From positions 57,834 through 121,833 of IMG/VR virus record IMGVR_UViG_3300013004_000030: a stretch of 64,000 nucleotides of DNA. One strand, written 5' to 3'. The first letter of the stretch is position 1, and every line of letters starts with the position of its first letter. The DNA is from a virus. Under the pieces are notes generated by a model, which made no database searches, was not told where the DNA came from, and worked only from the letters and a program-made list of their open reading frames with translations. Shown one piece after another: positions 1 to 64,000 of this stretch. Position numbers and translations under genes: made by a program.

Positions 1-1472
1 ATAACATCCCACGAAGAAACCAAAGCTCTCCATTCCTCGTATTTGACCCCGGCCGCAGCAAGTTTCTCTCGCAGCATATCTCCAAATATGTGCTCTCTAA
101 CATGGTACGGAGAAACCGGCTGCCCACTTGTCGTAATGGCGGGCAAGTCTGATCCCACTATGGATTCAAAAGCGTCAATGAGCCCTTGTTTCTGATCAAT
201 TATTGCCTGATGCTCCTTGCCCATGTGCATTTTGACAACCTTGCACCTGGTCAGCTCCACCGTGATCTTTCCACCCGCATAGCTGTCCGGACCTACAGCC
301 TTCACCGTTCCTTTGATATGCACTTTGGATCCGACCGGTATGTCTTCGTTGGACGCCTTCCATTTGTAAAGTCTACCATGCTCGTCTTGCATTATGTGCA
401 AGACCGTGAGGCCGTAGTCGTTGCTCCACCTGGGGGTCTTAATCACGGTCAAGACCCCTTCAAATTTATCCTTAGGCTTAAGCGTCACTTCGGGAGCGGA
501 TTCTGCTTCCTTTTCAACCTTCTCTTTTTCTACCTTCTTGTCCATGGCTCTCTGGTAGGCGGCCGGAATGCTGGCGACAAGACCCGCCGTCTTGCTGTCA
601 ACCACGATCCTCTCGGCCGCCGCGCTTATGTTCCACAAGTAGTCGCTCACATCCTCTTGGTTCTTCTGCGACTTCGCCCAGTCCAAAATCTCCCTAGCCT
701 TGTCCTCGTCGTCGGGCTTCTTGACGGCCCGCACCTCGTCCCTCAGCTTTTGATCATCCTTGCTCATTCCAAAGAAAATAGAATCCAGAATATAAGAAGT
801 GGCCGGCTTGCCCAGATCTTCAGACTTGGATCTGGGTACGAATCCAAACTTGCGGATAACAGCCAAGGCCGCCGTCAAGTACGACACTATCTCTATGGTT
901 CTGGATCCCGAACCACCACCGTAGTAATCGCTGTCTTCGTCTCCTAGCGACTGCACGACACTATTCCAGTCGCCGAAGAAGCCTATTTGTTCCGCCGGAT
1001 CTGCGCTGCCCAAAAAGTCCGCAAGGCAATTTCTGCCTATCTGTTTGTATTCGCCTTGCTCGCTCCTCATGACAAATGTGTCGTTTCTGCGTCTGTTCAT
1101 CTTGCAGTGCTCGCAGTTCGGCTCCGCCGTTCTGTACTTCGCGGGAGGGGGACTCATTCCCGGGGCGGTGTTTATTATGTTCCCGCCCTCCGAATGCATT
1201 ATTCTGGCCACAAATGTCCACCCCTTGACCTTAGGGGCTTCCCCATCCACCCTCAGCCTCAAGTATTCTCTGTCCCACTTCCTGCCGTCCTGATTTTTTA
1301 TCTCCTTGGTGAACCTGCCCAATTCTATTAGTTTCACGGGGGGCAAGCCAAGTTTTGCCGCACGCCTATTGACCTTTTCAAGTTGCTTGTTGATGACCGG
1401 CATTCTGTCTTGGGGGACATTATAGACATTCTCCGCTTCCTCCGCTTCCATCCATAATTTAAAACTGATCAT
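1..1472 (-). CDS. Large phage protein with NCEHC zinc-type motif, truncated by window edge
   Basis: The reading frame is open from an ATG at 1472 to base 1, giving at least 490 residues; the C-terminus lies outside the window. The start follows a clear GGAGG ribosome binding site. Around residue 115-150 there is NCEHC-KMNRRRNDTF followed by a GEYKQIGRNCLADFLG stretch, a combination I recognise from hypothetical proteins of many large phages; the cysteines suggest a zinc-binding module. The C-terminal half is lysine/glutamate-rich, then has a beta-rich stretch resembling a small nucleic-acid-binding fold. The function is unknown. The gene is divergent from the plus-strand gene at 1539. Confidence 0.85.
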   Translation of the reverse strand, partial: MISFKLWMEAEEAENVYNVPQDRMPVINKQLEKVNRRAAKLGLPPVKLIELGRFTKEIKNQDGRKWDREYLRLRVDGEAPKVKGWTFVARIMHSEGGNIINTAPGMSPPPAKYRTAEPNCEHCKMNRRRNDTFVMRSEQGEYKQIGRNCLADFLGSADPAEQIGFFGDWNSVVQSLGDEDSDYYGGGSGSRTIEIVSYLTAALAVIRKFGFVPRSKSEDLGKPATSYILDSIFFGMSKDDQKLRDEVRAVKKPDDEDKAREILDWAKSQKNQEDVSDYLWNISAAAERIVVDSKTAGLVASIPAAYQRAMDKKVEKEKVEKEAESAPEVTLKPKDKFEGVLTVIKTPRWSNDYGLTVLHIMQDEHGRLYKWKASNEDIPVGSKVHIKGTVKAVGPDSYAGGKITVELTRCKVVKMHMGKEHQAIIDQKQGLIDAFESIVGSDLPAITTSGQPVSPYHVREHIFGDMLREKLAAAGVKYEEWRALVSSWDV

Positions 1473-1538
1473 CGTAGCCTCCAAAACAAAATGCTCTCCC
1501 ACTAGATATGTAATAGACCGATAAATTAGACTAAATCA

Positions 1539-2411
1539 GTGATAAAAACGCCAAATGATCTAGACAGCATTAACAGCAAGAGCGAATTCCTCGCCTACAA
1601 GGGAACAGGCGAAGAAAATGTGCTTTTCATTGGCTCTTGCCGTCTCAGCCCGATCATGTACTACCTGAGCCTGCTCAGGCCCGATCTCAATATTTTCTGC
1701 ATATATGTTCCATTCTGGAGCACGCAGTGGAACTCCGACCCCCTCTTCCCATTCCCCAAGGAATCCATAAAAAATATACTTCCCAAAACCAAGACAATGG
1801 TTACGGAAAGCGTTAAAAACAATTCAATACTCAACACCTGCAGGGAATGTGATAAAAACTTCTTTGATGAGTTCGGGACTTCCCCGGAGGAAATAAGGCT
1901 TCCTAACTATGTCCTTTTCATGTACCTTCACGATATAATCCGCCTCGAGCTCAAGAAGTTCGACTTCTCCGGTTCGGAAGACGAGATCGGACAAATCAAG
2001 GAGATACACGCCAACTCCAGACTGCGGCTTGAGCGTTCGATTGAAAAGAACGACTTCCAACCCGTAAACGATTTCTTCAACGAAAACTTCCAAAATATCA
2101 AAATGTTCTCTACCATCAACCACCCGACCACGATCATCAGCATGATGACATTCAAAATCATGGCGGAGCGTCTCGGCATATACAAAAGGCTTGTGGATTT
2201 TAATTTCCTAAGGCAGGCATCCACGGAGCACTTTCTTTCCGGAAACTCAACCCCCATCACCAAGTTCGACGCTCAGCACTACGGGTTTAGGTTCAATGCC
2301 ACTATATTTGAGGACGAGGTCGTGAGAAAAGAGAATATGACTTACCGTCCGACAGAAGAAGAAAACTTCATAACGGACGACCAGATAAAGCTTATGATGT
2401 CGTACTGCTAA
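1539..2411 (+). CDS. Hypothetical protein, possible WcbI/SGNH-like
   Basis: This 290-residue protein starts at a GTG. No ATG lies near the N-terminus and no clear ribosome binding site is visible. A GATAAATT box at 1520-1527 resembles a T4-type late promoter. Residues 28-50 (VLFIGSCRLSPIMYYLSLLR) resemble the strand-nucleophile-helix start of WcbI or SGNH-type polysaccharide enzymes, but I see no complete catalytic set. It is followed after 2 bp by a glycosyltransferase-like gene, so a glycan-related role is plausible but unproven. Confidence 0.7.
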   Translation: MIKTPNDLDSINSKSEFLAYKGTGEENVLFIGSCRLSPIMYYLSLLRPDLNIFCIYVPFWSTQWNSDPLFPFPKESIKNILPKTKTMVTESVKNNSILNTCRECDKNFFDEFGTSPEEIRLPNYVLFMYLHDIIRLELKKFDFSGSEDEIGQIKEIHANSRLRLERSIEKNDFQPVNDFFNENFQNIKMFSTINHPTTIISMMTFKIMAERLGIYKRLVDFNFLRQASTEHFLSGNSTPITKFDAQHYGFRFNATIFEDEVVRKENMTYRPTEEENFITDDQIKLMMSYC

Positions 2412-2413
2412 AA

Positions 2414-3034
2414 ATGAATAAATGCTACACCTACTACCAAGAAATAGACGCCATAAACAATTGCCCCAGGAGAAAATCTACCCAGAAAGAACTCCTAGAC
2501 CTGTGCAAGGAGTCCTGGAAGAGGAGCGGCTGGGAACTGATCGTCCTTGATCATTCCGTTGCGGAAAAGCACGAATTCTTTGGCGAGTACAGCCAGATAA
2601 TAAATGAACTGCCCACAGTCAACCCGTCCATGTACGACTACAGTTGCTTCATAAGATGGCTGGCGATGGTCCAAACGGGCGGAGGTTTGATGATAGACTA
2701 CGATGTGATAAACAACGGAGTCTATCATCTAGACCGCGACGAAACACAACTCACCGTCTACCAAGGACATGTTCCATGCGTAGTTTATGGAACCCCTGAA
2801 CAGTACCTCGAGGTTTGCAGAGGCTTTTGCGCCATTAAGGACGAGTTCATCCTACACGACGGCAGGCCTCACACTTCCGACATGATAATGCTCGAAAGCG
2901 GCAAGATTAAATTCAAGAAACTGCGGACGGTCGTCGACTATCCCAACAATGGGGGCATCGTGCATTGCAGCCAAGCCCACTGCCAAAAGAACGGCAAAAC
3001 CAAACTAGAGGCCATGAAGGAGTTGCTGGCCTAG
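2414..3034 (+). CDS. Glycosyltransferase-like protein with DXD-type motif
   Basis: This 206-residue protein carries RWLAMVQTGGGLMIDYDVI at about residues 78-96. A helix, GG and DYD arrangement like this is typical of GT32-like (DXD sugar-binding) glycosyltransferases. It would transfer a nucleotide-activated sugar to an unknown acceptor in the cytoplasm. It begins 2 bp after the preceding gene and is probably co-transcribed with it. Its TAG stop shares the palindrome CTAG with the stop of the convergent gene ending at 3031. It is shorter than most GT32 enzymes, so it may be a minimal domain. Confidence 0.75.
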   Translation: MNKCYTYYQEIDAINNCPRRKSTQKELLDLCKESWKRSGWELIVLDHSVAEKHEFFGEYSQIINELPTVNPSMYDYSCFIRWLAMVQTGGGLMIDYDVINNGVYHLDRDETQLTVYQGHVPCVVYGTPEQYLEVCRGFCAIKDEFILHDGRPHTSDMIMLESGKIKFKKLRTVVDYPNNGGIVHCSQAHCQKNGKTKLEAMKELLA

Positions 3035-4428
3035 CCCTTCTTGTGAAGCACCGCGTAGTTGTAGATAGATCTTATTTCGCCCTCGTCCAGAGAACTGTCT
3101 TCCAAGGTGCTGAAATTAAAAATGTGCTTGTTGACTACGATGTTTCTGTTGATGAAGTTCCAGATCATCTTATCTGCGGAGTGGTCTAGGCCAAAATCCA
3201 CCATTAACTTCATGCCGAAATCATAGGCCAGATGCGGCATCGTCCTCACATGCTCTTTCAAAAAGCCATCGAAACACCTCATTAGAGCCTGGAAGTTGGA
3301 GTCTCCAGTTGCGTAAAGTGCGACCCCGTTGAGGTGGTTGAAGTTTGCGGTGTTGGCCTTTGTGTATACAACCCCGTCGTAAGTAGAGCCAGACACGAGA
3401 AATCCGTTTGAATCCCTCGTGTAACGGCGAAGAGACCCAAGCCAGCCCTTTCCAAAATGGCAGTCGGTCTCGACCAGCAAGGAGGTGTTGTACCTCCTCA
3501 AAAATTCCATAGACCTTAAGAACATTATGTTAGGTCCGGCCTTGAGCCCGTAGTCCGGAACGGAATTCCTCTGCAAGAACTCATCCTCCAAGCCGGGTCT
3601 AACATAAATGTCCTGCTCGGCCGTCAAGTTCAACGAGATCACAACGACGCTCTTGAACAAATTCTTCAACGCCCCCACATCAGGCTTGAAATTGTCATTG
3701 TTCACGACTATCACGAAGTCGATGTCCCTCGCCGACTCCTTGTTCGTGCTTGCTAGAATTCTGCCCGCGAAGGTTTCGTAGCCGTCCTTCTCGCTCGAAG
3801 TCATGTTCAAACAGACACACTCCAGCCTGTTCTGCCTGATCTCCTTTTTAATCTCCGGACATACCGAGTTAACGATCTTTTTCAAATTGTCGTTGACCTC
3901 CATGCTGAGTATCTTTTCGGGAGGCAAGTTCTCTTTTGACCCGAAGAACCAGTCCGAACCATGCAGCAAGTAGTGGTGATATGCCCTTTGTCTGTCGGAT
4001 ATGTTGTTCTCCCTAGCCCAAGGAGTGTTGTAGTACCTTTCTAGCAAGTTCGGGTTGCTGTCCAGATACAGCACATGATCAAAGTCGTCCTCGGGATCCA
4101 ACAACCATGCCAACTTGTGAATCAAGTTCTTCTTGAACTCATCGGGATTAACCCCTATTGGCCCTTTGTGGTTGTACATCTTGAATCTTTTGGACTGGAT
4201 GAAGCCCAAGTTCGTGTCGTTCAAGACCACGAATACCGTCGTGTTGGCGCCATTCAGTATCCTTTCAGCCAAGTTCCCGTCAAAATCCTTGTCCAAGCAG
4301 TCGTAAACCACCACCTTTTTTTCTCCCCCCGTGAGCTCGTCGCCGAATTCGGGGGAAAGACGGCTGTACGAAAAGTATTCCGCGACAGTGGCCTCCAAAA
4401 CATAACTTGGTTCAAGCAGATAGATCAT
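3031..4428 (-). CDS. Large glycosyltransferase-like protein
   Basis: This 465-residue protein has no signal peptide. The C-terminal half contains LVETDCHFGKGWLGSL and later HLNGVALYATGD, which look like the DXD-like metal site and acceptor region of a GT-A fold. The N-terminal half has a nucleotide-binding-like beginning and a VLYLDSNPNL stretch. With the neighbouring glycosyltransferase and rmlA it forms a glycan-modification island. The stop overlaps the convergent neighbour by 4 bp. No strong ribosome binding site precedes the ATG. Confidence 0.65.
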   Translation of the reverse strand: MIYLLEPSYVLEATVAEYFSYSRLSPEFGDELTGGEKKVVVYDCLDKDFDGNLAERILNGANTTVFVVLNDTNLGFIQSKRFKMYNHKGPIGVNPDEFKKNLIHKLAWLLDPEDDFDHVLYLDSNPNLLERYYNTPWARENNISDRQRAYHHYLLHGSDWFFGSKENLPPEKILSMEVNDNLKKIVNSVCPEIKKEIRQNRLECVCLNMTSSEKDGYETFAGRILASTNKESARDIDFVIVVNNDNFKPDVGALKNLFKSVVVISLNLTAEQDIYVRPGLEDEFLQRNSVPDYGLKAGPNIMFLRSMEFLRRYNTSLLVETDCHFGKGWLGSLRRYTRDSNGFLVSGSTYDGVVYTKANTANFNHLNGVALYATGDSNFQALMRCFDGFLKEHVRTMPHLAYDFGMKLMVDFGLDHSADKMIWNFINRNIVVNKHIFNFSTLEDSSLDEGEIRSIYNYAVLHKKG

Positions 4429-4507
4429 TCTTCAGTAATATAGGTCGCAATCATCCATAATCTTCCCCAAAACCCCTAGATAAAACCAAAACAACCAAGG
4501 TGGAAAA

Positions 4508-4795
4508 ATGAAGAACCTTTATGCCATATTGCTGTTAGTGTCTCTCGTGTGCAACGCATACTTGCTTTCAAGGGACGCAGAGCCTAGGCCGACAAGAGCA
4601 CACCGTGTAATAGTAAAAGAACACAAGGAAGGAGGGGGTGACATTAGGAAGACGGCCGTTTCCGAGGACACGACCATGTTCGTAGTGGACTTCATATCCA
4701 GAATCAACGAATGCGACACCTTTCTATGGGATGTCACGGAAAACAAGAGGGAGATAAGGTACACCATTTGGTTCGCCAAGGAAGAAAACCAATAG
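4508..4795 (+). CDS. Small membrane-anchored protein
   Basis: This 95-residue protein has a hydrophobic N-terminus (about residues 4-20, [18 protein letters not shown]) that should act as a signal anchor, followed by a charged domain predicted to be outside or in the periplasm. AAGGTGG precedes the ATG. A GATAAAAC box at 4479-4486 is a possible late-type promoter. No family is recognised. Confidence 0.75.
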
Positions 4796-4802
4796 GAGCA
4801 AC

Positions 4803-4850
4803 ATGCCGGCCAAGTCAAAATCACAACAAAGGCTCTTCGGTGCATCGTAA
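4803..4850 (+). pseudogene. Remnant of DUF3008-type phage gene
   Basis: A strong AGGAG precedes an ATG encoding [15 protein letters not shown] and a stop. [13 protein letters not shown] is the characteristic beginning of a small protein (DUF3008 type, about 60-70 residues) found in many phages. Here the similarity stops at residue 13, exactly where the GC-rich rmlA begins, so the gene seems to have been truncated by insertion of rmlA. Confidence 0.6.
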
Positions 4851-5721
4851 AGGTATCGTCCTGGCCGGAGGTTCCGGTACCCGGCTCCATCCCGTGACCC
4901 TCGGCGTCTCCAAGCAGATGCTGCCGGTCTACGACAAGCCGATGGTCTACTATCCGTTGAGCGCCCTAATGCTCGCTGGCATCCGCGACGTGCTCGTCAT
5001 CTCGACGCCCCAAGATACGCCGCGATTCCGCGACTTGCTCGGCGACGGTTCGGGCTGGGGCATGCGGATTGACTACGCCGTGCAGCCGCGGCCGGAGGGG
5101 CTCGCACAAGCGTTCGTCGTCGGCGCCGATTTCGTCCGCGGATGCCCTTCGGCACTTGTTCTAGGCGACAACATCTTCTATGGAAACGGCCTTGCCCAGC
5201 GGCTACGGTCGGCCGCCAAGCATCCGGCCGGAGCCACAGTTTTTGCCTATCCCGTGTCCGATCCGCAGCGGTACGGCGTCGTGGAGTTCGACGCTTCCGG
5301 CCGTGCCAAGTCGCTGGAGGAGAAGCCTCGACGGCCGCGAAGCCGCTATGCGGTGACGGGCCTCTACTTTTACGACGAGCAGGTGGTCGACATCGCCGCC
5401 GGCATCCGCCCCTCGGCCCGCGGCGAACTCGAGATCACCGATATCAACCGGGCCTATCTCGAGCGGGGCGGCCTGCGGGTGGAGATCCTCGGCCGCGGCG
5501 ACGCTTGGCTCGACACCGGCACCCACGACAGCCTGCTCGAGGCCGGGCAGTTCATCCAGTCTCTCGAGAAGCGGCAGGGCCTGAAGATCTGCTGCCCCGA
5601 GGAGATCGCCTGGCGCAACGGCTGGATCGAAGACAGGCAACTCGAGGCCCTGGCGACGGCGCTTGACAATAGCGGCTACGGCAAGTATCTCCTCGGCATC
5701 ATGAAGGAGAGCGTCTACTGA
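4840..5721 (+). CDS. rmlA: Glucose-1-phosphate thymidylyltransferase
   Basis: The enzyme makes dTDP-glucose from dTTP and glucose-1-phosphate, the first step of dTDP-rhamnose synthesis. The 293-residue protein starting at GTG 4840 has the signature [16 protein letters not shown], then [49 protein letters not shown], and [20 protein letters not shown], all in the normal RmlA order and at full length. AAAGG lies 7 bases before the GTG. The base composition is far more GC-rich than both neighbours, and the start sits on the broken DUF3008 gene, indicating horizontal capture. The stop TGA overlaps an ATG (TGATG), as if the next operon gene had been cut off. Confidence 0.93.
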
Positions 5722-5733
5722 TGGCCCCTTGAA

Positions 5734-6039
5734 TCATTCCTTTTCCTTCCAAGAAATGGGCTTGGAGTCCTTCTTTCTCCTCTTGCCCACGCTGTTGCAT
5801 GCCGAAAGTGTCGGCCGGCACGCGGGATACTTCCTGTCCGTGCCCCGGCCTGCCTTCTCCCGGCCGCATGGAACTATCTTGCCCTTCCTGCTCGCCTTGC
5901 AGTCCACCCATCCCTTGCCGTTGTTCCTGTCGAACCAGCCTCTAAGACCACGCTCCTTTTCTAAATCAAACGTTCCCTCGTTCAACCAATCCTTGAAACT
6001 CGAACCGGGCATAGGATTTTTTAAATCTGCGTTCTTCAT
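5734..6039 (-). CDS. Conserved small phage protein (DUF5872-like)
   Basis: This 101-residue protein carries GLRGWFDRNNGKGWVDC, PCGRE, KYPACRPT and KPISWK, a cysteine- and lysine-rich pattern I recognise from a small conserved protein of large phages. The ATG at 6039 starts two bases after the stop of the upstream gene, so the two are translationally coupled. A longer in-frame ORF runs upstream but would overlap the conserved neighbour in another frame. Function unknown. Confidence 0.8.
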   Translation of the reverse strand: MKNADLKNPMPGSSFKDWLNEGTFDLEKERGLRGWFDRNNGKGWVDCKASRKGKIVPCGREKAGRGTDRKYPACRPTLSACNSVGKRRKKDSKPISWKEKE

Positions 6040-6041
6040 GT

Positions 6042-6206
6042 TCACTTCTTTTTCGACTTGTTTCCCCAATTTTTCGCTCCGACCTTGCGGCACCTGACCA
6101 ACGCCCCGGAGGCGTAGGCCGACGGCCATTTCTGGTACCTTCTCTTCACCTTGTGATAGCAAGCATCCCGCGATTCCCTTAATTCCACCCACTCCGAAAA
6201 TCTCAT
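6042..6206 (-). CDS. Conserved small phage protein (WPSAYASGALVRCRKVGAKNWGN type)
   Basis: This 54-residue reading frame encodes a cysteine- and lysine-rich protein whose core, KWPSAYASGALVRCRKVGA, is highly conserved among large phages. It probably forms a two-gene unit with the downstream gene, which starts immediately after the TGA. No function is established that I know of. Confidence 0.82.
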   Translation of the reverse strand: MRFSEWVELRESRDACYHKVKRRYQKWPSAYASGALVRCRKVGAKNWGNKSKKK

Positions 6207-6247
6207 GCACTATCTATGGACCCGCCGAGCAAAATCCCCGCCGCCGG

Positions 6248-6304
6248 CCCGCGCAAAAACTACTTGGCGTGCCCGCCGTACGCGGCCGCCACTTTTATTC
6301 CATA
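6248..6304. repeat. 57-bp direct repeat, copy 1
   Basis: A perfect 57-bp match to 6985-7041. It begins CCCGCGCAAAAACTAC and ends CACTTTTATTCCATA. It lies about 37 bp upstream of the putative nuclease gene; copy 2 lies about 40 bp upstream of the methyltransferase gene. Confidence 0.9.
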
Positions 6305-6340
6305 TTGACCAGATGCAACCATGCGTGTTAAAAGAAAAGC

Positions 6341-6946
6341 ATGGAAGACAAATGCCTGTCGATGCGCATGGACCACAGGTCCGAAGAGGACTTCAAAGAG
6401 GACGTGTCCCAGTTCACCGAGAAGGAATTCTATTGGGGAATGTCGCTCAGGATCCACCTCATAGAAAACGGGCTAGACTGCAGGATAGAGGAGCACGGGG
6501 TCGACAACACCGGCAAACTCATACGCGGAAGGCTCCCGAACGCAAACGCCGACAAGATGTTCCACTTCACGAGCGGCAAGCCCCCCGTCAAGGTGGAGGT
6601 CAAGACCATACCCGAATGGTGCACCCAGTGCTTCACCTTCAAGACATGCGCCCTCAAGGGATGCTATGCCCAACGCGCCTACATCCTCGTTCCTAGGAGC
6701 GGCGTCCACTACATCCTCGGAAGAACGGCCTTCAGACACCTCATCGAAAATCTCCCGGTCAGGACGGACATCAAGACGTTCGGCTACAAGCCGTGCGTCA
6801 GGGCCAGCTCCGAGATGATAGAGGAAATGGTCGGCGAAGGAATGATAAAGAAACAGAGATGGTCGCCCGCCGCATCCAAGTACATTAAAAAAATGGGCGA
6901 AATACTCTTCGCGGAAAGGAAGACCGGACAGAAGACAAGGGCGTAG
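6341..6946 (+). CDS. Putative PD-(D/E)XK-type nuclease
   Basis: This 201-residue protein has an N-terminal helix (about residues 28-45), then NADKMF, and VKVEVKT about 15 residues later. The D...EVK arrangement after a helix is what a PD-(D/E)XK nuclease core looks like. A cysteine-rich stretch (CTQCFTFKTCALKGC) follows and may bind zinc. The next gene is a C5 cytosine methyltransferase with an identical upstream repeat, so the two could be a restriction-modification pair. The nuclease call is inference from spacing and motif only; no family was recognised. The start ATG has no strong ribosome binding site (AAAAGAAAAGC). Confidence 0.55.
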   Translation: MEDKCLSMRMDHRSEEDFKEDVSQFTEKEFYWGMSLRIHLIENGLDCRIEEHGVDNTGKLIRGRLPNANADKMFHFTSGKPPVKVEVKTIPEWCTQCFTFKTCALKGCYAQRAYILVPRSGVHYILGRTAFRHLIENLPVRTDIKTFGYKPCVRASSEMIEEMVGEGMIKKQRWSPAASKYIKKMGEILFAERKTGQKTRA

Positions 6947-6984
6947 AAAGGACCCATGAGACCCAGATCAAGCAATGCCGCCGC

Positions 6985-7041
6985 CCCGCGCAAAAACTAC
7001 TTGGCGTGCCCGCCGTACGCGGCCGCCACTTTTATTCCATA
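6985..7041. repeat. 57-bp direct repeat, copy 2
   Basis: Identical over 57 bp to 6248-6304. Copy 2 is followed by a short ATATTCCAT duplication, so that the TTCCATATTGACC following copy 1 is kept. The repeat could carry the promoter of both flanking genes or mark a duplication or recombination site. Confidence 0.9.
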
Positions 7042-7079
7042 ATATTCCATATTGACCGGACGGCGGCATTTTAATTAAA

Positions 7080-8069
7080 ATGCCTCCCATGCACAAATTC
7101 ATAGAGGTTTGCGCGGGGTGCGGAGGCCTCAGCAAGGGATTCATGGACGCGGGACTCGAGCCGATACTCATAAACGAGATCGACAAGGCGGCCATAGCAA
7201 CCCTCATGGAAAACCACCCCTCCATAAAGAAAAATATAAACCACGGGAGCATGACCGACCTGAAACTAGACGGACTCAGGCCCGACGTGCTCATGGGAGG
7301 GGTGCCGTGCCAGGCCTTCAGCCAGGCAGGCGAGAGGAGAGGACTCGAAGACCCGAGGGGCAGACTCATCGTCGAATTCAACAGGCTCGTCCTCGAGGCC
7401 GAGCCCAAGATATTCATCCTCGAGAACGTCAAAGGCCTAGCCACACACGACAAGGGAAAGACGCTCGCCTCGCTCGCCGAAATGTTCGAAAACGGCGGCA
7501 TGTACACCGTCCACCACAAGATCCTCAACGCGGCCGACTACGAGGTCCCGCAGAAGAGGGAACGGATCATAATAGTGGGCTTGAGGAGCGACCTCGGAAA
7601 GGACTTCGACTTCCCGGAGCCAATAAAGAAAAGAAAAACCCTCAGGGACGCGCTCAAGGACGTGCCCGATAGCGAGGGAATAAAGTACTCCGAGGAAAAG
7701 AGGAAGGTCATGGAACTCGTCCCGGAAGGGGGATGTTGGGTCGACCTCCCGGAGGAAATAAAGAAAAAATACATGGGCAACGCCATCAGGTCGGGAGGGG
7801 GAATGAGGGGATTCGCGCGAAGGCTCAGGATGGACGACCAGTCCCTCACACTGCTCACGTCGCCCTCGCAGAAGCAGACCGACAGGTGCCACCCCACAGA
7901 AACAAGGCCGCTCACCGTAAGGGAGTACGCGAGGATTCAAACCTTCCCGGACGACTACAGGTTCCAAGGAACCATCATGCAGAAGTACAGGCAGATAGGC
8001 AACGCCGTTCCACCAAGGCTCGCATACCACATAGCCAAGAGCATCATTAAAAAACTAAACGCAAACTAG
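7080..8069 (+). CDS. DNA (cytosine-5-)-methyltransferase
   Basis: It methylates cytosine at C5 in a specific DNA site using S-adenosylmethionine. The 329-residue protein has the C5-methyltransferase motifs in order: motif I FIEVCAGCGGLSKGF, motif IV GGVPCQAFSQAG with the catalytic Cys of PCQ, motif VI ENVKGL, motif VIII QKRERIIIVG, and motifs IX-X ending GNAVPPRLAYHIAKSI. The length is normal for a monospecific enzyme with a short target recognition region (about 190-265). It could protect phage DNA from host restriction or pair with the upstream nuclease candidate. ATG 7080 and ATG 7089 are both possible starts. Confidence 0.93.
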   Translation: MPPMHKFIEVCAGCGGLSKGFMDAGLEPILINEIDKAAIATLMENHPSIKKNINHGSMTDLKLDGLRPDVLMGGVPCQAFSQAGERRGLEDPRGRLIVEFNRLVLEAEPKIFILENVKGLATHDKGKTLASLAEMFENGGMYTVHHKILNAADYEVPQKRERIIIVGLRSDLGKDFDFPEPIKKRKTLRDALKDVPDSEGIKYSEEKRKVMELVPEGGCWVDLPEEIKKKYMGNAIRSGGGMRGFARRLRMDDQSLTLLTSPSQKQTDRCHPTETRPLTVREYARIQTFPDDYRFQGTIMQKYRQIGNAVPPRLAYHIAKSIIKKLNAN

Positions 8070-8094
8070 ATCGAACCAACAACGGAGAACAACC

Positions 8095-8157
8095 ATGAAC
8101 GAACCAACATTCAAGAGAAACGCCAAGTTTGGGGAATACCGGCGGACCCGCAAATAA
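8095..8157 (+). CDS. 20-residue candidate micropeptide
   Basis: An ATG preceded by GGAG (spacing 7) opens a 20-codon frame rich in Arg and Lys, lying between the methyltransferase gene and a strong terminator. Its position and ribosome binding site suggest translation, but so short a frame could arise by chance. Confidence 0.35.
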   Translation: MNEPTFKRNAKFGEYRRTRK

Positions 8158-8183
8158 GGGACGCGCACAAAAAGACTGCGGCA

Positions 8184-8214
8184 AAGGCGTGGCCCCGGGG
8201 TCGCGCCTTTTTTT
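8184..8214 (+). terminator. Rho-independent terminator
   Basis: A GC-rich stem AAGGCGTGGCCCC / GGGGTCGCGCCTT is followed by seven T residues. It would end the methyltransferase transcript. Confidence 0.85.
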
Positions 8215-8255
8215 ATTCCATGCCGAAAATATTCTTGGGAAAAATATATAACACC

Positions 8256-8900
8256 ATGAAATTCAAGGAATGGCTAACGGAATCGACCGAGCCGAACACC
8301 AAGACGCATGAATCGCAGGAATCAGTCGAGGTTTCCTACAACGACCCCAATGTCAGGGGATACCTCCATGCTGAGCGGGATCCCGAAAATCCACAAATAT
8401 ACAGGGTAAACAGAGTGACCGTCACCCCAGAAGGAATGGGCTACGGAAAGAAGCTGTACATGCTGGCGCTCGAACTGGTGTCCAAAAGGGGAGGAATACT
8501 CGCCCCCGCCAAGGTGCAGACCTCCGACAAGGCCTTGAACGTGTGGCGATCGCTCTACAAATCGCCGAACATAGAAAAAACGCCCCTGGCAGCCAAGGAC
8601 TGGGGGATTGGAGCCCGGCACGAAAGGATGATGAAGGCCTACCCCAACCTAAGGTTCTCAAATCCAGCCACATACCCGCCAAAGCAGGACGCCGAATGGT
8701 GGGCCATGAACTCAGGATACAAGATAAAAACAGCACCGAACAACACGGCAGTAAGCCCAAAAGCTGCCCCAGCCAACCCGACAAAGCCAACAACCCCCAC
8801 CAGCAACATCCAGAGGAGAATTTTCCCGCCCGGAACGGGAGACCTGGAGCTGGAAGACCTGGAGCTGGAAGACCTGGAGCTGGAAGACCTGGGGGACTAA
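8256..8900 (+). CDS. GNAT-like acetyltransferase domain protein with DLELE repeat tail
   Basis: The ATG at 8256 gives a MKFKEWL beginning, typical of large-phage proteins. Residues about 55-100 (VTVTPEGMGYGKKLYMLALE, then KALNVWRSLY) resemble the acetyl-CoA-binding strand-helix of GNAT N-acetyltransferases. A proline/threonine-rich linker follows, and the last 20 residues are three copies of DLELE from a 15-bp tandem repeat. The substrate is unknown. The stop overlaps the convergent gene by 4 bp. Confidence 0.7.
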   Translation: MKFKEWLTESTEPNTKTHESQESVEVSYNDPNVRGYLHAERDPENPQIYRVNRVTVTPEGMGYGKKLYMLALELVSKRGGILAPAKVQTSDKALNVWRSLYKSPNIEKTPLAAKDWGIGARHERMMKAYPNLRFSNPATYPPKQDAEWWAMNSGYKIKTAPNNTAVSPKAAPANPTKPTTPTSNIQRRIFPPGTGDLELEDLELEDLELEDLGD

Positions 8901-9106
8901 GTCCTGCCCATCGCATAGGCTATCTCGCCAGCCGCGTTGCACACCGTGTTCCCGCCAAAGTAGTACAGGGCCGTCATTTTGTACAGCTCGTCCGCGAACT
9001 CGCCGGACCCGTACAACTCAGCCCAGAAGGGGTCGTACTCCATCCTCATGTACTCCAGCACGCCCTCGCGAAACTCCATCACCGCCCTGTGCGCCTGCTC
9101 GTTCAT
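8897..9106 (-). CDS. Small hypothetical protein
   Basis: This 69-residue, mostly helical protein starts at ATG 9106, 7 bases after GGAGG. It is loosely similar in pattern to the products at 39930, 19887, 19309 and 23458: a helical N-terminus with MEY/EYD and a late aromatic-Asn-Ala-Ala segment. No known function. Confidence 0.7.
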   Translation of the reverse strand: MNEQAHRAVMEFREGVLEYMRMEYDPFWAELYGSGEFADELYKMTALYYFGGNTVCNAAGEIAYAMGRT

Positions 9107-9245
9107 ATTAAAATCCTCCGAATGAAGGCGTCATTCTATATAATTAAAACCATAAAATCAAGACGAGAAAGATCATTCTGGAAACAAACTGTTTAAAAAA
9201 TAACTTCGAACCCATCGGATCCCTCCGCTCCAAAGTAAATTCACC

Positions 9246-9253
9246 TATAAATA
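9246..9253 (+). promoter_or_regulatory. T4-type late promoter box TATAAATA
   Basis: An exact match to the T4 late consensus TATAAATA lies 15 bp before the LamG protein ATG. In T4 such boxes are read by host RNA polymerase with a phage sigma-like factor. Confidence 0.7.
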
Positions 9254-9267
9254 GTATATAATTTGCC

Positions 9268-10617
9268 ATGTCCAATCAATTATTAATCAACCACAACTTT
9301 GACGAAGGAAATTCTGGGTGGACGGCCTCCGGGGGTTTCGGCACATATTCCCACACCTCATCTAATCAAATAGCGGTTTTAGATGGAGTTGCGTATTTCA
9401 CCTATGTAAGCAGAACCCTTAGTCAAGTTGTCAACGTGTCCGATCTAGTCGAGAACACTTCTCATTTTATTTGCATTCTAAATATTAGACATAGGCAGAA
9501 AGGAGATGATGGCGGATACACGCAAGTGGACACTTATAGCTTCGAAGTGTTATTCAAAGACAGTTCCAACAATATGGTGGCAAGCAAAAGAACGCCCAGC
9601 TCAGGAGTGACCCAAGCCCCCAAAGATTTTACAGACATAGAACTAAGACTAGACAGAACGGAAATTCCAAATTCCTTTAACAGCATATCTTCAATAGAGG
9701 TGAAAGTAACGGGATTGGACGTTGGTTATTGGAATGGAAACCACGGGCCGATGGTAGACTACATATCTCTATTTTCTCACAAATGTCATAATGAATCCAA
9801 TTTGATTTTGTATCACGACCCTAGCAATACCAATTCTTATCCCGGGTCCGGATCTTCCGTCTATGATCTGAGCGGGAACGGACTAGATGGATTGGCAAGC
9901 AATTTATCATACTCATATCCATATTTTAATTTTAATGGAACAAACTCTCAAATAGAAATTTTGGACAACTCCTTGTTAGAACCCGGCAGTGGCGATTGGA
10001 CCATGGAGGCTTGGCTAAGGGTTACATCCAACCAATCGGGAGTCATACTTGGCAAATTTGAAGATGGCGGCAGAAGCGAAGATGTAAGCTATAGCATAAG
10101 AATAAACTCCAGCGGCAGTTTGTTTGCACAACTAGGGAGTGGAATTAATGGAGAGTATGTCAACAGCACATCTTATCAAACCAGCACAAATATTTGGTAT
10201 CATGTTATTTATGTGTGGAAGAACGGCGGCACAAAAACATTAGAAACATATATCAACGGAACCAGCATAGGCAGCGTCAACCATTCTTTAAACAGTTTGC
10301 TGGACACACCCAATAACTTGTACATTGGTAGCTATAACAACGGAGAATATAATCAGTATTTCAATGGCAGAATAGGAGCGATCAGATTATATAATTCGGC
10401 CTTCACCTCAGAGGAAGTTACGCAGAATTATAATTGCGGAACTTCCTTTTTCTTTGATCCTACTCCTACCTCTACTCCTACTCCTAGCCCCACTCCCACC
10501 CCTACATATAATTCAAATGAATTGGGGCTCCGGTCTCCGAATTCAAATCATTGGAAATTAAACAAGGGAATCAAAAAAAGACAATGGAATATTTTTAGAG
10601 ACATAAGAAATCCATGA
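9268..10617 (+). CDS. LamG/concanavalin-fold tail fibre-like protein
   Basis: In this 449-residue protein, residues about 175-395 form a LamG-type concanavalin fold: YDLSGNGLDG, WTMEAWLRV, WYHVIYVWKNGG, NNLYIGSYNNGEYNQYFNGRI (split here by family logic), and AIRLYNSAFTSEEV. The N-terminal 170 residues look like another beta-sandwich carbohydrate-binding domain. A PT-rich linker (TPTPSPTPTPT) follows, then a basic tail. Such proteins are usually virion surface or tail fibre components that bind glycans. It sits behind a late promoter box. It is more AT-rich than its neighbours, suggesting independent acquisition. Confidence 0.82.
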   Translation: MSNQLLINHNFDEGNSGWTASGGFGTYSHTSSNQIAVLDGVAYFTYVSRTLSQVVNVSDLVENTSHFICILNIRHRQKGDDGGYTQVDTYSFEVLFKDSSNNMVASKRTPSSGVTQAPKDFTDIELRLDRTEIPNSFNSISSIEVKVTGLDVGYWNGNHGPMVDYISLFSHKCHNESNLILYHDPSNTNSYPGSGSSVYDLSGNGLDGLASNLSYSYPYFNFNGTNSQIEILDNSLLEPGSGDWTMEAWLRVTSNQSGVILGKFEDGGRSEDVSYSIRINSSGSLFAQLGSGINGEYVNSTSYQTSTNIWYHVIYVWKNGGTKTLETYINGTSIGSVNHSLNSLLDTPNNLYIGSYNNGEYNQYFNGRIGAIRLYNSAFTSEEVTQNYNCGTSFFFDPTPTSTPTPSPTPTPTYNSNELGLRSPNSNHWKLNKGIKKRQWNIFRDIRNP

Positions 10618-10939
10618 TATGGAACCAACTTTTTAAGCCCGGCCAATAAATTCCCCAGTTTCCAAAAATGTAACATTTTCCGGCCGGATTTTTTTTAGAT
10701 ATTAGGCCGAAAAGGGTACCAAGTTCTATAGGAATTCGATCCTATTTCCCAGTTTCAGGAAATGAAACAGGGATCGAATAAAAAAGGGGTCGGGCGCGCA
10801 GCCGCCCCCACCATATCACTGTCCGTCCAGAGATTTTCAAAAAAAATTTCCGGATTTATTTTTTTGAAAAATCCTTCCCGGATAGAGCCCGGCCGTCACC
10901 CCTCCCCCCACTTATCGGGGGGAGGGGTCGGTCTTGTGT
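10618..10939. other. Intergenic region with opposed promoter-like boxes and a hairpin
   Basis: I see no convincing gene. On the minus strand TTGAAAATCTCTGGACGGACAG (about 10812-10836, split as -35 and core boxes) and on the plus strand TTGAAAA-N10-GATAG (10862-10883) resemble the array promoter element. A strong C-rich/G-rich hairpin with an ACTTAT loop lies at about 10899-10928, just beyond the stop of the minus-strand gene. Confidence 0.5.
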
Positions 10940-11494
10940 TCAACCGTTCACGATATAGGTACGCTTGCCGTGGGTCACGGCGGTGATGTTCTCCAACTTG
11001 TAGTCGCGGAGGATGACGGGGCGGGCGACCATCTGCCTTGCCCCTTCCACCTTGGAGCGGAGCCATTCCCGCACAAGGCGGCGACCCTTCGCCCCAAGGG
11101 GCTGGCCGTTGTCCAGATGGTAGACATAGCCGAGGCTATCCCGCACCATCAGTTCAACATACTCCGCCCCCTTATGATCCACGAACGGGGTGAGGGTGCC
11201 ATCCGCACGGGTGCGGAGCGTTCCCCACTTGCGGGGCATTGCGACGAACTGGGCGACTTCGCCCGTGGCCGGGTCAATCGGCCGGTTCTCCGCGTTGCGA
11301 CGACGCTGGACGGCGGCGGTGTAACGCCAGTTGATCTGCCCGTTGACGCGGGCAGTCTTGCGGACGCGACCGCCGAACGGGTTGCCAGCCCGGAGATCGG
11401 GCACGGTGGTGGCGGTGATGGTCACGACGCGGCTGCCCCGGATCGCGGCGAGGCCGGAGGAGAGTTGCGAGCGGGTGATGGCGACGGTGGACAT
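10940..11494 (-). CDS. Hypothetical protein, basic, GC-rich
   Basis: This 184-residue protein starts at ATG 11494 after AAGGA. It is rich in Arg and Val with several beta-strand-like segments (VVTITATTV, AEYVELMV, GYVYHLDNG). No family is recognised. It is transcribed from its own array promoter at 11540-11563. Base composition is markedly GC-rich, like the DUF932 gene further upstream. Confidence 0.75.
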   Translation of the reverse strand: MSTVAITRSQLSSGLAAIRGSRVVTITATTVPDLRAGNPFGGRVRKTARVNGQINWRYTAAVQRRRNAENRPIDPATGEVAQFVAMPRKWGTLRTRADGTLTPFVDHKGAEYVELMVRDSLGYVYHLDNGQPLGAKGRRLVREWLRSKVEGARQMVARPVILRDYKLENITAVTHGKRTYIVNG

Positions 11495-11539
11495 GACAAG
11501 GTTCCTTACGGGTTGTCGGCGGTGTTGCCGATACCCTTA

Positions 11540-11563
11540 CACTGTCCGGCGGTGTATTTTCAA
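11540..11563 (-). promoter_or_regulatory. Array promoter, GACAGTG variant
   Basis: Minus strand TTGAAAA-N10-GACAGTG, with the same 10-bp separation as the main family. It lies 46 bp upstream of the gene starting at 11494. Confidence 0.6.
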
Positions 11564-11631
11564 AAATAATGCGAAGGGATGGTGATGGATCGGGTAGGGA
11601 TGGATCGGGATACCTTACAGCATGGGCAAAA

Positions 11632-11675
11632 GCCAGCCCCCGCGACATTCCCTAGGGATTTGTGCGGGGGCTGGC
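11632..11675 (-). terminator. Rho-independent terminator
   Basis: A 12-bp stem GCCAGCCCCCGC / GCGGGGGCTGGC is followed on the minus strand by TTTTG. It lies directly downstream of the gene ending at 11692. Confidence 0.8.
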
Positions 11676-11691
11676 GATGCCGCCGGTTGTG

Positions 11692-11901
11692 CTAGGCCGC
11701 GAACGCTACCCTTCCCGGCTTGACCTTGGCGAGGCGACCGATGCTCACGAGGATGCCGTGATCCTCTTCCAGAATCTCTTGGGCGATCTCCAGAGCCATC
11801 CGGCTCATGCCATCGCTGAGGTTTTCGTCGTCCCGCACGGAGCGGACAACGGCTTCCACGGTGGCCTTCTCGGACGCGGTGAGGATCATCTTCGGGGTCA
11901 T
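11692..11901 (-). CDS. Small hypothetical protein
   Basis: This 69-residue, mainly helical acidic protein starts at ATG 11901 after AAAGGAAAC. It has its own promoter (11951-11974) and terminator (11632-11675), so it is a monocistronic unit. Family unknown. Confidence 0.75.
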   Translation of the reverse strand: MTPKMILTASEKATVEAVVRSVRDDENLSDGMSRMALEIAQEILEEDHGILVSIGRLAKVKPGRVAFAA

Positions 11902-11950
11902 GGCTGTTTCCTTTGCTACGGGATTGTCGGCGGTGTTGCCGATGCCCTTA

Positions 11951-11974
11951 CACTGTCTGAGGATTATTTTTCAA
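11951..11974 (-). promoter_or_regulatory. Array promoter, GACAGTG variant
   Basis: Minus strand TTGAAAA-N10-GACAGTG. The downstream sequence (GTAAGGG-ATCGGCAACACCGCCGACAA) is nearly the same as that after the 11540 copy, suggesting duplication of a promoter-leader unit. Confidence 0.6.
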
Positions 11975-12078
11975 AAAGCGGTTTTAGGTTTAGTGCTATC
12001 TGTAGGGTCTGGGGGATACTTACGCCTTACGCGGACAACTATGCCCCCGACATTCGGCAGTTTTTTGTGCCAGAAAAG

Positions 12079-12294
12079 GCTCCAGGTGTTCCAGGACAGG
12101 TTCCAGGTGTTCCAGGAGTTCCAGGACAGGCTCCAGGTTGTTCCAGGTGTTCCAGGAGTTCCAGGACAGGCTCCAGGTTGTTCCAGGTGTTCCAGGACAG
12201 GCTCCAGGTTGTTCCAGGTGTTCCAGGACAGGCTCCAGGTGTTCCAGGTGTTCCAGGACAGGCTCCAGGAGTTCCAGGACAGCAGGACAGGACA
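12079..12294. repeat. Dense tandem array of CCAGG-containing 9-12 bp units
   Basis: About 20 copies of CCAGG are spaced by 9, 10 or 12 bp (units such as CCAGGTGTT and CCAGGACAGGCT). The plus strand can be read as collagen-like GVPGQAPGVPG, but the 10-bp units break that frame, so it is either a decayed collagen-like tail repeat or a non-coding array. CCAGG is also a Dcm-type site. Confidence 0.85.
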
Positions 12295-12302
12295 AGATAG
12301 AT

Positions 12303-12344
12303 AAAAAAAAATCAGCCCCGAGGGTTTGCCCCGGGGCTGATTTC
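12303..12344 (-). terminator. Strong rho-independent terminator
   Basis: On the minus strand AAATCAGCCCCGGGG-loop-CCTCGGGGCTGATTT is followed by T9. It lies downstream of the DUF932 gene; a second GC-rich hairpin (12350-12385) precedes it. Confidence 0.9.
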
Positions 12345-12394
12345 ACCCTCAACCCATCCCCCTCCCCGCCCGTATTCGGGGAGGGGGGAATCTG

Positions 12395-13279
12395 TTAGGC
12401 AGCCATCTCGTAGACGAGTCGCTCGGCACGCTGCACTGCCGCGTCGTTTGCGGCGAGGACGATCCGGTGCATATCGTCCGCGTTGCCGTGCCGGATCGCA
12501 TCGTGCTGCACATAGCCTTGCACCGCGTTCCAAGCCTCCCATCCGCTCACCATCCAGTCGTTCTGGAGGGCGGGGCGGCCGGAGCGGAGACGCTCGCTGT
12601 AGAGGCGGGCGAAGATGGCTTCGGTGCGATTCTTGTGCATCGTCACCGCCCGGCCGGTCTCACCGTTGGGCTCACCGTAGACCGCCCTCAGAAACTCCAC
12701 CATGTTGACCCGGCGGCTTTCCAGCATGTCGGCCGCGGCGGAAACGCTTGCCCAACTCTGCCGGAGGGTGCCGAAGGTTGCGATCAGTTCGTCCATCTTC
12801 GGCCGGAGACCGCTGGTATGGCGGATGCTGACGGTCGTTCCGCGAACCATCCGCATGATCGCCATGTTCTTGCAGATATCACGGTAGAAGCCGAGGGAGG
12901 CATGGAACGCCCGGCCGTCATAGCCCGCGTTGATGATGACGCGGGGGAAGATGCTGTCGGCGGTTCCGAACACATTCTTCCGCTGTTCCTTCGTCGGCTG
13001 AATGGCCACATAGTGACCCTCATGGAAGTGGCACTTGATGTCGGCCACCCCGTCAAACGCGGTGCTCGCGGCCTCCACTAGGGCGATAACATCGTCGGTC
13101 TGGTGCGGCACATATCGGCTCGTCACCGCGTCGCCGACGACGCTGGAGTCATCACTCCGGAAAAGACCGTAGAACGGGGTGCGGAGTCCGTCCGGGCCGG
13201 AGAGGGGGAACTTGTCAACCGAGAAAGAGAACTTGCTGCGAACCTTGTTGATGATCTCGTTGCTGATGACGGTGCTCAT
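12395..13279 (-). CDS. DUF932 family protein
   Basis: This 294-residue protein has the DUF932 (plasmid/phage-like) pattern: an N-terminal SKFSFSVDKFPLSGPDG, YGLFRSDDSSVVGDAVTSRY, then SLGFYRDICKNMAI and VRGTTVSIRHT in the middle. Family members occur on plasmids, in phages and in integrative elements; no biochemical role is firmly known to me. ATG 13279 was chosen because AAAGG precedes it and the longer in-frame start would lie inside the promoter (13328-13351). Confidence 0.85.
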   Translation of the reverse strand: MSTVISNEIINKVRSKFSFSVDKFPLSGPDGLRTPFYGLFRSDDSSVVGDAVTSRYVPHQTDDVIALVEAASTAFDGVADIKCHFHEGHYVAIQPTKEQRKNVFGTADSIFPRVIINAGYDGRAFHASLGFYRDICKNMAIMRMVRGTTVSIRHTSGLRPKMDELIATFGTLRQSWASVSAAADMLESRRVNMVEFLRAVYGEPNGETGRAVTMHKNRTEAIFARLYSERLRSGRPALQNDWMVSGWEAWNAVQGYVQHDAIRHGNADDMHRIVLAANDAAVQRAERLVYEMAA

Positions 13280-13327
13280 GATAGAACCTTTTGGGTTTGG
13301 GTTGAAGTGAACCGGATCTGTTCTTTC

Positions 13328-13351
13328 AACTATCCGGTCGGATGTTTTCAA
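13328..13351 (-). promoter_or_regulatory. Array promoter for DUF932 gene
   Basis: TTGAAAA-N10-GATAGTT, 49 bp upstream of ATG 13279. The TGA of the preceding gene (stop 13348-13350) is the TGA of the first box. Confidence 0.65.
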
Positions 13352-13659
13352 GACTGAATCTTTTTCTTCAGCAGTTCGGCGAAAATCTGGGTGAGAACAA
13401 CCTTCACTTCGGTCGGCTGACCGTTGAACTTGCTTGGACTTTCGCCCAGGAATCCGTAGATGGTTTGAGCCTCGTCCGCCGATATTGTGCCGAGCATCAT
13501 CGCGGAGCTCTTGATTTCCTGGAACTTGACGAACTCACCGACTTCCATGTTGAGCCCGGCGCTCATCTTCTCGAGATCCTCGGCGTTTGTGAGGCCCGCC
13601 TCGAGCCGCTGCCGGATCTGGTCCCGCGTGCGATCGATCGCCGCCAGTATTCTGTTCAT
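13348..13659 (-). CDS. Hypothetical helical protein
   Basis: This 103-residue protein starts at ATG 13659 after AGGAG. It is helical throughout, with Arg/Gln-rich N-terminal and Lys-rich C-terminal helices, perhaps a coiled-coil dimer. Its stop codon lies in the first box of the next gene's promoter. Family not recognised. Confidence 0.75.
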   Translation of the reverse strand: MNRILAAIDRTRDQIRQRLEAGLTNAEDLEKMSAGLNMEVGEFVKFQEIKSSAMMLGTISADEAQTIYGFLGESPSKFNGQPTEVKVVLTQIFAELLKKKIQS

Positions 13660-13715
13660 GTTTTCTCCTCGGGTTGTTCTTTCAACTATCTGGGGGGACA
13701 AAAACAAGAACCCGT

Positions 13716-13756
13716 GCCGGGGCGGGGAGTTTCACCCGTTCTCAACCCGCCCCGGC
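13716..13756 (-). terminator. Putative terminator hairpin
   Basis: An 11-bp stem GCCGGGGCGGG / CCCGCCCCGGC lies downstream of the gene ending at 13764. The T-rich stretch (TTGTTTTTG) comes about 8 bases later, so termination efficiency is uncertain. Confidence 0.55.
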
Positions 13757-13763
13757 TTGTGAT

Positions 13764-14081
13764 TCACTCTCCCCCGTAGTAGTCGCCCAAGGGGGTATCG
13801 TCGCCGTAGTAGCCGTAGTCCTCGTCGGTTCCGAACCCGGCGGAGGAGAGGCCGGTTTCCATGTCCCCGTCCATGCTCTCGTCGTAGGACGCCTCGTCGT
13901 CGTAGTAGCCGTTCTCCCGCTCGGCCTCCTTGAGGCAGTGGTGGCAGATGCTGGTCGGGTTGTCAACGGGGAGGCGAGCCCCGCAGACGCAGACCATATC
14001 CAACTGACGGCCGCTCTCGTCGTAGCGGGGGCAGCATCCGGCCTCGTGTCCACAGCATGGAAAGTCTTGGCAGTAACCCAT
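13764..14081 (-). CDS. Cysteine-rich zinc-binding protein with acidic Tyr-rich tail
   Basis: This 105-residue protein starts at ATG 14081 after GAGGAG. The first 50 residues contain nine cysteines with histidine (CCGHEAGCC, CVCG, CHHC), suggesting one or two zinc ribbons. The rest is an acidic, Gly/Tyr/Asp-rich disordered tail. It has its own promoter, and the hairpin at 13716 ends it. Confidence 0.75.
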   Translation of the reverse strand: MGYCQDFPCCGHEAGCCPRYDESGRQLDMVCVCGARLPVDNPTSICHHCLKEAERENGYYDDEASYDESMDGDMETGLSSAGFGTDEDYGYYGDDTPLGDYYGGE

Positions 14082-14144
14082 GATTGTCTCCTCGTGTTGA
14101 AGGTTTGTAACTGACTAATACTTCAACTATCCGGGAGAGGATTT

Positions 14145-14417
14145 TTAATCCTCGTCCCCTTCCTCGTCGTCATCGGCTGGGAACATGATATCCCATCCCT
14201 CTTGGCTGGTTCCCGAGATGAGGAACTCCCGCTGGCTTGCGTCAAGGTAGGGGAAGCAGTCTTGCACATACCCGCCTTGACGGTAGCGGTTGAGATCTTC
14301 CGCGTTGACGGTAACACGCTGCTCCTTGCCGGTCACCACGCAAGGGCCGATGAAGGTGTATGTGTGAACCGGATCGTGCTGCTCTTCCATCCGGCAACTG
14401 GAGTCTGCGTAACGCAT
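14145..14417 (-). CDS. Conserved small hypothetical protein
   Basis: This 90-residue protein has the core NRYRQGGYVQDCFPYLDASQ followed by REFLISGTSQEGWD, a pattern common to a small family seen in bacterial genomes, plasmids and phages. The C-terminus is acidic. ATG 14417 follows AAGGA; the longer frame would cross the promoter. Function unknown. Confidence 0.8.
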   Translation of the reverse strand: MRYADSSCRMEEQHDPVHTYTFIGPCVVTGKEQRVTVNAEDLNRYRQGGYVQDCFPYLDASQREFLISGTSQEGWDIMFPADDDEEGDED

Positions 14418-14457
14418 GACATTTCCTTTTTGTGTGAGGGGTTGGGCTCTTATTTTT

Positions 14458-14703
14458 TCAACTATCCGGGGTGTAGGAATCAACGATCTTGAGTATTTCC
14501 TCCTTGAGGTTCTGTGCGGCCTGTTGGATATCGTTTCCCCAGCCCGCGATGACTCCGTCCCTCCGGCTTTCAACCTTGGCACAGACCCGGCCCCAATGGT
14601 TCACGAAGACCATCATGCTGTCGGTCGTGCAGTCGGCGAGACGATCCATGAGTCTCTGGATCTCCTCCATCGTGGAGATTGTGTCTTGTTCGGTCGCGAT
14701 CAT
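14458..14703 (-). CDS. Hypothetical helical protein
   Basis: This 81-residue protein starts at an ATG overlapping the upstream DUF2958 stop (TGATG), with AAGGAG eight bases before. The final codons CCG GAT AGT TGA are themselves the core of the next gene's promoter, so the promoter encodes the C-terminal Pro-Asp-Ser-stop. Confidence 0.75.
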   Translation of the reverse strand: MIATEQDTISTMEEIQRLMDRLADCTTDSMMVFVNHWGRVCAKVESRRDGVIAGWGNDIQQAAQNLKEEILKIVDSYTPDS

Positions 14704-15005
14704 CAGTCGCACTCCTTGAGGGGTTTCGGGGTGAAATAAATATCCCGTTCAATGTAGAGTCCGCCCCAGAGCCGGACGCTCTCCAGTTCCGGGATGCTGA
14801 AGTATCCGAGTTCCTCCTCTTGGAGGATGACCTTTCCGAAGGCGGTTCCGTCCTCGGGGTTGTATTCGGTCATGTACCAAGTTCCGGCACCGCACGGGTT
14901 GAAGAACTTGGCGTAGGCGATTGCGTCTTCGCCCTTTCCGTCTTGTGCGTAGAGGGCGGGAACCTTGCTGAGGATTTCTTTGGTGAGGATCTTTTGGCGT
15001 GCCAT
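14703..15005 (-). CDS. DUF2958 family protein
   Basis: This 100-residue protein matches DUF2958: KFFNPCGAGTWYMTEYNPED, FGKVILQEEELGYFSIPELES, and GLYIERDIYFTPKPL at the end. The family is common on conjugative plasmids and in phages; its role is not known. The start follows AAGGAG. It is the first gene of a two-gene coupled unit. Confidence 0.9.
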   Translation of the reverse strand: MARQKILTKEILSKVPALYAQDGKGEDAIAYAKFFNPCGAGTWYMTEYNPEDGTAFGKVILQEEELGYFSIPELESVRLWGGLYIERDIYFTPKPLKECD

Positions 15006-15049
15006 GATTTTCTCCTTGGTTGTTCTTTCAACTATCTGGGGAGGTTAAA

Positions 15050-15238
15050 TCAAGCGGCCTCTTCCTTGCTGACGGCGATGCCGAACTTTTTCTTGATGGC
15101 CTCAAGCATCCTCAGATCATCGTCATTGAGGTTGATTTTCAGTTCCAAGGCCTTTTTGTAGTGATTTTCGGCGTGGCTCAATGCCCCGGCCAGAAACACG
15201 ATCTCTTGCCAGTTGAGGGTGACGCGCTTTTCTTTCAT
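15050..15238 (-). CDS. Small hypothetical protein
   Basis: This 62-residue helical, charged protein starts at ATG 15238 after AAGGAG. It is monocistronic behind the promoter near 15262. No family recognised. Confidence 0.7.
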   Translation of the reverse strand: MKEKRVTLNWQEIVFLAGALSHAENHYKKALELKINLNDDDLRMLEAIKKKFGIAVSKEEAA

Positions 15239-15281
15239 TTTTTTTCTCCTTGTGTTGTTTCAACCATCTGGTTGGGATGAA

Positions 15282-15614
15282 TCAAGGAAGGAATCCCAAG
15301 GTTAGGATCTTGTCGGCCAAGTCCCACGGGATCTCAACCCTCATGAAGAATCCGCCCTTTTCGCCTCTGATCCTTATTTTTGGAGTCGGGCAGAAGACCT
15401 TGAAGTTCACAAAGTTTTTGTCTTGCTTGCCGTAGTAGGGGTCAAAGCGACGGCAGCCGGGCTGCATTCTCGCCCCCATTTTGGCTAGCCATGCCTCGGT
15501 CTTTTTTGCCTTCCACGGGTTCACGGGAAGGATATTTTTCTTCTTCATGGAGAGCCGGAAAGATTGTGACAGCCTTTCCAAGGCTTCCATGTTGGTCTGT
15601 GCCGGGTGGAACAT
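15282..15614 (-). CDS. Protein with C-terminal IPWDLADKILTLGFLP signature
   Basis: This 110-residue basic protein has a C-terminus that matches the LVPRxxAEKxLVLGGLP signature of a paralogous family concentrated at 43.4-46.9 kb. It starts on TGATG coupled to the upstream gene. Function unknown. Confidence 0.75.
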   Translation of the reverse strand: MFHPAQTNMEALERLSQSFRLSMKKKNILPVNPWKAKKTEAWLAKMGARMQPGCRRFDPYYGKQDKNFVNFKVFCPTPKIRIRGEKGGFFMRVEIPWDLADKILTLGFLP

Positions 15615-15859
15615 CAGACTTCCCTCACGATGGGCATGACTCCCATCATTTCAATGACTTGCGAGCATTGGTCGGCGACTCCGTCGTTGTCGTAGTTGTA
15701 GACGAAGGCCTCGTCCTTGTTTTCTGTCGTGCCGCGGAGCCCGACATAGAACTCCTTGCCGTCTTTTGGGAGGATGACGATGACCCGTGCGTTCCGTCCG
15801 GCGAACTCACGGTCAAGTGCGGCCTTGTTGGCGATTGCTCTGACTTCGCTGACCAGCAT
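15614..15859 (-). CDS. Hypothetical protein
   Basis: This 81-residue alpha/beta protein starts at ATG 15859 after AAGGAG. It is the first gene of a two-gene unit with the gene at 15282. No family recognised. Confidence 0.72.
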   Translation of the reverse strand: MLVSEVRAIANKAALDREFAGRNARVIVILPKDGKEFYVGLRGTTENKDEAFVYNYDNDGVADQCSQVIEMMGVMPIVREV

Positions 15860-15914
15860 GGTTTGTCTCCTTGTGTTGTTTCTTGTGTTATTTCAACCAT
15901 CTGGGCTCATGAAA

Positions 15915-16178
15915 TCAGATGGTGACTTCCACCGAACCGGGCTTCCAGTAGGGCTTGTTCCAGACGCGGAGGTTGTAGGAGACGAATCCGACGAGATTTC
16001 CGTCTTGGTGGAGTGTGGCCTTGCCCCAGTTCCCGCCGCCGATGTCGTTTTCTCCTTGGAACTTGAGGATCTTTTCCCGAAGTTCCTTGATGGTCGGGGC
16101 GGAGATGCTGTGGTTCTCAGACCAGTCGCCTTGGTTTCGGTCGGGATTTCCGTTGATCGTGAACTCAATGGTGAACAT
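15915..16178 (-). CDS. Hypothetical protein
   Basis: This 87-residue protein is mainly beta (FTIEFTING, GNLVGFVSYNLRVW). ATG 16178 was chosen over an upstream in-frame start because of the AGAGAG before it. It has its own promoter near 16214. Family unknown. Confidence 0.7.
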   Translation of the reverse strand: MFTIEFTINGNPDRNQGDWSENHSISAPTIKELREKILKFQGENDIGGGNWGKATLHQDGNLVGFVSYNLRVWNKPYWKPGSVEVTI

Positions 16179-16243
16179 GATTGTCTCTCTGAAGGGGGAA
16201 GGGTGATATTGTTTCAACCATCTGGAGGCACAGAATCAAGATC

Positions 16244-16420
16244 TCATTCTTTTTTGGTGTAGACCATGTCGCAGTAGACCTTGTCCTTTTCAACGATCAA
16301 GCCGTAATCGGCCTCGGGCGTGTTGACTTGCAGATAGTGTTTTCCTTCCACCTTGCCGTCGTAAGAGACGCCGTAGCCAAAAGAGAAGATGACGGAGAAC
16401 AGCACAATCAGTTCGTTCAT
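16244..16420 (-). CDS. Small protein with hydrophobic N-terminus
   Basis: A 58-residue frame starting after AAAGGA. The first 17 residues (NELIVLFSVIFSFGYGV) are hydrophobic, a possible signal anchor. The rest is charged. It has its own promoter and, as with most neighbours, the stop lies just before the next promoter. Confidence 0.65.
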   Translation of the reverse strand: MNELIVLFSVIFSFGYGVSYDGKVEGKHYLQVNTPEADYGLIVEKDKVYCDMVYTKKE

Positions 16421-16473
16421 GGTTTCAATCCTTTGAAAATGGGTCGTCCGTGTTGTTTCAACTATCTTGGGAT

Positions 16474-16514
16474 AAAAAATCAGGGGGCGGGATTTTTAGT
16501 TCCCGCCCCCTTTT
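16474..16514 (-). terminator. Rho-independent terminator
   Basis: The stem GGGGGCGGGA / TCCCGCCCCC is followed on the minus strand by TGATTTTTTA. It lies downstream of the gene ending at 16533. The TTGATTT-like run also approaches the next promoter's first box. Confidence 0.75.
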
Positions 16515-16532
16515 CAGTTGAATGAAAGGCTG

Positions 16533-17195
16533 TTAGCCCGCCTTCTTGCGGATTGCTTGGTACATGGTTCCCGATCGGGTCGGGGCTCTCTTTGTGCCCT
16601 TGAAGAACGACCGTTTGCCGCCGGTGCCCTTCCCCTTGTTCTTCACCATGATCCACCGGTTTCCGATCCGGTAAACAACGGGCAGTGGGTTTAGGCGGTA
16701 GGTGCCGGGGATCAGGTTCCATTCCGAGTCGGTGTCAAACTTGGGGATGGCTCGTGCCAGGGGTGCGGAAGTCCCGTACTTGATCACTTCCTTCGTCGTC
16801 TCGCATGTGATGATGGTGATGTTAGTCCCCACCATCCAGTCCGTCGCGAAAGCTTGCGACCTTCCGATGGCTTGTGCTACGACGCAGTTCTCCTTGTTGC
16901 CGCACATCGCCTTGTTGATGCACTGCTGGGTGATACGCAATTCAAGCGGATCGTTGGCAGCATAAATCTTCCATCCGTCCTTGGTTGTCCGCAAGAGGGT
17001 TTTCCCGCCGCCTTCAATATCCTTCCTCGCCTTCGCTTCCGCACGAGCCCGGCCCTTCTTGTAGGCGGCTTGCTGCTTCGGCGTAAGTTCGTCCCAGTAG
17101 ACCATCTTGGCCTTCACGGTCTTCTTGGCCTGCTTCTTCTTCGCGGTCTTGGCTGCTGCAACCTTCGTCTTCTTGACAATCTTCGTGGATGACAT
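16533..17195 (-). CDS. Basic protein with histone-like Lys/Ala-rich N-terminus
   Basis: This 220-residue protein starts after AAGGAG. The first 30 residues are almost only Lys, Ala, Thr and Val, resembling H1-like or topoisomerase tails that bind nucleic acid. The middle is alpha/beta with several cysteines, and the C-terminus is again basic. No array promoter is visible directly upstream, so it may be read from the DUF3085-side transcription or from an unrecognised promoter. Function unknown; nucleic-acid binding is inferred. Confidence 0.7.
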   Translation of the reverse strand: MSSTKIVKKTKVAAAKTAKKKQAKKTVKAKMVYWDELTPKQQAAYKKGRARAEAKARKDIEGGGKTLLRTTKDGWKIYAANDPLELRITQQCINKAMCGNKENCVVAQAIGRSQAFATDWMVGTNITIITCETTKEVIKYGTSAPLARAIPKFDTDSEWNLIPGTYRLNPLPVVYRIGNRWIMVKNKGKGTGGKRSFFKGTKRAPTRSGTMYQAIRKKAG

Positions 17196-17247
17196 TCTTT
17201 GTCTCCTTGGGTTAAAAAAATCTTACCTAACTAATCAACGCTGCTTG

Positions 17248-17643
17248 TCAGACCTTCACCTTTTTGGGCTTGGTGAAGATCAATTCCACCTTCGTCTTGA
17301 AAACCTTGACATGGAACTCCTCGTAGTTGTCACACGCCGCGAGGGTCTGATCGGTGACGGGGAAGGTTTCCGCGAAATCGTCGCCGCCGACGAGGTAATG
17401 TGCCTCCTCGTAGTAGTCCTCGTCCTTCTGGGGATCGCAGCCCTTGGCGTAGGCCACATAGGTCTTGTCGCCTTCCATGTCCTTCGGATCGCCGTTGCTC
17501 ATGATGTACACGCCGTGGTCGTGGACGAAGAAGATGGCGGGCTTGGGGGCTTCCTCGCTCCATCCCATGCCCCACTTGGTGCTGTTGAGGGCATGCTGGA
17601 CGCAACGCTTGATCTCTGAGGTCTTGAACTTGCAGACTCCCAT
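17248..17643 (-). CDS. DUF3085-like protein
   Basis: In this 131-residue protein, FKTSEIKRCVQHALNS followed by AIFFVHDHGVYIMSNGDP matches the pattern of DUF3085 proteins found on plasmids and phages. The C-terminus is lysine-rich. ATG 17643 follows AAGGAG. Role unknown. Confidence 0.75.
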   Translation of the reverse strand: MGVCKFKTSEIKRCVQHALNSTKWGMGWSEEAPKPAIFFVHDHGVYIMSNGDPKDMEGDKTYVAYAKGCDPQKDEDYYEEAHYLVGGDDFAETFPVTDQTLAACDNYEEFHVKVFKTKVELIFTKPKKVKV

Positions 17644-17698
17644 GATCTTCTCCTTGGTTTGAGGGATGATATTTTTTCAACCATCCGGGTTTCAAGAA

Positions 17699-18247
17699 TC
17701 AACACTGGGAGAATCCGGTGATCACCCTTTTGTGTTCCTTGTTCCATGTTTCGCCGCAACTCCGGCATCCCATTATGTGGTGACTATTCCAGGTCGCGTC
17801 ATCCAGGATCGTTACGGGCTTTTTCTTCAGGCAGAATGGGCAGATGTCCGGGTTTTTTGAGTATTCCTCGCTTGAGATCTTTGGCTTTTTGGGCTTTCTT
17901 TTCCAGGCGAACAGCCGGCCCATGATTTCGTTGAGGATTTCGGCGTCGTGCCGGGCATCGTCGTCCAGGGCGTATCCGGCGTCATCCCAGTAGAAATCGT
18001 CGGTGTCGTCCAGGGCTTTTTGCAGGTCGCCGGCACTTTTCTCCAGGACTTCGATGCAGCAATGCCCGTTTCCCACGCTTGCCACGATGCGCACAGGCTT
18101 CTTGAGCTTCACCATTGCCTTCACGATGTCAGGCAGTAATTCTTCCAAGGATTGCTCGAACTCATATTCCTTGAAATGTTCCTCGATCAGCTCCTCGACT
18201 GTTTTTCCGAGCTGGAGTTCGGTGATCAGGGGGTGTTGTTTTTTAAT
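17699..18247 (-). CDS. Zinc-ribbon protein, probable ATT start
   Basis: The C-terminal third has CPFC...CRSC, a zinc ribbon. The N-terminal part is helical. The first conventional start is TTG 18148, but the frame reads coherently upstream (LGKTVEELIEEHFKEYEFEQ) to an ATT at 18247. That ATT lies 8 bases after the GACGGTT promoter core, the same distance seen for leaderless ATG genes in this window. I therefore prefer a leaderless ATT start giving 182 residues. Confidence 0.6.
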   Translation of the reverse strand: MKKQHPLITELQLGKTVEELIEEHFKEYEFEQSLEELLPDIVKAMVKLKKPVRIVASVGNGHCCIEVLEKSAGDLQKALDDTDDFYWDDAGYALDDDARHDAEILNEIMGRLFAWKRKPKKPKISSEEYSKNPDICPFCLKKKPVTILDDATWNSHHIMGCRSCGETWNKEHKRVITGFSQC

Positions 18248-18253
18248 ATTTCT

Positions 18254-18790
18254 TCAACCGTCTCGAAGGATTATTTCAACAAGTTTCCTTCTTGACGGGC
18301 ATTTCGGCTCGAGGCCGAAGAGTTTTTTGTATTCTCGGCGGATTTCTGCCCATTCCACATCCCAGGATCCGTCGGAACTCACGGTTATTGTCTTTGGCGC
18401 GTGATTAGATGCAGACAATAGTATAAGTCCCACTGCGAGGTCGTAGGGTTTGTGCGCTGTTTTGCAGAACTCGAAGTATTGCTTGCCCTGCCCGAAAGGC
18501 TGGGGTTCGGGCATTTTCTTGTGCAGCATGAAGGTTTCGTGGCCTTCGTCCTTCCATCCGTTGAATCTTATTAGTTCGTCGCTCACCTCGGGGCATTTCG
18601 GGAGCATCTTCTTGTTTCCGAATACATCAAACTCCTGCGGTTCGACAGGAGAATCGTACTCGTATGCGAGCAGGATGTTTTTGCTGCCGCACAGATCGAT
18701 GATTTCCACGAAGTCGAGGCAGATCTTCTCCCACTGCTTCTGGGTGAAGTTTTTTTTCTGGTAGTAGTAGTGGGTGTAGCCGATTGTCAG
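18254..18790 (-). CDS. GYTHYW-type conserved phage protein with CTG start
   Basis: The frame begins CTG ACA ATC GGC TAC ACC CAC TAC, encoding TIGYTHYYYQ, the conserved beginning of a widespread phage family (MGYTHYW). FNG..DEGHETF in the middle also fits. The CTG overlaps the upstream stop as CTGA, in place of the usual ATGA coupling. The first conventional start (GTG 18709) would remove the conserved N-terminus. It is the last gene of a four-gene unit from 19268. Function unknown. Confidence 0.75.
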   Translation of the reverse strand: MTIGYTHYYYQKKNFTQKQWEKICLDFVEIIDLCGSKNILLAYEYDSPVEPQEFDVFGNKKMLPKCPEVSDELIRFNGWKDEGHETFMLHKKMPEPQPFGQGKQYFEFCKTAHKPYDLAVGLILLSASNHAPKTITVSSDGSWDVEWAEIRREYKKLFGLEPKCPSRRKLVEIILRDG

Positions 18791-18963
18791 GGTCTCCTTA
18801 CTTTCTCGAGTTCCTCAAGCAGATCGAGGACGGCCTTGTTGTAGACATACTGCTCGAGAGCGTCGATGTCGCAGAAGTTGCTTTCGAGCCTGGCCTTGTC
18901 TGCCTCCTCGAGGAGTTTTTTCGACTCGATCCGCTTTTTCTCGATCCACTTATTTGTTTTCAT
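18787..18963 (-). CDS. Small coiled-coil protein
   Basis: A 58-residue frame, highly charged and helical (Lys/Glu-rich). It starts on ATGA coupled to the upstream gene, with GGAGG before it, and its stop overlaps the CTG start of the next gene. Confidence 0.72.
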   Translation of the reverse strand: MKTNKWIEKKRIESKKLLEEADKARLESNFCDIDALEQYVYNKAVLDLLEELEKVRRP

Positions 18964-19097
18964 GCTTCCACCTCCAGAACCCGGACTTCCTCGTCGGGTC
19001 CGAGGTCTAGTAGTTCACTCCAGTTCCACTTGTCCGGGCTTTCCGACATTTGGTCGTCGAACTGGATCTCGAGCACTACAGTCTGGGTCTTGATCAT
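18960..19097 (-). CDS. Small acidic hypothetical protein
   Basis: A 45-residue frame ending in the ATGA of the next gene. It starts 3 bases after the stop of the upstream frame; GGAG lies about 10 bases before the ATG. Family unknown. Confidence 0.65.
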   Translation of the reverse strand: MIKTQTVVLEIQFDDQMSESPDKWNWSELLDLGPDEEVRVLEVEA

Positions 19098-19100
19098 TTT

Positions 19101-19268
19101 TTACTCCGGTGTGACGACGAAGGTGAATCGTTCCTTGAAATACTTGAGTTCCTTCTCAAGCCTCTGGATTCTGGCGGTCATGGCATGTGGGGCGAATGGG
19201 ATCCACGATCCCTCCTTGTCATTCCTCCAGCAGAGGATGCCTTCCACAACTTTTTCTTCGTAATACAT
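19101..19268 (-). CDS. Small hypothetical protein
   Basis: A 55-residue frame and the first gene of the unit reading to 18254. AAGGAGAAC precedes ATG 19268 and a promoter core (GATGGTT) lies near 19285. Helical C-terminus. Confidence 0.7.
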   Translation of the reverse strand: MYYEEKVVEGILCWRNDKEGSWIPFAPHAMTARIQRLEKELKYFKERFTFVVTPE

Positions 19269-19308
19269 GATGTTCTCCTTGTTGTTTCAACCATCTTGGC
19301 TTGGTTTT

Positions 19309-19524
19309 TCAAAGCGGGATGATTTCCATCGCGATCTTGGCGGCGGTGTTGGGGATGTTGTCTTTGGAGTTTTTGATGGCTTGCGAAACCTTATCAAGAA
19401 TCTTCGGAGGGTACTGGGTCACATCCAGTTCCCATTCCATGAAAAGGTATGCAACAACCGCGTCTGAGAACTGGCATCCTTGCAGGCCGTGGAAATCTTC
19501 GTAGTCGTCGTAGTTGGGGTCCAT
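19309..19524 (-). CDS. Small acidic helical protein
   Basis: This 71-residue protein has YLFMEWELDVTQYP in the middle, resembling the AYLEYDLG region of the protein at 23458, so the two may be paralogs. AGGAGG precedes the start. Function unknown. Confidence 0.7.
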   Translation of the reverse strand: MDPNYDDYEDFHGLQGCQFSDAVVAYLFMEWELDVTQYPPKILDKVSQAIKNSKDNIPNTAAKIAMEIIPL

Positions 19525-19567
19525 AACATCCTCCTTGATGTTGTTTCAACCATCTGGCCTCTTGTTT

Positions 19568-19876
19568 TCAAGAGGCGATCTTGTAGACGGGGGCGGACAC
19601 GAAACCGCTTCGGACTGCACGTCCGGTGGGGATCAACTTGTCCTTGAGTTCGGCGAGGACTTGGGGAACCCACATCGCGTTCTCGCTCCAGTCCTTGATG
19701 CACACCTCGTCGTTCTCCAAGCATACCTCGGGGAGGTTCACGCTGACCATGCCGAAGGGTTCGTCGGTCTGGTGATCCACGGCTTGGATGGCTACGCGGC
19801 CGTTGTGGTTGTATGTGTGGCAGACGAGACGGAGGGTGACGGTTTCGCCAAGGAAGTTGATGGTTACGGTGTTCAT
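19568..19876 (-). CDS. DUF4313-like protein
   Basis: In this 102-residue protein, INFLGETVTLRLVCHTYNHNG, DEPFGMVSVNLPE, and CIKDWSENAMWV fit the DUF4313 pattern known from plasmids and gut or environmental phages. ATG follows AAAGG. Role unknown. Confidence 0.8.
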   Translation of the reverse strand: MNTVTINFLGETVTLRLVCHTYNHNGRVAIQAVDHQTDEPFGMVSVNLPEVCLENDEVCIKDWSENAMWVPQVLAELKDKLIPTGRAVRSGFVSAPVYKIAS

Positions 19877-19886
19877 GGTTTACCTT

Positions 19887-20066
19887 TCAGATGTTGTAGA
19901 GTTCGCAGAAAAGTGAGGCAAGGTCGGTGATTGAGATGCCTTCGTACTGGGAGAGGTTGTCCGTCCGGGCGTGGTTGAGGGTGTTGTCGGAAACCTTGAT
20001 GCCGACCTCCCTCATGGCGAGCAGTTCGTTGAGTAACTTGCAGTTCTGAGTTTCAAACCAAGACAT
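19887..20066 (-). CDS. Small hypothetical protein
   Basis: This 59-residue protein starts at ATG 20066, preceded by AGGAGG, rather than at an upstream in-frame start inside the promoter. It ends FCELYNI, like the FCELYKT of the protein at 39930. Followed by the DUF4313-like gene after 10 bp, so these two form an operon. Confidence 0.68.
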   Translation of the reverse strand: MSWFETQNCKLLNELLAMREVGIKVSDNTLNHARTDNLSQYEGISITDLASLFCELYNI

Positions 20067-20108
20067 TTCATTTTCCTCCTGTTGTTTCAACTATCCGGGG
20101 AGGATTTT

Positions 20109-20468
20109 TCAATCCTCCTCATTTTCGGCCTCCTCCACGGCGGATTCCAAGGCGTGGACGAGTTCGGGCTTCCGGGCGAGCCATTCCTTGTGGAGTTTGG
20201 CGACGGTGTAGTTCTCCTTCCGTTCCGGGAGATACACCGGCTTGCCGCACTCCGTCATGGGACGCCCCATGACGTCCATTCGCTGCACGAGCGGCCAGTG
20301 CTTAGTCCAAGTCTCGTGCGTGAACGAGAAGAACCACCAACTGCCGTCCATCATCACGGCCTTCACGCCGATTCGCTTGAACTTGGTGCGGACTTCGCCC
20401 TTCTTGGTCGTGTAGGTGCCGATGGGAGCCCAGCTGACCTTCGTTTCTTTGACGGTGAACCAGTTCAT
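20109..20468 (-). CDS. Hypothetical protein
   Basis: This 119-residue protein starts at ATG 20468, seven bases after AGGAG; the GTG just before is less well placed. It is beta-rich with many Trp residues, then a helical acidic tail. The stop TGA sits in the TTGAAAAA box of the next promoter. Unknown family. Confidence 0.72.
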   Translation of the reverse strand: MNWFTVKETKVSWAPIGTYTTKKGEVRTKFKRIGVKAVMMDGSWWFFSFTHETWTKHWPLVQRMDVMGRPMTECGKPVYLPERKENYTVAKLHKEWLARKPELVHALESAVEEAENEED

Positions 20469-20529
20469 CACAAGTCTCCTTTAGTGGGGTGATGTTGTTT
20501 CAACCATCTGGGGCGATTAAATCAAAGGG

Positions 20530-20601
20530 CTATTTCCTCCGTCGCCAGAAAGCCTCCAGGCCGTAAATGAACCCGATCAGGAGCCTGAGCCATATGTTCA
20601 T
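20530..20601 (-). CDS. 23-residue candidate membrane micropeptide
   Basis: An ATG at 20601 opens a 23-codon frame with one hydrophobic segment (LRLLIGFIYGLEAFW) and a basic end. It directly precedes the next promoter, as real genes do here, but lacks a ribosome binding site. Confidence 0.35.
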   Translation of the reverse strand: MNIWLRLLIGFIYGLEAFWRRRK

Positions 20602-20640
20602 ACTTTTTTCCATTAAGCATCCAAGGTTTATCTCGGATTG

Positions 20641-20648
20641 GATAAATA
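20641..20648 (+). promoter_or_regulatory. T4-type late promoter box GATAAATA
   Basis: One mismatch to TATAAATA, 30 bp upstream of the ATG of a plus-strand virion-type gene. Confidence 0.55.
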
Positions 20649-20678
20649 ATGAGTCCTATTCCACAACAAGGAGAAGAA

Positions 20679-20945
20679 ATGCCAAGAAAGACCAATATAC
20701 AAACAAGAAAAGGAACGGCCGCATCATGGGCGAGCTCCAATCCTGTTCTTGCAGCCGGCGAGCCGGGCTTTGAGACCGACACAAAGAAACTGAAGATAGG
20801 CGACGGAACGACGGCTTGGAACAGCCTTCCCTATTTTACCGTGGACGGTGGTGTGATTGGCGGCGGATCTCCGACACCGACACCGACACCGACAGCCGTT
20901 TATTTCAGAATGAATCCTCCAACAGACAAGAATATTTCTTGGTGA
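20679..20945 (+). CDS. Tail fibre/tropism-determinant N-terminal domain-like protein
   Basis: This 88-residue protein has NIQTRKGTAASWASSNPVL, then AAGEPGFETDTKKLKIGDGT and TAWNSLPYF, the pattern found at the start of phage tail fibre and hyaluronidase-type proteins. A PTPTPTPT linker follows, as in the LamG protein at 9268, and then only a short tail, so the receptor-binding part is missing or separate. ATG 20679 follows AAGGAG. It is a lone plus-strand gene among minus genes, behind a late promoter and before a terminator, consistent with a virion protein. Confidence 0.8.
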   Translation: MPRKTNIQTRKGTAASWASSNPVLAAGEPGFETDTKKLKIGDGTTAWNSLPYFTVDGGVIGGGSPTPTPTPTAVYFRMNPPTDKNISW

Positions 20946-20963
20946 TTTCTATTTGACCGTGTG

Positions 20964-20998
20964 CCGGGGGAGTTACTCATACTCCCCCGGCTTTTTTA
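20964..20998 (+). terminator. Rho-independent terminator
   Basis: GCCGGGGGAGT-loop-ACTCCCCCGGC is followed by T6 on the plus strand. It also separates the convergent minus gene ending at 20996. Confidence 0.9.
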
Positions 20999-21205
20999 TT
21001 TGCCAAGCAGTTCCTCAAGAACCTTTGTTTCATGTTCCGCCTTGATCCAGTTGTCGCAGTGCTGGTGGGTTTCAATGTCGGAACTCAGAGCGTCAATCGC
21101 GTTGCCGAAAGATCCAACCTCAATCTCCTTTGCGAGATTCTCAATCTCGGGCTCTTGGAGGAAGGCGAAGGGAAGGCTGCGGAAGCGGTCGGCGAGGCTT
21201 TTCAT
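20996..21205 (-). CDS. Small helical hypothetical protein
   Basis: This 69-residue acidic, helical protein starts after AAGGAG. It has its own promoter near 21230. The stop is inside the convergent terminator. Family unknown. Confidence 0.7.
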   Translation of the reverse strand: MKSLADRFRSLPFAFLQEPEIENLAKEIEVGSFGNAIDALSSDIETHQHCDNWIKAEHETKVLEELLGK

Positions 21206-21251
21206 GTTTTTCTCTCCTTGGTTATTATTTCAACCATCTGGGTTTGGTTTT

Positions 21252-21569
21252 TCAAACCGCGTATTGACCCGGCAATGCCGGAAGTCCGCACTTGGGACAG
21301 AAGTATTCGCCGTTTTTCTCAACCGGCTCGCCTCCGTCCACGAATCCGTTCCATCCGCAGTATTCGCTGGACTGCTTGGCTTGCTCAATGTGCTTGCACT
21401 TCCTTCGGAACTTGAAACCCTCGCAAGTGCAAGTCCAGTCGTGCTGGACTGTGCCTTGTGGCGTAGGCCCATACGAGACTGTATGGGTTCGGCCGGTTCC
21501 TTGAACATGGGTCTCAAACTGCTCGGCGGACTGGCAGTGGAAGTGGATCTCAATATTGAAGTCTGTCAT
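21252..21569 (-). CDS. SWIM-type zinc finger protein
   Basis: In this 105-residue protein, CTCEGFKFRRKCKHIEQAK at about residues 47-65 is a SWIM zinc finger (CxCx-nCxH). A second CPKCG near the C-terminus is a zinc ribbon half. SWIM domains bind DNA or proteins. AAAGGG precedes ATG 21569. Confidence 0.75.
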   Translation of the reverse strand: MTDFNIEIHFHCQSAEQFETHVQGTGRTHTVSYGPTPQGTVQHDWTCTCEGFKFRRKCKHIEQAKQSSEYCGWNGFVDGGEPVEKNGEYFCPKCGLPALPGQYAV

Positions 21570-21612
21570 TGGATGGCCCTTTCTATTCTTTTAACCATCC
21601 ATTCAATAAAAA

Positions 21613-21858
21613 TCAGTTTTTAGGCTTGATGGATCTGACCATGGTGAAGGGTGCGAACCTTTGGGTCGTAACCACCACTTTATAACCCGAATCGTTGCAG
21701 TAGATCGCTCCGTCCGTCCCCTCGCAGACGATGCCGCTTCTCTTCTTGAAGCCGTTTTTTTCCAGCCTGTCGACAATGATGTCGTAGGCCCATCCCTGGA
21801 AGGAGAACTTTCCTCCCTCTGTCACCAGATCGTCGATCGCTTTTTTGCTGATGTACAA
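21613..21858 (-). CDS. Hypothetical protein with TTG start
   Basis: This 81-residue protein starts at TTG 21858, preceded by AAGGAGG at good spacing. The C-terminal half is beta-rich. Promoter core near 21896. Unknown family. Confidence 0.7.
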   Translation of the reverse strand: MYISKKAIDDLVTEGGKFSFQGWAYDIIVDRLEKNGFKKRSGIVCEGTDGAIYCNDSGYKVVVTTQRFAPFTMVRSIKPKN

Positions 21859-21911
21859 GATTTCCTCCTTGCTTTTGGCGTCATTGCCTTCCTTTCAACC
21901 ATCCAGGTAAC

Positions 21912-21944
21912 AAAAAAAATCCCCAGCAGGTCATGCCGGGGATT
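21912..21944 (-). terminator. Rho-independent terminator
   Basis: ATCCCC-loop-GGGGAT followed by T8 on the minus strand, downstream of the gene ending at 21972. Confidence 0.8.
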
Positions 21945-21971
21945 CTGGTTCTCAACAAGCACAAATCCAGG

Positions 21972-22319
21972 TCATTCTTTGGACTTGGTGTACATGCTCT
22001 TAAGGACTTCGGCGTCCTGCTGGACAGCGGTTCCTCGATCGTACCCCGCGTGCCAGATTTCGGCATATCGATCGGGCTTCGAGACCGCCTCTACGACTCC
22101 TGCCACGAAAAACTTTGTGGCCAGGGTCGAGTTCTCGAGTTTTGCCTGGGTGAGCTGGTGCATAAGGTCGATTGACTGGTCCGTCTCGATGTCCTTGGCC
22201 TTCTGAGAGAGCCTCAGGTCATCCCTCAAGGAGACGATCTGCTGGTGCTGGAACAGGATGACTTGGAGGCTCAGGGCTGCGGTGATCATGAGGGCCATGG
22301 CCCAAAGGTTGTTCTTCAT
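21972..22319 (-). CDS. Membrane-anchored coiled-coil protein
   Basis: This 115-residue protein starts at ATG 22319 after AAGGAG. Residues 4-24 (NLWAMALMITAALSLQVILF) are a membrane anchor, followed by a coiled coil and a short C-terminal domain. Its promoter (near 22361) is an unusual TTGACAT...GAACAGTT variant. Function unknown. Confidence 0.7.
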   Translation of the reverse strand: MKNNLWAMALMITAALSLQVILFQHQQIVSLRDDLRLSQKAKDIETDQSIDLMHQLTQAKLENSTLATKFFVAGVVEAVSKPDRYAEIWHAGYDRGTAVQQDAEVLKSMYTKSKE

Positions 22320-22380
22320 CTTTCTCTCCTTGAAAGTTAGGGTCCCAGCTTGCATTTTAACTGTTCAGGCCCCCGCCATG

Positions 22381-22620
22381 TCAAGCGTGATGGTATCCCT
22401 TCTTGACCTTGCTGGAGACCAGCTTGTCGAACTCCTTCCTGGCCTCCGGCTCGGTCACGTCCTGGACCTTGTACCCCTCGGTCATGTTGCCGCCCCGGCG
22501 TCCGTAGCTGAAGAAAACGCTGAAGCTTTCGCTGCCTTCCTGCTCGAGACGGGCGTGGTAGACCTTGTCGCTCGATCCCTCTTGGAAATACAGGTCTGCG
22601 CTGTCAATGGTCTTGGTCAT
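22381..22620 (-). CDS. Stand-alone WGR domain protein
   Basis: This 79-residue protein has ADLYFQEGSSDKVYHARLEQ, VFFSYGRRGGNMTEGYK and FDKLVSSKVKKGYH, a complete WGR domain (here YGRRGG). WGR domains bind nucleic acid in PARPs and ligase-like proteins. It is closely similar to the N-terminus of the ligase at 27082. ATG 22620 lies 3 nt after the stop of the micro zinc-ribbon gene, with AAGGGG before it. Confidence 0.85.
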   Translation of the reverse strand: MTKTIDSADLYFQEGSSDKVYHARLEQEGSESFSVFFSYGRRGGNMTEGYKVQDVTEPEARKEFDKLVSSKVKKGYHHA

Positions 22621-22622
22621 TT

Positions 22623-22727
22623 TTAGATTCCCCTTTTTTCTCGGATGCACTTCGGGCATTGCCGCAGGATTGTGGTTTTGATGGGGGTTCCGCAAGCGGA
22701 GCACCTACGGACCTTCTTTTCCGGCAT
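22623..22727 (-). CDS. 34-residue zinc-ribbon micropeptide
   Basis: The frame begins after AAGGAG and encodes two CxxC knuckles (CSACG and CPKC) separated by 12 residues, a minimal zinc ribbon. It precedes the WGR gene in a two-gene unit. Partner or target unknown. Confidence 0.7.
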   Translation of the reverse strand: MPEKKVRRCSACGTPIKTTILRQCPKCIREKRGI

Positions 22728-22791
22728 GATCTCTCCTTTTTCTCAAGCCCGGCCCCCACAATAGCGTGGGAGCCGGGGCATGAGGGCTTTT

Positions 22792-23004
22792 TCAAGCCGC
22801 CAACTTGGCGATGACCGACTTGCGGACGACGAAGACGTCACGCTTGCGGCCCTTCTTGCGGACATGAACCTGATCCACCTTCTTGGCAAGACCCTTCTTG
22901 CACAGGAGCCGCAGGAGGACGGTGGTGCCGATGTAGTCGGCCCCGGTCTTCTTCAGCCCAAGAACTTCCGCGAACTCACGAACCGTAACACGCTGATTAG
23001 CCAT
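22792..23004 (-). CDS. Winged-helix-like small protein
   Basis: This 70-residue protein is a paralog of the N-terminal part of the protein at 38544: both have REFAEVLGL/KNLGLETSG, then TGADYIGTTVLLRLLCKKGLAKKV, a helix-turn-helix with a following wing. A DNA-binding role is likely. AAAGG precedes the ATG. Confidence 0.72.
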   Translation of the reverse strand: MANQRVTVREFAEVLGLKKTGADYIGTTVLLRLLCKKGLAKKVDQVHVRKKGRKRDVFVVRKSVIAKLAA

Positions 23005-23069
23005 AGAAACCTTTCTTTGAAGTGAAACCGAACACGAATAAAACTGTCTGGTCTTGGATTTTCAAAAAC

Positions 23070-23237
23070 TTATGCTAGACATCGCTCGTCTTTCCTCACC
23101 ATGTCCTGGATCATCCTCAGGACTTCAATCTTGGTTCCTTCAAAGCCCATCGCCTTGAGAGCCTTGTAGGCCGACTCGCTGCCGGACTTGGCCTTCTGGT
23201 AGAGTCGGCACAGCCTAGCCGCAGTAATGGTTGTCAT
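23070..23237 (-). CDS. Small basic helical protein
   Basis: A 55-residue frame overlapping the upstream gene by 23 bp. Its TAA stop lies just before a TTGAAAA promoter box. Basic and helical; unknown. Confidence 0.6.
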   Translation of the reverse strand: MTTITAARLCRLYQKAKSGSESAYKALKAMGFEGTKIEVLRMIQDMVRKDERCLA

Positions 23238-23430
23238 TGATGATCCTTCCGTCTCTCATTTCTTGCCAGCAACGGCCTTCTCTGCCGTAGATTTTATTTA
23301 TCTTGTTGAAAGCCTTGACTGCTGCTGTTTCCGAGAAGTGCTTGAAGATTATTTCCCTTCGGCTTTCGTTGCCGAAGTTGCACAGGGTCATGGCGACCCA
23401 CTCGCTTTTCTTTTTTCCTTTTACCGGCAT
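23215..23430 (-). CDS. Hypothetical basic protein, leaderless start
   Basis: This 71-residue protein starts at ATG 23430, which lies 7 bases after the GACGGTT core, leaving no room for a ribosome binding site. The sequence includes IIFKHFSETAAVKAFNKINK, a basic helix. Unknown family. Confidence 0.65.
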   Translation of the reverse strand: MPVKGKKKSEWVAMTLCNFGNESRREIIFKHFSETAAVKAFNKINKIYGREGRCWQEMRDGRIINDNHYCG

Positions 23431-23457
23431 GACTTTCAACCGTCCAGTCTTTTATTT

Positions 23458-23661
23458 TCAGCTGGGTTTGGTCATCTTGGCTATGAGGTGGGCTGCGTCT
23501 GGGACTGAAACTAGGTTCTTCCAGCAGCAGTTCAAGGCCTCCACGGCCTGTTGGTTCAAGAAAATAAGGGCAGAACTTGATTCAACGCCGAGATCATACT
23601 CTAGGTATGCGTACTGGCAGGCGAGTTGGACATATTCGAAGAAGTTTATGTGAGTCTTCAT
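23458..23661 (-). CDS. Small helical protein
   Basis: This 67-residue protein has ACQYAYLEYDLGVE, similar to the 19309 product. No ribosome binding site is visible; ATG lies inside a CGGACGATGAAG stretch that looks like a merged promoter core and start. Confidence 0.6.
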   Translation of the reverse strand: MKTHINFFEYVQLACQYAYLEYDLGVESSSALIFLNQQAVEALNCCWKNLVSVPDAAHLIAKMTKPS

Positions 23662-23692
23662 CGTCCGTATGTACGAAGAAGACTTTTTATTT

Positions 23693-23956
23693 TCACGCCG
23701 CTACCCGGACCACCTCCAGATTTGCGTCAAGATAGAAGCATTTTGTCTTGTCCTTGCTTGCTACCGCGTACCTGTCCACCTGTTTACCGTAGACGGACTT
23801 CATTTCTGCGTCCACGAGTTCTGTGTGGTTTGCATGATCCTGGGATTCACTCTTGTAGTCGCCTGCGACTTCGCTCTGGAAGGGATGGATGCTGGTCACG
23901 GTCCCGAAATCGGGGATGTAGTCGCCGACCTTCAGTTCAAGAACGCTGATCTTCAT
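23693..23956 (-). CDS. Hypothetical protein
   Basis: This 87-residue protein has ELKVGDYIPDFGTVTSI near its start, a small beta-barrel-like motif. ATG 23956 overlaps the upstream stop (TAATG) and follows AGGAGG. Unknown family. Confidence 0.7.
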   Translation of the reverse strand: MKISVLELKVGDYIPDFGTVTSIHPFQSEVAGDYKSESQDHANHTELVDAEMKSVYGKQVDRYAVASKDKTKCFYLDANLEVVRVAA

Positions 23957-24078
23957 TAGTTCCTCCTGCCGATCCGGTTCCAGACCATGCGGGCAACGCC
24001 CGTCTTCCAAGCCCACAAGGCGTCCATCACGATCATTCCCGCGACGAACGACACGATTCCGACGATGATCTTGTCCAT
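23956..24078 (-). CDS. 40-residue single-span membrane peptide
   Basis: The frame starts after AAGGAG. Residues 4-22 are hydrophobic (IIVGIVSFVAGMIVMDALW) and the C-terminus is Arg-rich, so it should insert with the basic end in the cytoplasm. First gene of a coupled pair with 23693. Confidence 0.68.
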   Translation of the reverse strand: MDKIIVGIVSFVAGMIVMDALWAWKTGVARMVWNRIGRRN

Positions 24079-24110
24079 TGCTTTCTCCTTGTTTTTTCAA
24101 CTGTCTGGGG

Positions 24111-24374
24111 TTAAGGAATCAAGGGAACTTCTTCGTTGTAGGGCCGGAAATTGACCGCCACGACCCCGAAGCGTTCGTTAGGGATTACAGGTACGATCTC
24201 GTCCCACCTTCCCATGGTGTCACGATAGATCAGACGACGCCCGGGATGGGCAGCCGATACTTGCTCCCAGACCCATTCCGCGTCGTTCGTGATGCTCTTA
24301 CTGCCGCTGTCTGGATCTACCACGAACACCTTGTCTTCTTCAACACGGACAACATGAAATTCTGCGTGCCGCAT
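24111..24374 (-). CDS. Hypothetical protein
   Basis: This 87-residue alpha/beta protein starts after AAGGATGGC. The TGA stop is the TGA of the next promoter's first box. Family not recognised. Confidence 0.7.
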   Translation of the reverse strand: MRHAEFHVVRVEEDKVFVVDPDSGSKSITNDAEWVWEQVSAAHPGRRLIYRDTMGRWDEIVPVIPNERFGVVAVNFRPYNEEVPLIP

Positions 24375-24431
24375 TTTGCCATCCTTCTTCTTTGAAGAGA
24401 GAAAACATACCGGATGTTAATGGATCGACTT

Positions 24432-24506
24432 AGTGATCGGCGGGGCTCGAACCCGCAACTCCTCTCGTTTGGCGAGTGGAACTCTACCGATTTGAGTTAC
24501 GACCAC
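24432..24506 (-). tRNA. tRNA, anticodon reads CAA (isotype uncertain)
   Basis: Acceptor stem GTGGTCG/CGATCAC, D stem ACTC/GAGT and T stem GCGGG/CCCGC with TTCGAGC loop are all formed. The anticodon stem CACTC/GAGAG has one mismatch and its loop GCCAAAC gives CAA, but position 33 is C instead of U. The variable region is only 5 nt. CCA is not encoded. It may be degenerate. Confidence 0.75.
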
Positions 24507-24586
24507 CGATAGTTTTACGATAGGCGTCCGGTATCACGCGCCTACCAACCTTTGGAATCTATCCGACCCCTGTCGCCTTTATGTTG

Positions 24587-24811
24587 TTATGCCGCACAGC
24601 CCATCTTGGACTTCGCGGCGACCACCTTTCCCTCCGTGTTGTAGAGGGTTGCGTGGATGACATCCTGGATGTCCACGACCATGTTGTAGTAGTGGCAGAT
24701 CTTCTCGTAGGAAGCGTTCTTGATGTATCCCTTGCCTCCGCCGATGTAGGCGATCTCAATGAAATACTGCCCGCTTGCGTCCTTGCCGTCCAGCCATTTG
24801 ATGTTGTTCAT
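24587..24811 (-). CDS. Hypothetical protein
   Basis: This 74-residue protein has an N-terminal basic/aromatic half and IHATLYNTEGKVVAAKS at the end. AAGGA precedes the ATG. Own promoter near 24835. Unknown. Confidence 0.7.
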   Translation of the reverse strand: MNNIKWLDGKDASGQYFIEIAYIGGGKGYIKNASYEKICHYYNMVVDIQDVIHATLYNTEGKVVAAKSKMGCAA

Positions 24812-24854
24812 TATTGATTCCTTGTTGTTTATTCAACCATCTGGGTTCGTTTTT

Positions 24855-25397
24855 TCAAACCGCCCGCGACTTCCTCCGGTCTTCCATCCAGTTCCAAACG
24901 GCAGTCTCGCTGACCTCTCGGCCGAAAGCCTTGAAAAGATAGTTGAGCCGGGATTGGAGTTTGCTCCTACGAGCGTTCACGGCATGAAAAGGCAACTCAC
25001 CATCGCAAGTCAGATTCTCGGGGCTCAACTCGCAATACAAGGCGTTGATTGCCTCAAGGATAAGTTGCTCCGAATGGTTCTGAAATGGGGTGTAAGGAAT
25101 GGGCTGTTCGGCCTCGGTCTTCGCTTGGGCGAAAGCCTTGAAGGCGGGATTCTCGGGCTGGGCAAAACTCTGCATCACCACGGCGGTTTCGGTATTCGCA
25201 CCTTGGGCGGCAACCATCATGCTGTAGGGTACGCCCCACTGCGAGCCGGCCTCGCTGCCGCGACCCGCACCACGGCTCTCAAGGATCCGAACCTTGGCCT
25301 TCTTCGGGTTCATCTTGACGATGATCCCCTTGGTACGCTCGCCGTTCTCGCGGCCAAACTCAACGATCATCCCGACACGGCACTCGTCGCGGTTCAT
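24855..25397 (-). CDS. KOW-like domain protein
   Basis: In this 180-residue protein, the first 60 residues (RVGMIVEFGRENGERTKGIIV, then KKAKVRILESRGAGRGS and WGVPYSMM) are a small conserved beta-barrel domain that I know from many phage and bacterial hypothetical proteins, reminiscent of KOW. The C-terminal 100 residues are helical. Function unknown, perhaps nucleic-acid binding. Confidence 0.72.
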   Translation of the reverse strand: MNRDECRVGMIVEFGRENGERTKGIIVKMNPKKAKVRILESRGAGRGSEAGSQWGVPYSMMVAAQGANTETAVVMQSFAQPENPAFKAFAQAKTEAEQPIPYTPFQNHSEQLILEAINALYCELSPENLTCDGELPFHAVNARRSKLQSRLNYLFKAFGREVSETAVWNWMEDRRKSRAV

Positions 25398-25455
25398 GAT
25401 TATGATTCCTTTGGGTTGGTGGGTTACATTTATTCAACCATCTGGCTCAAGGAAA

Positions 25456-25689
25456 TCAAAAAGACCAGTCCTCGTTGTATGCCTCGTCCAAGTTCACCAT
25501 ATTGACCGAACCCCCGAAATACTCGAAGTGATCCTCGAATGTTGATTCCGGGGGGAAGGTGCTATGCAACTTCCTTTTGGCATATTCCTTCCGGAGGGCG
25601 GCAAGGGCGGCTTCCTTTGTCTCGGAGGCAACGGAGATTCCTGATCCCCCGAAGATGTTGGGTATCCGGCCGATCCAGATCGTTTTCAT
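25456..25689 (-). CDS. Hypothetical protein
   Basis: This 77-residue protein starts at ATG 25689 after GAGGAG. IWIGRIPNIFGGSGISVAS followed by a helix and an acidic aromatic tail. Monocistronic. Unknown family. Confidence 0.72.
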   Translation of the reverse strand: MKTIWIGRIPNIFGGSGISVASETKEAALAALRKEYAKRKLHSTFPPESTFEDHFEYFGGSVNMVNLDEAYNEDWSF

Positions 25690-25728
25690 TTTATCTCCTC
25701 GTTGTTTCAACGATCTGGGCGGTTATTT

Positions 25729-26472
25729 TCAGGACGCACACCATCCGCCAACGAGCCACTTGCAGCCGTGGTCCTCGGTCGCCTTCTTGTAGAGTTTGCT
25801 GCCTAACTTCTCGTCCATAGTCTGGAGTTTCGCAAGGAGTTTGTCCCTCTTGGTTTTGGTCTTCAAGAGTTCCTTGCGGATGGACTTGAGGCTCTTGTGG
25901 TTCTCGGCGGTAAAGTCAGCGTTCAGATCACCGGCCTTCACCAAAAGATCCTTCAAGTCCTTGGAAAGGGCATTGAACTTCTTGTTTTCCTCCACGCAAG
26001 GATCAAGAACGGCCTTCAGACTGGCCTTCTGGGTTTCCGAAAGTTGGTCGGCAAGCACAAACTTCCAGACGCTTCCGTCCATATCCGAGGCGATGCACTT
26101 GGACACCTTGACCCCGAATGTTCTGAAGAGTTCGTTTGGGTCAAGGGAAACAGTATGAACGCCGGGGTAGTTCCCCAACTTCTTGCCGCCGAATGTTGGG
26201 CTTGAGGTCAGAACCTCTCGCGTGTCCTTGAACTTCACGGCCAGAGCCGCGCCCCTTTTGTCGGTATTTTCGGAGATGTGGTCGGAAGCCTCGCTCCTTG
26301 AGTTGAAGACCTTATCAACGACTTGGATGCCGCTCAGTGTGGCGAAGGTGCCGCTGTAGGCTCCGGAACCGTACTCGTACCGCTCCTCAGCGACGAGTTC
26401 GTTGTACTTTGAGATCAATTCGGACTTGGTGAGGTTTCCGTCAAACTCGGCTTCTTTGAAATTCGCGCCCAT
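25729..26472 (-). CDS. Hypothetical protein
   Basis: This 247-residue protein has an N-terminal acidic region, a central alpha/beta part and a long basic coiled coil (about residues 165-225, many Lys/Leu). It ends with Trp/Cys residues (KWLVGGWCAS). AAGGAGACAATC precedes the ATG. No family recognised. Confidence 0.72.
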   Translation of the reverse strand: MGANFKEAEFDGNLTKSELISKYNELVAEERYEYGSGAYSGTFATLSGIQVVDKVFNSRSEASDHISENTDKRGAALAVKFKDTREVLTSSPTFGGKKLGNYPGVHTVSLDPNELFRTFGVKVSKCIASDMDGSVWKFVLADQLSETQKASLKAVLDPCVEENKKFNALSKDLKDLLVKAGDLNADFTAENHKSLKSIRKELLKTKTKRDKLLAKLQTMDEKLGSKLYKKATEDHGCKWLVGGWCAS

Positions 26473-26517
26473 GATTGTCTCCTTGTGTTATTGTTTCAAC
26501 CATCTGGGGAAATAAAA

Positions 26518-26742
26518 TCAACGACCCAGCAAAAGGACGCGGGTGTTGGGCTTGGAGTCGTCGCCCCAATCGTGACGACCATCCCATTGCTTTTTCTTGC
26601 GCTGCCCGTCCCAGTTGGCATCGAGCACGGCGTCCGTCTCGCTGATTCTGGGGTCGTCAAAGCCGCCCTCGTATCCGTCCACGACGACCTTCAGGTCGGG
26701 ATCGAACTGGCTCAGGGCCTTAATGAGCTCTGCAACGGTCAT
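26518..26742 (-). CDS. Conserved small phage/bacterial protein
   Basis: In this 74-residue protein, MTVAELIKALSQFDPDLKV followed by VVDGYEGGFDDP is a conserved beginning seen in many short phage and proteobacterial hypothetical proteins; the end VLLLGR also fits. GGAG precedes the ATG. Role unknown. Confidence 0.82.
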   Translation of the reverse strand: MTVAELIKALSQFDPDLKVVVDGYEGGFDDPRISETDAVLDANWDGQRKKKQWDGRHDWGDDSKPNTRVLLLGR

Positions 26743-26817
26743 GATTTACTCCATGTCAACGAGTCGCCAATCCAGTATTGTTTCAACTATCCGGCAAGGA
26801 GTTTTCAAGAGAAAGAT

Positions 26818-27033
26818 CTACGATCCCAAACTAATCATGAGATCGGACTCCACTCCGGCCGGCACATCTTCTTCCAATATGTTTGCGAGCATACCCGCAG
26901 TCAAAAACGTGTCGGCATTGGTTCCAAAGCTGATGTCGCTGTTGCTCACGGCTTCCATTACATCAACATAGTTCTTGCCGGTCGCCTCGCAGTAGTCGGC
27001 CAACTCAACATACTTCATGGTCTGAATGTTCAT
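26818..27033 (-). CDS. Small acidic protein
   Basis: This 71-residue acidic, helical protein (ELADYCEATGKNYVDVMEAV) starts after AGGAGG. Unknown family. Confidence 0.7.
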   Translation of the reverse strand: MNIQTMKYVELADYCEATGKNYVDVMEAVSNSDISFGTNADTFLTAGMLANILEEDVPAGVESDLMISLGS

Positions 27034-27081
27034 TTTGTTCCTCCTAATCGGTTATTGTTTCAACGATCTGGCGATGGATTT

Positions 27082-28116
27082 TCAAGAATCTTCTTCGTTC
27101 TTGAGTTTCAGGCTGTCCAGAGCGTCCGCGTCAACATCCTCTCTGATCCCGAGATAGGTGGGCTGGTAGAGGCTTCCTCCATCGTAGGCGTACAAGTACC
27201 GAACCTCCACGATGTCTCCCTTGGAGGGGATTGCGTAGTTTGCGGGGATTGTGACATTGCCCACAGGGGTTCCGCACGCCATCTCCAAACTAACGCTTCG
27301 CTTCTGGTTGATATTGCTCACGACACAAGAACAAGTGCTGTAGAACTTGAACTTGAGGTAGTTACCGCCGCTGGCGGGTCGGCCAACTGAGTATCGTGAG
27401 CCGAGTCGCTTGAATACGATGCCTTCCGCGTTTTCCTTCTTGAGGAGATCGTAGAGTTTTCTCTTGTTGTCTTGAACGATCGGGACATACCGGATAGTGT
27501 CGCTTCCGAGCGTGGCGAGCATCAAGGAACGCTTCTCAAGGATGGTGTTTCTATGACACTCTCCGTCAACCTCAAGAAGATCAAAAACATATAGAGTTTC
27601 GCCCACAAGTTCACCGTCAAGGAGATAGTCGCCGGGAATCTTATCGGCCTCTTTGGCGATATGGGTGGGAACACTGACTTGTTTGCCCTTGCGGTTGAGG
27701 GCATAGACCTTTCCGTTCTTCTTGCCGAGCATGAACCGCACGCCGTCAAACTTCTGCTGAACCACCCAGTTTGGATCATCAAGAAGCCGTTCGCACTCAT
27801 CCTCGTCAATAGGATTGAGGAGAACGCACTGGATTTCGGTGGGTGTGTCGGGAAGGTCGGCTTGGGGAATAACGCTAGGCCCGTTCTCGGTCATGTGCCG
27901 GTATCCCTTGGCGAGCTTGCTGTCCACGAGCTTCCGCCAAACCTTCAAAGCCTCGTCCAGATCAACCGGGCTGTTGGTCTTGCTGCCGGTCGTCATGTTG
28001 CCCCCGCGGCGTCCGTAGCTGAAGTTGACGACATATCCGCCGTTCTTCTCCTCCACATTCGCGTGGTAAACCTTATCCGAACTTCCTTCTTTGAAATAAA
28101 GACTTGCGCTGGTCAT
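27082..28116 (-). CDS. WGR domain fused to ATP-dependent DNA ligase domain
   Basis: This 344-residue protein has a WGR domain at residues 1-75 (LYFKEGSSDKVYHA, FSYGRRGGNMTTGS). Residues about 100-340 form a ligase: motif I QQKFDGVRF with the nucleotidyl-accepting Lys, RKGKQV, motif III LYVFDLLEVDGE, motif IV EGIVFKRLGS, motif V YLKFKFYSTCSC, then an OB-like C-terminus. It would seal DNA nicks using ATP; the WGR part may tether it to nicks or ends. ATG 28116 follows GAGGAG. It is shorter than cellular ligases, as phage ones often are. Confidence 0.88.
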   Translation of the reverse strand: MTSASLYFKEGSSDKVYHANVEEKNGGYVVNFSYGRRGGNMTTGSKTNSPVDLDEALKVWRKLVDSKLAKGYRHMTENGPSVIPQADLPDTPTEIQCVLLNPIDEDECERLLDDPNWVVQQKFDGVRFMLGKKNGKVYALNRKGKQVSVPTHIAKEADKIPGDYLLDGELVGETLYVFDLLEVDGECHRNTILEKRSLMLATLGSDTIRYVPIVQDNKRKLYDLLKKENAEGIVFKRLGSRYSVGRPASGGNYLKFKFYSTCSCVVSNINQKRSVSLEMACGTPVGNVTIPANYAIPSKGDIVEVRYLYAYDGGSLYQPTYLGIREDVDADALDSLKLKNEEDS

Positions 28117-28163
28117 GTCTGTTTCTCCTCGGGTTGTTGTTTCAACCATCTGGGGCATGGGAA

Positions 28164-28607
28164 TCAAAAGTTGTTCAGGCAGAAGTCCTCACACTCGTCC
28201 TCGTTCATGATGAATCCGAAGTATTGGACGCGCTTCTCGGTCGTCTCGACAACAATCCCATCACTCGTGTAGACCCAGGAGTGCTGGCGCCAAACTCCGT
28301 CCTTGGAAAGTGCGTATCCTGTGCATATTCTGCAAAGCTCCCGATTTTCCTCCCAGCACGCCGCGCTGTTCGAGTGGCAACGGCAGGGTTCGCCCCGCAT
28401 CATCTTTGATCTTCCTGGGAACTTTCGCCCTCTCTCGAGGATTTTTTCCTTGTCCGGCTCGATCACAGGAGCACAAACGGCCCAGCCACCGATAGCCAGA
28501 AGCTTCTTTTTGAGAAGGCAGCTCGTGTTTCCGGTGCGAATCGTCATGCCTTGATCGCGCGCCCTTCGAAGCCAAGCATTGTCGGGTTTTTTAGTTTTGA
28601 TCTTCAT
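28164..28607 (-). CDS. Conserved hypothetical protein, leaderless start
   Basis: This 147-residue protein has CTGYALSKDGVWRQHSWVY followed by IVVETTEKRVQYFGF, a motif pair conserved in a family of unknown function in bacteria and phages, and a basic, cysteine-containing first half. ATG 28607 lies 8 bases after GATAGTT with no ribosome binding site. Confidence 0.75.
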   Translation of the reverse strand: MKIKTKKPDNAWLRRARDQGMTIRTGNTSCLLKKKLLAIGGWAVCAPVIEPDKEKILERGRKFPGRSKMMRGEPCRCHSNSAACWEENRELCRICTGYALSKDGVWRQHSWVYTSDGIVVETTEKRVQYFGFIMNEDECEDFCLNNF

Positions 28608-28633
28608 GATATTTCAACTATCTGGAAGCAAAT

Positions 28634-28664
28634 AAAAAAGGCCGGCCCTCTCGGGAACCGGCCT
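28634..28664 (-). terminator. Rho-independent terminator
   Basis: AGGCCGGTTCCC-GAGA-GGGCCGGCCT followed by T6 on the minus strand. It ends the transcript that carries the HD-hydrolase gene. Confidence 0.9.
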
Positions 28665-28740
28665 ATTGTCCGATCTCGGTCTTTTTTTTGCAGGAGTCTT
28701 GACCGTTCGGACTGCGGGTGTTTGGCCCGATGCAAGCCGA

Positions 28741-28822
28741 CTACCGCCCGCTGAGTCGCCGTTTCTGCTGGAATCTGGCAGCAGCACAATCACGGCAAGT
28801 TTTGGTTCGTCTTGTTCTTCAT
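28741..28822 (-). pseudogene. Possible frameshifted micro-gene
   Basis: ATG 28822 overlaps the upstream stop as ATGA, but its frame closes after 10 codons. The +1 frame continues as TCRDCAAARFQQKRRLSGR, a phage-like basic peptide with no start of its own. A 2-base deletion near the start, or frameshifting, would explain this. Confidence 0.35.
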
Positions 28823-29301
28823 AACCAAGTCCCCAGAAGTTCGTCAAGAACTTTCTTCTCGGACAGCCAGACCTTCTCGAAGCTTGTTCCAACAATGCTC
28901 TTGTTGTTGTCGTGGAGATCCGCCCTCTTGATGAGTTTGGCCTCCTCGCTGATCTTCGAGAGCCTCTCGGCCTCGAGCCGCTTCCTCGTGTTCCTGTTCT
29001 TGTCGGGGTGATTCTCCTTGGTGTAGACATCGGTGAGCTCGATCACAAGATCGAGAACCCTGGGTCCGAACTCCTCTAGAATCCGGCCTCGGCCGAAGTC
29101 AGGGTTCTTTGGCTCGACATCCTCCAGAACATCGTGGAGGCAAGCTGCGGCAAGAACATCGAGGTCGTTCGTCTTGGAACTCACAAGCTCTGCCACGGCC
29201 AGAACGTGAACATGGTAGGGCTCCCCGGTGTACTTGCGCACTTGCCCGATGCTTGAGTGGGCCTCGATGGCGAACATTTTTGCTTTTTCGTATGCGTTCA
29301 T
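28819..29301 (-). CDS. HD-domain (p)ppGpp hydrolase-like protein
   Basis: In this 160-residue protein, KAKMFAIEAHSSIGQVRKYT, GEPYHVHVLAVAELV, CLHDVLEDV (HDxxED) and KRADLHDN follow the MESH1/SpoT hydrolase order and length. It would remove pyrophosphate from (p)ppGpp, which could keep the host growing during infection. There is no synthetase domain. The ATG lies 8 bases after GATAGTT; the upstream gene's last codons spell this promoter core and overlap the start as ATGA. Confidence 0.85.
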   Translation of the reverse strand: MNAYEKAKMFAIEAHSSIGQVRKYTGEPYHVHVLAVAELVSSKTNDLDVLAAACLHDVLEDVEPKNPDFGRGRILEEFGPRVLDLVIELTDVYTKENHPDKNRNTRKRLEAERLSKISEEAKLIKRADLHDNNKSIVGTSFEKVWLSEKKVLDELLGTWL

Positions 29302-30020
29302 GTTGTTTCAACTATCTGGGTCTTGTTTTTCCAAGACAGATATTCTTGAAGGTACTTGTGGTCATCGGTGTCCGCCTTGTCATTCAGAAGGAAAAAGTTC
29401 TCCACCTCGGCGGGAAGCGGGCCGTTCACGATCTCCTTCGCGTATCTAAGGGCCGAATACATGCGTCCCTCTCGGGCGAAAATCTTGAACTCGGCTTCCT
29501 TGGAAAACCTGCCATGGTCCACGGCGTAGTAGAGGGCCAGATTCTCGTCGGAACCTTTCACAAAGAATGACTCGGGCAGCCTTTTCTTGGTCAAGTATGA
29601 GCTGAGGAACTTTTCCATGTCCTTGTCTGCCTTTGTCCTTCTCCTCTTTCTTGAAATATAGTCCTTCCTCTCGATCGTGATGTCTTCCCCGTAACCCCAG
29701 TCCTTGCCGATCTCGTACACAAGTTCAACGAGGCTTTCAACCACCTTCTTGTCTACAACCGGGAGGGAATCTTCGGCCTTCTTCTCCTCGTCTTCCTCGT
29801 AGTCTTCCTCGTAGTCTCCCTCGTAGTTCACGACATGGCCGTTCACCGAGGAAAGTTCAACCTGGTCGCTGTAGTTGTTGTCGTCGTACTCGCTCGACTT
29901 TCGGAACGTGAACTCGACAAGTTCCGGACAGCCATCAAAGGCACTTGCAATAAGATCGTCTGTTGGGAAAAATCGGGTAAGGTTGTTCTTGACATAGATC
30001 AGCCGGTCAAACTTGAGCAT
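29298..30020 (-). CDS. YA-x-x-V-x-GPLP repeat-family protein
   Basis: This 240-residue protein has an acidic region (EDYEEDEEKKAED) and a basic region (SRKRRRTK), then ALRYAKEIVNGPLPAEVENF near the C-terminus, the signature of the paralogous repeat family at 49-52 and 58-61 kb. The last eight residues (KTQIVETT) are encoded by the promoter of the next gene. GGAGG precedes ATG 30020. Confidence 0.72.
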   Translation of the reverse strand: MLKFDRLIYVKNNLTRFFPTDDLIASAFDGCPELVEFTFRKSSEYDDNNYSDQVELSSVNGHVVNYEGDYEEDYEEDEEKKAEDSLPVVDKKVVESLVELVYEIGKDWGYGEDITIERKDYISRKRRRTKADKDMEKFLSSYLTKKRLPESFFVKGSDENLALYYAVDHGRFSKEAEFKIFAREGRMYSALRYAKEIVNGPLPAEVENFFLLNDKADTDDHKYLQEYLSWKNKTQIVETT

Positions 30021-30522
30021 GATTCCTCCCCATTTTGGGTCTGATGTAGTTAGAAGCCATCATCCTGACGAAAATGCGTTTGCCGTTCGTCCTGCACACA
30101 ACTCCACGGTGGGGAGTCCTGCTGTCGTAGCAGACGATTGTCTGGTCGGGCACTTCCAAACCATCCAGTCCCATATTTTCAAGAAATACGTTCTGGCTCT
30201 CCCTGTCCTCGGGAACTTGATCCAGTTCCGGCATCATCCTCGGGAACTCGGTCCGGTTCGGCCCCTTTGCCCAGAGCACATATTTGTTGTCCTTGAGGAA
30301 GTCCCCGTCGAAGTGCCAGCGAACATCCCTGCAAGTCTGGATTCCTGGGTGGCAGTCCTGAACGATGAAGTCCACGAGGTAGAACTTGTATCCATCCGGA
30401 AGCATGTCCCTCATCGCATCCAGAAGTGCATTGAAGTCCGGAAACTGTTTCCGAAAGGACTTCAGATCGCAGTCCTTGACGATGATCCGCTCGTGATCGG
30501 CAGAAGTTGGAAAGTGTTTCAT
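30007..30522 (-). CDS. Putative 2OG-Fe(II) oxygenase-like protein
   Basis: This 171-residue protein has WHFDGDF as an HxD metal pair, QTIVCYDSRTPHRGV with the distal His, and KRIFVRMM with a possible 2-oxoglutarate-binding Arg. The H-x-D...H...R order and spacing suit a double-stranded beta-helix oxygenase. The substrate is unknown. The start is leaderless (8 bases after GATAGTT) and the end overlaps the next gene by 14 bp. Confidence 0.62.
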   Translation of the reverse strand: MKHFPTSADHERIIVKDCDLKSFRKQFPDFNALLDAMRDMLPDGYKFYLVDFIVQDCHPGIQTCRDVRWHFDGDFLKDNKYVLWAKGPNRTEFPRMMPELDQVPEDRESQNVFLENMGLDGLEVPDQTIVCYDSRTPHRGVVCRTNGKRIFVRMMASNYIRPKMGRNHAQV

Positions 30523-30550
30523 GTTCTTTCAACTATCTGGGATCGGAGGA

Positions 30551-32014
30551 TCAAGCCGCCTCCGGCACGAAGTCCGGGTTGACGGCCAAGTCCTCGGCCA
30601 CATTGAAGAGGCTCTTCTGGCGGCTCGGATCCAGATGATCGCGGTACTTGTTGAGGAACTTGGCCTCGTCCTCGGTCAGTTCACGGTTGCTGTGTCCTCG
30701 GGCTTGGGAGACGGTCTTGCCGTCCGCACTGATCTGGACAGTCACCAGCGGCTTGTCCAGTTCGTCGGTCTTGCGGAGGAACACGATGCTGTACTGGCGA
30801 TCCACGACGCCGCTGACATAGGACGCGACGCAGTGGTTGAGGGCTGCACCCTCGTTCACGATGTCGTTGACATCCTTGGGCAGCACAACGCTGTAGGTCT
30901 TGTCGGAGAACTCAAGGATCTTGATGCTCTCGCAGATGCTGGCGAACCGCTCGGCGAAGGCTTGGCTCTGCTTGACGCGGTAGTTCCGGGCGGCGATGTC
31001 GTGGCTCATCTTCAGACCCTTGGGATAGCGGTCGTAGTTGTTGCCGCTCATCTCGCTCTGCATCCGGGCATAGTCGTCCAGCATCACGAGGCAGTCCCAG
31101 TTCTGGTGGATCATGCTGTGGCAGATGCCTTGCATCGGAAGAATGTGGAAAACATAGTCCATCACCTTCTTGGCTTTGAAGCCGCGATCAGTGATCTTCT
31201 TCAGACGGCTCCACTGGTAGGACATGCGACCAAGGGCGAACTTGTACTTCTCCCACACATACTGCCACAGTTCGCCTTCGCCTTGCTGGCAGTAGTAGTG
31301 GTAGTCGTCCAGCCAAGCACCCAACTGGGAACGGTTCTCGTCCACGCGGCCTTGCACATGATCCGTGATCACATACTCGGTGTTGGCCCGCTCACCGACA
31401 TGCTTGCAGAACCATGCGTCCATACCCCGCTCGCGGAAAGCCTTGAAGTCCAGCACCTTGTTGGATTGAAAGGCGACGCTGCAAACCGTGGCAAGCGGCA
31501 TCCGCTGGATGTACTGATTCTTGGCAAGGCTCTCAATCGCCATGCTGTTATCGCCCGTGAGCATGTCCAGCCGGTTGCTTGCGTTCACAAGACGCTTGCT
31601 GATGTTGCCGTCGCTCTCGCGGCGGTTACGCTCGGTATGGTTCTTGACCCAACGGGAAAGGAGCGTGAAGTACATCTTCACCCATCCCTCGGTGGCGATC
31701 TGGGCGATCTGCTCGTAGAAACCCTCGCGTCCGGGCTTGAACTCCTTCCAGCGGCTACCCGGATGGGCGGGCGGCGGCAGAAAAAGCGGGTCGCCCCACG
31801 AGATGTTCTTGAAGTGGCTGTCGCCCATCTCCAGTTCCGTGTTGCTGTGGAACCACTTGGCAACGGCCACATTGTAGAAGAGGCTCGTACCATTATTGAA
31901 CACGAACACGATCCGGCGGCCGTCCTCGCTCGCCGTGACGGTGGAAAGGCCAATGTACTGGGTCTTGTTCCGGGCGGCACGAGAGGCGACGGCGTTGTTG
32001 ACGACGGTTTCCAT
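30551..32014 (-). CDS. PcfJ-like protein
   Basis: In this 487-residue protein, the C-terminal region LPKDVNDIVNEGAALNHCVA, SYVSGVVDRQYSIVFLRK and VQISADGKTVSQARGHSNRE matches PcfJ-type proteins of conjugative plasmids and phages, including the conserved H-C-V. The central part is helical and rich in aromatic residues. ATG 32014 follows AAAGGA; the longer frame enters the promoter. Its role is not established. Confidence 0.82.
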   Translation of the reverse strand: METVVNNAVASRAARNKTQYIGLSTVTASEDGRRIVFVFNNGTSLFYNVAVAKWFHSNTELEMGDSHFKNISWGDPLFLPPPAHPGSRWKEFKPGREGFYEQIAQIATEGWVKMYFTLLSRWVKNHTERNRRESDGNISKRLVNASNRLDMLTGDNSMAIESLAKNQYIQRMPLATVCSVAFQSNKVLDFKAFRERGMDAWFCKHVGERANTEYVITDHVQGRVDENRSQLGAWLDDYHYYCQQGEGELWQYVWEKYKFALGRMSYQWSRLKKITDRGFKAKKVMDYVFHILPMQGICHSMIHQNWDCLVMLDDYARMQSEMSGNNYDRYPKGLKMSHDIAARNYRVKQSQAFAERFASICESIKILEFSDKTYSVVLPKDVNDIVNEGAALNHCVASYVSGVVDRQYSIVFLRKTDELDKPLVTVQISADGKTVSQARGHSNRELTEDEAKFLNKYRDHLDPSRQKSLFNVAEDLAVNPDFVPEAA

Positions 32015-32070
32015 GATTTGTTCCTTTAAGGTGACGGGTGATGTTGTTTCAACTATCCGGAAACAAGAAA

Positions 32071-32340
32071 TCAAAACACCACTTGAATCTCGGAATCCTC
32101 CTCCCAAGGAACCTCAGTCACAATGTAGCCCACCCGGTCAAACAGATGGTATCCGGCGACCAGCGTGTTGTGGGATGTCAGCGTCCAGACCGTCTTTCCG
32201 GGCTGGTTTCTTACGAAGTTGTGCTCCACTCCCGCGGTTCCGAACAAACATCCGTCCCAGCCGGCATCCCGGTCGTGGGGATTCTTCAAAGGCCGGAACT
32301 TTTCGTCAAAATCTTCGGGGGTCATGAAGTTGATGTCCAT
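32071..32340 (-). CDS. Hypothetical protein
   Basis: This 89-residue acidic protein with beta-rich C-terminal half starts after GAGGAG. It belongs to a run of near-identical promoter-leader-gene cassettes (leader sequence GAGGAGACAAGATCATG is repeated at 32556). Unknown function. Confidence 0.7.
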   Translation of the reverse strand: MDINFMTPEDFDEKFRPLKNPHDRDAGWDGCLFGTAGVEHNFVRNQPGKTVWTLTSHNTLVAGYHLFDRVGYIVTEVPWEEDSEIQVVF

Positions 32341-32382
32341 GATCTTGTCTCCTCAATATTTCAACTATCCGGGATCAAGGAA

Positions 32383-32556
32383 TCAAGACCAGTCCGAGCC
32401 AACAGTTTCATTGTTCACAGAAACTTGGATTTCCCCGGACTGGGTGCGCTCTCGCACGTTCAGCACAGTGCCGTCCGTGAAGACGATGGTCAATCCCTCG
32501 TCCCAAGGATCCGAGTATGTGACCGTGGCCACTGTCTTGCCTTCAAGCTTGTCCAT
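32383..32556 (-). CDS. Small beta-rich protein
   Basis: A 57-residue frame with LTIVFTDGTVLNVRE and VSVNNETVGSDW, probably one beta sheet. Its promoter and leader are almost identical to those of the gene at 32071, indicating cassette duplication. Confidence 0.7.
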   Translation of the reverse strand: MDKLEGKTVATVTYSDPWDEGLTIVFTDGTVLNVRERTQSGEIQVSVNNETVGSDWS

Positions 32557-32576
32557 GATCTTGTCTCCTCAATATT

Positions 32577-32849
32577 TCAACTATCCGGCTTCAAACTTTC
32601 AGGCTCGAGGAACAAAATCTTCTCGACCATCTCGATGCTTGTCACGAAATACATGCCGGGCTCATCTTCTTGTTTAAATGCCAAAAACTTGCCAGGCATG
32701 CCGTGATCAATCATCATCATCTCGATTGTGCCGGCCTCCCGGACATCGTACTTCTCCATGAACTCGGCCAGCTGCTCGCCCTTCAAGGTCTCAAGGTTGA
32801 CCCTCAAAAACTCCTTGACCTTCAACTTGTTCGCCATGTCGATCTTCAT
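32577..32849 (-). CDS. Hypothetical protein
   Basis: This 90-residue helical protein has a C-terminus (MYFVTSIEMVEKILFLEPES) distantly like the LVPRxxAEKxLVLGGLP family. It ends PDS-stop, encoded by the next promoter core. It starts on ATGA overlap after GAGGA. Confidence 0.7.
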   Translation of the reverse strand: MKIDMANKLKVKEFLRVNLETLKGEQLAEFMEKYDVREAGTIEMMMIDHGMPGKFLAFKQEDEPGMYFVTSIEMVEKILFLEPESLKPDS

Positions 32850-33019
32850 TTGTGATCCTCGACAAGAAAAGAGGGCATCTCGGAAACTGGTCTGCCCTCA
32901 GGAATCTTGCCAATGGCAGCCTCCCTGGATTCGTACCCGCTGGTGTGGCACCACTCCCCATCCTCCTGGCGCTCGAGACGAACCCAGGACTTCAGCTCTT
33001 TTGAATAATATGCGTCCAT
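32846..33019 (-). CDS. Small hypothetical protein
   Basis: A 57-residue frame beginning MDAYYSKELKSW after AGGAGG, coupled by ATGA to the next gene. Its promoter (GATGGTTATG near 33029) uses TTGATTT from the poly-T of the terminator just upstream. Confidence 0.7.
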   Translation of the reverse strand: MDAYYSKELKSWVRLERQEDGEWCHTSGYESREAAIGKIPEGRPVSEMPSFLVEDHK

Positions 33020-33059
33020 TTTTCTCCTCCTGGTTCATAACCATCCGAAGGAGAAAAAT

Positions 33060-33257
33060 CAAAAAAAGCACGGCCCGAAGACCGTGCTTATGCCGTTTGC
33101 CAGTTCTTCCCCCTCACCCAAGACGGCTACTTGGTTTTCGTCGTGGGAAGCTTCGTTTTTCTTTTCTTTGCCTGCTCGAGAACGATACTCGAGCAGCTCC
33201 GTTTGACTCACCTTCCCCCTCACACAAGACGGCTACTTGGTTTATTCAAAGGGAAGC
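33060..33257 (-). ncRNA. Candidate structured small RNA with two matching hairpin units
   Basis: No ORF fits. A sigma70-like promoter (33264-33292) places the start near 33257. Unit A (33212-33257) and unit B (33106-33151) each have an outer stem GCTTCCC/GGGGAAG enclosing AACCAAGTAGCCGTCTTG and GTGAG; the inner CAAG/CTTG closes a TAGCCGT loop. A 9-bp hairpin CTGCTCGAG/CTCGAGCAG lies between (33172-33196). The RNA ends in a strong terminator (33061-33089), giving about 200 nt. A third copy at 41749 has a changed but still paired outer stem. Unknown family and role. Confidence 0.7.
33061..33089 (-). terminator. Rho-independent terminator of the small RNA
   Basis: AAGCACGG-TCTTCGGG-CCGTGCTT followed by T7 on the minus strand. 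The T run continues into the first box of the next promoter. Confidence 0.9.
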
Positions 33258-33263
33258 GAGAGC

Positions 33264-33292
33264 ATATTATTAGAATTAATTAGATTTGTCTA
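33264..33292 (-). promoter_or_regulatory. Sigma70-like promoter
   Basis: TAGACA (33292-33287), 17-bp spacer, TAATAT (33269-33264) on the minus strand. The -35 box overlaps the TAG stop of the gene at 33290. It drives the small RNA. Confidence 0.65.
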
Positions 33293-33709
33293 GATCATTT
33301 TCCCGTTCTCGAGAACAAGCTCGGCGTAGCTCCTGGGGACAAGGATGTGCACGGACGCGTCGCCCTCGCTTACATAGATATCTTTCCCGTTCGGGCAAGA
33401 AATCAAAATCTGATCTTGTTTTTGTTGCTTTTTTGCAGACTCGAGACCAACAATTTGTTGGCAGCCCTTTTCTTTCAATAAATCCTCCCAGACAAACTCG
33501 TAACTGACGCATTTCTCCGAGAACAAGCTTCCCATCCATTCCTCGAAGATGTCGAGGTACTTGTCCTCGAATATCTTGTGCAGGAGTTCAGGCTTGCACC
33601 TATCGCACGCCTTAACGTCAGTCCCGCGCTCATCCTTATACCAGCTCGAGACCAAGCCGCTGCCGCAGCCGCACTGCCGTGTCAGCTTGTAAAATTCGCC
33701 GATGTTCAC
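33290..33709 (-). CDS. Zinc-binding protein with LVPRxxAE-like C-terminus
   Basis: This 139-residue protein has CGCG...CDRC in the first 40 residues, likely one zinc site, and ends VHILVPRSYAELVLENGKMI, a divergent form of the paralogous C-terminal signature. It starts at GTG overlapping the upstream stop (GTGA). Confidence 0.7.
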   Translation of the reverse strand: MNIGEFYKLTRQCGCGSGLVSSWYKDERGTDVKACDRCKPELLHKIFEDKYLDIFEEWMGSLFSEKCVSYEFVWEDLLKEKGCQQIVGLESAKKQQKQDQILISCPNGKDIYVSEGDASVHILVPRSYAELVLENGKMI

Positions 33710-33852
33710 GATATTTCGCCGTCCTTAAGCTCGGGACCCTCATACTTGTAGTCGATTGTGTCGAATGGACACAACTCCAGGTTGCCCCCGGCCTCGATAA
33801 AAATCTTCACGAGACGGTCATAGTGCTCGCCTTTTGCCAAAGATTCCTTCAT
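33706..33852 (-). CDS. Small hypothetical protein directly after a tRNA
   Basis: This 48-residue protein starts at ATG 33852, only about 4 bases after the 3' end of tRNA-Glu, so tRNA processing would leave an almost leaderless mRNA. The middle has AGGNLELCPFDTIDYKYEGPE. It is coupled by GTGA to the next gene. Confidence 0.6.
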   Translation of the reverse strand: MKESLAKGEHYDRLVKIFIEAGGNLELCPFDTIDYKYEGPELKDGEIS

Positions 33853-33856
33853 AAAT

Positions 33857-33927
33857 GACCCCATGGGGATTTGAACCCCAGTATCCACCGTGAAAGGGTG
33901 GTGTCCTAGGCCACTAGACGATGGGGC
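33857..33927 (-). tRNA. tRNA-Glu(TTC)
   Basis: Acceptor GCCCCAT/ATGGGGT, anticodon stem CCACC/GGTGG with loop CTTTCAC (anticodon TTC), T arm CTGGGG-TTCAAAT-CCCCA. CCA is not encoded. Confidence 0.92.
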
Positions 33928-34040
33928 CTCAAGCGTGGCTTCAGTCTTACACAAACCACAAGTCTACGGGAGCCGATAAAGAGGATACCCGCGACCCCAT
34001 CAAATCGGCAATAGCATTTTAGCAGTAATTATTCAATTAT

Positions 34041-34217
34041 TCAAGCGTCTTCAGCTGCCGACTTCAACTTCTTGTTCTCGGCCATCAGTACCGCCACGGA
34101 ACTCTCGAGCTTGTTGATGCCCCTGATGATCCTGTGAATCTGCTCGCTCTTCTCCTGCTCGTACGTGTTGGCAGCCAACCTCTTCAGCTCGCTCAAATCA
34201 TCCTGGGAAATATACAT
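34041..34217 (-). CDS. Small coiled-coil protein
   Basis: A 58-residue, fully helical, charged protein starting after AAGGAG; a leucine heptad pattern suggests a coiled coil. It is upstream of tRNA-Glu in the same direction. Family unknown. Confidence 0.68.
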   Translation of the reverse strand: MYISQDDLSELKRLAANTYEQEKSEQIHRIIRGINKLESSVAVLMAENKKLKSAAEDA

Positions 34218-34243
34218 TAGAACTCCTTGGTTGAATTAGGAGA

Positions 34244-34882
34244 GTGGGATATTTGAATTATTCAAGCATAGATAAGCTTGGAGGTTCAAATCAATTGGAT
34301 AAAGGGCTAGGCAAAAAAATACTTGAACTGTATGAGAAGGGTTTTTCCTACAGAGAGATTAAGATGAAGTTGGGTTGTTCAAAAGGAACGGTCAGCTATC
34401 ACTGCGGGTCGGGACAGAAACAAAAGTCCAAAACAAGACAGCGCAAGGGTAGGGAAGACAATGTGTTGAGAACAAAGATTGAGAGGTTTACTGGTTCTTT
34501 GAACAAAAGCCGCCAACAAGAAAACAAAAAAGACGGCCGACTGATAAAAAAGATACTTCAAATTAAGATCACGCAATTCTCCTTAACTGGCAAGAGAAAA
34601 GACAAGAATGTGAGGTGCAAACTAATGTTTAAAACCAAAGACTTATTGACCAAAATAGGATCCAATCCTGTTTGTTATCTGACAGGTAGACCCATAAATT
34701 TGGAAGATGGCAAATCCTATCATCTAGATCACATATTGCCTAAAAGTAAGGGAGGAGACAATTCGTTAGATAACTGCGGTCTTGCATGCAAGGCCGCAAA
34801 CCAAGCAAAGACTGATTTGACGCTTGAAGAGTTTGTTCAACTATGCAAAGAGGTTGTAGAAAAAAACCAACCCGCCCAGTGA
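34244..34882 (+). CDS. HNH endonuclease with N-terminal helix-turn-helix
   Basis: In this 212-residue protein, residues about 25-50 (ILELYEKGFSYREIKMKLGC SKGTVSYHC, shown in two parts) form a helix-turn-helix. The C-terminal region has CYLTGRPI, HLDHILPKSKGGDNSLDN and C..A..AK, an HNH nuclease core (the H-D-H). It is AT-rich and on the opposite strand, as expected for a free-standing mobile endonuclease. It lies beside the intron-containing CAT tRNA. The start may be GTG 34244 or TTG 34253, the latter better spaced from AGGAG. Confidence 0.85.
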   Translation: MGYLNYSSIDKLGGSNQLDKGLGKKILELYEKGFSYREIKMKLGCSKGTVSYHCGSGQKQKSKTRQRKGREDNVLRTKIERFTGSLNKSRQQENKKDGRLIKKILQIKITQFSLTGKRKDKNVRCKLMFKTKDLLTKIGSNPVCYLTGRPINLEDGKSYHLDHILPKSKGGDNSLDNCGLACKAANQAKTDLTLEEFVQLCKEVVEKNQPAQ

Positions 34883-34895
34883 CCCGGGCGGGTTG
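34859..34895 (-). terminator. Rho-independent terminator
   Basis: CCAACCCGCCC-loop-GGGCGGGTTGG followed by T7 on the minus strand. It ends the transcript carrying the CAT tRNA. Confidence 0.85.
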
Positions 34896-34901
34896 GTAAA
34901 A

Positions 34902-35186
34902 AGTCCGAGAGGTGGGACTCGAACCCACAACCCCCAAATTATGCAATCCACTTCGGCTTTCGCCGCCAGATTTCTCTGTTCGTGGTCTGGACTATGCCTT
35001 CACCGTTGTTGTTGCCAACTTTAGGTGGGTGATTATAGTCTCTACACGTTCCCTTTCGGGCTTCGCTCGGCGTTGGGTCGTCCTTTCGGACAGGCCGTTC
35101 ACCGAATTTACACCTGACTAACCATTCGTTTCCAAATGGCCGACCCTTTAAAGTTTGACGCTCTGACCAATTGAGCTACTCTCGGA
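34902..35186 (-). tRNA. Intron-containing tRNA with CAT anticodon (Met or Ile2)
   Basis: Exon 1 (35186-35152) and exon 2 (34942-34902) give acceptor TCCGAGA/TCTCGGA, D arm AGCTC...GAGC, and anticodon stem TCAAA/TTTGG with loop CTCATAA, anticodon CAT. T arm GTGGG-TTCGAGT-CCCAC. The 209-nt group I intron lies between U33 and C34. Because a TilS-like enzyme is encoded at 36170, this could be an Ile2 tRNA whose C34 becomes lysidine, rather than tRNA-Met. Confidence 0.85.
34943..35151 (-). other. Group I intron in tRNA(CAT)
   Basis: Preceded by U and ending in G, as required. Conserved pieces: CCAACGCCGAG-GAAG-CCCGAAAGGGAA, GTGTAGAGACTATAATCACCC and GGTGAAGGCATAGTCC (P7 partners AGACTA/TAGTCC). 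No ORF inside. About 209 nt, similar in core to the intron at 52875. Confidence 0.82.
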
Positions 35187-35202
35187 TATTAAACCAATTA
35201 TC

Positions 35203-35379
35203 TCATCTCCACCTGTTCGCAAGCGCGAAGAATGTTGGAGCCCACAAGCCCACGAAGATTCCGAATCGTTCGCCGTGCGCCGCGTCAGTCCCCTTGCTGA
35301 GGAACCAGATGGCGATGCTGGCTGCGATGCTGATGAATCCGGCGTAGAAGCAGATGGTTCCGATTGTCTTTTCGTTCAT
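35203..35379 (-). CDS. Small two-span membrane protein
   Basis: A 58-residue frame with two hydrophobic segments (TICFYAGFISIAASIAIWFL and FGIFVGLWAPTFFALA). AHGERFGIFVGLWAPTFFAL is a motif I recognise from small phage and bacterial membrane proteins. It lies upstream of the CAT tRNA. Role unknown. Confidence 0.75.
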   Translation of the reverse strand: MNEKTIGTICFYAGFISIAASIAIWFLSKGTDAAHGERFGIFVGLWAPTFFALANRWR

Positions 35380-35444
35380 TTTATTTCTTTCTAGGGGTTT
35401 GGTTGTCTTGGAGGAGTATATCTAATCCGTCCAGTAGAGTCAAA

Positions 35445-35822
35445 TCAAGAAACCATTTCTTTTCCTGCAAGGTATGCGTCGTTAATGATTTGATCTAATT
35501 CACAGAAGAGGGAATCTCCCATGTTGAACTCCCACTTCTCCCCCTTATATCCTGCCAGGAAGACGCGCTCTGCGATCTCGTAGGTCATCTCGTGGGCGTC
35601 GCCATTATGCATCATCTGGTTGACGCACCATGAGTCGGTCCCCTCGTCCTCGTCTTCCTCGCCGTTGGGTTCGGTGGAATCAAGCCAGGCCTTCTCGATC
35701 TTATTGAACTTTTTGACGGCCTTCTTCTCCCACCATTCGCTGAAGAGCTGTTCGGGAGTTGCCTTTTTCTTGGGCGCCTTCTTTTTGAGCGCCACTTTCT
35801 TTGCTGCTTTTTTCTTAGCCAT
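35445..35822 (-). CDS. Protein with Lys/Ala-rich N-terminus
   Basis: This 125-residue protein has a basic first 22 residues (AKKKAAKKVALKKKAPKKK), like the protein at 16533, then an acidic region (GEEDEDEG) and a helical C-terminus. It may bind nucleic acids. GAGGTG precedes the ATG. Confidence 0.7.
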   Translation of the reverse strand: MAKKKAAKKVALKKKAPKKKATPEQLFSEWWEKKAVKKFNKIEKAWLDSTEPNGEEDEDEGTDSWCVNQMMHNGDAHEMTYEIAERVFLAGYKGEKWEFNMGDSLFCELDQIINDAYLAGKEMVS

Positions 35823-35837
35823 GATTCACCTCTTGAA

Positions 35838-36173
35838 CTAGACCCTCACAGACCCGCAGGTCGAACCGCATGTGCTTTGGAAAAAGTTCTCTGTCCTAGG
35901 GCTTTTAGAGGTCCGGTAGTATTTCTTGCAGCGCTCGACGAATCCGGGAAGGTTTCGAGCGATTTCCCTGGGAAGGTCGCATGGGATTAGATTCCACACG
36001 TCGGCCCTGGCGAAGGCGATCTTTAGGGCGGTCGCCTTCTTGAAACGGTCTTTTGTATTGCACATCGAGTAACCGACCTTGAAGCCGTCCTCGTGTTTGA
36101 TGGCGACGAGAACACCGAGGGGCTTTTTCTTCTTGTTCCTGATGTACTGGACTACGAACTTTTCTCTGTTCAT
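35838..36173 (-). CDS. Hypothetical basic protein
   Basis: This 111-residue protein starts at ATG 36173, which overlaps the TilS stop as ATGA. It is basic with VVQYIRNKKKKPLGVLVAIK near the start and two cysteines at the end (STCGSTCGS). Co-transcribed with tilS. Confidence 0.72.
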   Translation of the reverse strand: MNREKFVVQYIRNKKKKPLGVLVAIKHEDGFKVGYSMCNTKDRFKKATALKIAFARADVWNLIPCDLPREIARNLPGFVERCKKYYRTSKSPRTENFFQSTCGSTCGSVRV

Positions 36174-36811
36174 TTTACTTCCTTTTCTATTTGGCTTGCG
36201 ATCCGCCGCTTTGCATATTTTTCTAGTGAAAGCTTTTGTTTTTTCATCATCGGGATTATATCGCACCGGAGCCAGTTGCGTCTAGATCCCTTTACGACGG
36301 AATTCGTCTCGTCCTCGACGATCCACTTGGACCAACCGTTCCTTTGGACGAACTGCCTGAAATCGTCCTTTTTTGTCAAGAGGAATGGATGGATCACGGT
36401 GAAGTTGGGGAACTTGCTCTCGAGTTCAAACGGCCTTTTTGAGGGATGTCCTCTGAAGCAGTTTAGAAGGTAGCTCTCCACCCAGTCGTTGAGGTGGTGG
36501 GCGGTGATGATTGTTCCGTCCTTCGCCGACCTCGAGTAGAAATCCAACCTTGCTTGTCGGCAGTCGTTTTCCGTCTGCAGGTTTACCCCTATTTCCGTCC
36601 TGCCCTCGATATTCAGGAAATTGCACAGTTCGAGGAACTTGTCCTGCATGGTGCCGTTCTGGGCCCGGAGGTTGTGGTTGAAGTGGAGCGGGGTGAAGCT
36701 ATATCCCTTCCACTTCAGCCAGAACAGTGCGGCTATGCTGTCCAGGCCCATGCTGACGGCGAGGTGGTAGTGCTTCTCCTTGGGCAGGATTTGTTTGATG
36801 ATTTTGATCAT
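36170..36811 (-). CDS. tilS: TilS-like tRNA(Ile)-lysidine synthetase
   Basis: It would convert C34 of a CAT-anticodon tRNA-Ile to lysidine so that it reads AUA. In this 213-residue protein, HLAVSMGLDSIAALF is the PP-loop (usual SGGxDS, here SMGLDS), LHFNHNLR, TAHHLNDWVESYLLNCFRG, HPFLLTKKDDFRQF and VEDETN...RN.LR follow TilS order. It lacks the C-terminal TilS domains, as minimal forms do. The start lies 11 bases after GACGGTT. The phage also carries a CAT tRNA. Confidence 0.82.
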   Translation of the reverse strand: MIKIIKQILPKEKHYHLAVSMGLDSIAALFWLKWKGYSFTPLHFNHNLRAQNGTMQDKFLELCNFLNIEGRTEIGVNLQTENDCRQARLDFYSRSAKDGTIITAHHLNDWVESYLLNCFRGHPSKRPFELESKFPNFTVIHPFLLTKKDDFRQFVQRNGWSKWIVEDETNSVVKGSRRNWLRCDIIPMMKKQKLSLEKYAKRRIASQIEKEVK

Positions 36812-36842
36812 GTCGTCAATCTAACCGTCCGTGCATGGATTT

Positions 36843-37166
36843 TCAACTATAGCAACTCATCATGGCTCGCATCTTGATTTCAACCGAATGGTGAAAGGCA
36901 AGGCTCCAGCTTTCTTGTCCTTCCGGCGCGACCAGTTCCGCCCTGTCTCCGTCAAAGATCACCTCGGAATCCAAATTGAAGCTCAAGTCTGCCGGCGAGT
37001 TTTTCTTCTTGATGAGGTCCAGGTGCTTTTCGTTGGCGAACCACCTCTTGTACCTGTCGTACAAAACGCCTTCCTTATAGGCGACGATCTCGGAGCAGTA
37101 GCCCATTTTCTTGATGACCTTGAGAACCTTGCCGAGCGTAACTTGAGACATGTTTTTGTCTTTCAT
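36843..37166 (-). CDS. Hypothetical protein
   Basis: This 107-residue alpha/beta protein starts on the ATGA overlap with the upstream gene. It ends CYS-stop with the TGA inside the TTGAAAA box of the tilS promoter. Unknown family. Confidence 0.7.
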   Translation of the reverse strand: MKDKNMSQVTLGKVLKVIKKMGYCSEIVAYKEGVLYDRYKRWFANEKHLDLIKKKNSPADLSFNLDSEVIFDGDRAELVAPEGQESWSLAFHHSVEIKMRAMMSCYS

Positions 37167-37570
37167 TTATATGATCTCGGGTTGCTTGCGAGCATGTATT
37201 GCGGGTTCTCGCAGTATTCGTAGATGCCTTGGATGTTTACCCTTGCCCAGAACCTTCCGTTGGAGTCGCTGTAGTACCTCCAAGTTCCGTCATTTCCGCG
37301 GTACTGCCAAGATATTTGCATCTGGGCGATCTCGTCGGCACGCTTCTGGGCTTGCTCTTGCTGTTTCTGCAAGGCGACTTGTTCTCGGTTTTCTTGAATC
37401 TTCTGAACTATAGGCTGAGATTCCTTTGTAATCTGGGCAAGACCGAGCAGAATGGAAACAACAGCAGCGGCGATCTGGAAGTAAATCACGATTCCCCTCC
37501 TTGCGAACCTTTTTGGCAAATCCATTTTTGCCTCCCCCTGTTCATCGGCCATTCCATTGGCCTCACTCAC
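37163..37570 (-). CDS. Membrane-anchored coiled-coil protein
   Basis: It has one transmembrane segment (IVIYFQIAAAVVSILLGLAQ), a Gln/Glu/Lys coiled coil, and a C-terminal aromatic domain (WRYYSDSNGRFWARVN). GTG 37570 lies 8 bases after GATAGTT and fits the leaderless pattern, but ATG 37525 has a strong GGGGGAGG, so a 120-residue form is equally likely. Confidence 0.72.
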   Translation of the reverse strand: MSEANGMADEQGEAKMDLPKRFARRGIVIYFQIAAAVVSILLGLAQITKESQPIVQKIQENREQVALQKQQEQAQKRADEIAQMQISWQYRGNDGTWRYYSDSNGRFWARVNIQGIYEYCENPQYMLASNPRSYK

Positions 37571-37591
37571 ATTACTTCAACTATCCGGGGA

Positions 37592-37831
37592 TCACTTTTC
37601 AAGCCACGCGCCGTAGAGGTTTTTCATGATGTCATCGACCTGCCCCGAGATGAGTTTAATGGGGGCGCAGTCGCACATCTTCGCCAGTTCTTCTTGGCAG
37701 TCTCCCAAGAGATTACTTATCTCCTCGTAGGCGGCCCGGTTCTCTTCGCGAAGGTGCATGCTAGCCGACTGCTTGGCTATGGCCAGTTTTTGTGCGACCC
37801 TGGAGCAAGCCTCTACTTCTTCTCTGTTCAT
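37592..37831 (-). CDS. Small helical protein
   Basis: This 79-residue protein starts at ATG 37831 after AAGGAGG. Helical, with three cysteines. Its stop lies in the next promoter region. Unknown. Confidence 0.7.
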   Translation of the reverse strand: MNREEVEACSRVAQKLAIAKQSASMHLREENRAAYEEISNLLGDCQEELAKMCDCAPIKLISGQVDDIMKNLYGAWLEK

Positions 37832-37864
37832 AATGTCCTCCTTGTTTAACAAGAGCTCCTCCTT

Positions 37865-38242
37865 TCAATAAGTGCACTTGGGGCAGTACATAAGTTCGCC
37901 GGTTTTATGGTATCCGTCGATGTAGCCCTTCATCATTTCTTCCTCATCCTCTTTTGAAATCTCGTCCGGCTCGGATCTTGTGTATTTAGCCACCTTAGGC
38001 AAAGGAGGCACATCTTTTCCCATCTGGGCAAGAAAATTTCTCTGGCCCTTCAAGTATCCGTATCTGTACGGACTAATTTCTTCCTCCATAAGAGGAGATT
38101 CAGTCTGGACTTGCAGATGCTCGACAGATTCAGTCTGGACTTGCAGATGCTCGACTTTCTCCTTCTTGCGGGATGAAAATACCACAAGAAAAATGAAAGA
38201 AACTAAAGATAGAGCTACCAATAAAGCAAACTTTGACTTCAT
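37865..38242 (-). CDS. Membrane protein with tandem VEHLQVQTES repeat
   Basis: This 125-residue protein starts at ATG 38242 (GGAAGGAA 10 bases before). Residues 5-24 (FALLVALSLVSFIFLVVFS) are a signal anchor, followed by two exact 10-residue repeats encoded by a 30-bp duplication, then a soluble part ending CPKC. Unknown function. Confidence 0.7.
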   Translation of the reverse strand: MKSKFALLVALSLVSFIFLVVFSSRKKEKVEHLQVQTESVEHLQVQTESPLMEEEISPYRYGYLKGQRNFLAQMGKDVPPLPKVAKYTRSEPDEISKEDEEEMMKGYIDGYHKTGELMYCPKCTY

Positions 38243-38331
38243 GACGCGCGTTCCTTCCGTGGTGGACAAATTTCAACGACGATTATAGTCGAAGACCGCT
38301 ATGGCCAGCTGTCTCCGCCCGGATTTTCAAG

Positions 38332-38547
38332 CTAGGCCGTGGCCCAATCGGCGATTTCTTTGACTTTTGCACGGCAGACCCAGACCAAGTGGTTCTCGCT
38401 CGCGTCGCCCATGATCGTTTCATAATGATCCCTGAGCTGACGCGACATTAGGACTCGATGTCTTGCCTCGGCGTACAGCAACGCAAGGCTGTAAGGCACC
38501 TGGGCTCCTCCGACCGACCACGATTCCCCTTGCCCGGACTGGTTCAT
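38332..38547 (-). CDS. Small hypothetical protein
   Basis: This 71-residue helical protein starts on ATGA overlap with the upstream winged-helix gene. Unknown family. Confidence 0.7.
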   Translation of the reverse strand: MNQSGQGESWSVGGAQVPYSLALLYAEARHRVLMSRQLRDHYETIMGDASENHLVWVCRAKVKEIADWATA

Positions 38548-38885
38548 GCCGCCTCCTCGTCTTCGTCATCGTCTCCCCATGTCCACTGCTGTGGCTGGGT
38601 CGTAGCTACTGGAATAGCGACTGGGGTCTGTGGAACTTGAACTGCCGGCTGTACTGGAGCCGGTGCTGGTGTCGGGCACAAGAGTCTGAGGCTGATAACC
38701 TCTGGGATCTCGTACACTACGCTTCTTCGTCCCTTTCCGCTCCTTGAGGTAACAACACGATCCACCTCGGTAACCAGTCCCTTTTCGCATAGGATCTTGA
38801 GAAAGATGGTGGCTCCTACATAGTCGGTGCCGCTTGTCTCAAGGCCTAGGTTCTTGCACAAATCTTTCGTTGTCAATCTAGCCAT
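38544..38885 (-). CDS. Winged-helix-like protein with Pro/Gln-rich tail
   Basis: The first 70 of 113 residues are paralogous to the protein at 22792 (DLCKNLGLETSGTDYVGATI, FLKILCEKGLVTEVDRV), a helix-turn-helix with wing. The rest is a Pro/Gln/Thr-rich linker and an acidic end. Likely DNA-binding. AAAGG precedes the ATG. Confidence 0.72.
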   Translation of the reverse strand: MARLTTKDLCKNLGLETSGTDYVGATIFLKILCEKGLVTEVDRVVTSRSGKGRRSVVYEIPEVISLRLLCPTPAPAPVQPAVQVPQTPVAIPVATTQPQQWTWGDDDEDEEAA

Positions 38886-38942
38886 TTTTCAAACCTTTCT
38901 TAGGGATCTCTCCCGATCTTAGAACTATCCGGAACCTTCTTT

Positions 38943-39113
38943 TCAAACATCCCCGGGCTTTTCCGGGCGATCCTTGCAGTATTCGCAATCCGCATCCTTG
39001 CACCTCTTCTCTCTCCACTCCCCGCAAACCGGGCAGTATGTCGCGTCGTACTTCTTCGAGTACTTAAGTTCGTGGGTGCATTTCCTCGGCGAATTCGTGG
39101 TGATTTCCGTCAC
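38943..39113 (-). CDS. Small zinc-finger protein, GTG start
   Basis: A 56-residue frame starting at GTG overlapping the upstream stop (GTGA). Six cysteines and a His (CTHE, CPVCGEW, CKDADCEYC) suggest two zinc sites. A related pattern, CPKCGEW...C..C..C, occurs in phage small proteins. Its TGA is in the next promoter box. Confidence 0.7.
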   Translation of the reverse strand: MTEITTNSPRKCTHELKYSKKYDATYCPVCGEWREKRCKDADCEYCKDRPEKPGDV

Positions 39114-39436
39114 CTGTCGTCCTCCTCGTCGCCCCAGTCGTCGTCTTCTTCCTCATCTTCGTATTCCCACTCGTCGTCGCCTTCGTTGATTTCCTCGAAG
39201 TTTTCGTCTTCGTCCTCAAAGATGCTATCGTCCTCGTCCTCAAAGATGCTATCGTCCTCGTCATCGTCGCCGAACAGAGAATCCCACTCGTCTTGGTGCT
39301 CGCCCGGATCTGCCGGCGACAACCGCCCTCCTTCGTAACCGCATTCCGGGCACACTCGACTTCCGGTCACATCGCTGAATTTGTATTCATCGGCGGAGTT
39401 TCTTTTGCGGCAATTAAGGCACTGGATTATCGGCAT
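39110..39436 (-). CDS. Zinc-ribbon protein with long acidic tail
   Basis: This 108-residue protein has CLNC...CPEC in the first 33 residues, a zinc ribbon. The remainder is almost all Asp/Glu, with an imperfect DDSIFEDE repeat. An acidic mimic of DNA is conceivable. Coupled by TAATG to the upstream gene. Confidence 0.72.
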   Translation of the reverse strand: MPIIQCLNCRKRNSADEYKFSDVTGSRVCPECGYEGGRLSPADPGEHQDEWDSLFGDDDEDDSIFEDEDDSIFEDEDENFEEINEGDDEWEYEDEEEDDDWGDEEDDR

Positions 39437-39933
39437 TATTCATCCTCCTCTTCGTCACTGGGCTCCATGTCCTCGTCTTTGCATATGAAGACGACCTCCA
39501 CAGCAACAGAGACGCCCTTCTCCTTGAAGACCGTGACATCATAGCAGCCGTCGCCGTAGCCGCTGCTGCTGATGAATCCTCCGGGCAGGAAGCCGCAGCG
39601 CTTCTTTGACAGAGACTGACGGCAGCAGTCGTCGTAGATGTCTTCTCCGTCATCGCCGTACGAGGACAAATCAAAGACTCCAGCCTGTCCCGAGTCGACG
39701 CCGATTGTCATTGATTCGGTCAGCATGTTCCGCCCGTACATGCTGAAGTCCACATGATGGACCAGGATCTTGCTGACCCGCTCGCCCCACGAGCCCTCGT
39801 TGCTCGTCTCCACATGGGCCGTCCAGGTGCCCTTCTTTGCAGACACCAAACGGTTCATTTCTACGGAGTAGCACGGGTCGCCGATCACGATCTGCCCGGA
39901 ACTCACCTTGAAACTTTCTACGGAGGTCTTCAT
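39436..39933 (-). CDS. DUF4241-like hypothetical protein
   Basis: This 165-residue protein has SSGQIVIGDPCYSVE and GVDSGQAGVFDLSSYGDD, motifs shared with a family of phage and bacterial proteins that I associate loosely with DUF4241. ATG 39933 overlaps the upstream stop as ATGA. The end is acidic. Unknown function. Confidence 0.65.
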   Translation of the reverse strand: MKTSVESFKVSSGQIVIGDPCYSVEMNRLVSAKKGTWTAHVETSNEGSWGERVSKILVHHVDFSMYGRNMLTESMTIGVDSGQAGVFDLSSYGDDGEDIYDDCCRQSLSKKRCGFLPGGFISSSGYGDGCYDVTVFKEKGVSVAVEVVFICKDEDMEPSDEEEDE

Positions 39934-40130
39934 GCATCCTCCTCCTGGGTCTTGTAGAGTTCGCAGAACTTTCCCGCAGCGTTTGGATAACATGTCATGT
40001 TGTCAAAGCAGCTGTTGAGGTAATCGACCATCTCTTGGCTCAAGGCCTCCGGGAGGTTTTCAAAATATTCCATCTTGATGTACTGCAAAAGCGCATCAAT
40101 GTAACTGAGTCTCATCTGCTCGGCGTTCAT
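39930..40130 (-). CDS. Small helical protein
   Basis: This 66-residue protein (SYIDALLQYIKMEYFENLPE, AAGKFCELYKT) resembles the products at 8897 and 19887. It starts at ATG 40130 after AAAGG, inside the upstream gene. Confidence 0.68.
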   Translation of the reverse strand: MNAEQMRLSYIDALLQYIKMEYFENLPEALSQEMVDYLNSCFDNMTCYPNAAGKFCELYKTQEEDA

Positions 40131-40251
40131 TTTCGACCTTTCTGATGATGTCCCGCAGTTCGAACACAAAATCCGTCTCTTTTCCCTCAACGGCGATGAT
40201 CTTCAGGGCTCTCTTCGCCGTTTCGAGAAGCTCTTTCTGGGCTTCCGTCAT
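40096..40251 (-). CDS. Small helical protein
   Basis: A 51-residue frame, charged and helical, starting after GGAGGGG. It overlaps the next gene by 35 bp in another frame. First gene of a long coupled unit reading to 38332. Confidence 0.62.
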   Translation of the reverse strand: MTEAQKELLETAKRALKIIAVEGKETDFVFELRDIIRKVENERRADETQLH

Positions 40252-40299
40252 AGTTAACCCCTCCCTGGGTATAACTTGAAACTATCCGGGCTCAGGTTT

Positions 40300-40671
40300 T
40301 CAAAGATTCCTGAGAAAATTTATGAACCGTCCGAAATCACGCAGATCCTCGAACTTGTAGAAATTGTTCACTCCTCCCACGTAGTCCTTGCGACCCTTGC
40401 AAGACCGGCACAGAAACCCGTTGAAGCAGCCCTGGCCGAACTGGACGTAGATGCTCTCGCCGTGAAGGGTCACTTCACCTGACACAGCGATGCCGGCCTT
40501 GTTGACGCGGATGTCGTAGGAGCCCTTCTCCAGGCCCAGTTCCTGGGCGGTGATGGCAGCCAACTTCCTGCTCATCTTCAGGAACTGCTCCTTGGCCTCA
40601 AAGTTGTATCCAACGTTCTGAGCGCAGATCTTGATGTACTTTTCAAAGTCAAACTTGATCGTCGTGGTCAT
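40300..40671 (-). CDS. Hypothetical protein
   Basis: This 123-residue protein has CFNGFLCRSCKGRKDY in the C-terminal half, two CxxC-like pairs. ATG 40671 follows AAGGAG. Unknown family. Confidence 0.72.
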   Translation of the reverse strand: MTTTIKFDFEKYIKICAQNVGYNFEAKEQFLKMSRKLAAITAQELGLEKGSYDIRVNKAGIAVSGEVTLHGESIYVQFGQGCFNGFLCRSCKGRKDYVGGVNNFYKFEDLRDFGRFINFLRNL

Positions 40672-40715
40672 GGGTTGATCTCCTTGTTGCACTGAAACCA
40701 TCCGGCTCAACAAAT

Positions 40716-41042
40716 TCAAAGAATTTCCAGCCGGGCTGGAACGAACTCAATCTTTCCGAAGACGAGCGTGCTTTCGTCGCCGTCCAGGGGATCTACTACG
40801 ATGACATTGCCGTCCTTGACCTTGACGGGGAAATTAAGGTCAAACCAGTCGTCGGCCGGCTCTTCGTGCTCGTAGGAGGCGCTAGACGCCCACAGTTCGA
40901 GATTGTCGTTGCCGAAGTGGAACCGCTCCCAGAGCGTGTTGTCGATCTCGACGCTGTGGACGCGGAGTTCTTTGACCGCGTCCTTCAAATCCCGCAGCGT
41001 GAGGCCGCCCAGCACATGCTTTGTCTTGATAATGTCGTCCAT
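40716..41042 (-). CDS. Hypothetical acidic protein
   Basis: This 108-residue acidic protein (DPLDGDESTLVFGKIEFV) starts after AAGG. Unknown family. Own promoter near 41081 with an unusual core. Confidence 0.7.
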   Translation of the reverse strand: MDDIIKTKHVLGGLTLRDLKDAVKELRVHSVEIDNTLWERFHFGNDNLELWASSASYEHEEPADDWFDLNFPVKVKDGNVIVVDPLDGDESTLVFGKIEFVPARLEIL

Positions 41043-41099
41043 GATGATTGCCTTATTCGGTAGGTTTCCGCCTACCTACAACCATCTAATTCAACAAAA

Positions 41100-41255
41100 T
41101 CAGGACTTGAACTCGACGGCGGCGTCCTTTAAATACTCGACAAGTTCCGAGGCAAGTCCGTCCAGCTCGCGCTCGTAATGCTCGAGCTTCTCTCGGACAG
41201 CCTGGATATCTTTTCTCAGCAGCACGATACGCTTGACAATATTTAGAGAGCTCAT
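41100..41255 (-). CDS. Small coiled-coil protein
   Basis: A 51-residue helical protein (IVLLRKDIQAVREKLEHYER) coupled by ATGA to the upstream frame. Its TGA lies in the next promoter's first box. Confidence 0.68.
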   Translation of the reverse strand: MSSLNIVKRIVLLRKDIQAVREKLEHYERELDGLASELVEYLKDAAVEFKS

Positions 41256-41431
41256 TTGTGGCCGTATTCCGTGAAGAGCTTGAGGCGGGATTCTATAAGG
41301 ATCAGGTCGTGTTCTATTGCGGCAAGGGTTCTTTCGTCAGTAGTCTCGGCCGTACTTGAGGAAAAGAACTCGAGGAGACGCTCCAAGGAATCGTGGATGC
41401 TTGCTTTCGCCCTGGACTGCTTCACGACCAT
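41252..41431 (-). CDS. Small helical protein
   Basis: A 59-residue helical protein starting after GGAG. It forms a coupled pair with the gene at 41100. Unknown. Confidence 0.66.
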   Translation of the reverse strand: MVVKQSRAKASIHDSLERLLEFFSSSTAETTDERTLAAIEHDLILIESRLKLFTEYGHK

Positions 41432-41486
41432 CTCTTCTCCTTATTTAAAATCGCATGACATAAATATGCCGTCCAGTCTAATTTTT

Positions 41487-41681
41487 TCAGTCTCGTTCCA
41501 TGAAATCTTTCAAGTCTTCAGCGAACAACTTCGCGTCCTCCTCGTTCATGAACTTGATCCTGACCTCTTGCTGGTGGACGCTGATTCGACGGCACCTCAC
41601 GCGAGCCCTCATCCGGTCAACAACGCCGTCGTCACCCCAAATCCCCATGACCCAGAGAAAGCACAAGAAAATCCAGTTCAT
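41487..41681 (-). CDS. Small membrane-associated protein
   Basis: This 64-residue protein has a hydrophobic N-terminus (NWIFLCFLWVMGIWG), then a basic and an acidic helix. AAGGAG precedes the ATG. Driven by the sigma70-like promoter at 41706-41733. Confidence 0.68.
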   Translation of the reverse strand: MNWIFLCFLWVMGIWGDDGVVDRMRARVRCRRISVHQQEVRIKFMNEEDAKLFAEDLKDFMERD

Positions 41682-41705
41682 TAAAACACTCCTTGAAGAA
41701 CGCGG

Positions 41706-41733
41706 ATCATACAGAAAAAAATAGAAAAGTCAA
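41706..41733 (-). promoter_or_regulatory. Sigma70-like promoter
   Basis: TTGACT (41733-41728), 16-bp spacer, TATGAT (41711-41706). One of two clear host-type promoters here; it points away from the structured RNA at 41749. Confidence 0.65.
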
Positions 41734-41748
41734 ACCTCTAATACACTT

Positions 41749-41835
41749 GCTTCTCCTGGATCCGAAAACCAAGTAGCCGTCTTGAGTGAGTGGAGAAGAT
41801 GAGGCAAAGGCATTTGGGGCTGTAAAGCCCCATCT
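41749..41835 (+). ncRNA. Third copy of the structured RNA unit, with terminator-like hairpin
   Basis: Plus strand GCTTCTCC (41749-41756) pairs with GGAGAAG (41792-41798) around the same inner AAAACCAAGTAGCCGTCTTG and GTGAG found twice at 33.1-33.3 kb. The outer stem differs in sequence but stays paired. A GGGGCTGTAAAGCCCC hairpin and a moderately T-rich end (ATCTTATTT) follow. A TAATAC box at 41739-41744 could be its -10; no clear -35. Confidence 0.6.
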
Positions 41836-41839
41836 TATT

Positions 41840-42382
41840 TCACAGGCTACTCACCAGTTCCTCAACGGTCTGAGTCGGGTCAATCTGGCCGACCGCCACC
41901 ATCTGGGAGAGAAAACTCTTGAGTTGACGCTTAGTGTCCTCAATCTTTTTGATGTACCTCTTCTCCCGCCAAGACTTCTCCTGGAAAGCAGCCTTGAGGG
42001 TTATCTTGCTCATGTCATCAAGGATCACGCCGAACTTTCCGCAGTAATCAAGAAGCGTTCCCTTGTCCTTGGCCTTCTCGGAGACGATCTTCTCCGCTTC
42101 CTCGCACAAACGGCGGTTCCTTCGCACCGCCATCTCGGCCGCACTCCTCGGGCTCCTTCGGGCAACGAAGATTTCAAGTTCCTTGGGGTTGTTGAAGCCC
42201 CAATCAAGAAGTTCGTTCACCAGTTCTTGCGAGATGTTGGGATCTTTTCGGCGAACATTTTCAAAAACCCGGCCTCGGATCCAATCGTGGATCGTTCCCC
42301 CGCCGCAGTACCAGTGGGCCGCCTTGAGCACGGGATAGATCACGCCCATCGGCTTCTTCATCAAGGATTCAAGATCAGTCAT
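41840..42382 (-). CDS. Hypothetical protein
   Basis: This 180-residue, mostly helical, basic protein starts after AAGGAGG. It has a Gly-rich WYCGGGTIHDWIRGRVF motif near the N-terminus. Family not recognised. Confidence 0.72.
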   Translation of the reverse strand: MTDLESLMKKPMGVIYPVLKAAHWYCGGGTIHDWIRGRVFENVRRKDPNISQELVNELLDWGFNNPKELEIFVARRSPRSAAEMAVRRNRRLCEEAEKIVSEKAKDKGTLLDYCGKFGVILDDMSKITLKAAFQEKSWREKRYIKKIEDTKRQLKSFLSQMVAVGQIDPTQTVEELVSSL

Positions 42383-42400
42383 AGTGGCCTCCTTGTTGTT

Positions 42401-42766
42401 TCAACCATCCAGGGTCGCGTTTTCAAGTTCTTCTTCAAGTCTTGCTGGCGGCTCGCCCATCCAACGCTGGGGCTTGATATGACCAAACCAATCCTGGATC
42501 GTTGGAATGAAGCCACAGTCTTCCTTCACATGCTGCTCGCCGACCCAACGCACAGGAATCATCCTGCCGGTGCTGATCTGGATTGCGTGCCCGAAAACAC
42601 GCTCAGCTTCGTATATTCCCTGAGTGTGGTGGCGGAGGGCTCGGTGCCGGAAATCGGCCCAAAGTTCTTTACTAGCATCAAACCAGTCGTGGATCGATTG
42701 GTAGTCTTCAGGGGTTCCGCCCCACTTCTTCGCAGAACTGACCGCGTGGTGGTATGAGTTCGCCAT
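42401..42766 (-). CDS. DUF6915-like protein
   Basis: In this 121-residue protein, YHHAVSSAKKWGGTPEDYQS, IHDWFDASKELWADFRHRAL, RHHTQGIYEAERVFG and PVRWVGEQHVKEDCG follow the DUF6915 pattern known from plasmids and phages. ATG 42766 follows GAGGAGG. The last codons (LDG-stop) overlap the next promoter core. Role unknown. Confidence 0.85.
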   Translation of the reverse strand: MANSYHHAVSSAKKWGGTPEDYQSIHDWFDASKELWADFRHRALRHHTQGIYEAERVFGHAIQISTGRMIPVRWVGEQHVKEDCGFIPTIQDWFGHIKPQRWMGEPPARLEEELENATLDG

Positions 42767-42786
42767 GATTTGCCTCCTCTGATCTT

Positions 42787-43146
42787 TCAACTATCTGGCG
42801 ATGCATTTTCAGGGAACAGCTCCTTGTTCAACTTTATCCTCACCTCCACGAACCTTTCGGGCATCTGGCAAGAGCCGGAGATTCGTTTTGTTTCAAGCCT
42901 CAACCTTGCGATGTCGCCCTGCACCTTCACGGACGCACAAACTGGAATGGAAATGTCGGGGTCGGGCCACACCTTGGAACGACTGAAGAGAGAAATGCCC
43001 AGATCGTTCTTCCTCATCCTAGTTGCCATTATTGGCAGCCAGTGGGATCCGAAGGATATTTCGCTCCCTATTTCATCCCGGATGTCGGCAACGGTGAGGA
43101 AGCCGAGCATCATCTTCGTCCAGAGGACTTGTTGTCGCTTGCTCAT
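42787..43146 (-). CDS. Hypothetical protein
   Basis: This 119-residue protein starts at ATG 43146 (MSKRQQVLWTK); in-frame starts further upstream overlap other small genes. It ends SPDS-stop, encoded by the next promoter core. Unknown family. Confidence 0.62.
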   Translation of the reverse strand: MSKRQQVLWTKMMLGFLTVADIRDEIGSEISFGSHWLPIMATRMRKNDLGISLFSRSKVWPDPDISIPVCASVKVQGDIARLRLETKRISGSCQMPERFVEVRIKLNKELFPENASPDS

Positions 43147-43177
43147 GCATGCTCTACGAACGAAAAGCCGAACTGCT

Positions 43178-43267
43178 TCACTCGTCGTAGGGACATTCCG
43201 GGCCGCTAGGCAACTCATCGTACTGGTCGCTTGGGCTATCAAACCAAGGCTCCAAGTCAGGAAGCAT
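43178..43267 (-). CDS. 29-residue acidic micropeptide
   Basis: A frame starting inside the end of the upstream gene, Pro/Asp/Glu-rich. It has no strong ribosome binding site, but the position within a tightly packed unit makes translation plausible. Confidence 0.4.
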   Translation of the reverse strand: MLPDLEPWFDSPSDQYDELPSGPECPYDE

Positions 43268-43436
43268 TTCGTGCAGGCCTGGTGTCCAGATGGTCCACAA
43301 ACATCATCAAGTTCTTGCCCGTATACTTCTCGAGCAGAAGGTCGAGCTTTTCCTTGATTAGCTCGTAGTCCACATCCCTAGCGCTCTTGTCATCGCTCTG
43401 GACGGTGAAACTCAGGCTGTAGACATGCGTGTACAT
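43257..43436 (-). CDS. Small hypothetical protein
   Basis: This 59-residue protein starts at ATG 43436, AAGGGG before it, and overlaps the upstream gene by 25 bp. Alpha/beta. Unknown. Confidence 0.66.
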   Translation of the reverse strand: MYTHVYSLSFTVQSDDKSARDVDYELIKEKLDLLLEKYTGKNLMMFVDHLDTRPARNAS

Positions 43437-43693
43437 GAGAACCCCTTCAGTACAAGAAGTTTCAAAGCCACATCGTCGGGAACAACCCAGCACTCCTTCT
43501 TCGTTTCGTCATTGAATCCTGGGCCTTCCCAGACCGCCACCGTTCCGGCGGGCGAGTCTTCTACATCCATAAGCTCAGCCCACTTGATTCCAATTTCCTT
43601 CAACCAGGCCTCGAACGAATAAATGTCAAGCCCTTCCCATTTGCGGGTGATTATATGGAACAACCTCGCCCTGTGTTCGTTATTCCATTCCAT
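43412..43693 (-). CDS. LVPRxxAEKxLVLGGLP family member
   Basis: This 93-residue protein begins MEWNNEHRARLFHIITRKWE like its paralogs, and carries WVVPDDVALKLLVLKGF near the end as the family signature. Located in a cluster of six paralogs between 43.4 and 46.9 kb. Function unknown. Confidence 0.75.
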   Translation of the reverse strand: MEWNNEHRARLFHIITRKWEGLDIYSFEAWLKEIGIKWAELMDVEDSPAGTVAVWEGPGFNDETKKECWVVPDDVALKLLVLKGFSCTRMSTA

Positions 43694-43695
43694 GA

Positions 43696-44112
43696 CTAAA
43701 ACCGGTATCCCGTGTGCTTGCTTTCCACGATCCGCTCGTTGAAGTCCAGACGAACCTTGCGTTCCTCCACATCAAAGAAGAACTCGCCATAACTTCCATC
43801 ATTGATCTCCCAACCATCGCAAGCGTCCTCAAGAACGTCGTAGCACACGCTCTCTATAAGTTCCTCAAGGTCGTTGGCATCTTTCCACATTATTGTCCGG
43901 GCACCGTTTGACCACTGGGTGCCGTTGTTGACCTTGGCACCTTGGACAGGGAGATTCAAGACCTTACTGTCAAGATTGATCCCCTCAATCTGCCCGCTGT
44001 CGCCGGAGCCGTCAAAGGAAACGGTGAAGTTCTTCACCCCCTCTCGCTCACACAGATCAAAAATCAAATCCTTGTTGTCCTTGATGTAATCGGCAGTCTT
44101 GATAACAGGCAT
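43696..44112 (-). CDS. DUF6878-like protein
   Basis: In this 138-residue protein, FTVSFDGSGDSGQIEGI, YDVLEDACDGWEINDGSYGE and FFFDVEERKVRLDFNER correspond to the DUF6878 pattern seen in bacteria and phages. GAGAGGTGAAGC precedes the ATG. Function unknown. Confidence 0.82.
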   Translation of the reverse strand: MPVIKTADYIKDNKDLIFDLCEREGVKNFTVSFDGSGDSGQIEGINLDSKVLNLPVQGAKVNNGTQWSNGARTIMWKDANDLEELIESVCYDVLEDACDGWEINDGSYGEFFFDVEERKVRLDFNERIVESKHTGYRF

Positions 44113-44166
44113 GCTTCACCTCTCTTTGTTGGAAGGATGTTGCATCAACTGTCCGGGCACATTTTT

Positions 44167-44460
44167 TCAAAGAGGCAGCCCGCCCAAAACAACAACCTTT
44201 TCGGCCAAATCCCTCGGAACTAGAAGAAGTCCATCATGCCCGGCGTTCTCGTCAAAGCACTGGGGGTCGCCTACCGCAACGACATCGAGCCCTTCGTTCA
44301 ACGCGAGAACGAGGGCATCCACAAGCTCGGGAGTAGTCTCATACACATGGTAGCGGATTCCTTGGCCGGTCAGCAACGCCGGCCACCATTCCCAGCCGTC
44401 CATGGACTCCTTCTTGGACTCGTAGGCTTCCTCAATGAGCGCGTACAGTTTGCCTACCAT
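44167..44460 (-). CDS. LVPRxxAEKxLVLGGLP family member
   Basis: This 97-residue protein ends LLLVPRDLAEKVVVLGGLPL. Starts at ATG 44460, nine bases after the previous gene. Together with 44469 and 44811 it forms a run of three tandem paralogs. Confidence 0.75.
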   Translation of the reverse strand: MVGKLYALIEEAYESKKESMDGWEWWPALLTGQGIRYHVYETTPELVDALVLALNEGLDVVAVGDPQCFDENAGHDGLLLVPRDLAEKVVVLGGLPL

Positions 44461-44468
44461 TTCTTGCT

Positions 44469-44807
44469 TCACAGCATCATTCCCAAAACAAGGATTCTTT
44501 CGGCGATGTCCCGAGGAATCAAAATCCACTGACCAGCACGGTCAGGGTTCGCCACAATCAACCGGCCCGAAATCTCGTCGTGCTTGAAGTTGATTAGTTC
44601 AATCAAACCGTCAAGCGTCTGCTTGCTATTTAGAGAATTCGACGAACCACCATTGTTCCTAAAAATCACGGCGTCATACCTGGTCAGATACCTGTTCCAG
44701 ATCGCACTAAAGTTAGCCCTGTCGGTACTGGACTCCATCTGCATGGAACGCCACTTCTCCCGGAAAAGGGAAGTCAGCTTGGCGAAGTTTTCTGGATTCC
44801 ATTCCAT
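44469..44807 (-). CDS. LVPRxxAEKxLVLGGLP family member
   Basis: This 112-residue protein begins MEWNPENFAKLTSLFREKWR and ends WILIPRDIAERILVLGMML. GGAG precedes the ATG, three bases after the upstream stop. Confidence 0.78.
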   Translation of the reverse strand: MEWNPENFAKLTSLFREKWRSMQMESSTDRANFSAIWNRYLTRYDAVIFRNNGGSSNSLNSKQTLDGLIELINFKHDEISGRLIVANPDRAGQWILIPRDIAERILVLGMML

Positions 44808-44810
44808 GAT

Positions 44811-45104
44811 TCACTCCGGCAAAAAACCCAACACAAGAGCCTTGTCGGCGAATTCCTTGGGAACTAGCAAATAAAGGCTCCGGTCCACCGAAACCTTGTT
44901 CTGAACCAGCACCCTATTCTCTATCTGGTTCAATAAAATCCAAAGGTCCTCGTGTGGACCGTGGAGAATCGAGTGCCTATTCAAATAATTCAGCCAAGAT
45001 GGGGAATCTAGGTATTCGTCCCCCCAATCATCAGCCTCGCCAAGAAAGCGATGCTTTTCAGACAGCAGATCCGAGAGAATTCTTAGATTTTTCTCGCTCC
45101 ACAT
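44811..45104 (-). CDS. LVPRxxAEKxLVLGGLP family member, starts after a tRNA
   Basis: This 97-residue protein begins MWSEKNLRILSDLLSEKHR and ends LYLLVPKEFADKALVLGFLPE. The ATG lies 4 bases after the 3' end of the tRNA at 45109-45183 and has no ribosome binding site, so it may be translated as a leaderless mRNA after tRNA processing. Confidence 0.78.
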   Translation of the reverse strand: MWSEKNLRILSDLLSEKHRFLGEADDWGDEYLDSPSWLNYLNRHSILHGPHEDLWILLNQIENRVLVQNKVSVDRSLYLLVPKEFADKALVLGFLPE

Positions 45105-45108
45105 AAAG

Positions 45109-45183
45109 TACCTAGGGCGAGATTCGAACTCGCACTGTGATCATTTTGAGTGATCCGCCTCCTGCCAGTTGGGCTACCTAGGC
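45109..45183 (-). tRNA. tRNA with CAA anticodon (Leu codon UUG), short variable arm
   Basis: Acceptor GCCTAGG/CCTAGGT, anticodon stem GATCA/TGATC with loop CTCAAAA (anticodon CAA), T arm GCGAG-TTCGAAT-CTCGC, discriminator A. The variable region is 5 nt, unlike the long arm of bacterial tRNA-Leu. Confidence 0.85.
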
Positions 45184-45232
45184 CTTTTTCCAAATTTACT
45201 CAAGAACTGTCAGGAAAGCAATAGATACTCCC

Positions 45233-45469
45233 ATGAGCGCAACAACAACAGAAGGAACCGGTCCCGGTGCCGTCGACCGCGTAATTCCCAGAATATACAA
45301 CAACCAGATCAAGGCACAGAACATAATCAACCTCGAGCAGGTCATCCAGGAAGTAACCCCCCGCCACATCGACGGAGGAGAACTCAAGGCGATGATGATG
45401 GCGCTTTCCGAAGACGAAATGCAGACCATCCTCAAGGCTGCCGAGATACTCAAGAAACTTGGCAAGTAA
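45233..45469 (+). CDS. Small helical protein on the opposite strand
   Basis: This 78-residue protein (IINLEQVIQEVTPRHIDGGE, LSEDEMQTILKAAEILKKLG) lies alone on the plus strand. Its stop abuts that of the convergent gene. No TATAAATA box is seen. The minus-strand overlapping frame looks like an artefact (hydrophobic, out of pattern). Confidence 0.68.
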   Translation: MSATTTEGTGPGAVDRVIPRIYNNQIKAQNIINLEQVIQEVTPRHIDGGELKAMMMALSEDEMQTILKAAEILKKLGK

Positions 45470-45778
45470 TCAAGGCAAACCGTTCAAAGCCAGCGCTTTT
45501 TCAGCAAGTTCATTGGGAACAAAGATATAAAAACCGTATTCATGCCCATGAATACAAACGCTGTCTATCTTTTCACTGAGATTCCACTTCTCTACAAGAC
45601 TGTCCGCCCCCTCAACAACCTCACAACCTATTTTATTCAAATAAGAAGCCCACTCGACATCGAGACTGTCGGGCTCCAACGGTGGAGGTGTCGCTGCCAA
45701 CCGAAGAGCAGACTTTATCACTTCATTCCGCTTCTCCCTAAACAACTCCTCCAGTTTGTCCAAGTTGCCATAGATCAT
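45470..45778 (-). CDS. LVPRxxAEKxLVLGGLP family member
   Basis: This 102-residue protein begins MIYGNLDKLEELFREKRNE and ends FYIFVPNELAEKALALNGLP. It starts on TGATG coupled to the secreted-protein gene. Confidence 0.76.
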   Translation of the reverse strand: MIYGNLDKLEELFREKRNEVIKSALRLAATPPPLEPDSLDVEWASYLNKIGCEVVEGADSLVEKWNLSEKIDSVCIHGHEYGFYIFVPNELAEKALALNGLP

Positions 45779-46050
45779 CAGTTGACCTTGATTTCCTTGG
45801 TATGCGTCTCCGGCACGCCGAAAGCGTTCTTGGCAGTGAACTTCAAAGTCACCGTGTTGCCGCTGACCTTCGTGTAAAGATCATGAAACACAAGCGTGTC
45901 GGGATAGTTGACCATCCCCCGGACAATCTCCTTCGCCTTCAAAATCTTGTTGATATCTGCGTCGCTGATCTCGATGGGATTGGCCTCGCACACATAGTTG
46001 AAAGCGCTGATCGAGCCGGCGACAAAAACCAAAGCAAGCAGAAATCGCAT
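45778..46050 (-). CDS. Small secreted protein with signal peptide
   Basis: This 90-residue protein starts at ATG 46050, seven bases after GGAG. Residues 1-20 (RFLLALVFVAGSISAFNYV) form a signal peptide with a possible CEA cleavage site, followed by a beta-rich domain (VSGNTVTLKFTAKNAFGVPE). It would be exported by the host Sec system. Function unknown. Confidence 0.72.
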   Translation of the reverse strand: MRFLLALVFVAGSISAFNYVCEANPIEISDADINKILKAKEIVRGMVNYPDTLVFHDLYTKVSGNTVTLKFTAKNAFGVPETHTKEIKVN

Positions 46051-46168
46051 TTTCATTCTCCAAAGGAAGGTGACAACAAATTACCGTCTAGGAAAGAAAA
46101 ATCAAGTGGCAGAGCTACTTTGTCCTAATTGTCATGCGTTAACTGATAATTATCGTGGAAAAAATAAG

Positions 46169-46241
46169 TAACCCGGATCAGATTCGAACTGATACTTGAA
46201 GGTTCTTAAGACCTTTGTCTCTGCCGTTGGACTACCGGGTC
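46169..46241 (-). tRNA. tRNA with TAA anticodon (Leu codon UUA), short variable arm
   Basis: Acceptor GACCCGG/CCGGGTT, anticodon stem AAGGT/ACCTT with loop CTTAAGA, T arm ATCAG-TTCGAAT-CTGAT, discriminator A. The variable region is again only 5 nt. Confidence 0.87.
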
Positions 46242-46277
46242 TTCATATTCACATTATGCCGATTGGAATACGCTCCC

Positions 46278-46511
46278 TCATTTGCTCATTCCCTTGATGA
46301 CACCGGCGACCACGGCAAGGCCAAGAATTATACCCATCCCATTACCCGTCTCAAGAGCAACCTTGAAGAACGAGAAAACCACAAGCGCCATGAATCCAAA
46401 AAACAATATGCCGCAGCCGCCATTGTTCCCAGGCGGCGGGCCAGGATTCCTCTCGGCATCCCGCCATCCCATGCACCAGCTGCCGTAGCCTCGCATCCGA
46501 TGGGATCTCAT
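46278..46511 (-). CDS. Small two-span membrane protein
   Basis: This 77-residue protein has a basic N-terminus, then hydrophobic segments ILFFGFMALVVFSFF and GIILGLAVVAGVI. GAGGAC precedes the ATG, which starts about 14 bases after the tRNA-Arg 3' end. Unknown. Confidence 0.7.
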   Translation of the reverse strand: MRSHRMRGYGSWCMGWRDAERNPGPPPGNNGGCGILFFGFMALVVFSFFKVALETGNGMGIILGLAVVAGVIKGMSK

Positions 46512-46525
46512 GATGTCCTCAAAAA

Positions 46526-46599
46526 TAACCCGGACAGGAGTCGAACCTGCGACCTAAGCTTTAGGAAAGCTTCGCTCTATCCAACTGAGCTACCGGGTC
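46526..46599 (-). tRNA. tRNA-Arg(CCT)
   Basis: Acceptor GACCCGG/CCGGGTT, D arm GCTC...GAGC, anticodon stem AAGCT/AGCTT with loop TTCCTAA (anticodon CCT, codon AGG), T arm GCAGG-TTCGACT-CCTGT. AGG is a frequent Arg codon in these phage genes. Confidence 0.92.
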
Positions 46600-46630
46600 G
46601 TATTTGTATTTTACCAAAACTCAAGGCAAC

Positions 46631-46921
46631 TCAAGGCAATCCGCCAAGAACCAGACACTTTTCCGCGAACTTTCTTGGGACCAAGAGCCAGGGGGAAACA
46701 TTCACTCCGACCGCGTGGTATTGGGTTTCCGGATTGTCGATGAAAACCCTACCCCTCAATCCCTCTTCATTCAAGGTTTCTTTGATCCATTCTGGGTGGA
46801 CCATCAGCACCTTGTGCTCGTCGCAGTAGTTTACCCAGAACTCCGGGTCTTTCGGATCTTTCCAGAGCTCCATGAACTTCTTGTCAAAGAGCTTCTCGAG
46901 TTTTTCGTGGTCGATGCTCAT
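46631..46921 (-). CDS. LVPRxxAEKxLVLGGLP family member, leaderless
   Basis: This 96-residue protein begins MSIDHEKLEKLFDKKFME and ends WLLVPRKFAEKCLVLGGLP, the best consensus of the family. ATG lies 7 bases after GACGGTT with no ribosome binding site. In-frame TTG upstream is inside the promoter. Confidence 0.78.
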   Translation of the reverse strand: MSIDHEKLEKLFDKKFMELWKDPKDPEFWVNYCDEHKVLMVHPEWIKETLNEEGLRGRVFIDNPETQYHAVGVNVSPWLLVPRKFAEKCLVLGGLP

Positions 46922-46964
46922 GTCTTTCAACCGTCCGGGCCCGACGAATCAAAAACCCGAATAG

Positions 46965-47039
46965 TACCCGATGCAAGATTCGAACTTGCGACCCACAGCT
47001 TAGAAGGCTGTTGCTCTGATCCAGCTGAGCTAATCGGGC
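46965..47039 (-). tRNA. tRNA-Arg(TCT)
   Basis: Acceptor GCCCGAT/ATCGGGT, anticodon stem ACAGC/GCTGT with loop CTTCTAA (anticodon TCT, codon AGA), T arm GCAAG-TTCGAAT-CTTGC, discriminator A. Confidence 0.93.
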
Positions 47040-47046
47040 ATGTGTG

Positions 47047-47322
47047 TTAGTAGCTTTTACCTGAATGGTATCTCTCTCGTCTCTTATGCCGTCCGTTTCC
47101 TTTGTTTCTATTTTTGTAGAAAGGGGTAGTGGCGTCGCAGTTGGAACAAATGAGTCTGAGATTGCTCAGACTCCAATCCTCCGGGTTGCCATTTTTATGG
47201 TCACACAAAAGCATTATCGGTTTACCAGCCCATGTGTCAATGCCGCACATTTCGCAGCAGTTCGGTCTGGTTTCTTTTAAATACTTTTTAGCTTGACGGA
47301 TCTCCGAGACTTTGCCACTCAA
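47047..47322 (-). CDS. HNH endonuclease, N-terminally truncated
   Basis: CEMCGIDTWAGKPIMLLCDH, KNGNPEDWSLSNLRLICSNC and a basic RNKGNGRHKRRERY end are the phage HNH endonuclease pattern with two CxxC zinc knuckles. The frame continues upstream (WIGFENYNRLKKEE, also conserved in full-length relatives) to about 47367, where a stop and the tRNA-Thr gene cut it off without a start. TTG 47322 is the first usable start. It is probably a decayed or re-started mobile endonuclease. Confidence 0.78.
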   Translation of the reverse strand: MSGKVSEIRQAKKYLKETRPNCCEMCGIDTWAGKPIMLLCDHKNGNPEDWSLSNLRLICSNCDATTPFYKNRNKGNGRHKRRERYHSGKSY

Positions 47323-47381
47323 AGAAATCTCTTCTTTTTTCAGCCGATTATAGTTTTCGAAACCAATCCAATAGTTTTAAG

Positions 47382-47454
47382 AGCTAGTGGCAGGAGTTGC
47401 ACCCGCGACATTCAAATTACAAGTTTGACGCTCTGCTGTCTGAGCTACACTAGC
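47382..47454 (-). tRNA. tRNA-Thr(TGT)
   Basis: Acceptor GCTAGTG/CACTAGC, D arm GCTC...GAGC, anticodon stem TCAAA/TTTGA with loop CTTGTAA (anticodon TGT), T arm GCGGG-TGCAACT-CCTGC. The T loop begins TGC instead of TTC, which is unusual. Confidence 0.87.
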
Positions 47455-47471
47455 GTACCCTATCTATCTAT

Positions 47472-47639
47472 TCATCCCTTGTTGAAATGAACGGCTAGAT
47501 ATGTCACGAAACCGACAGCGATGAGCAGTGGAAGAAGTTTGGCTCCTCCTCCGCCTATCGTTGCCAGAAACACGATGATGATTATAGCCCATCCGCCGCT
47601 TCCGACAATATCTTCAAAACCAAAAAAACCTTTACTCAT
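47472..47639 (-). CDS. Small membrane protein
   Basis: This 55-residue protein starts at ATG 47639 after GAGGAGG. Two hydrophobic stretches separated by GGGG (WAIIIIVFLATIGGGGAKLL). Its promoter core lies inside the upstream coding region. Confidence 0.7.
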   Translation of the reverse strand: MSKGFFGFEDIVGSGGWAIIIIVFLATIGGGGAKLLPLLIAVGFVTYLAVHFNKG

Positions 47640-48057
47640 TTGAACCCTCCTCAACAACACTGTCTGGGCTGGACCTTTTCAGCTCTTCAAGAAAAACCTT
47701 GCCCAGTTTGCTCTTGTCTCGGATTCCGAGAAGGAAAATGAGTTTGAGATCAAGGGCGAGGGCGATCTCGGGAGCGTCCATAATGAGAAGCCTCTGGAGG
47801 GACGCACAAGCCCTGTAGAGCCTCGTTCGTCCAAAGTCGCGCCTGAACTTGTCGAATTCATCAACGGTCTCAAAACGCCCGTGGCACTCCCTGCAAAGCC
47901 AGAAGTTGTCCACATCCGTACCGTATTTGTTCTCCAACTGAAAGTTCCACCGGTCGGAACTGTGGACATTTTCGTTTCCGCAGAGGAAGCAAGGATCCGA
48001 CTTGGGAATCTCGCCCCAATACTCGCCGTCGTTTTCGTCTTCATGCTCTTGGCACAT
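47632..48057 (-). CDS. HNH-like zinc protein
   Basis: In this 141-residue protein, CFLCGNENVHSSDRW, then FWLCRECHGRFETVDEF, resembles the two-knuckle HNH/zinc core, though the catalytic His is not obvious. The rest is helical. AGGA precedes the ATG. The C-terminal codons contain the promoter for the next gene (CCAGACAGTG). Confidence 0.65.
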   Translation of the reverse strand: MCQEHEDENDGEYWGEIPKSDPCFLCGNENVHSSDRWNFQLENKYGTDVDNFWLCRECHGRFETVDEFDKFRRDFGRTRLYRACASLQRLLIMDAPEIALALDLKLIFLLGIRDKSKLGKVFLEELKRSSPDSVVEEGSNE

Positions 48058-48218
48058 GTTGTTTTCCTAGGTGTTGATGGGATCCACGCAAAGCACTACG
48101 GCGGAACTGACGGAATGATTCGCTTTTTTCTAAGTTCTTGCCACCGAATATCGGCCTCAAAACTTATCGCAGAACGATAAGGTCGATATACTTTTCATAA
48201 GTTCTTTGTTTTCAAATA

Positions 48219-48264
48219 CTTGCATCAATTTTACGCAAGTGCTTGCATCAATTTTACGCAAGTG
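48219..48264. repeat. Two perfect 23-bp tandem repeats
   Basis: CTTGCATCAATTTTACGCAA plus GTG repeated twice; each unit can form a CTTGC/GCAAG hairpin. An 18-bp sequence (CTTTGTTTTCAAATACTT) is also repeated at 48204-48221 and 48316-48333. The 48.06-48.33 kb region has no gene. Confidence 0.9.
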
Positions 48265-48276
48265 CTTGGCAATAAA

Positions 48277-48316
48277 GGACTTAGGTCAAAAGGGCAAAGT
48301 TTTTTGACCTAAGTCC
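48277..48316. terminator. Perfect 15-bp inverted repeat, probable bidirectional terminator
   Basis: GGACTTAGGTCAAAA / TTTTGACCTAAGTCC with a short loop; T-rich sequence follows on both strands. It lies downstream of the gene ending at 48332. Confidence 0.7.
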
Positions 48317-48331
48317 TTTGTTTTCAAATAC

Positions 48332-48739
48332 TTATGATTCGCAAGCATTCTGGACATGATCCAGGAAGTCTGAGATACGGTCATCGTTGTGGAATGGATC
48401 CAAATCTCCTCCTCTGATGCTGTTGGCGAGTTCTGAGTCCATCTCGTGCAGCACATTGAAGTGGATCTGGCCGTTCCTCTGGGACTTGTCGCGGTTGGCA
48501 GCTTGGGCTATCCGCACGTTCTGGAGGTACTCTACGAACAAGATTGTCTTCTTTTTTGTTGTTGCCGGATTCTTTTCGAACACGCCTTCGCAGGTGTATT
48601 CGCTTTCCTTCTCGCTGTAGAGGTGGTTCCCGGCCTCATCCAAGGCGATATTTTTGGCTTGTTCCGGGCTGTCGGCCTCGACCTCCAAGGTATTGAAGCC
48701 CCAGGCGGTCCTGCACACATTGACTAGATATTTAGGCAT
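48332..48739 (-). CDS. Hypothetical protein
   Basis: This 135-residue protein starts at ATG 48739 after AAGGAG, overlapping the upstream gene by 8 bp. N-terminal half is alpha/beta (FNTLEVEADSPEQAKNIALD). Unknown family. Confidence 0.7.
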   Translation of the reverse strand: MPKYLVNVCRTAWGFNTLEVEADSPEQAKNIALDEAGNHLYSEKESEYTCEGVFEKNPATTKKKTILFVEYLQNVRIAQAANRDKSQRNGQIHFNVLHEMDSELANSIRGGDLDPFHNDDRISDFLDHVQNACES

Positions 48740-49202
48740 TTTCCAACTCCTTGGTTTCGGGAGCGAGTTCCGCACTGATCTGGGCGGTGGTGAGTGCCGG
48801 CTCGGCCTTGCAGTCTACAAGGGTCTTGCCGGTACGAGTGGCGGGAGGAAGGGTTCCGATGTACTTCTTCTCCACCAACTTCTTGGCTGCCTCCACATCC
48901 TTGGGCTTGGGCATGGTGGTCTCGCCCTTGACCCCGGCCAGAAGGGCTTGCTCCATCGCCGCACGCATCTTCTCAAGGGCGATCTCGCGGGTGGCTCCGA
49001 GATGGGGGATGAGGAACTCCAGCGTCGCCAGGAGCGGCACATGGGCCGTGGGGGCATATTCCTCGTCCTCGAGCTTGACAATGGTTCCAGTGACCCGAAG
49101 CGAGACCACCTCGTCCACCTCGTACTGTCCGGCGGGAAGCTCGCCGTAGAACTCCTTGTAGATGCTGACCAGAGCCGTTGCGACTGCGTTGTCCATTTTC
49201 AT
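48732..49202 (-). CDS. Hypothetical protein
   Basis: This 156-residue protein starts at ATG 49202 after AAGGAACC. Central beta segment then helices rich in Ala/Lys. Own promoter near 49228. Unknown family. Confidence 0.7.
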   Translation of the reverse strand: MKMDNAVATALVSIYKEFYGELPAGQYEVDEVVSLRVTGTIVKLEDEEYAPTAHVPLLATLEFLIPHLGATREIALEKMRAAMEQALLAGVKGETTMPKPKDVEAAKKLVEKKYIGTLPPATRTGKTLVDCKAEPALTTAQISAELAPETKELENA

Positions 49203-49245
49203 GGTTCCTTGGGTGATGTTTTTACAACTATCCGGGAGGAAGAAA

Positions 49246-50319
49246 TCAATTCACGCGAGCGGCCGAGTTTCCGGCCTTGTTCGGGTCGGAGTCGCAAGCG
49301 TCGATATACTTCTTGATGAGTACATCGTTCGGCAGTTCAAAACTCTTCATAACGAGGTAGGCGTGAATCTGCTCGGGCAGACGCACCGGGGCGAAAGCCC
49401 GGATCACATTGAAGGCGTACCTCACAGCGGCGTTGTGATCCTTCATCAATCCAACCTCAACTTCCTCCGGGAGGCGACCGCAAACAATCTCTTCCGCATA
49501 CTTGACGCAGTAGTCAGGGCTGTCGGCCAACTTCGCCTCCAGGTTGGCCGGAAGCCGTTGTCCCCGCATGATCATCTTTGCATACTGGTACAACTGAGAA
49601 CCGTCGCTCATCGTGTTTTCAAGATGCTCGGGAAGCCGCCCGACGATAATGGTCGATGCCAACTCGTAAAGCCGGTGGCTGTCCCCAGAGAGGCAGTCTT
49701 GTAGTTCCACATCAAGAGTTCTTCCATAAGTCTTCTGCAAGCGTCCGTATTCAATAATCGCCGAGTTGGAAGCCTTGAGCCGATTCTTCAGACCTTCCCT
49801 CAACACGCCGTTGGTGATGGCGGCGTACTTTGTGAGGATGTTTGCGATACCACCGGCATCGGCTCTATCGCTGGGAGAGAATACCTTTTCCTCAAGATGC
49901 TCCGGGAGCGGGCCTCGGATGAACTGGGCGTAGGAAAGGCAAAGGTTGGGATTGGAGAATGTGTCCTCCAGTTCGCTCGGCAACCTCCCACGCACAATGT
50001 TCTTCGCGTAAAGCAAGAGGTTTTCGTCGTCGCCCTTCAACTCGTCCACAAGTTCTTGGGGAAGATCAAGATCCCGCTGATGGAGCGATCCGAAGTAGGA
50101 AAGAATCGCCTTGTGGGAGGGCTTGAGCAACGCTTCCAGTTCAACATCAAGCTTGCCCACAAGCGAGGCGTAGGAAGCGACATTGCTGGCAACGCTCCTT
50201 GGATCTTCCTTGCCGCTGAAGAAGCACTTCTCGTTCTCTGCCGGAAGACGCTCCCGCTTGAAGTTGACCTGGCACCAGAGGACGAGGCGTCGCGTGTTAC
50301 GGAACTTGGGGATGTGCAT
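49246..50319 (-). CDS. Repeat protein with YA-x-x-I-x-GRLPE units
   Basis: This 357-residue protein has about eight imperfect ~35-residue helical repeats of the form LYAKNIVRGRLPSELED, YAEEIVCGRLPEEVE. It ends with the family tail LPEQIHAYLVMKSFE...KKYID. Such repeats resemble solenoid proteins and occur in environmental phages; I know of no assigned function. Starts after AAGGAG. Largest member of a local paralog cluster (49.2-52.8 kb). Confidence 0.8.
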   Translation of the reverse strand: MHIPKFRNTRRLVLWCQVNFKRERLPAENEKCFFSGKEDPRSVASNVASYASLVGKLDVELEALLKPSHKAILSYFGSLHQRDLDLPQELVDELKGDDENLLLYAKNIVRGRLPSELEDTFSNPNLCLSYAQFIRGPLPEHLEEKVFSPSDRADAGGIANILTKYAAITNGVLREGLKNRLKASNSAIIEYGRLQKTYGRTLDVELQDCLSGDSHRLYELASTIIVGRLPEHLENTMSDGSQLYQYAKMIMRGQRLPANLEAKLADSPDYCVKYAEEIVCGRLPEEVEVGLMKDHNAAVRYAFNVIRAFAPVRLPEQIHAYLVMKSFELPNDVLIKKYIDACDSDPNKAGNSAARVN

Positions 50320-50365
50320 CGTTTTTCTCCTTGGGATGTTCTTACAACTATCCGGGCAAAAGAAA

Positions 50366-51031
50366 TCAAACCCTGACTACAGAGTTGCCCATCCTGCCAG
50401 GGTCGTTCTCGCTCGCCTCAATGTATGCCTTCACATACTTGTTGTCGGGGTCTTCAAAGCTCTTCATAATCATGAAGTTGTGAAGTTCCTCGGGAAGCCG
50501 CACAGAAGAAAATCCACGGATCACCTCAAAGGCGTACTTGCTCGCATAAAAGGCGTCCTTGAAGAAAACCCCCTCAAGTTGCGAGGGAAGACGACCCCTC
50601 AAAATCTGCTGGGCGTAAAAGAAACAGTGCTTGGGATCGTCAAATGTGTCCTCAAGGAACGACGGCAGCCTTCCGATGGTCTGAGCCCATCCGAAAAGCT
50701 GAGAGTTCTTTCCCTTGAAGCAATTAAGAAGGTCTTCGCTCACCTCTTCTTGGCGGCTGTGCAGAATCTTCGCATACCTCAGAACGGCACTCGGCTCGCA
50801 CTTGAGAAGTTCCTCAAACCTCGGCTCGAGCTTTCCGGTTCGGAACGCATACTCGGAAACATTGCAAGCGATGATTGACGGAGATTCCTTCTTGCTCTTG
50901 AAGAACACCTCTTCACGGTCCGATGGGAGGCGTGCCTTGTTCGTGTCGTAGTCGTGGATACACACCCAGTTGTTCTTCATCCAGAGAACAAGACGGTGGG
51001 TTGTGCGGAACTTTGGAATTTTGATGTCCAT
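50366..51031 (-). CDS. YA-x-x-I-x-GRLPE repeat-family protein
   Basis: This 221-residue protein begins KIPKFRTTHRLVLWMKN, very similar to the start of its downstream neighbour (HIPKFRNTRRLVLWCQ), so the two arose by duplication. About four repeats and the tail LPEELHNFMIMKSFE. Confidence 0.78.
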   Translation of the reverse strand: MDIKIPKFRTTHRLVLWMKNNWVCIHDYDTNKARLPSDREEVFFKSKKESPSIIACNVSEYAFRTGKLEPRFEELLKCEPSAVLRYAKILHSRQEEVSEDLLNCFKGKNSQLFGWAQTIGRLPSFLEDTFDDPKHCFFYAQQILRGRLPSQLEGVFFKDAFYASKYAFEVIRGFSSVRLPEELHNFMIMKSFEDPDNKYVKAYIEASENDPGRMGNSVVRV

Positions 51032-51074
51032 AACTTATCCCTTTCTAATTTCCTACTGTCCGGGGATTTATTTT

Positions 51075-51614
51075 TCAAGAACCCACATACGAAAGGTAGT
51101 CCCTCATGCTCTTCTTCTCCCATTCATACATTTCCTCATAACTCTTCAGCAGAATCATGTTGTGGATCTTCTCGGGAAACCTACCACGGATCACATGCCT
51201 TGCATACTGCCACATGTGGCTCATGCTCTTGAGGAAAACCTCTTCTTCGGTTTCTGAAAGCCTCCCGAAATTTTGAGCCCACTTAAAGGCGGTGGACGGA
51301 TCCTTACACAACTTCTTCCAGAACTTTTTCTGGGTCACTGGGTCGGAAAATTCCTTCTTCCCCATATAAACAAGATAACGCACACCGATCTCAGGATTCT
51401 TGATGAAGACCCTCTCGGCCTCGCTGCTGATGCCGATGTTCTTCATCACAAGTTGAGCGTACTTTAGAGCCGAACTAGGCACCCTACAAGTGATCCGCTC
51501 TATATCACGGTCATGAACCGGAGTCCAACACTTGTGCTTCCTAAGACTGTTGAGAACCGCGATGAGTTCACGGGCGTCGCCGGTGTAGTTGTTCACATCA
51601 AATGTGATCTCCAT
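51075..51614 (-). CDS. YA-x-x-I-x-GRFPE repeat-family protein
   Basis: This 179-residue protein starts at ATG 51614, overlapping the upstream stop (TGATG) after GGAGG. Tail: QYARHVIRGRFPEKIHNMIL, LLKSYE. Confidence 0.75.
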   Translation of the reverse strand: MEITFDVNNYTGDARELIAVLNSLRKHKCWTPVHDRDIERITCRVPSSALKYAQLVMKNIGISSEAERVFIKNPEIGVRYLVYMGKKEFSDPVTQKKFWKKLCKDPSTAFKWAQNFGRLSETEEEVFLKSMSHMWQYARHVIRGRFPEKIHNMILLKSYEEMYEWEKKSMRDYLSYVGS

Positions 51615-51892
51615 CACTCGTCCTCCGTGCAGATGTCCTTGAGGTACATGCTCACATACTGTCTGGCCTCGGGTTTTTCAAAACAACCGATGACAAGTGC
51701 GTTGTGAACAAAATCCGGTAGACGACCCTTCAGAACATGCTTCGCGTAAAGATGGGCGCTGTGGGGGTCGCTCGCAAAGACTTCCTCCAGTTTTCCGGGA
51801 AGACGAGCCTTCAGAATGTTTCTAGCGTAGAGGAAGGCGTAGTAGGGACGAGCCTTGAGCCTTCTTGCGATCTTGGGCGTGATCTTGGACAT
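51614..51892 (-). CDS. YA-x-x-I-x-ARLPG repeat-family protein
   Basis: This 92-residue protein contains two repeats (LYARNILKARLPGKLEEVF, LYAKHVLKGRLPDFVHNAL). It starts inside the upstream gene. No ribosome binding site beyond GAAGA. Confidence 0.7.
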   Translation of the reverse strand: MSKITPKIARRLKARPYYAFLYARNILKARLPGKLEEVFASDPHSAHLYAKHVLKGRLPDFVHNALVIGCFEKPEARQYVSMYLKDICTEDE

Positions 51893-52335
51893 TCTTCAAA
51901 GTACCTCTTGATCCAAGTGTTTTCGGGGGTCTCATAACTCCACAACACCATGGCGCTGTGAAGCGTGTCTGGCACTTCACTGTCTTGGTTCAAAAAATAA
52001 ATCCACATGGGATCGGCCAGGAACTCAGCCTCAGTCCACTCGTCCCACGGCTTCCTCACCTTGTTGATGAACTCGGTGAGCTTGTTCGGGAATTCCCCCG
52101 AATACCTTCTGCCCGGATATTCCATCCTCTCGGCACTGATATTTATCGAGGGGATTTCCGCCCCGTCCCTGTGCTCGACCTCTAGGAAATAATAATGGCT
52201 CCCGTCGTCGAACCTCCACTCCTTCTTGGAAACCCCGCCCACCGACCAGGACACAGGACGGCCGAAAAAATCATCGGCCAATTCAAAAAGAACGCTGCTC
52301 GTCTTGTACGATGAACCAAGCTTGAAAGGCTTCAT
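51811..52335 (-). CDS. Hypothetical protein with family C-terminal tail
   Basis: This 174-residue protein is a paralog of the next upstream protein (52283): KPWDEWTEAEFLADPMWIYF and TLHSAMVLWSYETPEN match KPWCDWTEDEILSSPEWIVAF and KMHAKMVLLSYQHPDD. Its last 27 residues overlap the next gene. Confidence 0.72.
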   Translation of the reverse strand: MKPFKLGSSYKTSSVLFELADDFFGRPVSWSVGGVSKKEWRFDDGSHYYFLEVEHRDGAEIPSINISAERMEYPGRRYSGEFPNKLTEFINKVRKPWDEWTEAEFLADPMWIYFLNQDSEVPDTLHSAMVLWSYETPENTWIKRYFEECPRSRPRSQEGSRLVPTTPSSTLETF

Positions 52336-52828
52336 CCCCTAAAGTAGTAAAGGGGAGATTTTTGAAGTATTTCTTAATCAGAAGATCGTCTGGGTGCTGG
52401 TACGACAGAAGCACCATCTTGGCGTGCATTTTCTGGGAGACTAGATCGTTCTCCTCGGCAAACGCCACGATCCACTCGGGAGAAGATAAAATTTCATCCT
52501 CGGTCCAATCGCACCAAGGTTTCTTCACCTCGAGCACAAAAGATTGAATTTTTAACTGCTCGTGCTCGTAGTCGAGAAGATTGTTTCCCCATCTAAAGCT
52601 TATGTTGATGGTCTCTTCGCCCAGAGCGTGGCTGATGTTCAGCCGCCAGTCAGTCTGCCATTCCCATACTGTGATCGGACCCTTGTGGGGGTCGTCCCAT
52701 CGGCAATGCTTGTTGCTGGACTTGCCAAAGTGCCGTGCGGCGATCTCGAATATCTTATCGGAGTCGCCGACCAGCTCACTCTTCAGCTTGAACGGACTAA
52801 TGCTTTCATCGTCATAAAGAGGCATCAT
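52283..52828 (-). CDS. Hypothetical protein, paralog of 51811, starts after tRNA-Lys
   Basis: This 181-residue protein's ATG lies 8 bases after the 3' end of the tRNA-Lys gene and lacks a ribosome binding site; a second Met follows at once. It ends by overlapping the next gene by 53 bp. Confidence 0.72.
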   Translation of the reverse strand: MMPLYDDESISPFKLKSELVGDSDKIFEIAARHFGKSSNKHCRWDDPHKGPITVWEWQTDWRLNISHALGEETINISFRWGNNLLDYEHEQLKIQSFVLEVKKPWCDWTEDEILSSPEWIVAFAEENDLVSQKMHAKMVLLSYQHPDDLLIKKYFKNLPFTTLGDEAFQAWFIVQDEQRSF

Positions 52829-52835
52829 TTTAAAG

Positions 52836-53093
52836 TGGAGCAGCTGGGGCTCGAACCCAGGACCAACGGATTAACTTACCACTGTGACTTTCGCCACCCT
52901 TGCGGTTTGTGGTCTGGACTTTGCCTTCACCCATACGGTGCCGCCCGTCAAGTCTCTACACCTTCCCTTTCGGGCTTGGCTCGGCGTTGGCATTTTAAAG
53001 CGTTCGCCGACTTTGAGCGGTTCTACTCTCAAGGTTTCCCTCAAGGCACTCCTATTTTGAAGTCCGATGCTCTACCAACTGAGCTAATGCTCC
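52836..53093 (-). tRNA. tRNA-Lys(TTT) with group I intron
   Basis: Exon 1 (53093-53060) and exon 2 (52874-52836): acceptor GGAGCAT/CTGCTCC, D arm GCTC-AGTTGGTA-GAGC, anticodon loop CTTTTAA (anticodon TTT), T arm CTGGG-TTCGAGC-CCCAG, discriminator A. The intron splits the anticodon after U34, the same place as in the cyanobacterial tRNA-Leu(UAA) intron. Confidence 0.87.
52875..53059 (-). other. Group I intron in tRNA-Lys
   Basis: 185 nt, preceded by U and ending in G. Core: CCAACGCCGAGCCAAGCCC, GAAAGGGAAGGTGTAGAGAC, TTGACGGGC and GGTGAAGGCAAAGTCCAG. Closely related to the intron at 34943. No ORF. Confidence 0.84.
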
Positions 53094-53254
53094 AAATGAA
53101 AAACAACGGCGTGAGGTTTCCTCCCGGACTAAGATGGCAGTGGAGACCACCAACCAGGATTCGTTAATTCTCACGCCGCTGTTTTTAGGCCCTATACATA
53201 AATTATTCGACGATTTCCCACAATGCGGAAATCGTAGCCCACTAATCCATTAAA

Positions 53255-53458
53255 TTACCGACCCACCTTGCACTTGCCGTTGGGGCAGTAGGGCGGAGTG
53301 ATGACACGAACGGTTCCCCTGGTCACGCTGCGAACAGTGCTCACAGTGCCATTGGTCACCTTCCGAACCGCATTTACACCGCAATTGCCGTTCTTGCAGT
53401 CAGCGGCATGAGCCTCGACGCAGAAAAGAATTGCGGCACAAATCATAAGAGTACGCAT
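53255..53458 (-). CDS. Small secreted cysteine-containing protein
   Basis: This 67-residue protein has residues 1-19 as a signal peptide (TLMICAAILFCVEAHAA, cleavage AHA-A), mature CKNGNCGVNAVRKV...CPNGKCKVG with two CxNGxC knots at the ends. AAGGAGG precedes the ATG. The style recalls secreted Planctomycetota proteins. Function unknown. Confidence 0.74.
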   Translation of the reverse strand: MRTLMICAAILFCVEAHAADCKNGNCGVNAVRKVTNGTVSTVRSVTRGTVRVITPPYCPNGKCKVGR

Positions 53459-53485
53459 ATTAGGATCCTCCTTTTAAAAAACGGC

Positions 53486-53854
53486 TCAACGCCACGAACG
53501 AACCCGATACCACATGCCGTTCCGGCCCTGAGCCGAAGCGTCGCCCGTCAGCGACATATTGCCGCTGGGGGTGCAAGTGTTGCAGTTAGGACTGCTGCCA
53601 TAGCCGACTCCCTCAAACCTGCCGATACATCCCCAGACATGCCCGGTGATGTTGTTGGCAGCCATGTAGTTCGCCTCGGCCTGACACCGATCTTGGTCAC
53701 TGCCGCTTGCCGCCGAATGATCGGAGGTGTAGGAGTATGTCTTCGTCGGCTGGGAATAGGTAGGAGTAGAGTAGGTATAACCCCGTCGCGGACGAGCATG
53801 GGCAACACCGCTCGACAGCACACAGAACGCCAGTGCAACGATTGCACTCTTCAT
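53486..53854 (-). CDS. Small secreted protein
   Basis: This 122-residue protein has a signal peptide in residues 1-20 (SAIVALAFCVLSSGVAHA), a Tyr/Ser/Thr-rich stretch, then CQAEANYMAANNITGHVWGC, IGRFEGVGYGSSPNC and NGMWYRVRSW. The GH...FEGVG...C pattern resembles small secreted proteins I associate with Planctomycetota. No catalytic motif recognised. Confidence 0.74.
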   Translation of the reverse strand: MKSAIVALAFCVLSSGVAHARPRRGYTYSTPTYSQPTKTYSYTSDHSAASGSDQDRCQAEANYMAANNITGHVWGCIGRFEGVGYGSSPNCNTCTPSGNMSLTGDASAQGRNGMWYRVRSWR

Positions 53855-53960
53855 AAAAACCTCCGTGAAATGGCGGCGGCTGACACGAGCCTCCGCTTCC
53901 TTTTGAACTATCCCGTGTCGGATTTTCCAAGTAACAGTCTAAAGAAACATGAACTTGAAG

Positions 53961-54524
53961 TCAAGTTTCAATTTCATTGAACATATTCTCCCAGTAGCCA
54001 TCGGCCTTGAACTTCCAGATGCTATCCACCAGGATTCGGGCAACTGAGATCGGGTTGGGAGATGATCCGCACACGACCTCCTCGGCATCAGGCGGCTCCC
54101 AATAGGTGGCGGGAATGTGCTGGTAGTAGCTAACAATATAGCACGGAAGTTCCCTGAACGACGCAATCGTCTCGGTCTCCGTAACACCCGCAGCCACGCT
54201 TACTCCCGCAACCGTGATCGTCCGCTCGTTTTCGTCAACCTCCACTGACTCGCCCGGAAAGAAATGACCAACAGCATCGTTCACGACAGTCTTGAGGCGC
54301 TCCCAGTTGTTCTCGGAAAATTCCTCGAGCGTGGTGCAGAACCCGTCCTTGTACTCGGCGGGCTCCCAGAGCTTCACCTCGTTCCACGCGAGAACAAGGT
54401 TCTGCCCCGCAACCTTAACCTCGTGGTTATTGTCGCGTTGGCCAACATACTCTCCCACAATCCACCTGGGCTTTTTCATCAATCCAATCTTGACGAAAGC
54501 CTTGATCTTGACTCCGGACTTCAT
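53961..54524 (-). CDS. Hypothetical protein
   Basis: This 187-residue protein starts at ATG 54524, seven bases after AAGGAG. Mixed alpha/beta with beta segment ERTITVAGVSVAAGVTETET. Own promoter near 54554. Unknown family. Confidence 0.7.
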   Translation of the reverse strand: MKSGVKIKAFVKIGLMKKPRWIVGEYVGQRDNNHEVKVAGQNLVLAWNEVKLWEPAEYKDGFCTTLEEFSENNWERLKTVVNDAVGHFFPGESVEVDENERTITVAGVSVAAGVTETETIASFRELPCYIVSYYQHIPATYWEPPDAEEVVCGSSPNPISVARILVDSIWKFKADGYWENMFNEIET

Positions 54525-54573
54525 TCTCATGCTCCTTGGGGGGATAACACATCAACCATCCGGGACAAAATTT

Positions 54574-54768
54574 TCAACGACCCGAAAGAACAAACTTAGA
54601 GATTTCCGGACACCAATCCTTGAACTGGTGATGCTCAATAAAAAACTTCTTTCCCCGATTTTCGCCCAAGAGTTTCTCCAAATAAATCATGGCGGTTTTT
54701 TCATCTTGAAAAACCCCCTCGATCTTCTTGTGGTTACTTCCGTTCTTGGACATCACGATATAAACCAT
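54574..54768 (-). CDS. Small hypothetical protein
   Basis: This 64-residue protein (VYIVMSKNGSNHKKIEGVFQ, then a helix and FFIEHHQ) starts on TGATG overlap. Third gene of a small operon from 55371. Confidence 0.7.
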   Translation of the reverse strand: MVYIVMSKNGSNHKKIEGVFQDEKTAMIYLEKLLGENRGKKFFIEHHQFKDWCPEISKFVLSGR

Positions 54769-55121
54769 CAGACCTTCTCCAGGCTTCTGGTCAAGGCTCG
54801 GCCAAGGGCGATCTTGACACCGAGACGGCGGTTGAAGTTGTCTTCTGCGGAGCAGACCGCAACACCCTCAAGTTCCTCCCCATCCGGGGTGCGAACTTGC
54901 ACAACCGTCTTCCCTCCCCGCTCCGAGACCGTCTGTACCAAGCCTCCGTTGAGGTTCTGCATGGTCTTGCCCCGGCGGGTGTGGATCACCCGAACCTTGT
55001 AGCCGCTCTTCCTGAGTTGCTCCACAGTCATTCTGTTTTCCCTCAAGTGATCCATGTACATCAATAAATAGCCCAAAAGAACGCAAGCGATGATCGTCTC
55101 ATGCAGCAGAAGAAGAATCAT
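54768..55121 (-). CDS. Membrane-anchored protein
   Basis: This 117-residue protein has residues 1-22 hydrophobic (ILLLLHETIIACVLLGYLLM), then a basic beta domain (GYKVRVIHTRRGKT, KTVVQVRTPDGEELEGVAVC). Start overlaps the upstream gene by 23 bp, with AGGAAGAGCTC before it. Confidence 0.68.
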   Translation of the reverse strand: MILLLLHETIIACVLLGYLLMYMDHLRENRMTVEQLRKSGYKVRVIHTRRGKTMQNLNGGLVQTVSERGGKTVVQVRTPDGEELEGVAVCSAEDNFNRRLGVKIALGRALTRSLEKV

Positions 55122-55371
55122 TGAGCTCTTCCTCGAGCAGCTTGTTCAGACCGGCCACATCGGTCGTGTCCTTCCGCTTCCTCTTCAGCTCGGGAAGATT
55201 CACGCCCTCGGAAACGAGCTTCTTGTACTTGGTCGCAACGCCGGCCGGGGTGCAACCCAGAGCCTTTGCGACATCTGCCTGGCTTCCGCCTTCCTTGTAA
55301 GCCTTAGCCCATGTCTTGATGAAATCTTCCTTGTTGATCCTCGGACGCTTGATAACTTTCGTGTCTGACAT
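55099..55371 (-). CDS. Helix-turn-helix protein
   Basis: In this 90-residue protein, DFIKTWAKAYKEGGSQADVA followed by KALGCTPAGVATKYKKLV is a clear helix-turn-helix. The C-terminus is acidic. ATG 55371 follows TAGGAG. It sits 10 bp after the VWA gene, so it may be co-transcribed with the MoxR-VWA pair. Confidence 0.75.
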   Translation of the reverse strand: MSDTKVIKRPRINKEDFIKTWAKAYKEGGSQADVAKALGCTPAGVATKYKKLVSEGVNLPELKRKRKDTTDVAGLNKLLEEELNDSSSAA

Positions 55372-55381
55372 TTTCAATCTC

Positions 55382-56656
55382 CTAGTTGCTGTCGTTGTCT
55401 ACATCTACGCGAACCACATCACCGAACGGGGGAGTGACCGATTGGTTGGTCAGCACCCAAAGAACATCAAACTTGCTGGTCGGATCGTCACCGAAGTTGC
55501 CGTACCCATCGGTGAAGAACACCGTGTAGTCGGGCTGGATTCTCTTCTCAATGAGGTGCTGGAACACCGGGGCGAAGTCGGTGCCGCCGCCGCCTTGAAG
55601 GGCGGGCAGAGGCTCATACGGGTCAATCCAGCGGCTCTCATACACACCAGCATCGCAGTCAAGGAAGTAAATCTTCGCATTGAACTTCCGGCGAATGTCC
55701 TCCAACTCCCCGATTGCTTGCTTCAAGTCGCTCTCGCTCATGCTGCCCGAAGTGTCAATCGCAAAGGCGATCTTCGGTGCGTCGGGGCCAATGTTGCTGG
55801 GGAAGATGTAGGGAGCCGAAAGGAACCGGCGGTTAGGCACAGTCCATGTAATGTCACGGGACGCCTTACGGGACGCACCGAACCGCAACCGCTGCCGAAG
55901 GGCTTGCAACCAGTTCACCTTGGGCTTGAGGTAGCCCACGATAACACGCTCCATACCGGCGGGCATGGAACCTTGGTTCTTGGCACAAGTGTAAGCCTCG
56001 CAGATGGCAGACCGAATGTAGTCCTTCATCTCTTGATCGTGCTGCTCCTTGCTCTGCCCCGGCTTCTTCTCCGGCAGAGGAACGCGACGGTCACGAATGA
56101 CAACCACATCACCATCACCGGGCATCTCGCCGGAACCCTCACCATCACCCTCGCCGGAACCGTTTAGGTCAACGACATACACCTTGCGACCACCAGTGCC
56201 GTTCTTCTCAAGTTCCTCGTAGATACGCTCCGCCGTCATGCCCTCGTACTTATCGTCAAGGAGGGTTTCCTTGATGAGAAAGTCGGGCTTCTCAAACTGG
56301 AACTTGAGCATGAGGTTGATGGCGAAGTCCGTAGCCATGTTCCACATCATCGGATCGCGGCTGCCCATGCGACCGCTATGCTCAAAGATGAAGTGACACA
56401 GTTCGTGGGCGACGAGGAAAAGAAACTGCTTGACCGTCAACTTGTCATAGAAGTCAAGGTTGAAGATCACATTGCCGTACTTGTCAATACAAGCCGTCTG
56501 GCAGAAGTGATCCTTCCCGGCCACTACGCTGAAACTGCACCGCTCGCTCATCACGCCCCAAAAGGGGAACTCGCGGGCGAAGGCCAGCATCACAATGTCA
56601 ATGTTCTTCTTGAACTGGTCGAGCCGAGACTTTTCAATGGCGGAAACTGCGGTCAT
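55382..56656 (-). CDS. VWA-like protein with N-terminal metallopeptidase-like domain
   Basis: This 424-residue protein has VAHELCHFIFEH at about residue 88, an HExxH-like zinc motif. The middle is Gly/Glu-rich. The C-terminal VWA-like domain has FAIDTSGSMSESDL (DxSxS MIDAS) and TVFFTDGYGN. This domain order matches COG3864/DUF2201 proteins, which pair with MoxR ATPases. ATG 56656 follows AAGGAG. Confidence 0.88.
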   Translation of the reverse strand: MTAVSAIEKSRLDQFKKNIDIVMLAFAREFPFWGVMSERCSFSVVAGKDHFCQTACIDKYGNVIFNLDFYDKLTVKQFLFLVAHELCHFIFEHSGRMGSRDPMMWNMATDFAINLMLKFQFEKPDFLIKETLLDDKYEGMTAERIYEELEKNGTGGRKVYVVDLNGSGEGDGEGSGEMPGDGDVVVIRDRRVPLPEKKPGQSKEQHDQEMKDYIRSAICEAYTCAKNQGSMPAGMERVIVGYLKPKVNWLQALRQRLRFGASRKASRDITWTVPNRRFLSAPYIFPSNIGPDAPKIAFAIDTSGSMSESDLKQAIGELEDIRRKFNAKIYFLDCDAGVYESRWIDPYEPLPALQGGGGTDFAPVFQHLIEKRIQPDYTVFFTDGYGNFGDDPTSKFDVLWVLTNQSVTPPFGDVVRVDVDNDSN

Positions 56657-56769
56657 GGTTGTTCTCCTTATGCACCACTCACCGTCCAGGATTTTATTTT
56701 CAAGAAAGGGAACCCCCGTCCTCCCGAAGGTAGCGAACCCATCGGGAGGACGGTGGCCCACACGCTTTC

Positions 56770-57861
56770 TCAAGTCACGGTGATGGCACCGTGGAGGATT
56801 TCGCTGTTCGCCTTGATCCACGCGGCAACCGCCTTGGAGTGGAACAGTGCCGTCTTGATCTTCTCCGGTGCCGTCAGCATGATGCGACGGTAGAACAGAC
56901 TGGCCGGTTCCGGCGAGATACCCGAAATCACCTTCACGCAGTTCTCCAAAACCTTCTCGGGAGTCTCATGCGAAAGAAGATGCGAGGCCACCGCGTTCGC
57001 CACGGCATAGGCCACCGAAATCTCCTTCCGGTTCTCCGTAAAGGTCTCCTTGCCCTCCACCAGACGGGCGATGTTCGGGAGCGATGCACACACCTTGAGG
57101 TACGCACAGAACTCCGAACTAACAGCACCCACGCAAGCCCGAATCTGGCTCATCGCGTTCTGCCCCGCCTTGAGCCGCTTGCTCACATAACACCACGACC
57201 GGGGATTGGCCGACGCACTGTACTCGTCCTTGCGGGGCGACAACAGCGACGAAGGCGAGAACGAAATGAAACCAATCACATCGGGGTGGACATCGTTCGT
57301 CATCGCCCACTTCGTCCAGTGGTGATGGTCGGGACTGTAATCATAGATCGCAAAACGATCCAGAAGGGCAGCCGACAGCGGATAGGTGTGAGCACGATCC
57401 TCCGCACGGTTCGCAGCAGCACAGATGTACCACGACCGGGGCAACTCATGCTTGCCGATCTTGCGATCCAACACCAACTGCAAGGCCGGATTCTGCACCG
57501 AAGGCTGGGCGGTGTTCAACTCGTCCAGAAACACAATGCCCTTCGTGTAGAGGCGACCGTTCGCCACGATCCCACCCTCGCTCGGAAGGAACTCGGGACG
57601 AACCCACTCCACCGCAACCGGATTCTTGTTCTCGTCCTTCTTGATGATCGGGAGGCCACGCATGTCAATCGCCTCCAAACTGTTCAGCCGAAGGTCAATC
57701 ACCAGATCATCCTCGTCCGCAGACGCACGGATCTGATCGCTCTTGCCCACCCCCGGCGAACCAAACACCAGAAGCGGCTGATCCACCTCGCGGCAAGCAC
57801 GAACCTCCGCAGTCAGATCGCCAGAAATCGGGTTGCCCTTCTCAATAAGCGTGTCGGCCAT
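56770..57861 (-). CDS. MoxR-family AAA+ ATPase
   Basis: This 363-residue protein has Walker A GSPGVGKSDQI, Walker B GIVFLDELNTA, sensor-like AAANRAEDRAHTYPLSAALL and DRF arginine-region. MoxR ATPases act as chaperones together with VWA proteins to assemble or insert metal into partner complexes. The VWA-like partner is the next gene. Three tandem promoter copies precede it. AAGGAGG precedes the ATG. Confidence 0.9.
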   Translation of the reverse strand: MADTLIEKGNPISGDLTAEVRACREVDQPLLVFGSPGVGKSDQIRASADEDDLVIDLRLNSLEAIDMRGLPIIKKDENKNPVAVEWVRPEFLPSEGGIVANGRLYTKGIVFLDELNTAQPSVQNPALQLVLDRKIGKHELPRSWYICAAANRAEDRAHTYPLSAALLDRFAIYDYSPDHHHWTKWAMTNDVHPDVIGFISFSPSSLLSPRKDEYSASANPRSWCYVSKRLKAGQNAMSQIRACVGAVSSEFCAYLKVCASLPNIARLVEGKETFTENRKEISVAYAVANAVASHLLSHETPEKVLENCVKVISGISPEPASLFYRRIMLTAPEKIKTALFHSKAVAAWIKANSEILHGAITVT

Positions 57862-57902
57862 TTTCGGATCCTCCTTATGAGTGTCAGAACCAACTTCCCA
57901 TA

Positions 57903-57926
57903 AACCATCTGGGAATGAGTTTTCAA
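57903..57926 (-). promoter_or_regulatory. Array promoter, proximal of three
   Basis: TTGAAAA-N10-GATGGTT, 42 bp upstream of the MoxR start. Confidence 0.65.
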
Positions 57927-57959
57927 AAAACCCAACCCGGTCTCAAACCACAACTCCCC

Positions 57960-57983
57960 AACCATCCGGGGAAAGTTTTTCAA
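57960..57983 (-). promoter_or_regulatory. Array promoter, middle of three
   Basis: TTGAAAA-N10-GATGGTT. With the copies at 57903 and 58005 it defines the element: only the two boxes and the CCC before the core are kept. Confidence 0.65.
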
Positions 57984-58004
57984 AACCCAAGTTGACCCTC
58001 AACA

Positions 58005-58028
58005 AACCATCCGGGAAAAGATTTTCAA
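58005..58028 (-). promoter_or_regulatory. Array promoter, distal of three
   Basis: TTGAAAA-N10-GATGGTT. The TGA of its first box is the stop codon of the gene ending at 58025. Confidence 0.65.
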
Positions 58029-58501
58029 TCGTCCTCTTCGTCATTCACATCAGAATAAAAGCCGCCCTCAACAGAAGCAGTCTCCCGCCGCACTTCCACA
58101 CCAGGATAAACCTCGGAAGACTCAACCACAGCCGAACACGAAGTCTCCTCAGGCAAACTGGAAATCTTAGAAATCCTCCCGAACTCCTCGAGAACACGAT
58201 CAAAACGATCAATTGTGCCAACCGATCGTACAAGATTCGCAAACTCCGACAGGATGCGCGTCGCCAAGTCAGGATCAAGATTGCTCTTCTCTACAAAATC
58301 ATGAACCATCTTCAACTCGGCCACCGAAACCTCCTGGGACGGCTTTGACGATGCCCGTCCCCGGACACCGAAAACCAAGGCATATGAAACATCAACACCA
58401 CCCTCACCCAACGCGGAAATACAGTCCTTCACGCTGGCCTGAGGATTGTTCTCAAAATACTTCCGAATCAATTCACTCTTGTTCACGCCACCACGAGCCA
58501 T
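58025..58501 (-). CDS. Putative DNA-binding regulator-like protein
   Basis: In this 158-residue protein, NKSELIRKYFENNPQASVKD followed by CISALGEGGVDVSYALVFGV is a helix-turn-helix-like segment; similar NKSxAIRDYLxxNP segments are common in Planctomycetota proteins. The rest is helical with an acidic end. AAGGAG precedes ATG 58501. DNA binding is inferred. Confidence 0.7.
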   Translation of the reverse strand: MARGGVNKSELIRKYFENNPQASVKDCISALGEGGVDVSYALVFGVRGRASSKPSQEVSVAELKMVHDFVEKSNLDPDLATRILSEFANLVRSVGTIDRFDRVLEEFGRISKISSLPEETSCSAVVESSEVYPGVEVRRETASVEGGFYSDVNDEEDD

Positions 58502-58542
58502 AAAAAACTCCTTGTTGAAAATCACTTGAAAAGCATTGTAGT

Positions 58543-59070
58543 CTATTTTTTCTCGTTGTAAAGAGCCTCAAAATACCGGCGAGAAGCAAAATCAACTCCC
58601 TCAAAAGAACGCAAAACCATTCTCGTGTGCATCTCTGAAGGAAGAATCCCATTTAAAACATATTTGGAATACAAATAACTCGCCAACGAATCCGAACTAA
58701 TCGCCTCCTCAGCCTCTCGCCACCTATCGCCCACAACACAAGCCGAAACCAACACACACAAACGAGGATTCCGAAGAAAACTCCGAAGATTCACACCATG
58801 ACCCAAACAACGACGAATATAATCCCCACCCAAACCAATTGGTTCAATTAAATTCAAATCAATTTTTTTAGAACTATGAAAAAACCAATCCCTAATCTGA
58901 CGAATCGAATAATTTGTGCCCTCAAATGCACGAACAACAGTGTTGAATTCCCAAGAACTACGCTCCGCCCAAAACGGAGGGTCAAAATCAAAAGAACCCA
59001 AAATACGAAGGTTACTCAAAAACTTGGAGAACTCGCTCCAAGCTTCTTCTTTTGTTTGAAATAAACTCAT
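58543..59070 (-). CDS. Repeat-family protein
   Basis: This 175-residue protein has VVGDRWREAEEAISSDSLAS, YLYSKYVLNGILPSEMHTRM and VLRSFE near the C-terminus, as in the GRLPE family. No strong ribosome binding site. Confidence 0.72.
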   Translation of the reverse strand: MSLFQTKEEAWSEFSKFLSNLRILGSFDFDPPFWAERSSWEFNTVVRAFEGTNYSIRQIRDWFFHSSKKIDLNLIEPIGLGGDYIRRCLGHGVNLRSFLRNPRLCVLVSACVVGDRWREAEEAISSDSLASYLYSKYVLNGILPSEMHTRMVLRSFEGVDFASRRYFEALYNEKK

Positions 59071-59079
59071 CGGATTTTA

Positions 59080-59283
59080 TTACGCTGCTCGCTTCAGCCG
59101 CTCAATTTCCACAACATCCTTTTTTTGTGCGAACCTGGTCATGTGCCGATCCTGAAGATACGAATCAGCCAAACCAAACAAATAAAAACCCAGATCTCCA
59201 ACCCTGCACACAAAAGCCAAAAACAAAACCATCCCCATCATCGTTCCCAAATACATCACAACAATAAAAAGATCAGCAAACAT
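59080..59283 (-). CDS. Small membrane protein
   Basis: This 67-residue protein has a hydrophobic N-terminal half (ADLFIVVMYLGTMMGMVLFL) and a charged C-terminal helix. GGAG precedes the ATG; the leader contains two tandem hairpins (59307-59349). Confidence 0.7.
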   Translation of the reverse strand: MFADLFIVVMYLGTMMGMVLFLAFVCRVGDLGFYLFGLADSYLQDRHMTRFAQKKDVVEIERLKRAA

Positions 59284-59306
59284 TCTAAAACTCCAAAAAG
59301 AAAAAC

Positions 59307-59349
59307 ACCTGTCAAAACCGGCAGGTCATACCTGTCAAAACCGTCAGGT
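59307..59349. repeat. Two tandem 20-bp palindromic repeats
   Basis: ACCTGTCAAAACCGGCAGGT and a one-mismatch copy, each able to form an ACCTG/CAGGT hairpin. On the minus strand each contains TTGACA, so this may be an operator-promoter region for the gene at 59080. Confidence 0.8.
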
Positions 59350-59451
59350 TTCTTGCGACATATTAAGTGAAATCAATGAAAATAGACCTTACGCCACAAT
59401 GATTTTCATCCTAAATAAAGAGGTCGGAATTAATCAACAACAAGGAAAAAA

Positions 59452-59679
59452 ATGAGCGAAAATGAAGGTCCCGTCTACAGCATGCTAACAGGAAAACCAT
59501 GCGGATATCTCTTGTTTACATGCGCATACAATTCAAACCTGAATGAAAATTCTTGGGGCTCACCCACATCATACATGGACGGCTGCGAATGCCCTCTAAA
59601 TTTTGACCCACCACCAGACACAGACAACCCTTGTCCAGCTGTAGGCCAACAATACTACATGAACGCCTACTGTCAGTAA
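59452..59679 (+). CDS. Six-cysteine small protein, PVYSMLTGKP family
   Basis: In this 75-residue protein, GPVYSMLTGKPC near the N-terminus is the family motif. Six cysteines could form three disulfides. There is no signal peptide. AAGGA precedes the ATG; CCTAAATA at 59410 resembles a late promoter, and a terminator follows, so it is a self-contained plus-strand unit. Confidence 0.75.
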   Translation: MSENEGPVYSMLTGKPCGYLLFTCAYNSNLNENSWGSPTSYMDGCECPLNFDPPPDTDNPCPAVGQQYYMNAYCQ

Positions 59680-59683
59680 AACT

Positions 59684-59715
59684 AAGGCCTTAGGATAAAA
59701 CCTAAGGCCTTTTTT
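59684..59715 (+). terminator. Rho-independent terminator
   Basis: AAGGCCTTAGG-ATAAAA-CCTAAGGCCTT followed by T-run on the plus strand. Confidence 0.9.
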
Positions 59716-59908
59716 CTATCTCCATCGTCTCCTCCATATTATCAACCATCATGTGATCCCCCTCAATCACGCCGCACACACGAACCTTATATCCGGCCGC
59801 CACATCCTTGGAACAAAGGGAAACGGCCTCCTCCCAAGTATCCGCCTCCGCAATCGCAGCCCAAGGCTGGTCATTGTCCGGGTAGTATCCGACAACAGTG
59901 AACTTCAT
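59702..59908 (-). CDS. Small hypothetical protein
   Basis: This 68-residue protein (FTVVGYYPDNDQPWAAIAEA, DTWEEAV, AAGYKVRVCGVIEGD) starts at ATG 59908, directly after a GATGGGT promoter core, or at ATG 59917 inside it; either is leaderless. The pattern YPDNxQPWA is shared by small phage proteins. Confidence 0.7.
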   Translation of the reverse strand: MKFTVVGYYPDNDQPWAAIAEADTWEEAVSLCSKDVAAGYKVRVCGVIEGDHMMVDNMEETMEIEKRP

Positions 59909-59923
59909 TTTACCCATCCAGGA

Positions 59924-60433
59924 TCAAGAAATAAGCTTGGCCCTCTCCTCAACACTCAAAGTCCCAATGTACTCCCGAGCCAACCTCTCCCTACCCTCAA
60001 TAAACTCCACATACCACCTCTCCCCAGAAAGAATCATCATGCTGTGAAGACTCTCGGGAAGACGACCACCCAAAGCATGAACATACCGATAAACCCGATT
60101 ACTCCGACTCTTAGGACACTTCCTCTTCAAAATGCCACGCTCTATCGACCTGTGCATCTCCTCAGAACCAGCCTTGAACTTCTCAAAATACAACAAACTC
60201 CCATACGAATTCTGGGCGATCACAGACTCCGCCTCAACCCACCTACCACAAATCACATGAATCGCATACTGACAAGCCAACTTGGGATCCTTCATGATCG
60301 CCGGCTCACCCAAATGAAACCGAGCCGCCGTCCTCATGGCATACGCAAAAGAAGCCATGCCACTCTTTGAGATCAATTCCAAAGTCTCTTGAGGCAGATC
60401 CTCAAACAAACAATCCAGAATCTCCTCGTTCAC
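59924..60433 (-). CDS. GRWVEAE repeat-family protein
   Basis: This 169-residue protein has QYAIHVICGRWVEAESVIAQ and YVHALGGRLPESLHSMMILS. It starts at GTG overlapping the upstream stop (TAGTG). Confidence 0.76.
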   Translation of the reverse strand: MNEEILDCLFEDLPQETLELISKSGMASFAYAMRTAARFHLGEPAIMKDPKLACQYAIHVICGRWVEAESVIAQNSYGSLLYFEKFKAGSEEMHRSIERGILKRKCPKSRSNRVYRYVHALGGRLPESLHSMMILSGERWYVEFIEGRERLAREYIGTLSVEERAKLIS

Positions 60434-61218
60434 TACACACCCCCAATCCTTGAAACCAACTCGCGCCTTGCCTCAGGATCCAAATCCTCGAGATACCGAA
60501 CCGCACGCCTCTCACACACATCCAGAAAACGAAGATACCTCTTCGTCCAACCCCTGCGCTTGTCATCAAAACTAAACATCATCATCTTCTGGTGAAGATC
60601 AGCATTCAAACGACACCCTGTCAAAACCGCATACCTGTACATAACTTGTGCGCGATTCTTCTCCATCAAAACATCCTCGAGCTCCGGCCACCGGGGACGA
60701 CCTACAGCCTTCAGATAATTGACAACCACATCCGAAGAACTTTCCCAGCGCCACTTCTTGCCCCGACGAACAAACGACAAAACCTTCTCCTCCAACGGAG
60801 CCCACCGACCACGCACAATATTTTTAACATACTTCAAGGCCACTTCAAACTCACTAAGTATCGCCGCCTCCCCAAGCTCCCAACGACCACGAACCACCTC
60901 CGACGCATAAGCCAACGAAGAATGAGCACAGGAACTAATTACCTCCTCACCCGCCTCCCACCTGGAACCCAAAACATTACAAGCATAACTGAAGGCCGTG
61001 TTCGCACTCCTAAGTATCGCCGCCTCCCCAAGCTCCCAACGACCACGCACAACATGAAGCGCATACTCCAAGGCATACGAGGGATTGTCTGCAATACCCC
61101 CCAACTCCCAACGAGTCAACGGAATCCCATTGCGTGCCTTCTTTATGGCATACCGAGGCTGACAAACAGTAGCCGGACGAACAACCGTGTCCTTAACCGC
61201 ACGCATCTGCCGACGCAT
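60433..61218 (-). CDS. GRWELGEA repeat-family protein
   Basis: In this 261-residue protein, five or more repeats of the form YALHVVRGRWELGEAAIL, spaced about 35 residues, then the tail GCRLNADLHQKMMMFSFD. AGGG precedes ATG 61218. The GRW form is the one common in environmental phage proteins. Confidence 0.8.
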   Translation of the reverse strand: MRRQMRAVKDTVVRPATVCQPRYAIKKARNGIPLTRWELGGIADNPSYALEYALHVVRGRWELGEAAILRSANTAFSYACNVLGSRWEAGEEVISSCAHSSLAYASEVVRGRWELGEAAILSEFEVALKYVKNIVRGRWAPLEEKVLSFVRRGKKWRWESSSDVVVNYLKAVGRPRWPELEDVLMEKNRAQVMYRYAVLTGCRLNADLHQKMMMFSFDDKRRGWTKRYLRFLDVCERRAVRYLEDLDPEARRELVSRIGGV

Positions 61219-61480
61219 CTTTTCCCTCCAAGTACCGAATGTACATCTTCGTCCAGTTGTTGGACTCACCCAATACCATCCGGGTATGCAAATTCAAAGG
61301 AAGACCACCATCCCTATACGCCAACCACAAACACACAAAACACAACCCCTCCCAATCATAAAAATCCAGATGATCACGCAAAGGAACCCGAACCCCAGAA
61401 TTCTCAAAATCCTCCGGAGTCCAGCCCTCAAGATAAGGCTGCAAATCATCCATAAACGAAAAAATATCTTCGGAATTCAT
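61193..61480 (-). CDS. Hypothetical protein with repeat-family tail
   Basis: This 95-residue acidic N-terminus, then LPLNLHTRMVLGESNNWTKM and YIRYLEG, the family tail without repeats. ATG 61480 overlaps the preceding micro-frame as ATGA. Confidence 0.72.
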   Translation of the reverse strand: MNSEDIFSFMDDLQPYLEGWTPEDFENSGVRVPLRDHLDFYDWEGLCFVCLWLAYRDGGLPLNLHTRMVLGESNNWTKMYIRYLEGKDASADACG

Positions 61481-61572
61481 ATTTTTTCAATAATCAAAAC
61501 CGGAATTATTACAATCCCAATCCAAAAAACAAAACATATTCCCGAGATCAAAATTTGTGCGTATTTTTTCAA
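61477..61572 (-). CDS. 31-residue candidate membrane micropeptide, TTG start
   Basis: A hydrophobic frame (AQILISGICFVFWIGIVIIP) with basic ends that overlaps the next start as ATGA. The start codon and ribosome binding site are weak. A similar AQIM peptide exists at 62775. Confidence 0.4.
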   Translation of the reverse strand: MKKYAQILISGICFVFWIGIVIIPVLIIEKI

Positions 61573-61640
61573 TAATTGAAAGCAAAATTATTAAAACTTG
61601 CACAAGAAACAAAGAATAAAAACAATAGCCAAAATTTGTG

Positions 61641-61922
61641 CTAAGGCATTATGCCCAATATGATAATCTTCTCCGCCATGTCCCGAGGTATCCCAAGATG
61701 AAACTTACTCAAAACATTCCCAGGAATACTGTTGCGCAAACTCCAAGGACACTCCAAAACAATACGCTCAATCCCATCACCACGACGAATCCAATTGCCT
61801 CGATCACGAACTATACCCAACGACTCAAGATACGAAACCCAAACCCTAAGATCGCCAAACTCCTCGTACTTACTCTCAACAATCTCCGAAAGCTCCCTGT
61901 GATGAACCGAAGACCATTCCAT
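61641..61922 (-). CDS. LVPRxxAEKxLVLGGLP family member
   Basis: This 93-residue protein begins MEWSSVHHRELSEIVESKYE and ends FHLGIPRDMAEKIIILGIMP. GGGAGC precedes the ATG; promoter core near 61943. It lies 15 kb from the main paralog cluster. Confidence 0.76.
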   Translation of the reverse strand: MEWSSVHHRELSEIVESKYEEFGDLRVWVSYLESLGIVRDRGNWIRRGDGIERIVLECPWSLRNSIPGNVLSKFHLGIPRDMAEKIIILGIMP

Positions 61923-61962
61923 GGCATTGCTCCCTAGAAGAAACCATCCAGAATACCAAAAT

Positions 61963-62247
61963 CAAACAAGAGAAACCAGCGCCATAGCCAAATCCACCCT
62001 CTACCCAATATATCCCTTAGCACCTTCCTACACCATCCTGCCTATCGAACCAAACCCGTCGTGCGAACTCAACCCATTAAAAACACACTTGTATTCTTTT
62101 GAATAATACTTGTCATTCTCCGGGGAAACAAACACAATGTTAGAAAAAATTCGTCAATTCTCGAGTGCCACCATGAGTCAAAACAACAAGACAACTACTC
62201 ATGGATGCATCTACAGGTAAATTTTAAAAATACAAACATACTAGGGT
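61963..62247. other. Region without a confident gene
   Basis: Short competing frames only: a 27-codon plus-strand frame 62137-62220 (after GGGG) and minus-strand GTG frames of 29 and 35 codons. I cannot decide between them. Confidence 0.4.
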
Positions 62248-62490
62248 ATGGAAACAATATACAGTAATTTAGGCGGCAAATTCAACGCCGAATGCCCCGA
62301 AGGATACTACAGATCAAGCTTCTGCGCAGATCCCTCAGACCCATCCTTCAACGAAACACTGTTCGCCTGCGGATACCCAATCCAAATCAACTGCTACAGC
62401 ACTTTAAACGGCGACACAATACCGCCCGAAACCGTCGCCTCAACTTATGCGCCAGGATACGAATGCGTAAGCTACTGCGATAATGTCTAG
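62248..62490 (+). CDS. Six-cysteine small protein, ETIYSNLGGKF family
   Basis: In this 80-residue protein, ETIYSNLGGKF at the N-terminus is a divergent form of the family motif. Six cysteines (AEC, SFC, FAC, INC, YEC, SYC). AGGG lies just before the ATG. No signal peptide. Confidence 0.74.
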   Translation: METIYSNLGGKFNAECPEGYYRSSFCADPSDPSFNETLFACGYPIQINCYSTLNGDTIPPETVASTYAPGYECVSYCDNV

Positions 62491-62642
62491 GACGAATAAT
62501 ATTTCATCACCCTATACATTATGTAACAACAAAAAACCAAGGAAATAACAATAACAATAACCCTGGTCGGTTCGTCATGTATAAAAGTCGGACATATAGG
62601 ATGACGATTCATATTCATAAATGTATGTATACATATGGAACG

Positions 62643-62750
62643 ATGAACCCAATGCTCAATTCATCGCCATCATAACCTCCGCCAGTAACAATACTATGGG
62701 GCGGTGTCATCTACACAGTCATCAAAGACTATCTCCAAGACCGATTTTAA
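62643..62750 (+). pseudogene. Small membrane-protein frame with internal in-frame stop
   Basis: ATG 62643 opens MNPMLNSSPS, then TAA, then in the same frame PPPVTILWGGVIYTVIKDYL and a final stop. The second part looks like a membrane peptide but has no start. Either a broken gene or stop-codon readthrough. Confidence 0.3.
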
Positions 62751-62774
62751 TTTAATTATTGGAAACCAATTTTC

Positions 62775-62834
62775 TTACACGCACAAGAAACCAATCCAAT
62801 AAAAAACAAAGGCCATAATTTGTGCAAGTGGCAC
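62775..62834 (-). CDS. 19-residue hydrophobic micropeptide
   Basis: GTG start, PLAQIMAFVFYWIGFLCV. Hydrophobic throughout. A related AQIL peptide lies at 61477. Could be a regulatory or leader peptide; low certainty. Confidence 0.3.
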   Translation of the reverse strand: MPLAQIMAFVFYWIGFLCV

Positions 62835-62874
62835 TAAATCAAATATGACCGGAATATGAAAGGAGGACCCTTTC

Positions 62875-63114
62875 ATGCCAGACGAACCAATATTCAGCTC
62901 CCTCACAGGGAAATTCGACCCCAATAACCCATGCGCCAACTGCTCCGGATACTGCGATGTACCATCCGGAGCCGATACCCAGAGCAACGCCACATTCCAA
63001 TGTAACGACAACGCCGCATTCCCAGAACTCTTCGGCTACACCACAGGTTCCTGCCTAGGAGTATGGTACTCAAACGAAGAAGGATTCTGGAAATACGCCA
63101 ACTGCTTCAACTAA
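62875..63114 (+). CDS. Six-cysteine small protein, PIFSSLTGKF family
   Basis: In this 79-residue protein, DEPIFSSLTGKFDPNNPC at the N-terminus, six cysteines, no signal peptide. GGAGG precedes the ATG with a 7-base spacer. Confidence 0.77.
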   Translation: MPDEPIFSSLTGKFDPNNPCANCSGYCDVPSGADTQSNATFQCNDNAAFPELFGYTTGSCLGVWYSNEEGFWKYANCFN

Positions 63115-63204
63115 ACCTGACGGTTCCGGCAATCTTTGTTCTACCCCCACTTTTTACCTCCCTTTAGATAAAACTAAATCTAGATAAAAACAAAGGAGAA
63201 CAAC

Positions 63205-63465
63205 ATGAGCGAACCAATCTACAGCGTCCTTTCATCCAAACCAGACCCTTCAGCCTGCGGATACCAAAAGTGGGAATGCAAATCCCTCGCCGCACTAGGA
63301 TACGGAGATAGCGGATACGTAGCATTCCAAGTGGAAACAAATACAAGCGGATGCTCCTCGTGCCCCAACGGTTACTTCCTGGCAGACGAACCAGGAGTAA
63401 CATGCGACTACGAAACCGGACCAGAAGGCACAGTCAACTACGCAAATTACTATTGCAATGAATAA
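63205..63465 (+). CDS. Six-cysteine small protein, PIYSVLSSKP family
   Basis: In this 86-residue protein, SEPIYSVLSSKPDPSAC at the N-terminus, six cysteines. AAGGAG precedes the ATG, and two tandem AGATAAAA boxes (63166-63188) may be late promoters. Confidence 0.77.
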   Translation: MSEPIYSVLSSKPDPSACGYQKWECKSLAALGYGDSGYVAFQVETNTSGCSSCPNGYFLADEPGVTCDYETGPEGTVNYANYYCNE

Positions 63466-63503
63466 TCAAATACATTGATTGCAATATGCCTGCGGATCAG
63501 GCA

Positions 63504-63752
63504 TCACTCACCAGGACAATATCTCGCATCACATGTCGAAGGACCAAACACGCCCTGGCACTCCTCACTACTGGAAAATCCATAATACTGCCAGCCAAAA
63601 AGCTGAATGCATGTTCCTACTGTCCCACCAGGCGTATTGCTACAACACTTATACCCATCCGGGCACCCACACCCAGTCGGACACTCAGCAGTGTTTGTCA
63701 CACAAGGCTTGCCTGTCAAAACACTAAAAATCGGATCGTTGTTGCTAGTCAT
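63504..63752 (-). CDS. Ten-cysteine small protein, PIFSVLTGKP family
   Basis: In this 82-residue protein, NDPIFSVLTGKPC at the N-terminus, then CPTGCGCPDGYKCCSN and more, ten cysteines in all, as in EGF/knottin-like folds. It is the only complete family member on the minus strand. No clear ribosome binding site. Confidence 0.75.
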   Translation of the reverse strand: MTSNNDPIFSVLTGKPCVTNTAECPTGCGCPDGYKCCSNTPGGTVGTCIQLFGWQYYGFSSSEECQGVFGPSTCDARYCPGE

Positions 63753-63849
63753 AAAGTTGAATCCCCTATCGATTTAAATCCTACCTATATTTCAGCCAAC
63801 TATCAAATTACTTACATCCAAAACTCAGCAGGATTTTCCAGCAGACAAA

Positions 63850-63884
63850 TAAAAAAGGCCGGGAGATAATTAAACCCCCCAGCC
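63850..63884 (-). terminator. Rho-independent terminator
   Basis: GGCTGGGGG-loop-CTCCCGGCC followed by T6 on the minus strand, downstream of the partial gene ending at 63916. Confidence 0.75.
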
Positions 63885-63915
63885 AGTAAAAGTCGATTAT
63901 TCGACAAAAGCCCCA

Positions 63916-64000
63916 TCAAGGACAAACAGCATTCATAGTGCATGTGCGATCCAAATGACTATGATTCGTACATTCACTGCAAACATTTTCGGGCTGGCCA
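63916..64000 (-). CDS. Cysteine-rich protein, partial, runs off the right edge
   Basis: The open frame from base 64000 ends NVCSECTNHSHLDRTCTMN, then AVCP and a stop. The Cys pattern suggests another member of the cysteine-rich family, C-terminal part only. Terminator at 63850. Confidence 0.55.
   Translation of the reverse strand, partial: GQPENVCSECTNHSHLDRTCTMNAVCP

Follow-up and report, generated by a model that had tools for sequence, protein, structure and literature searches.

A short peptide at the N-terminus of an array of small cysteine-rich proteins, with the consensus P-I-[Y/F]-S-x-L-x-[G/S]-K in a conserved stretch of about 11-17 residues (the tag), is on balance probably a docking peptide by which a set of swappable accessory proteins is mounted on the virion surface, a reading based on comparison of the tagged proteins and their gene context across phages. 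The conserved 11-17 residues would fix interchangeable accessory proteins onto the virion exterior, most probably on a tail-fibre or baseplate component, with disulfide-rich mini-domains, LamG/ConA-like lectin domains and beta-sandwich domains making up the likely cargo. The displayed bodies would contact host-surface or other extracellular ligands, their disulfides presumably forming after release. New specificities would arise when DNA encoding the leader plus tag is joined to new bodies, and such cassettes may pass between phage lineages.

The tagged array in the window

In the window (the whole 64,000-nucleotide stretch analysed) the members of the array are clustered as follows:

59452..59679 (+), tagged Cys-rich protein, 75 aa, 6 Cys; tag MSENEGPVYSMLTGK at 59452-59496
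62248..62490 (+), tagged Cys-rich protein, 80 aa, 6 Cys; divergent tag METIYSNLGGK at 62248-62280
62875..63114 (+), tagged Cys-rich protein, 79 aa, 6 Cys; tag MPDEPIFSSLTGK at 62875-62913; good SD (AAAGGAGG)
63205..63465 (+), tagged Cys-rich protein, 86 aa, 6 Cys; tag MSEPIYSVLSSK at 63205-63240; good SD (AAAGGAG)
63504..63752 (-), tagged Cys-rich protein, 82 aa, 10 Cys; tag MTSNNDPIFSVLTGK at 63708-63752
63916..64000 (-), sixth member, a C-terminal fragment ending in GQPENVCSECTNHSHLDRTCTMNAVCP; cut by the record end

Five of these had been described in an earlier note as open reading frames sharing an N-terminal motif, and both the coordinates and the motif held, with cysteine counts of 6, 6, 6, 6 and 10. 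The partial sixth that it placed at 63916 is real. With the record stopping at window position 64000, all that can be read of it is the last residues of the tag (GQP) followed by a Cys-rich C-terminus, and no contig reaching beyond the record end turned up in a scan. A seventh member, a 29-aa ORF (MTGQPIFSSLTGKPCSSNCNVDSGRSHCE), lies outside the window on the same record (G000:C1:39604-39693). The sole lysine of the 59452 protein is that of the tag, and directly 3′ of its gene is a strong hairpin resembling a bidirectional terminator (59684-59711). None of the genes adjoining the array in G000 was recognised as structural.

A tag HMM trained solely on the tags of other viruses ranked the six readable members ahead of every other ORF among 3,484 stop-to-stop ones (E 2e-7 to 0.017), with the next match at E=2.3 and no reversed ORF better than E=3; the shared tag is therefore not due to chance. 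The weakest window member was 62248 (E=0.017), the tag of which lacks the proline, but a tagged protein of another virus contains a homologue of its body. The late-type promoter boxes that had been attributed to the tagged genes were not borne out, with no conserved box found upstream of them, promoter-like matches at about the shuffled expectation and no T4 late boxes seen when these were looked for in the same upstream regions.

Unrelated bodies behind one tag

The tag is more widely distributed than the earlier note thought, heading LamG and beta-sandwich proteins as well, in unrelated huge phages. At least four unrelated body types carry it, namely Cys-rich mini-proteins, LamG domains, beta-sandwiches and a fourth beta-rich type, and this diversity behind one tag favours docking. 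Among PHROG families, the LamG bodies hit virion structural and baseplate-wedge ones, which points the same way. The five Cys-rich window proteins gave nothing above the curated cut-off against Pfam/PHROGs HMMs, in keeping with the earlier failure to recognise a known family, which holds in Pfam, PHROGs and INPHARED. Structure prediction for the beta-sandwich gave no reliable fold (pLDDT 45).

The small tagged proteins are mostly Cys-rich, 29-140 aa in length and arranged in tandem arrays, and a conserved leader ahead of hypervariable Cys-rich cores of this size recalls RiPP-like precursors, in which a modifying enzyme would recognise the N-terminus as its leader and the body would be a core that is modified and then cleaved. 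Such a role is very improbable given that the same tag heads LamG and beta-sandwich proteins of 230-370 aa with 0-6 Cys, which are not short cores, that no leader-cleavage motif is conserved downstream of the tag and that no RiPP enzyme was conspicuous in a general inspection of the genes beside the arrays.

The composition of the bodies favours docking in that the small ones have even numbers of cysteines (20 of 22, P=6e-5) and are Lys-poor like fibre genes, with lysine at about 1% in tagged bodies versus 7% in the genomes and 0.4-3.5% in these phages' own fibre genes. The tag lysine is the sole lysine in 12 of the 22 small members, and S and K are invariant in 25/25 tags, partly by selection because the rows were picked with patterns requiring K and mostly S. 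The tag could then be mainly a substrate, with its lysine and serine acylated, ligated or cross-linked to a receiver, for which a sulfotransferase-like neighbour gene and an adenylate-forming-like gene of about 400 aa adjoining the array in three viruses (weak TIGR02304 match, E=6e-6) might be enlisted. This is hardly likely, as the fibre genes in these phages typically have little lysine too, so that sole-lysine status may be a by-product, and the adenylate-forming-like gene was seen in one lineage only.

Docking of interchangeable bodies is also favoured by the way in which the genes appear to have been assembled. Leader and tag DNA is repeated ahead of different bodies, and comparison of the proteins indicates that body modules have recombined, the body of G000 62248 corresponding to the second half of a 120-aa tagged protein of G008 (48% identity over 67 aa).

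Distribution and genomic neighbourhood

Relatives were found in IMG/VR with the tag's own DNA pattern as query, all 10 of the 10 contigs matching the exact-tag pattern having genuine N-terminal tags, while back-translated peptides of one window protein gave no matches. A total of 29 distinct tagged proteins was found in the fragmentary genomes of six viruses, which belong to at least two capsid/terminase lineages unrelated to each other. In the window's virus the major capsid protein is of the T4 gp23 type (gp23 in G001), and G003, G007 and G008 have in common a different head gene set. Since the tag is common to phages with unrelated capsid and terminase genes, the major capsid protein is an improbable receiver, and the reader of the tag might even be encoded by the host.

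Within the collections searched the tag is restricted to viruses. In GTDB genomes (257 Gb) the exact tag gave 31 matches, none of them at an N-terminus; a host origin was rejected for the exact tag, these matches being attributable to chance with some lying within acyltransferase-like 'PIYSTLTGKP' segments. A TCN-serine variant of the tag gave a single match, an internal 'PIFSGLTGK' in a long fibre-like-looking protein, and was set aside as not being an N-terminal tag. Two metagenomic phages of 484-595 kb with gp23-like capsids have no tag, LR756511 being an example of a relative that lacks it, and no mention of the tag motif strings was found in the literature searched. A tblastn search of the INPHARED sequenced isolate phages with the 20-aa tag consensus gave no match, which weakens the docking reading.

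The occurrence of the tag in unrelated phage lineages that may share hosts would also be in keeping with host-directed effectors, in which case a host system (for export, a membrane or an organelle-like compartment) would recognise the tag as an address and the bodies would act, during infection, on the host cell or rival phages. The small, Cys-rich and fast-changing bodies would suit such a role, as would a subtilase encoded by one linked phage genome and beginning with a LExRxLLS-like motif, a start reminiscent of Planctomycetota surface proteins. Even so, host-directed effectors are unlikely, as the exact N-terminal tag is in no host genome of those searched, the LamG bodies are related to virion proteins and the window members have neither signal peptides, as the earlier note correctly held, nor any hydrophobic segment.

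Gene order likewise favours docking on the virion surface. The tagged arrays lie about 5-9 kb from the terminase and portal genes in G008 and G003, and the sulfotransferase-like gene directly follows a tagged beta-sandwich gene in three viruses and also neighbours genes for fibre or tail proteins, both in G008 and at another place in G002. Conversely, the docking reading is weakened by the array in G000, where the neighbours are not recognised structural genes.

Comparison with known docking and targeting peptides

A known precedent that favours docking is provided by the short docking peptides of receptor-binding proteins (RBPs), which in K1-5/SP6-type phages are 7- and 11-residue N-terminal peptides, with conserved peptides inferred for the secondary RBPs of Klebsiella phages (PMC6872550). 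Like the tag, the peptides of K1-5/K1E/SP6 and Klebsiella phages form a very short conserved N-terminus before unrelated, swappable bodies, and as in the tagged system there are several genes per phage, often adjacent and without a signal peptide; here, too, proteins of one phage that are otherwise unrelated were found to begin with one short conserved peptide. In the RBP systems the peptide is received by an anchor protein that has a docking domain of the T4gp10-like kind. Known RBPs have large bodies, for the most part beta-helical depolymerases, with each peptide limited to a narrow phage group, whereas the tagged bodies are mostly 29-140-aa disulfide-type mini-proteins together with LamG and beta-sandwich domains, and the tag differs in sequence and crosses unrelated capsid lineages.

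The Mtd_N domain (PF18454), present in the same phages (including at window 20679-20945), is likewise an N-terminal module common to different fibre bodies, but it is a domain of about 37 residues in which no sequence resemblance to the tag was seen, on fibre genes outside the tagged arrays. The tagged LamG bodies resemble LamG/Ig-like phage decoration or adhesin proteins in their matches to PHROG virion structural families. To our knowledge, the known proteins of this kind attach by folded domains or within large structural proteins and never by this tag, Cys-rich mini-proteins are not known among them and such mini-proteins are rare in bacterial viruses.

The T4-type capsid of the window's virus raises the question of capsid targeting, in which the tag would send proteins into the prohead to be injected with the DNA. 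This is distinctly unlikely. The small bodies are mostly acidic and K/R-poor, a composition unlike that of DNA-bound internal proteins, LamG and disulfide-type Cys-rich bodies are ill-suited to a DNA-filled head and the tag occurs also in phages of a different capsid lineage. A [LI]xE prohead-protease-like site was found in just 2/29 proteins (regex, residues 5-40) and not at a conserved place, and T4-type prohead-protease processing is therefore disfavoured. The earlier proposal of a display or effector family, its motif serving for targeting, packaging or processing, was the right kind of reading and is partly supported, with the evidence leaning to virion-surface docking and against processing of the T4 type. 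The precedent for capsid targeting is the T4 internal proteins, which are highly diverse and have only an N-terminal capsid-targeting sequence (CTS) in common (PMC3012670). The tag is similar in being one conserved N-terminal address on highly diverse proteins, in a phage whose capsid is of the T4 type, and dissimilar in that most members have no [LI]xE-type site at the tag, the bodies are acidic and K-poor, either Cys-rich or lectin, and a lineage with a different capsid has it too.

A bolder form of virion-surface docking, to which we give only slight credence, is that the tag is a lineage-independent plug of huge phages, read, perhaps covalently via its often unique lysine, by a receiver shared across unrelated capsids. 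Disulfide-rich mini-binder, lectin and beta-sandwich modules would then be traded as leader-plus-tag cassettes, and a mobile sulfotransferase-like enzyme would modify what is displayed.

If docking on the virion surface is right, huge phages would own a modular means of display, with a single short peptide giving their address to many small binders of unrelated kinds, Cys-rich mini-proteins included, and the tag may be a natural display tag. Being common to unrelated lineages, it would make accessory virion proteins easy to pick out in huge phages that have not been cultured, and it gives a direct route to annotating many short orphan genes.

Tagged genes of the window and searches for the tag

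Five ORFs near the end of the window, itself the final 64 kb of a record of 121,833 bases, start with M, followed after 2 to 6 residues by P-[I/V]-[Y/F]-S-x-L-[T/S]-[G/S]-K, an N-terminus hereafter called the tag. The proteins are 75-86 aa long with cysteine counts of 6, 6, 6, 6, and 10, and a strong hairpin lies directly after the first tagged gene. The tagged members of the record are:

Window, starts at 59452, 62875, 63205, and 63504: complete tagged ORFs
Window, start at 62248: complete ORF with the divergent tag METIYSNLGGK
Window, start at 63916: sixth member, truncated by the record end, with only GQPENVC... and the C-terminus left
G000:C1:39604-39693 (G000 being the virus record of the window): seventh member, 29 aa, present too in two further records of the same virus

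The earlier note had described ORFs with a common N-terminal motif and 6 or 10 cysteines, of which five were read here and the sixth was cut at the record end. In agreement with the same note, no signal peptide was found in the tagged members of the window. They showed no hydrophobic segment either, and the five proteins, which it could not place in a family, gave no Pfam or PHROGs match above the cut-off.

Gene calling relied on a simple greedy procedure that scored Shine-Dalgarno sites. A tag HMM trained on other viruses only and run against the record's full set of stop-to-stop ORFs of at least 20 aa (3,484) placed the six readable members at ranks 1-6 (E 2.4e-7 to 0.017) with the next match at E=2.3, and against reversed ORFs its best E was no better than 3. 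Over IMG/VR the pattern PI[YF]SxLTGKP found 10 contigs, all 10 with a true N-terminal tag after a start codon, several of these being pieces of one species rather than independent viruses. Over 257 Gb of GTDB genomes it gave 31 matches, about the chance number estimated in the analysis, and no N-terminal tag among those with an assigned reading frame (all but a few). Since the pattern scans are exact, the census is a lower bound and hosts may use divergent forms of the tag; the invariance of S and K comes partly from selection because the member-finding patterns require both. PIFSGLTGK also occurs inside a long, tail-fibre-looking protein (L114 6432-6458, a locus from a compared record), and the tag sequence may distantly derive from it.

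Distribution of the tag and exchange of bodies

With further patterns and a tag profile, the count of complete tagged proteins reached 29, all distinct and spread over six viruses, namely G000 (with G001 the same species, 100% identical over the compared sequence), G002/G005 (381 kb), G003 (244 kb, several fragments), G004, G007, and G008, with the majority of tagged genes in each clustered within a few kilobases. The T4-type gp23 capsid gene of G001 is 77.6% identical to gp23 of LR756511, a 595-kb metagenomic phage that has no tag, although its capsid gene places it nearest to the virus of the window. G003, G007, and G008 have in common a 336-aa presumed head protein (85% identical) and a terminase (79-80% identical), neither of which was found in the available sequence of G000, G001, G002, and G004, such absences of genes or tag being provisional as all the genomes are fragments. 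Judged from this gene content, the tag is shared by at least two packaging lineages that are unrelated to each other.

The bodies that follow the tag are mutually unrelated:

Short cysteine-rich bodies, 29-140 aa
LamG/ConA-like bodies, Pfam PF13385, E down to 1e-16, matching PHROG families annotated virion structural protein and baseplate wedge
Two-part beta-rich protein, three viruses
Body with 'NFPxPxC...FPTSGW', two or three viruses
Singletons

The window also encodes an untagged LamG protein (9268-10617) that matches phrog_8510, a virion structural protein in PHROGs, at E=4e-21. Over 67 residues the 62248 body has 48% identity to the C-terminal half of a tagged G008 protein of 120 aa, which has an additional cysteine-rich module between tag and body; modules are thus added and lost. 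Within G002 and within G004, leader and tag DNA is near-identical before different bodies, which suggests that leader and tag are joined to new bodies by recombination at the tag. Two related phages have a 56-aa tagged gene that differs between them by two synonymous changes only, with more diverged upstream intergenic DNA, modest evidence that the protein is under selection.

Genes around the tagged arrays

The tagged array of G008 lies 5-9 kb from terminase (phrog_2) and portal (phrog_2739) genes and that of G003 about 9 kb from terminase/portal genes, with a ~400-aa gene (a weak adenylate-forming match in G008), a 134-aa gene, and a 94-aa membrane-type gene flanking the arrays in G003, G007, and G008. 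Directly 3′ of a tagged beta-sandwich gene in G002, G003, and G004 is a gene for a ~170-aa protein with RSGSxS and VRNPIERFxS motifs, which resemble the PAPS-binding loops of sulfotransferases. The model of this protein is confident (pLDDT 87) and, although the scores are weak (best E 0.036), PAPS sulfotransferases make up nearly all of its closest PDB matches. Relatives lie amid fibre genes in G008 and adjoin tail-protein genes in G002, where a 35-aa tagged ORF followed by a remnant of the ~170-aa gene is, as read from sequence, a decayed copy of the pair. Other features observed were:

L022 9712-10224; L023 11313-11825; L025 4297-4803; L111 4412-4906 and 14882-15457: huge-phage family of ~170-190-aa sulfotransferase-like proteins, adjoining tagged or fibre genes
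L023 8612-10219 (G003): subtilase (PF00082) with N-terminal VESLENRKLLS, an LExRxLLS-like motif that we take to resemble Planctomycetota proteins, a hint and the only pointer to the host
L010 6211-6342: metallothionein-like 43-aa ORF, 11 cysteines, lysine-rich
Window 20679-20945: 88-aa ORF with the fibre N-terminal domain Mtd_N (PF18454)
Window 55382-57861: DUF2201 metallopeptidase/VWA gene, with relatives in many phages, adjoining a putative MoxR-type ATPase gene
Window 49246-61269, minus strand: repeat units of the YAxxVxxGRW type in several proteins
Window 13325-46926: TTTCAAC[CT]ATC[CT]GG-N8-TCA, interspersed, with 30 regex matches, every one on the plus strand and none on the minus; a candidate phage promoter or 5′UTR element, as inspected copies sit some 20-40 nt upstream of the starts of genes on the minus strand

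Composition and proposed role of the tag

The cysteine number is even in 20 of the 22 tagged members below 200 aa (binomial P=6e-5), the exceptions being the 29-aa and 35-aa members, compared with 40 of 64 untagged ORFs having at least 4 cysteines. Small bodies contain 8.9% cysteine vs. 1.4% in longer ORFs, 8.1% tyrosine vs. 4.1%, and 1.0% lysine vs. ~7%, with the tag lysine the sole one in 12 of the 22; the fibre-like genes of tag-bearing phages are likewise lysine-poor (0.4-3.5%). That these proteins form a set of host-directed effectors is one of the main rival explanations and is thought unlikely. The other, a capsid-targeting system like that of T4, has a precedent (PMC3012670) but nearly all tagged proteins lack [LI]xE sites and their bodies are acidic and of disulfide type, making it quite improbable. 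One defining feature of the T4 capsid targeting sequence is missing from the tagged proteins, as is one of RiPPs (leader plus modified core).

On balance the tag is somewhat favored to be an N-terminal docking peptide fixing the proteins to the outside of the virion, because unrelated, partly lectin-type bodies carry one short N-terminus, as docking peptides do. Composition, cysteine parity, LamG homology, proximity to packaging genes, and fibre-associated neighbors point indirectly the same way. Docking peptides of 7 and 11 residues have been described in K1-5/SP6-type phages, and conserved peptides inferred in Klebsiella phages (PMC6872550). The tag would work like the docking peptide of a receptor-binding protein, but is not assigned to that class, the virion location of the tagged proteins being putative. 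As tag-bearing lineages differ in capsid genes, the more likely receiver of the tag would be a fibre or baseplate part moving between phages, rather than the major capsid protein.
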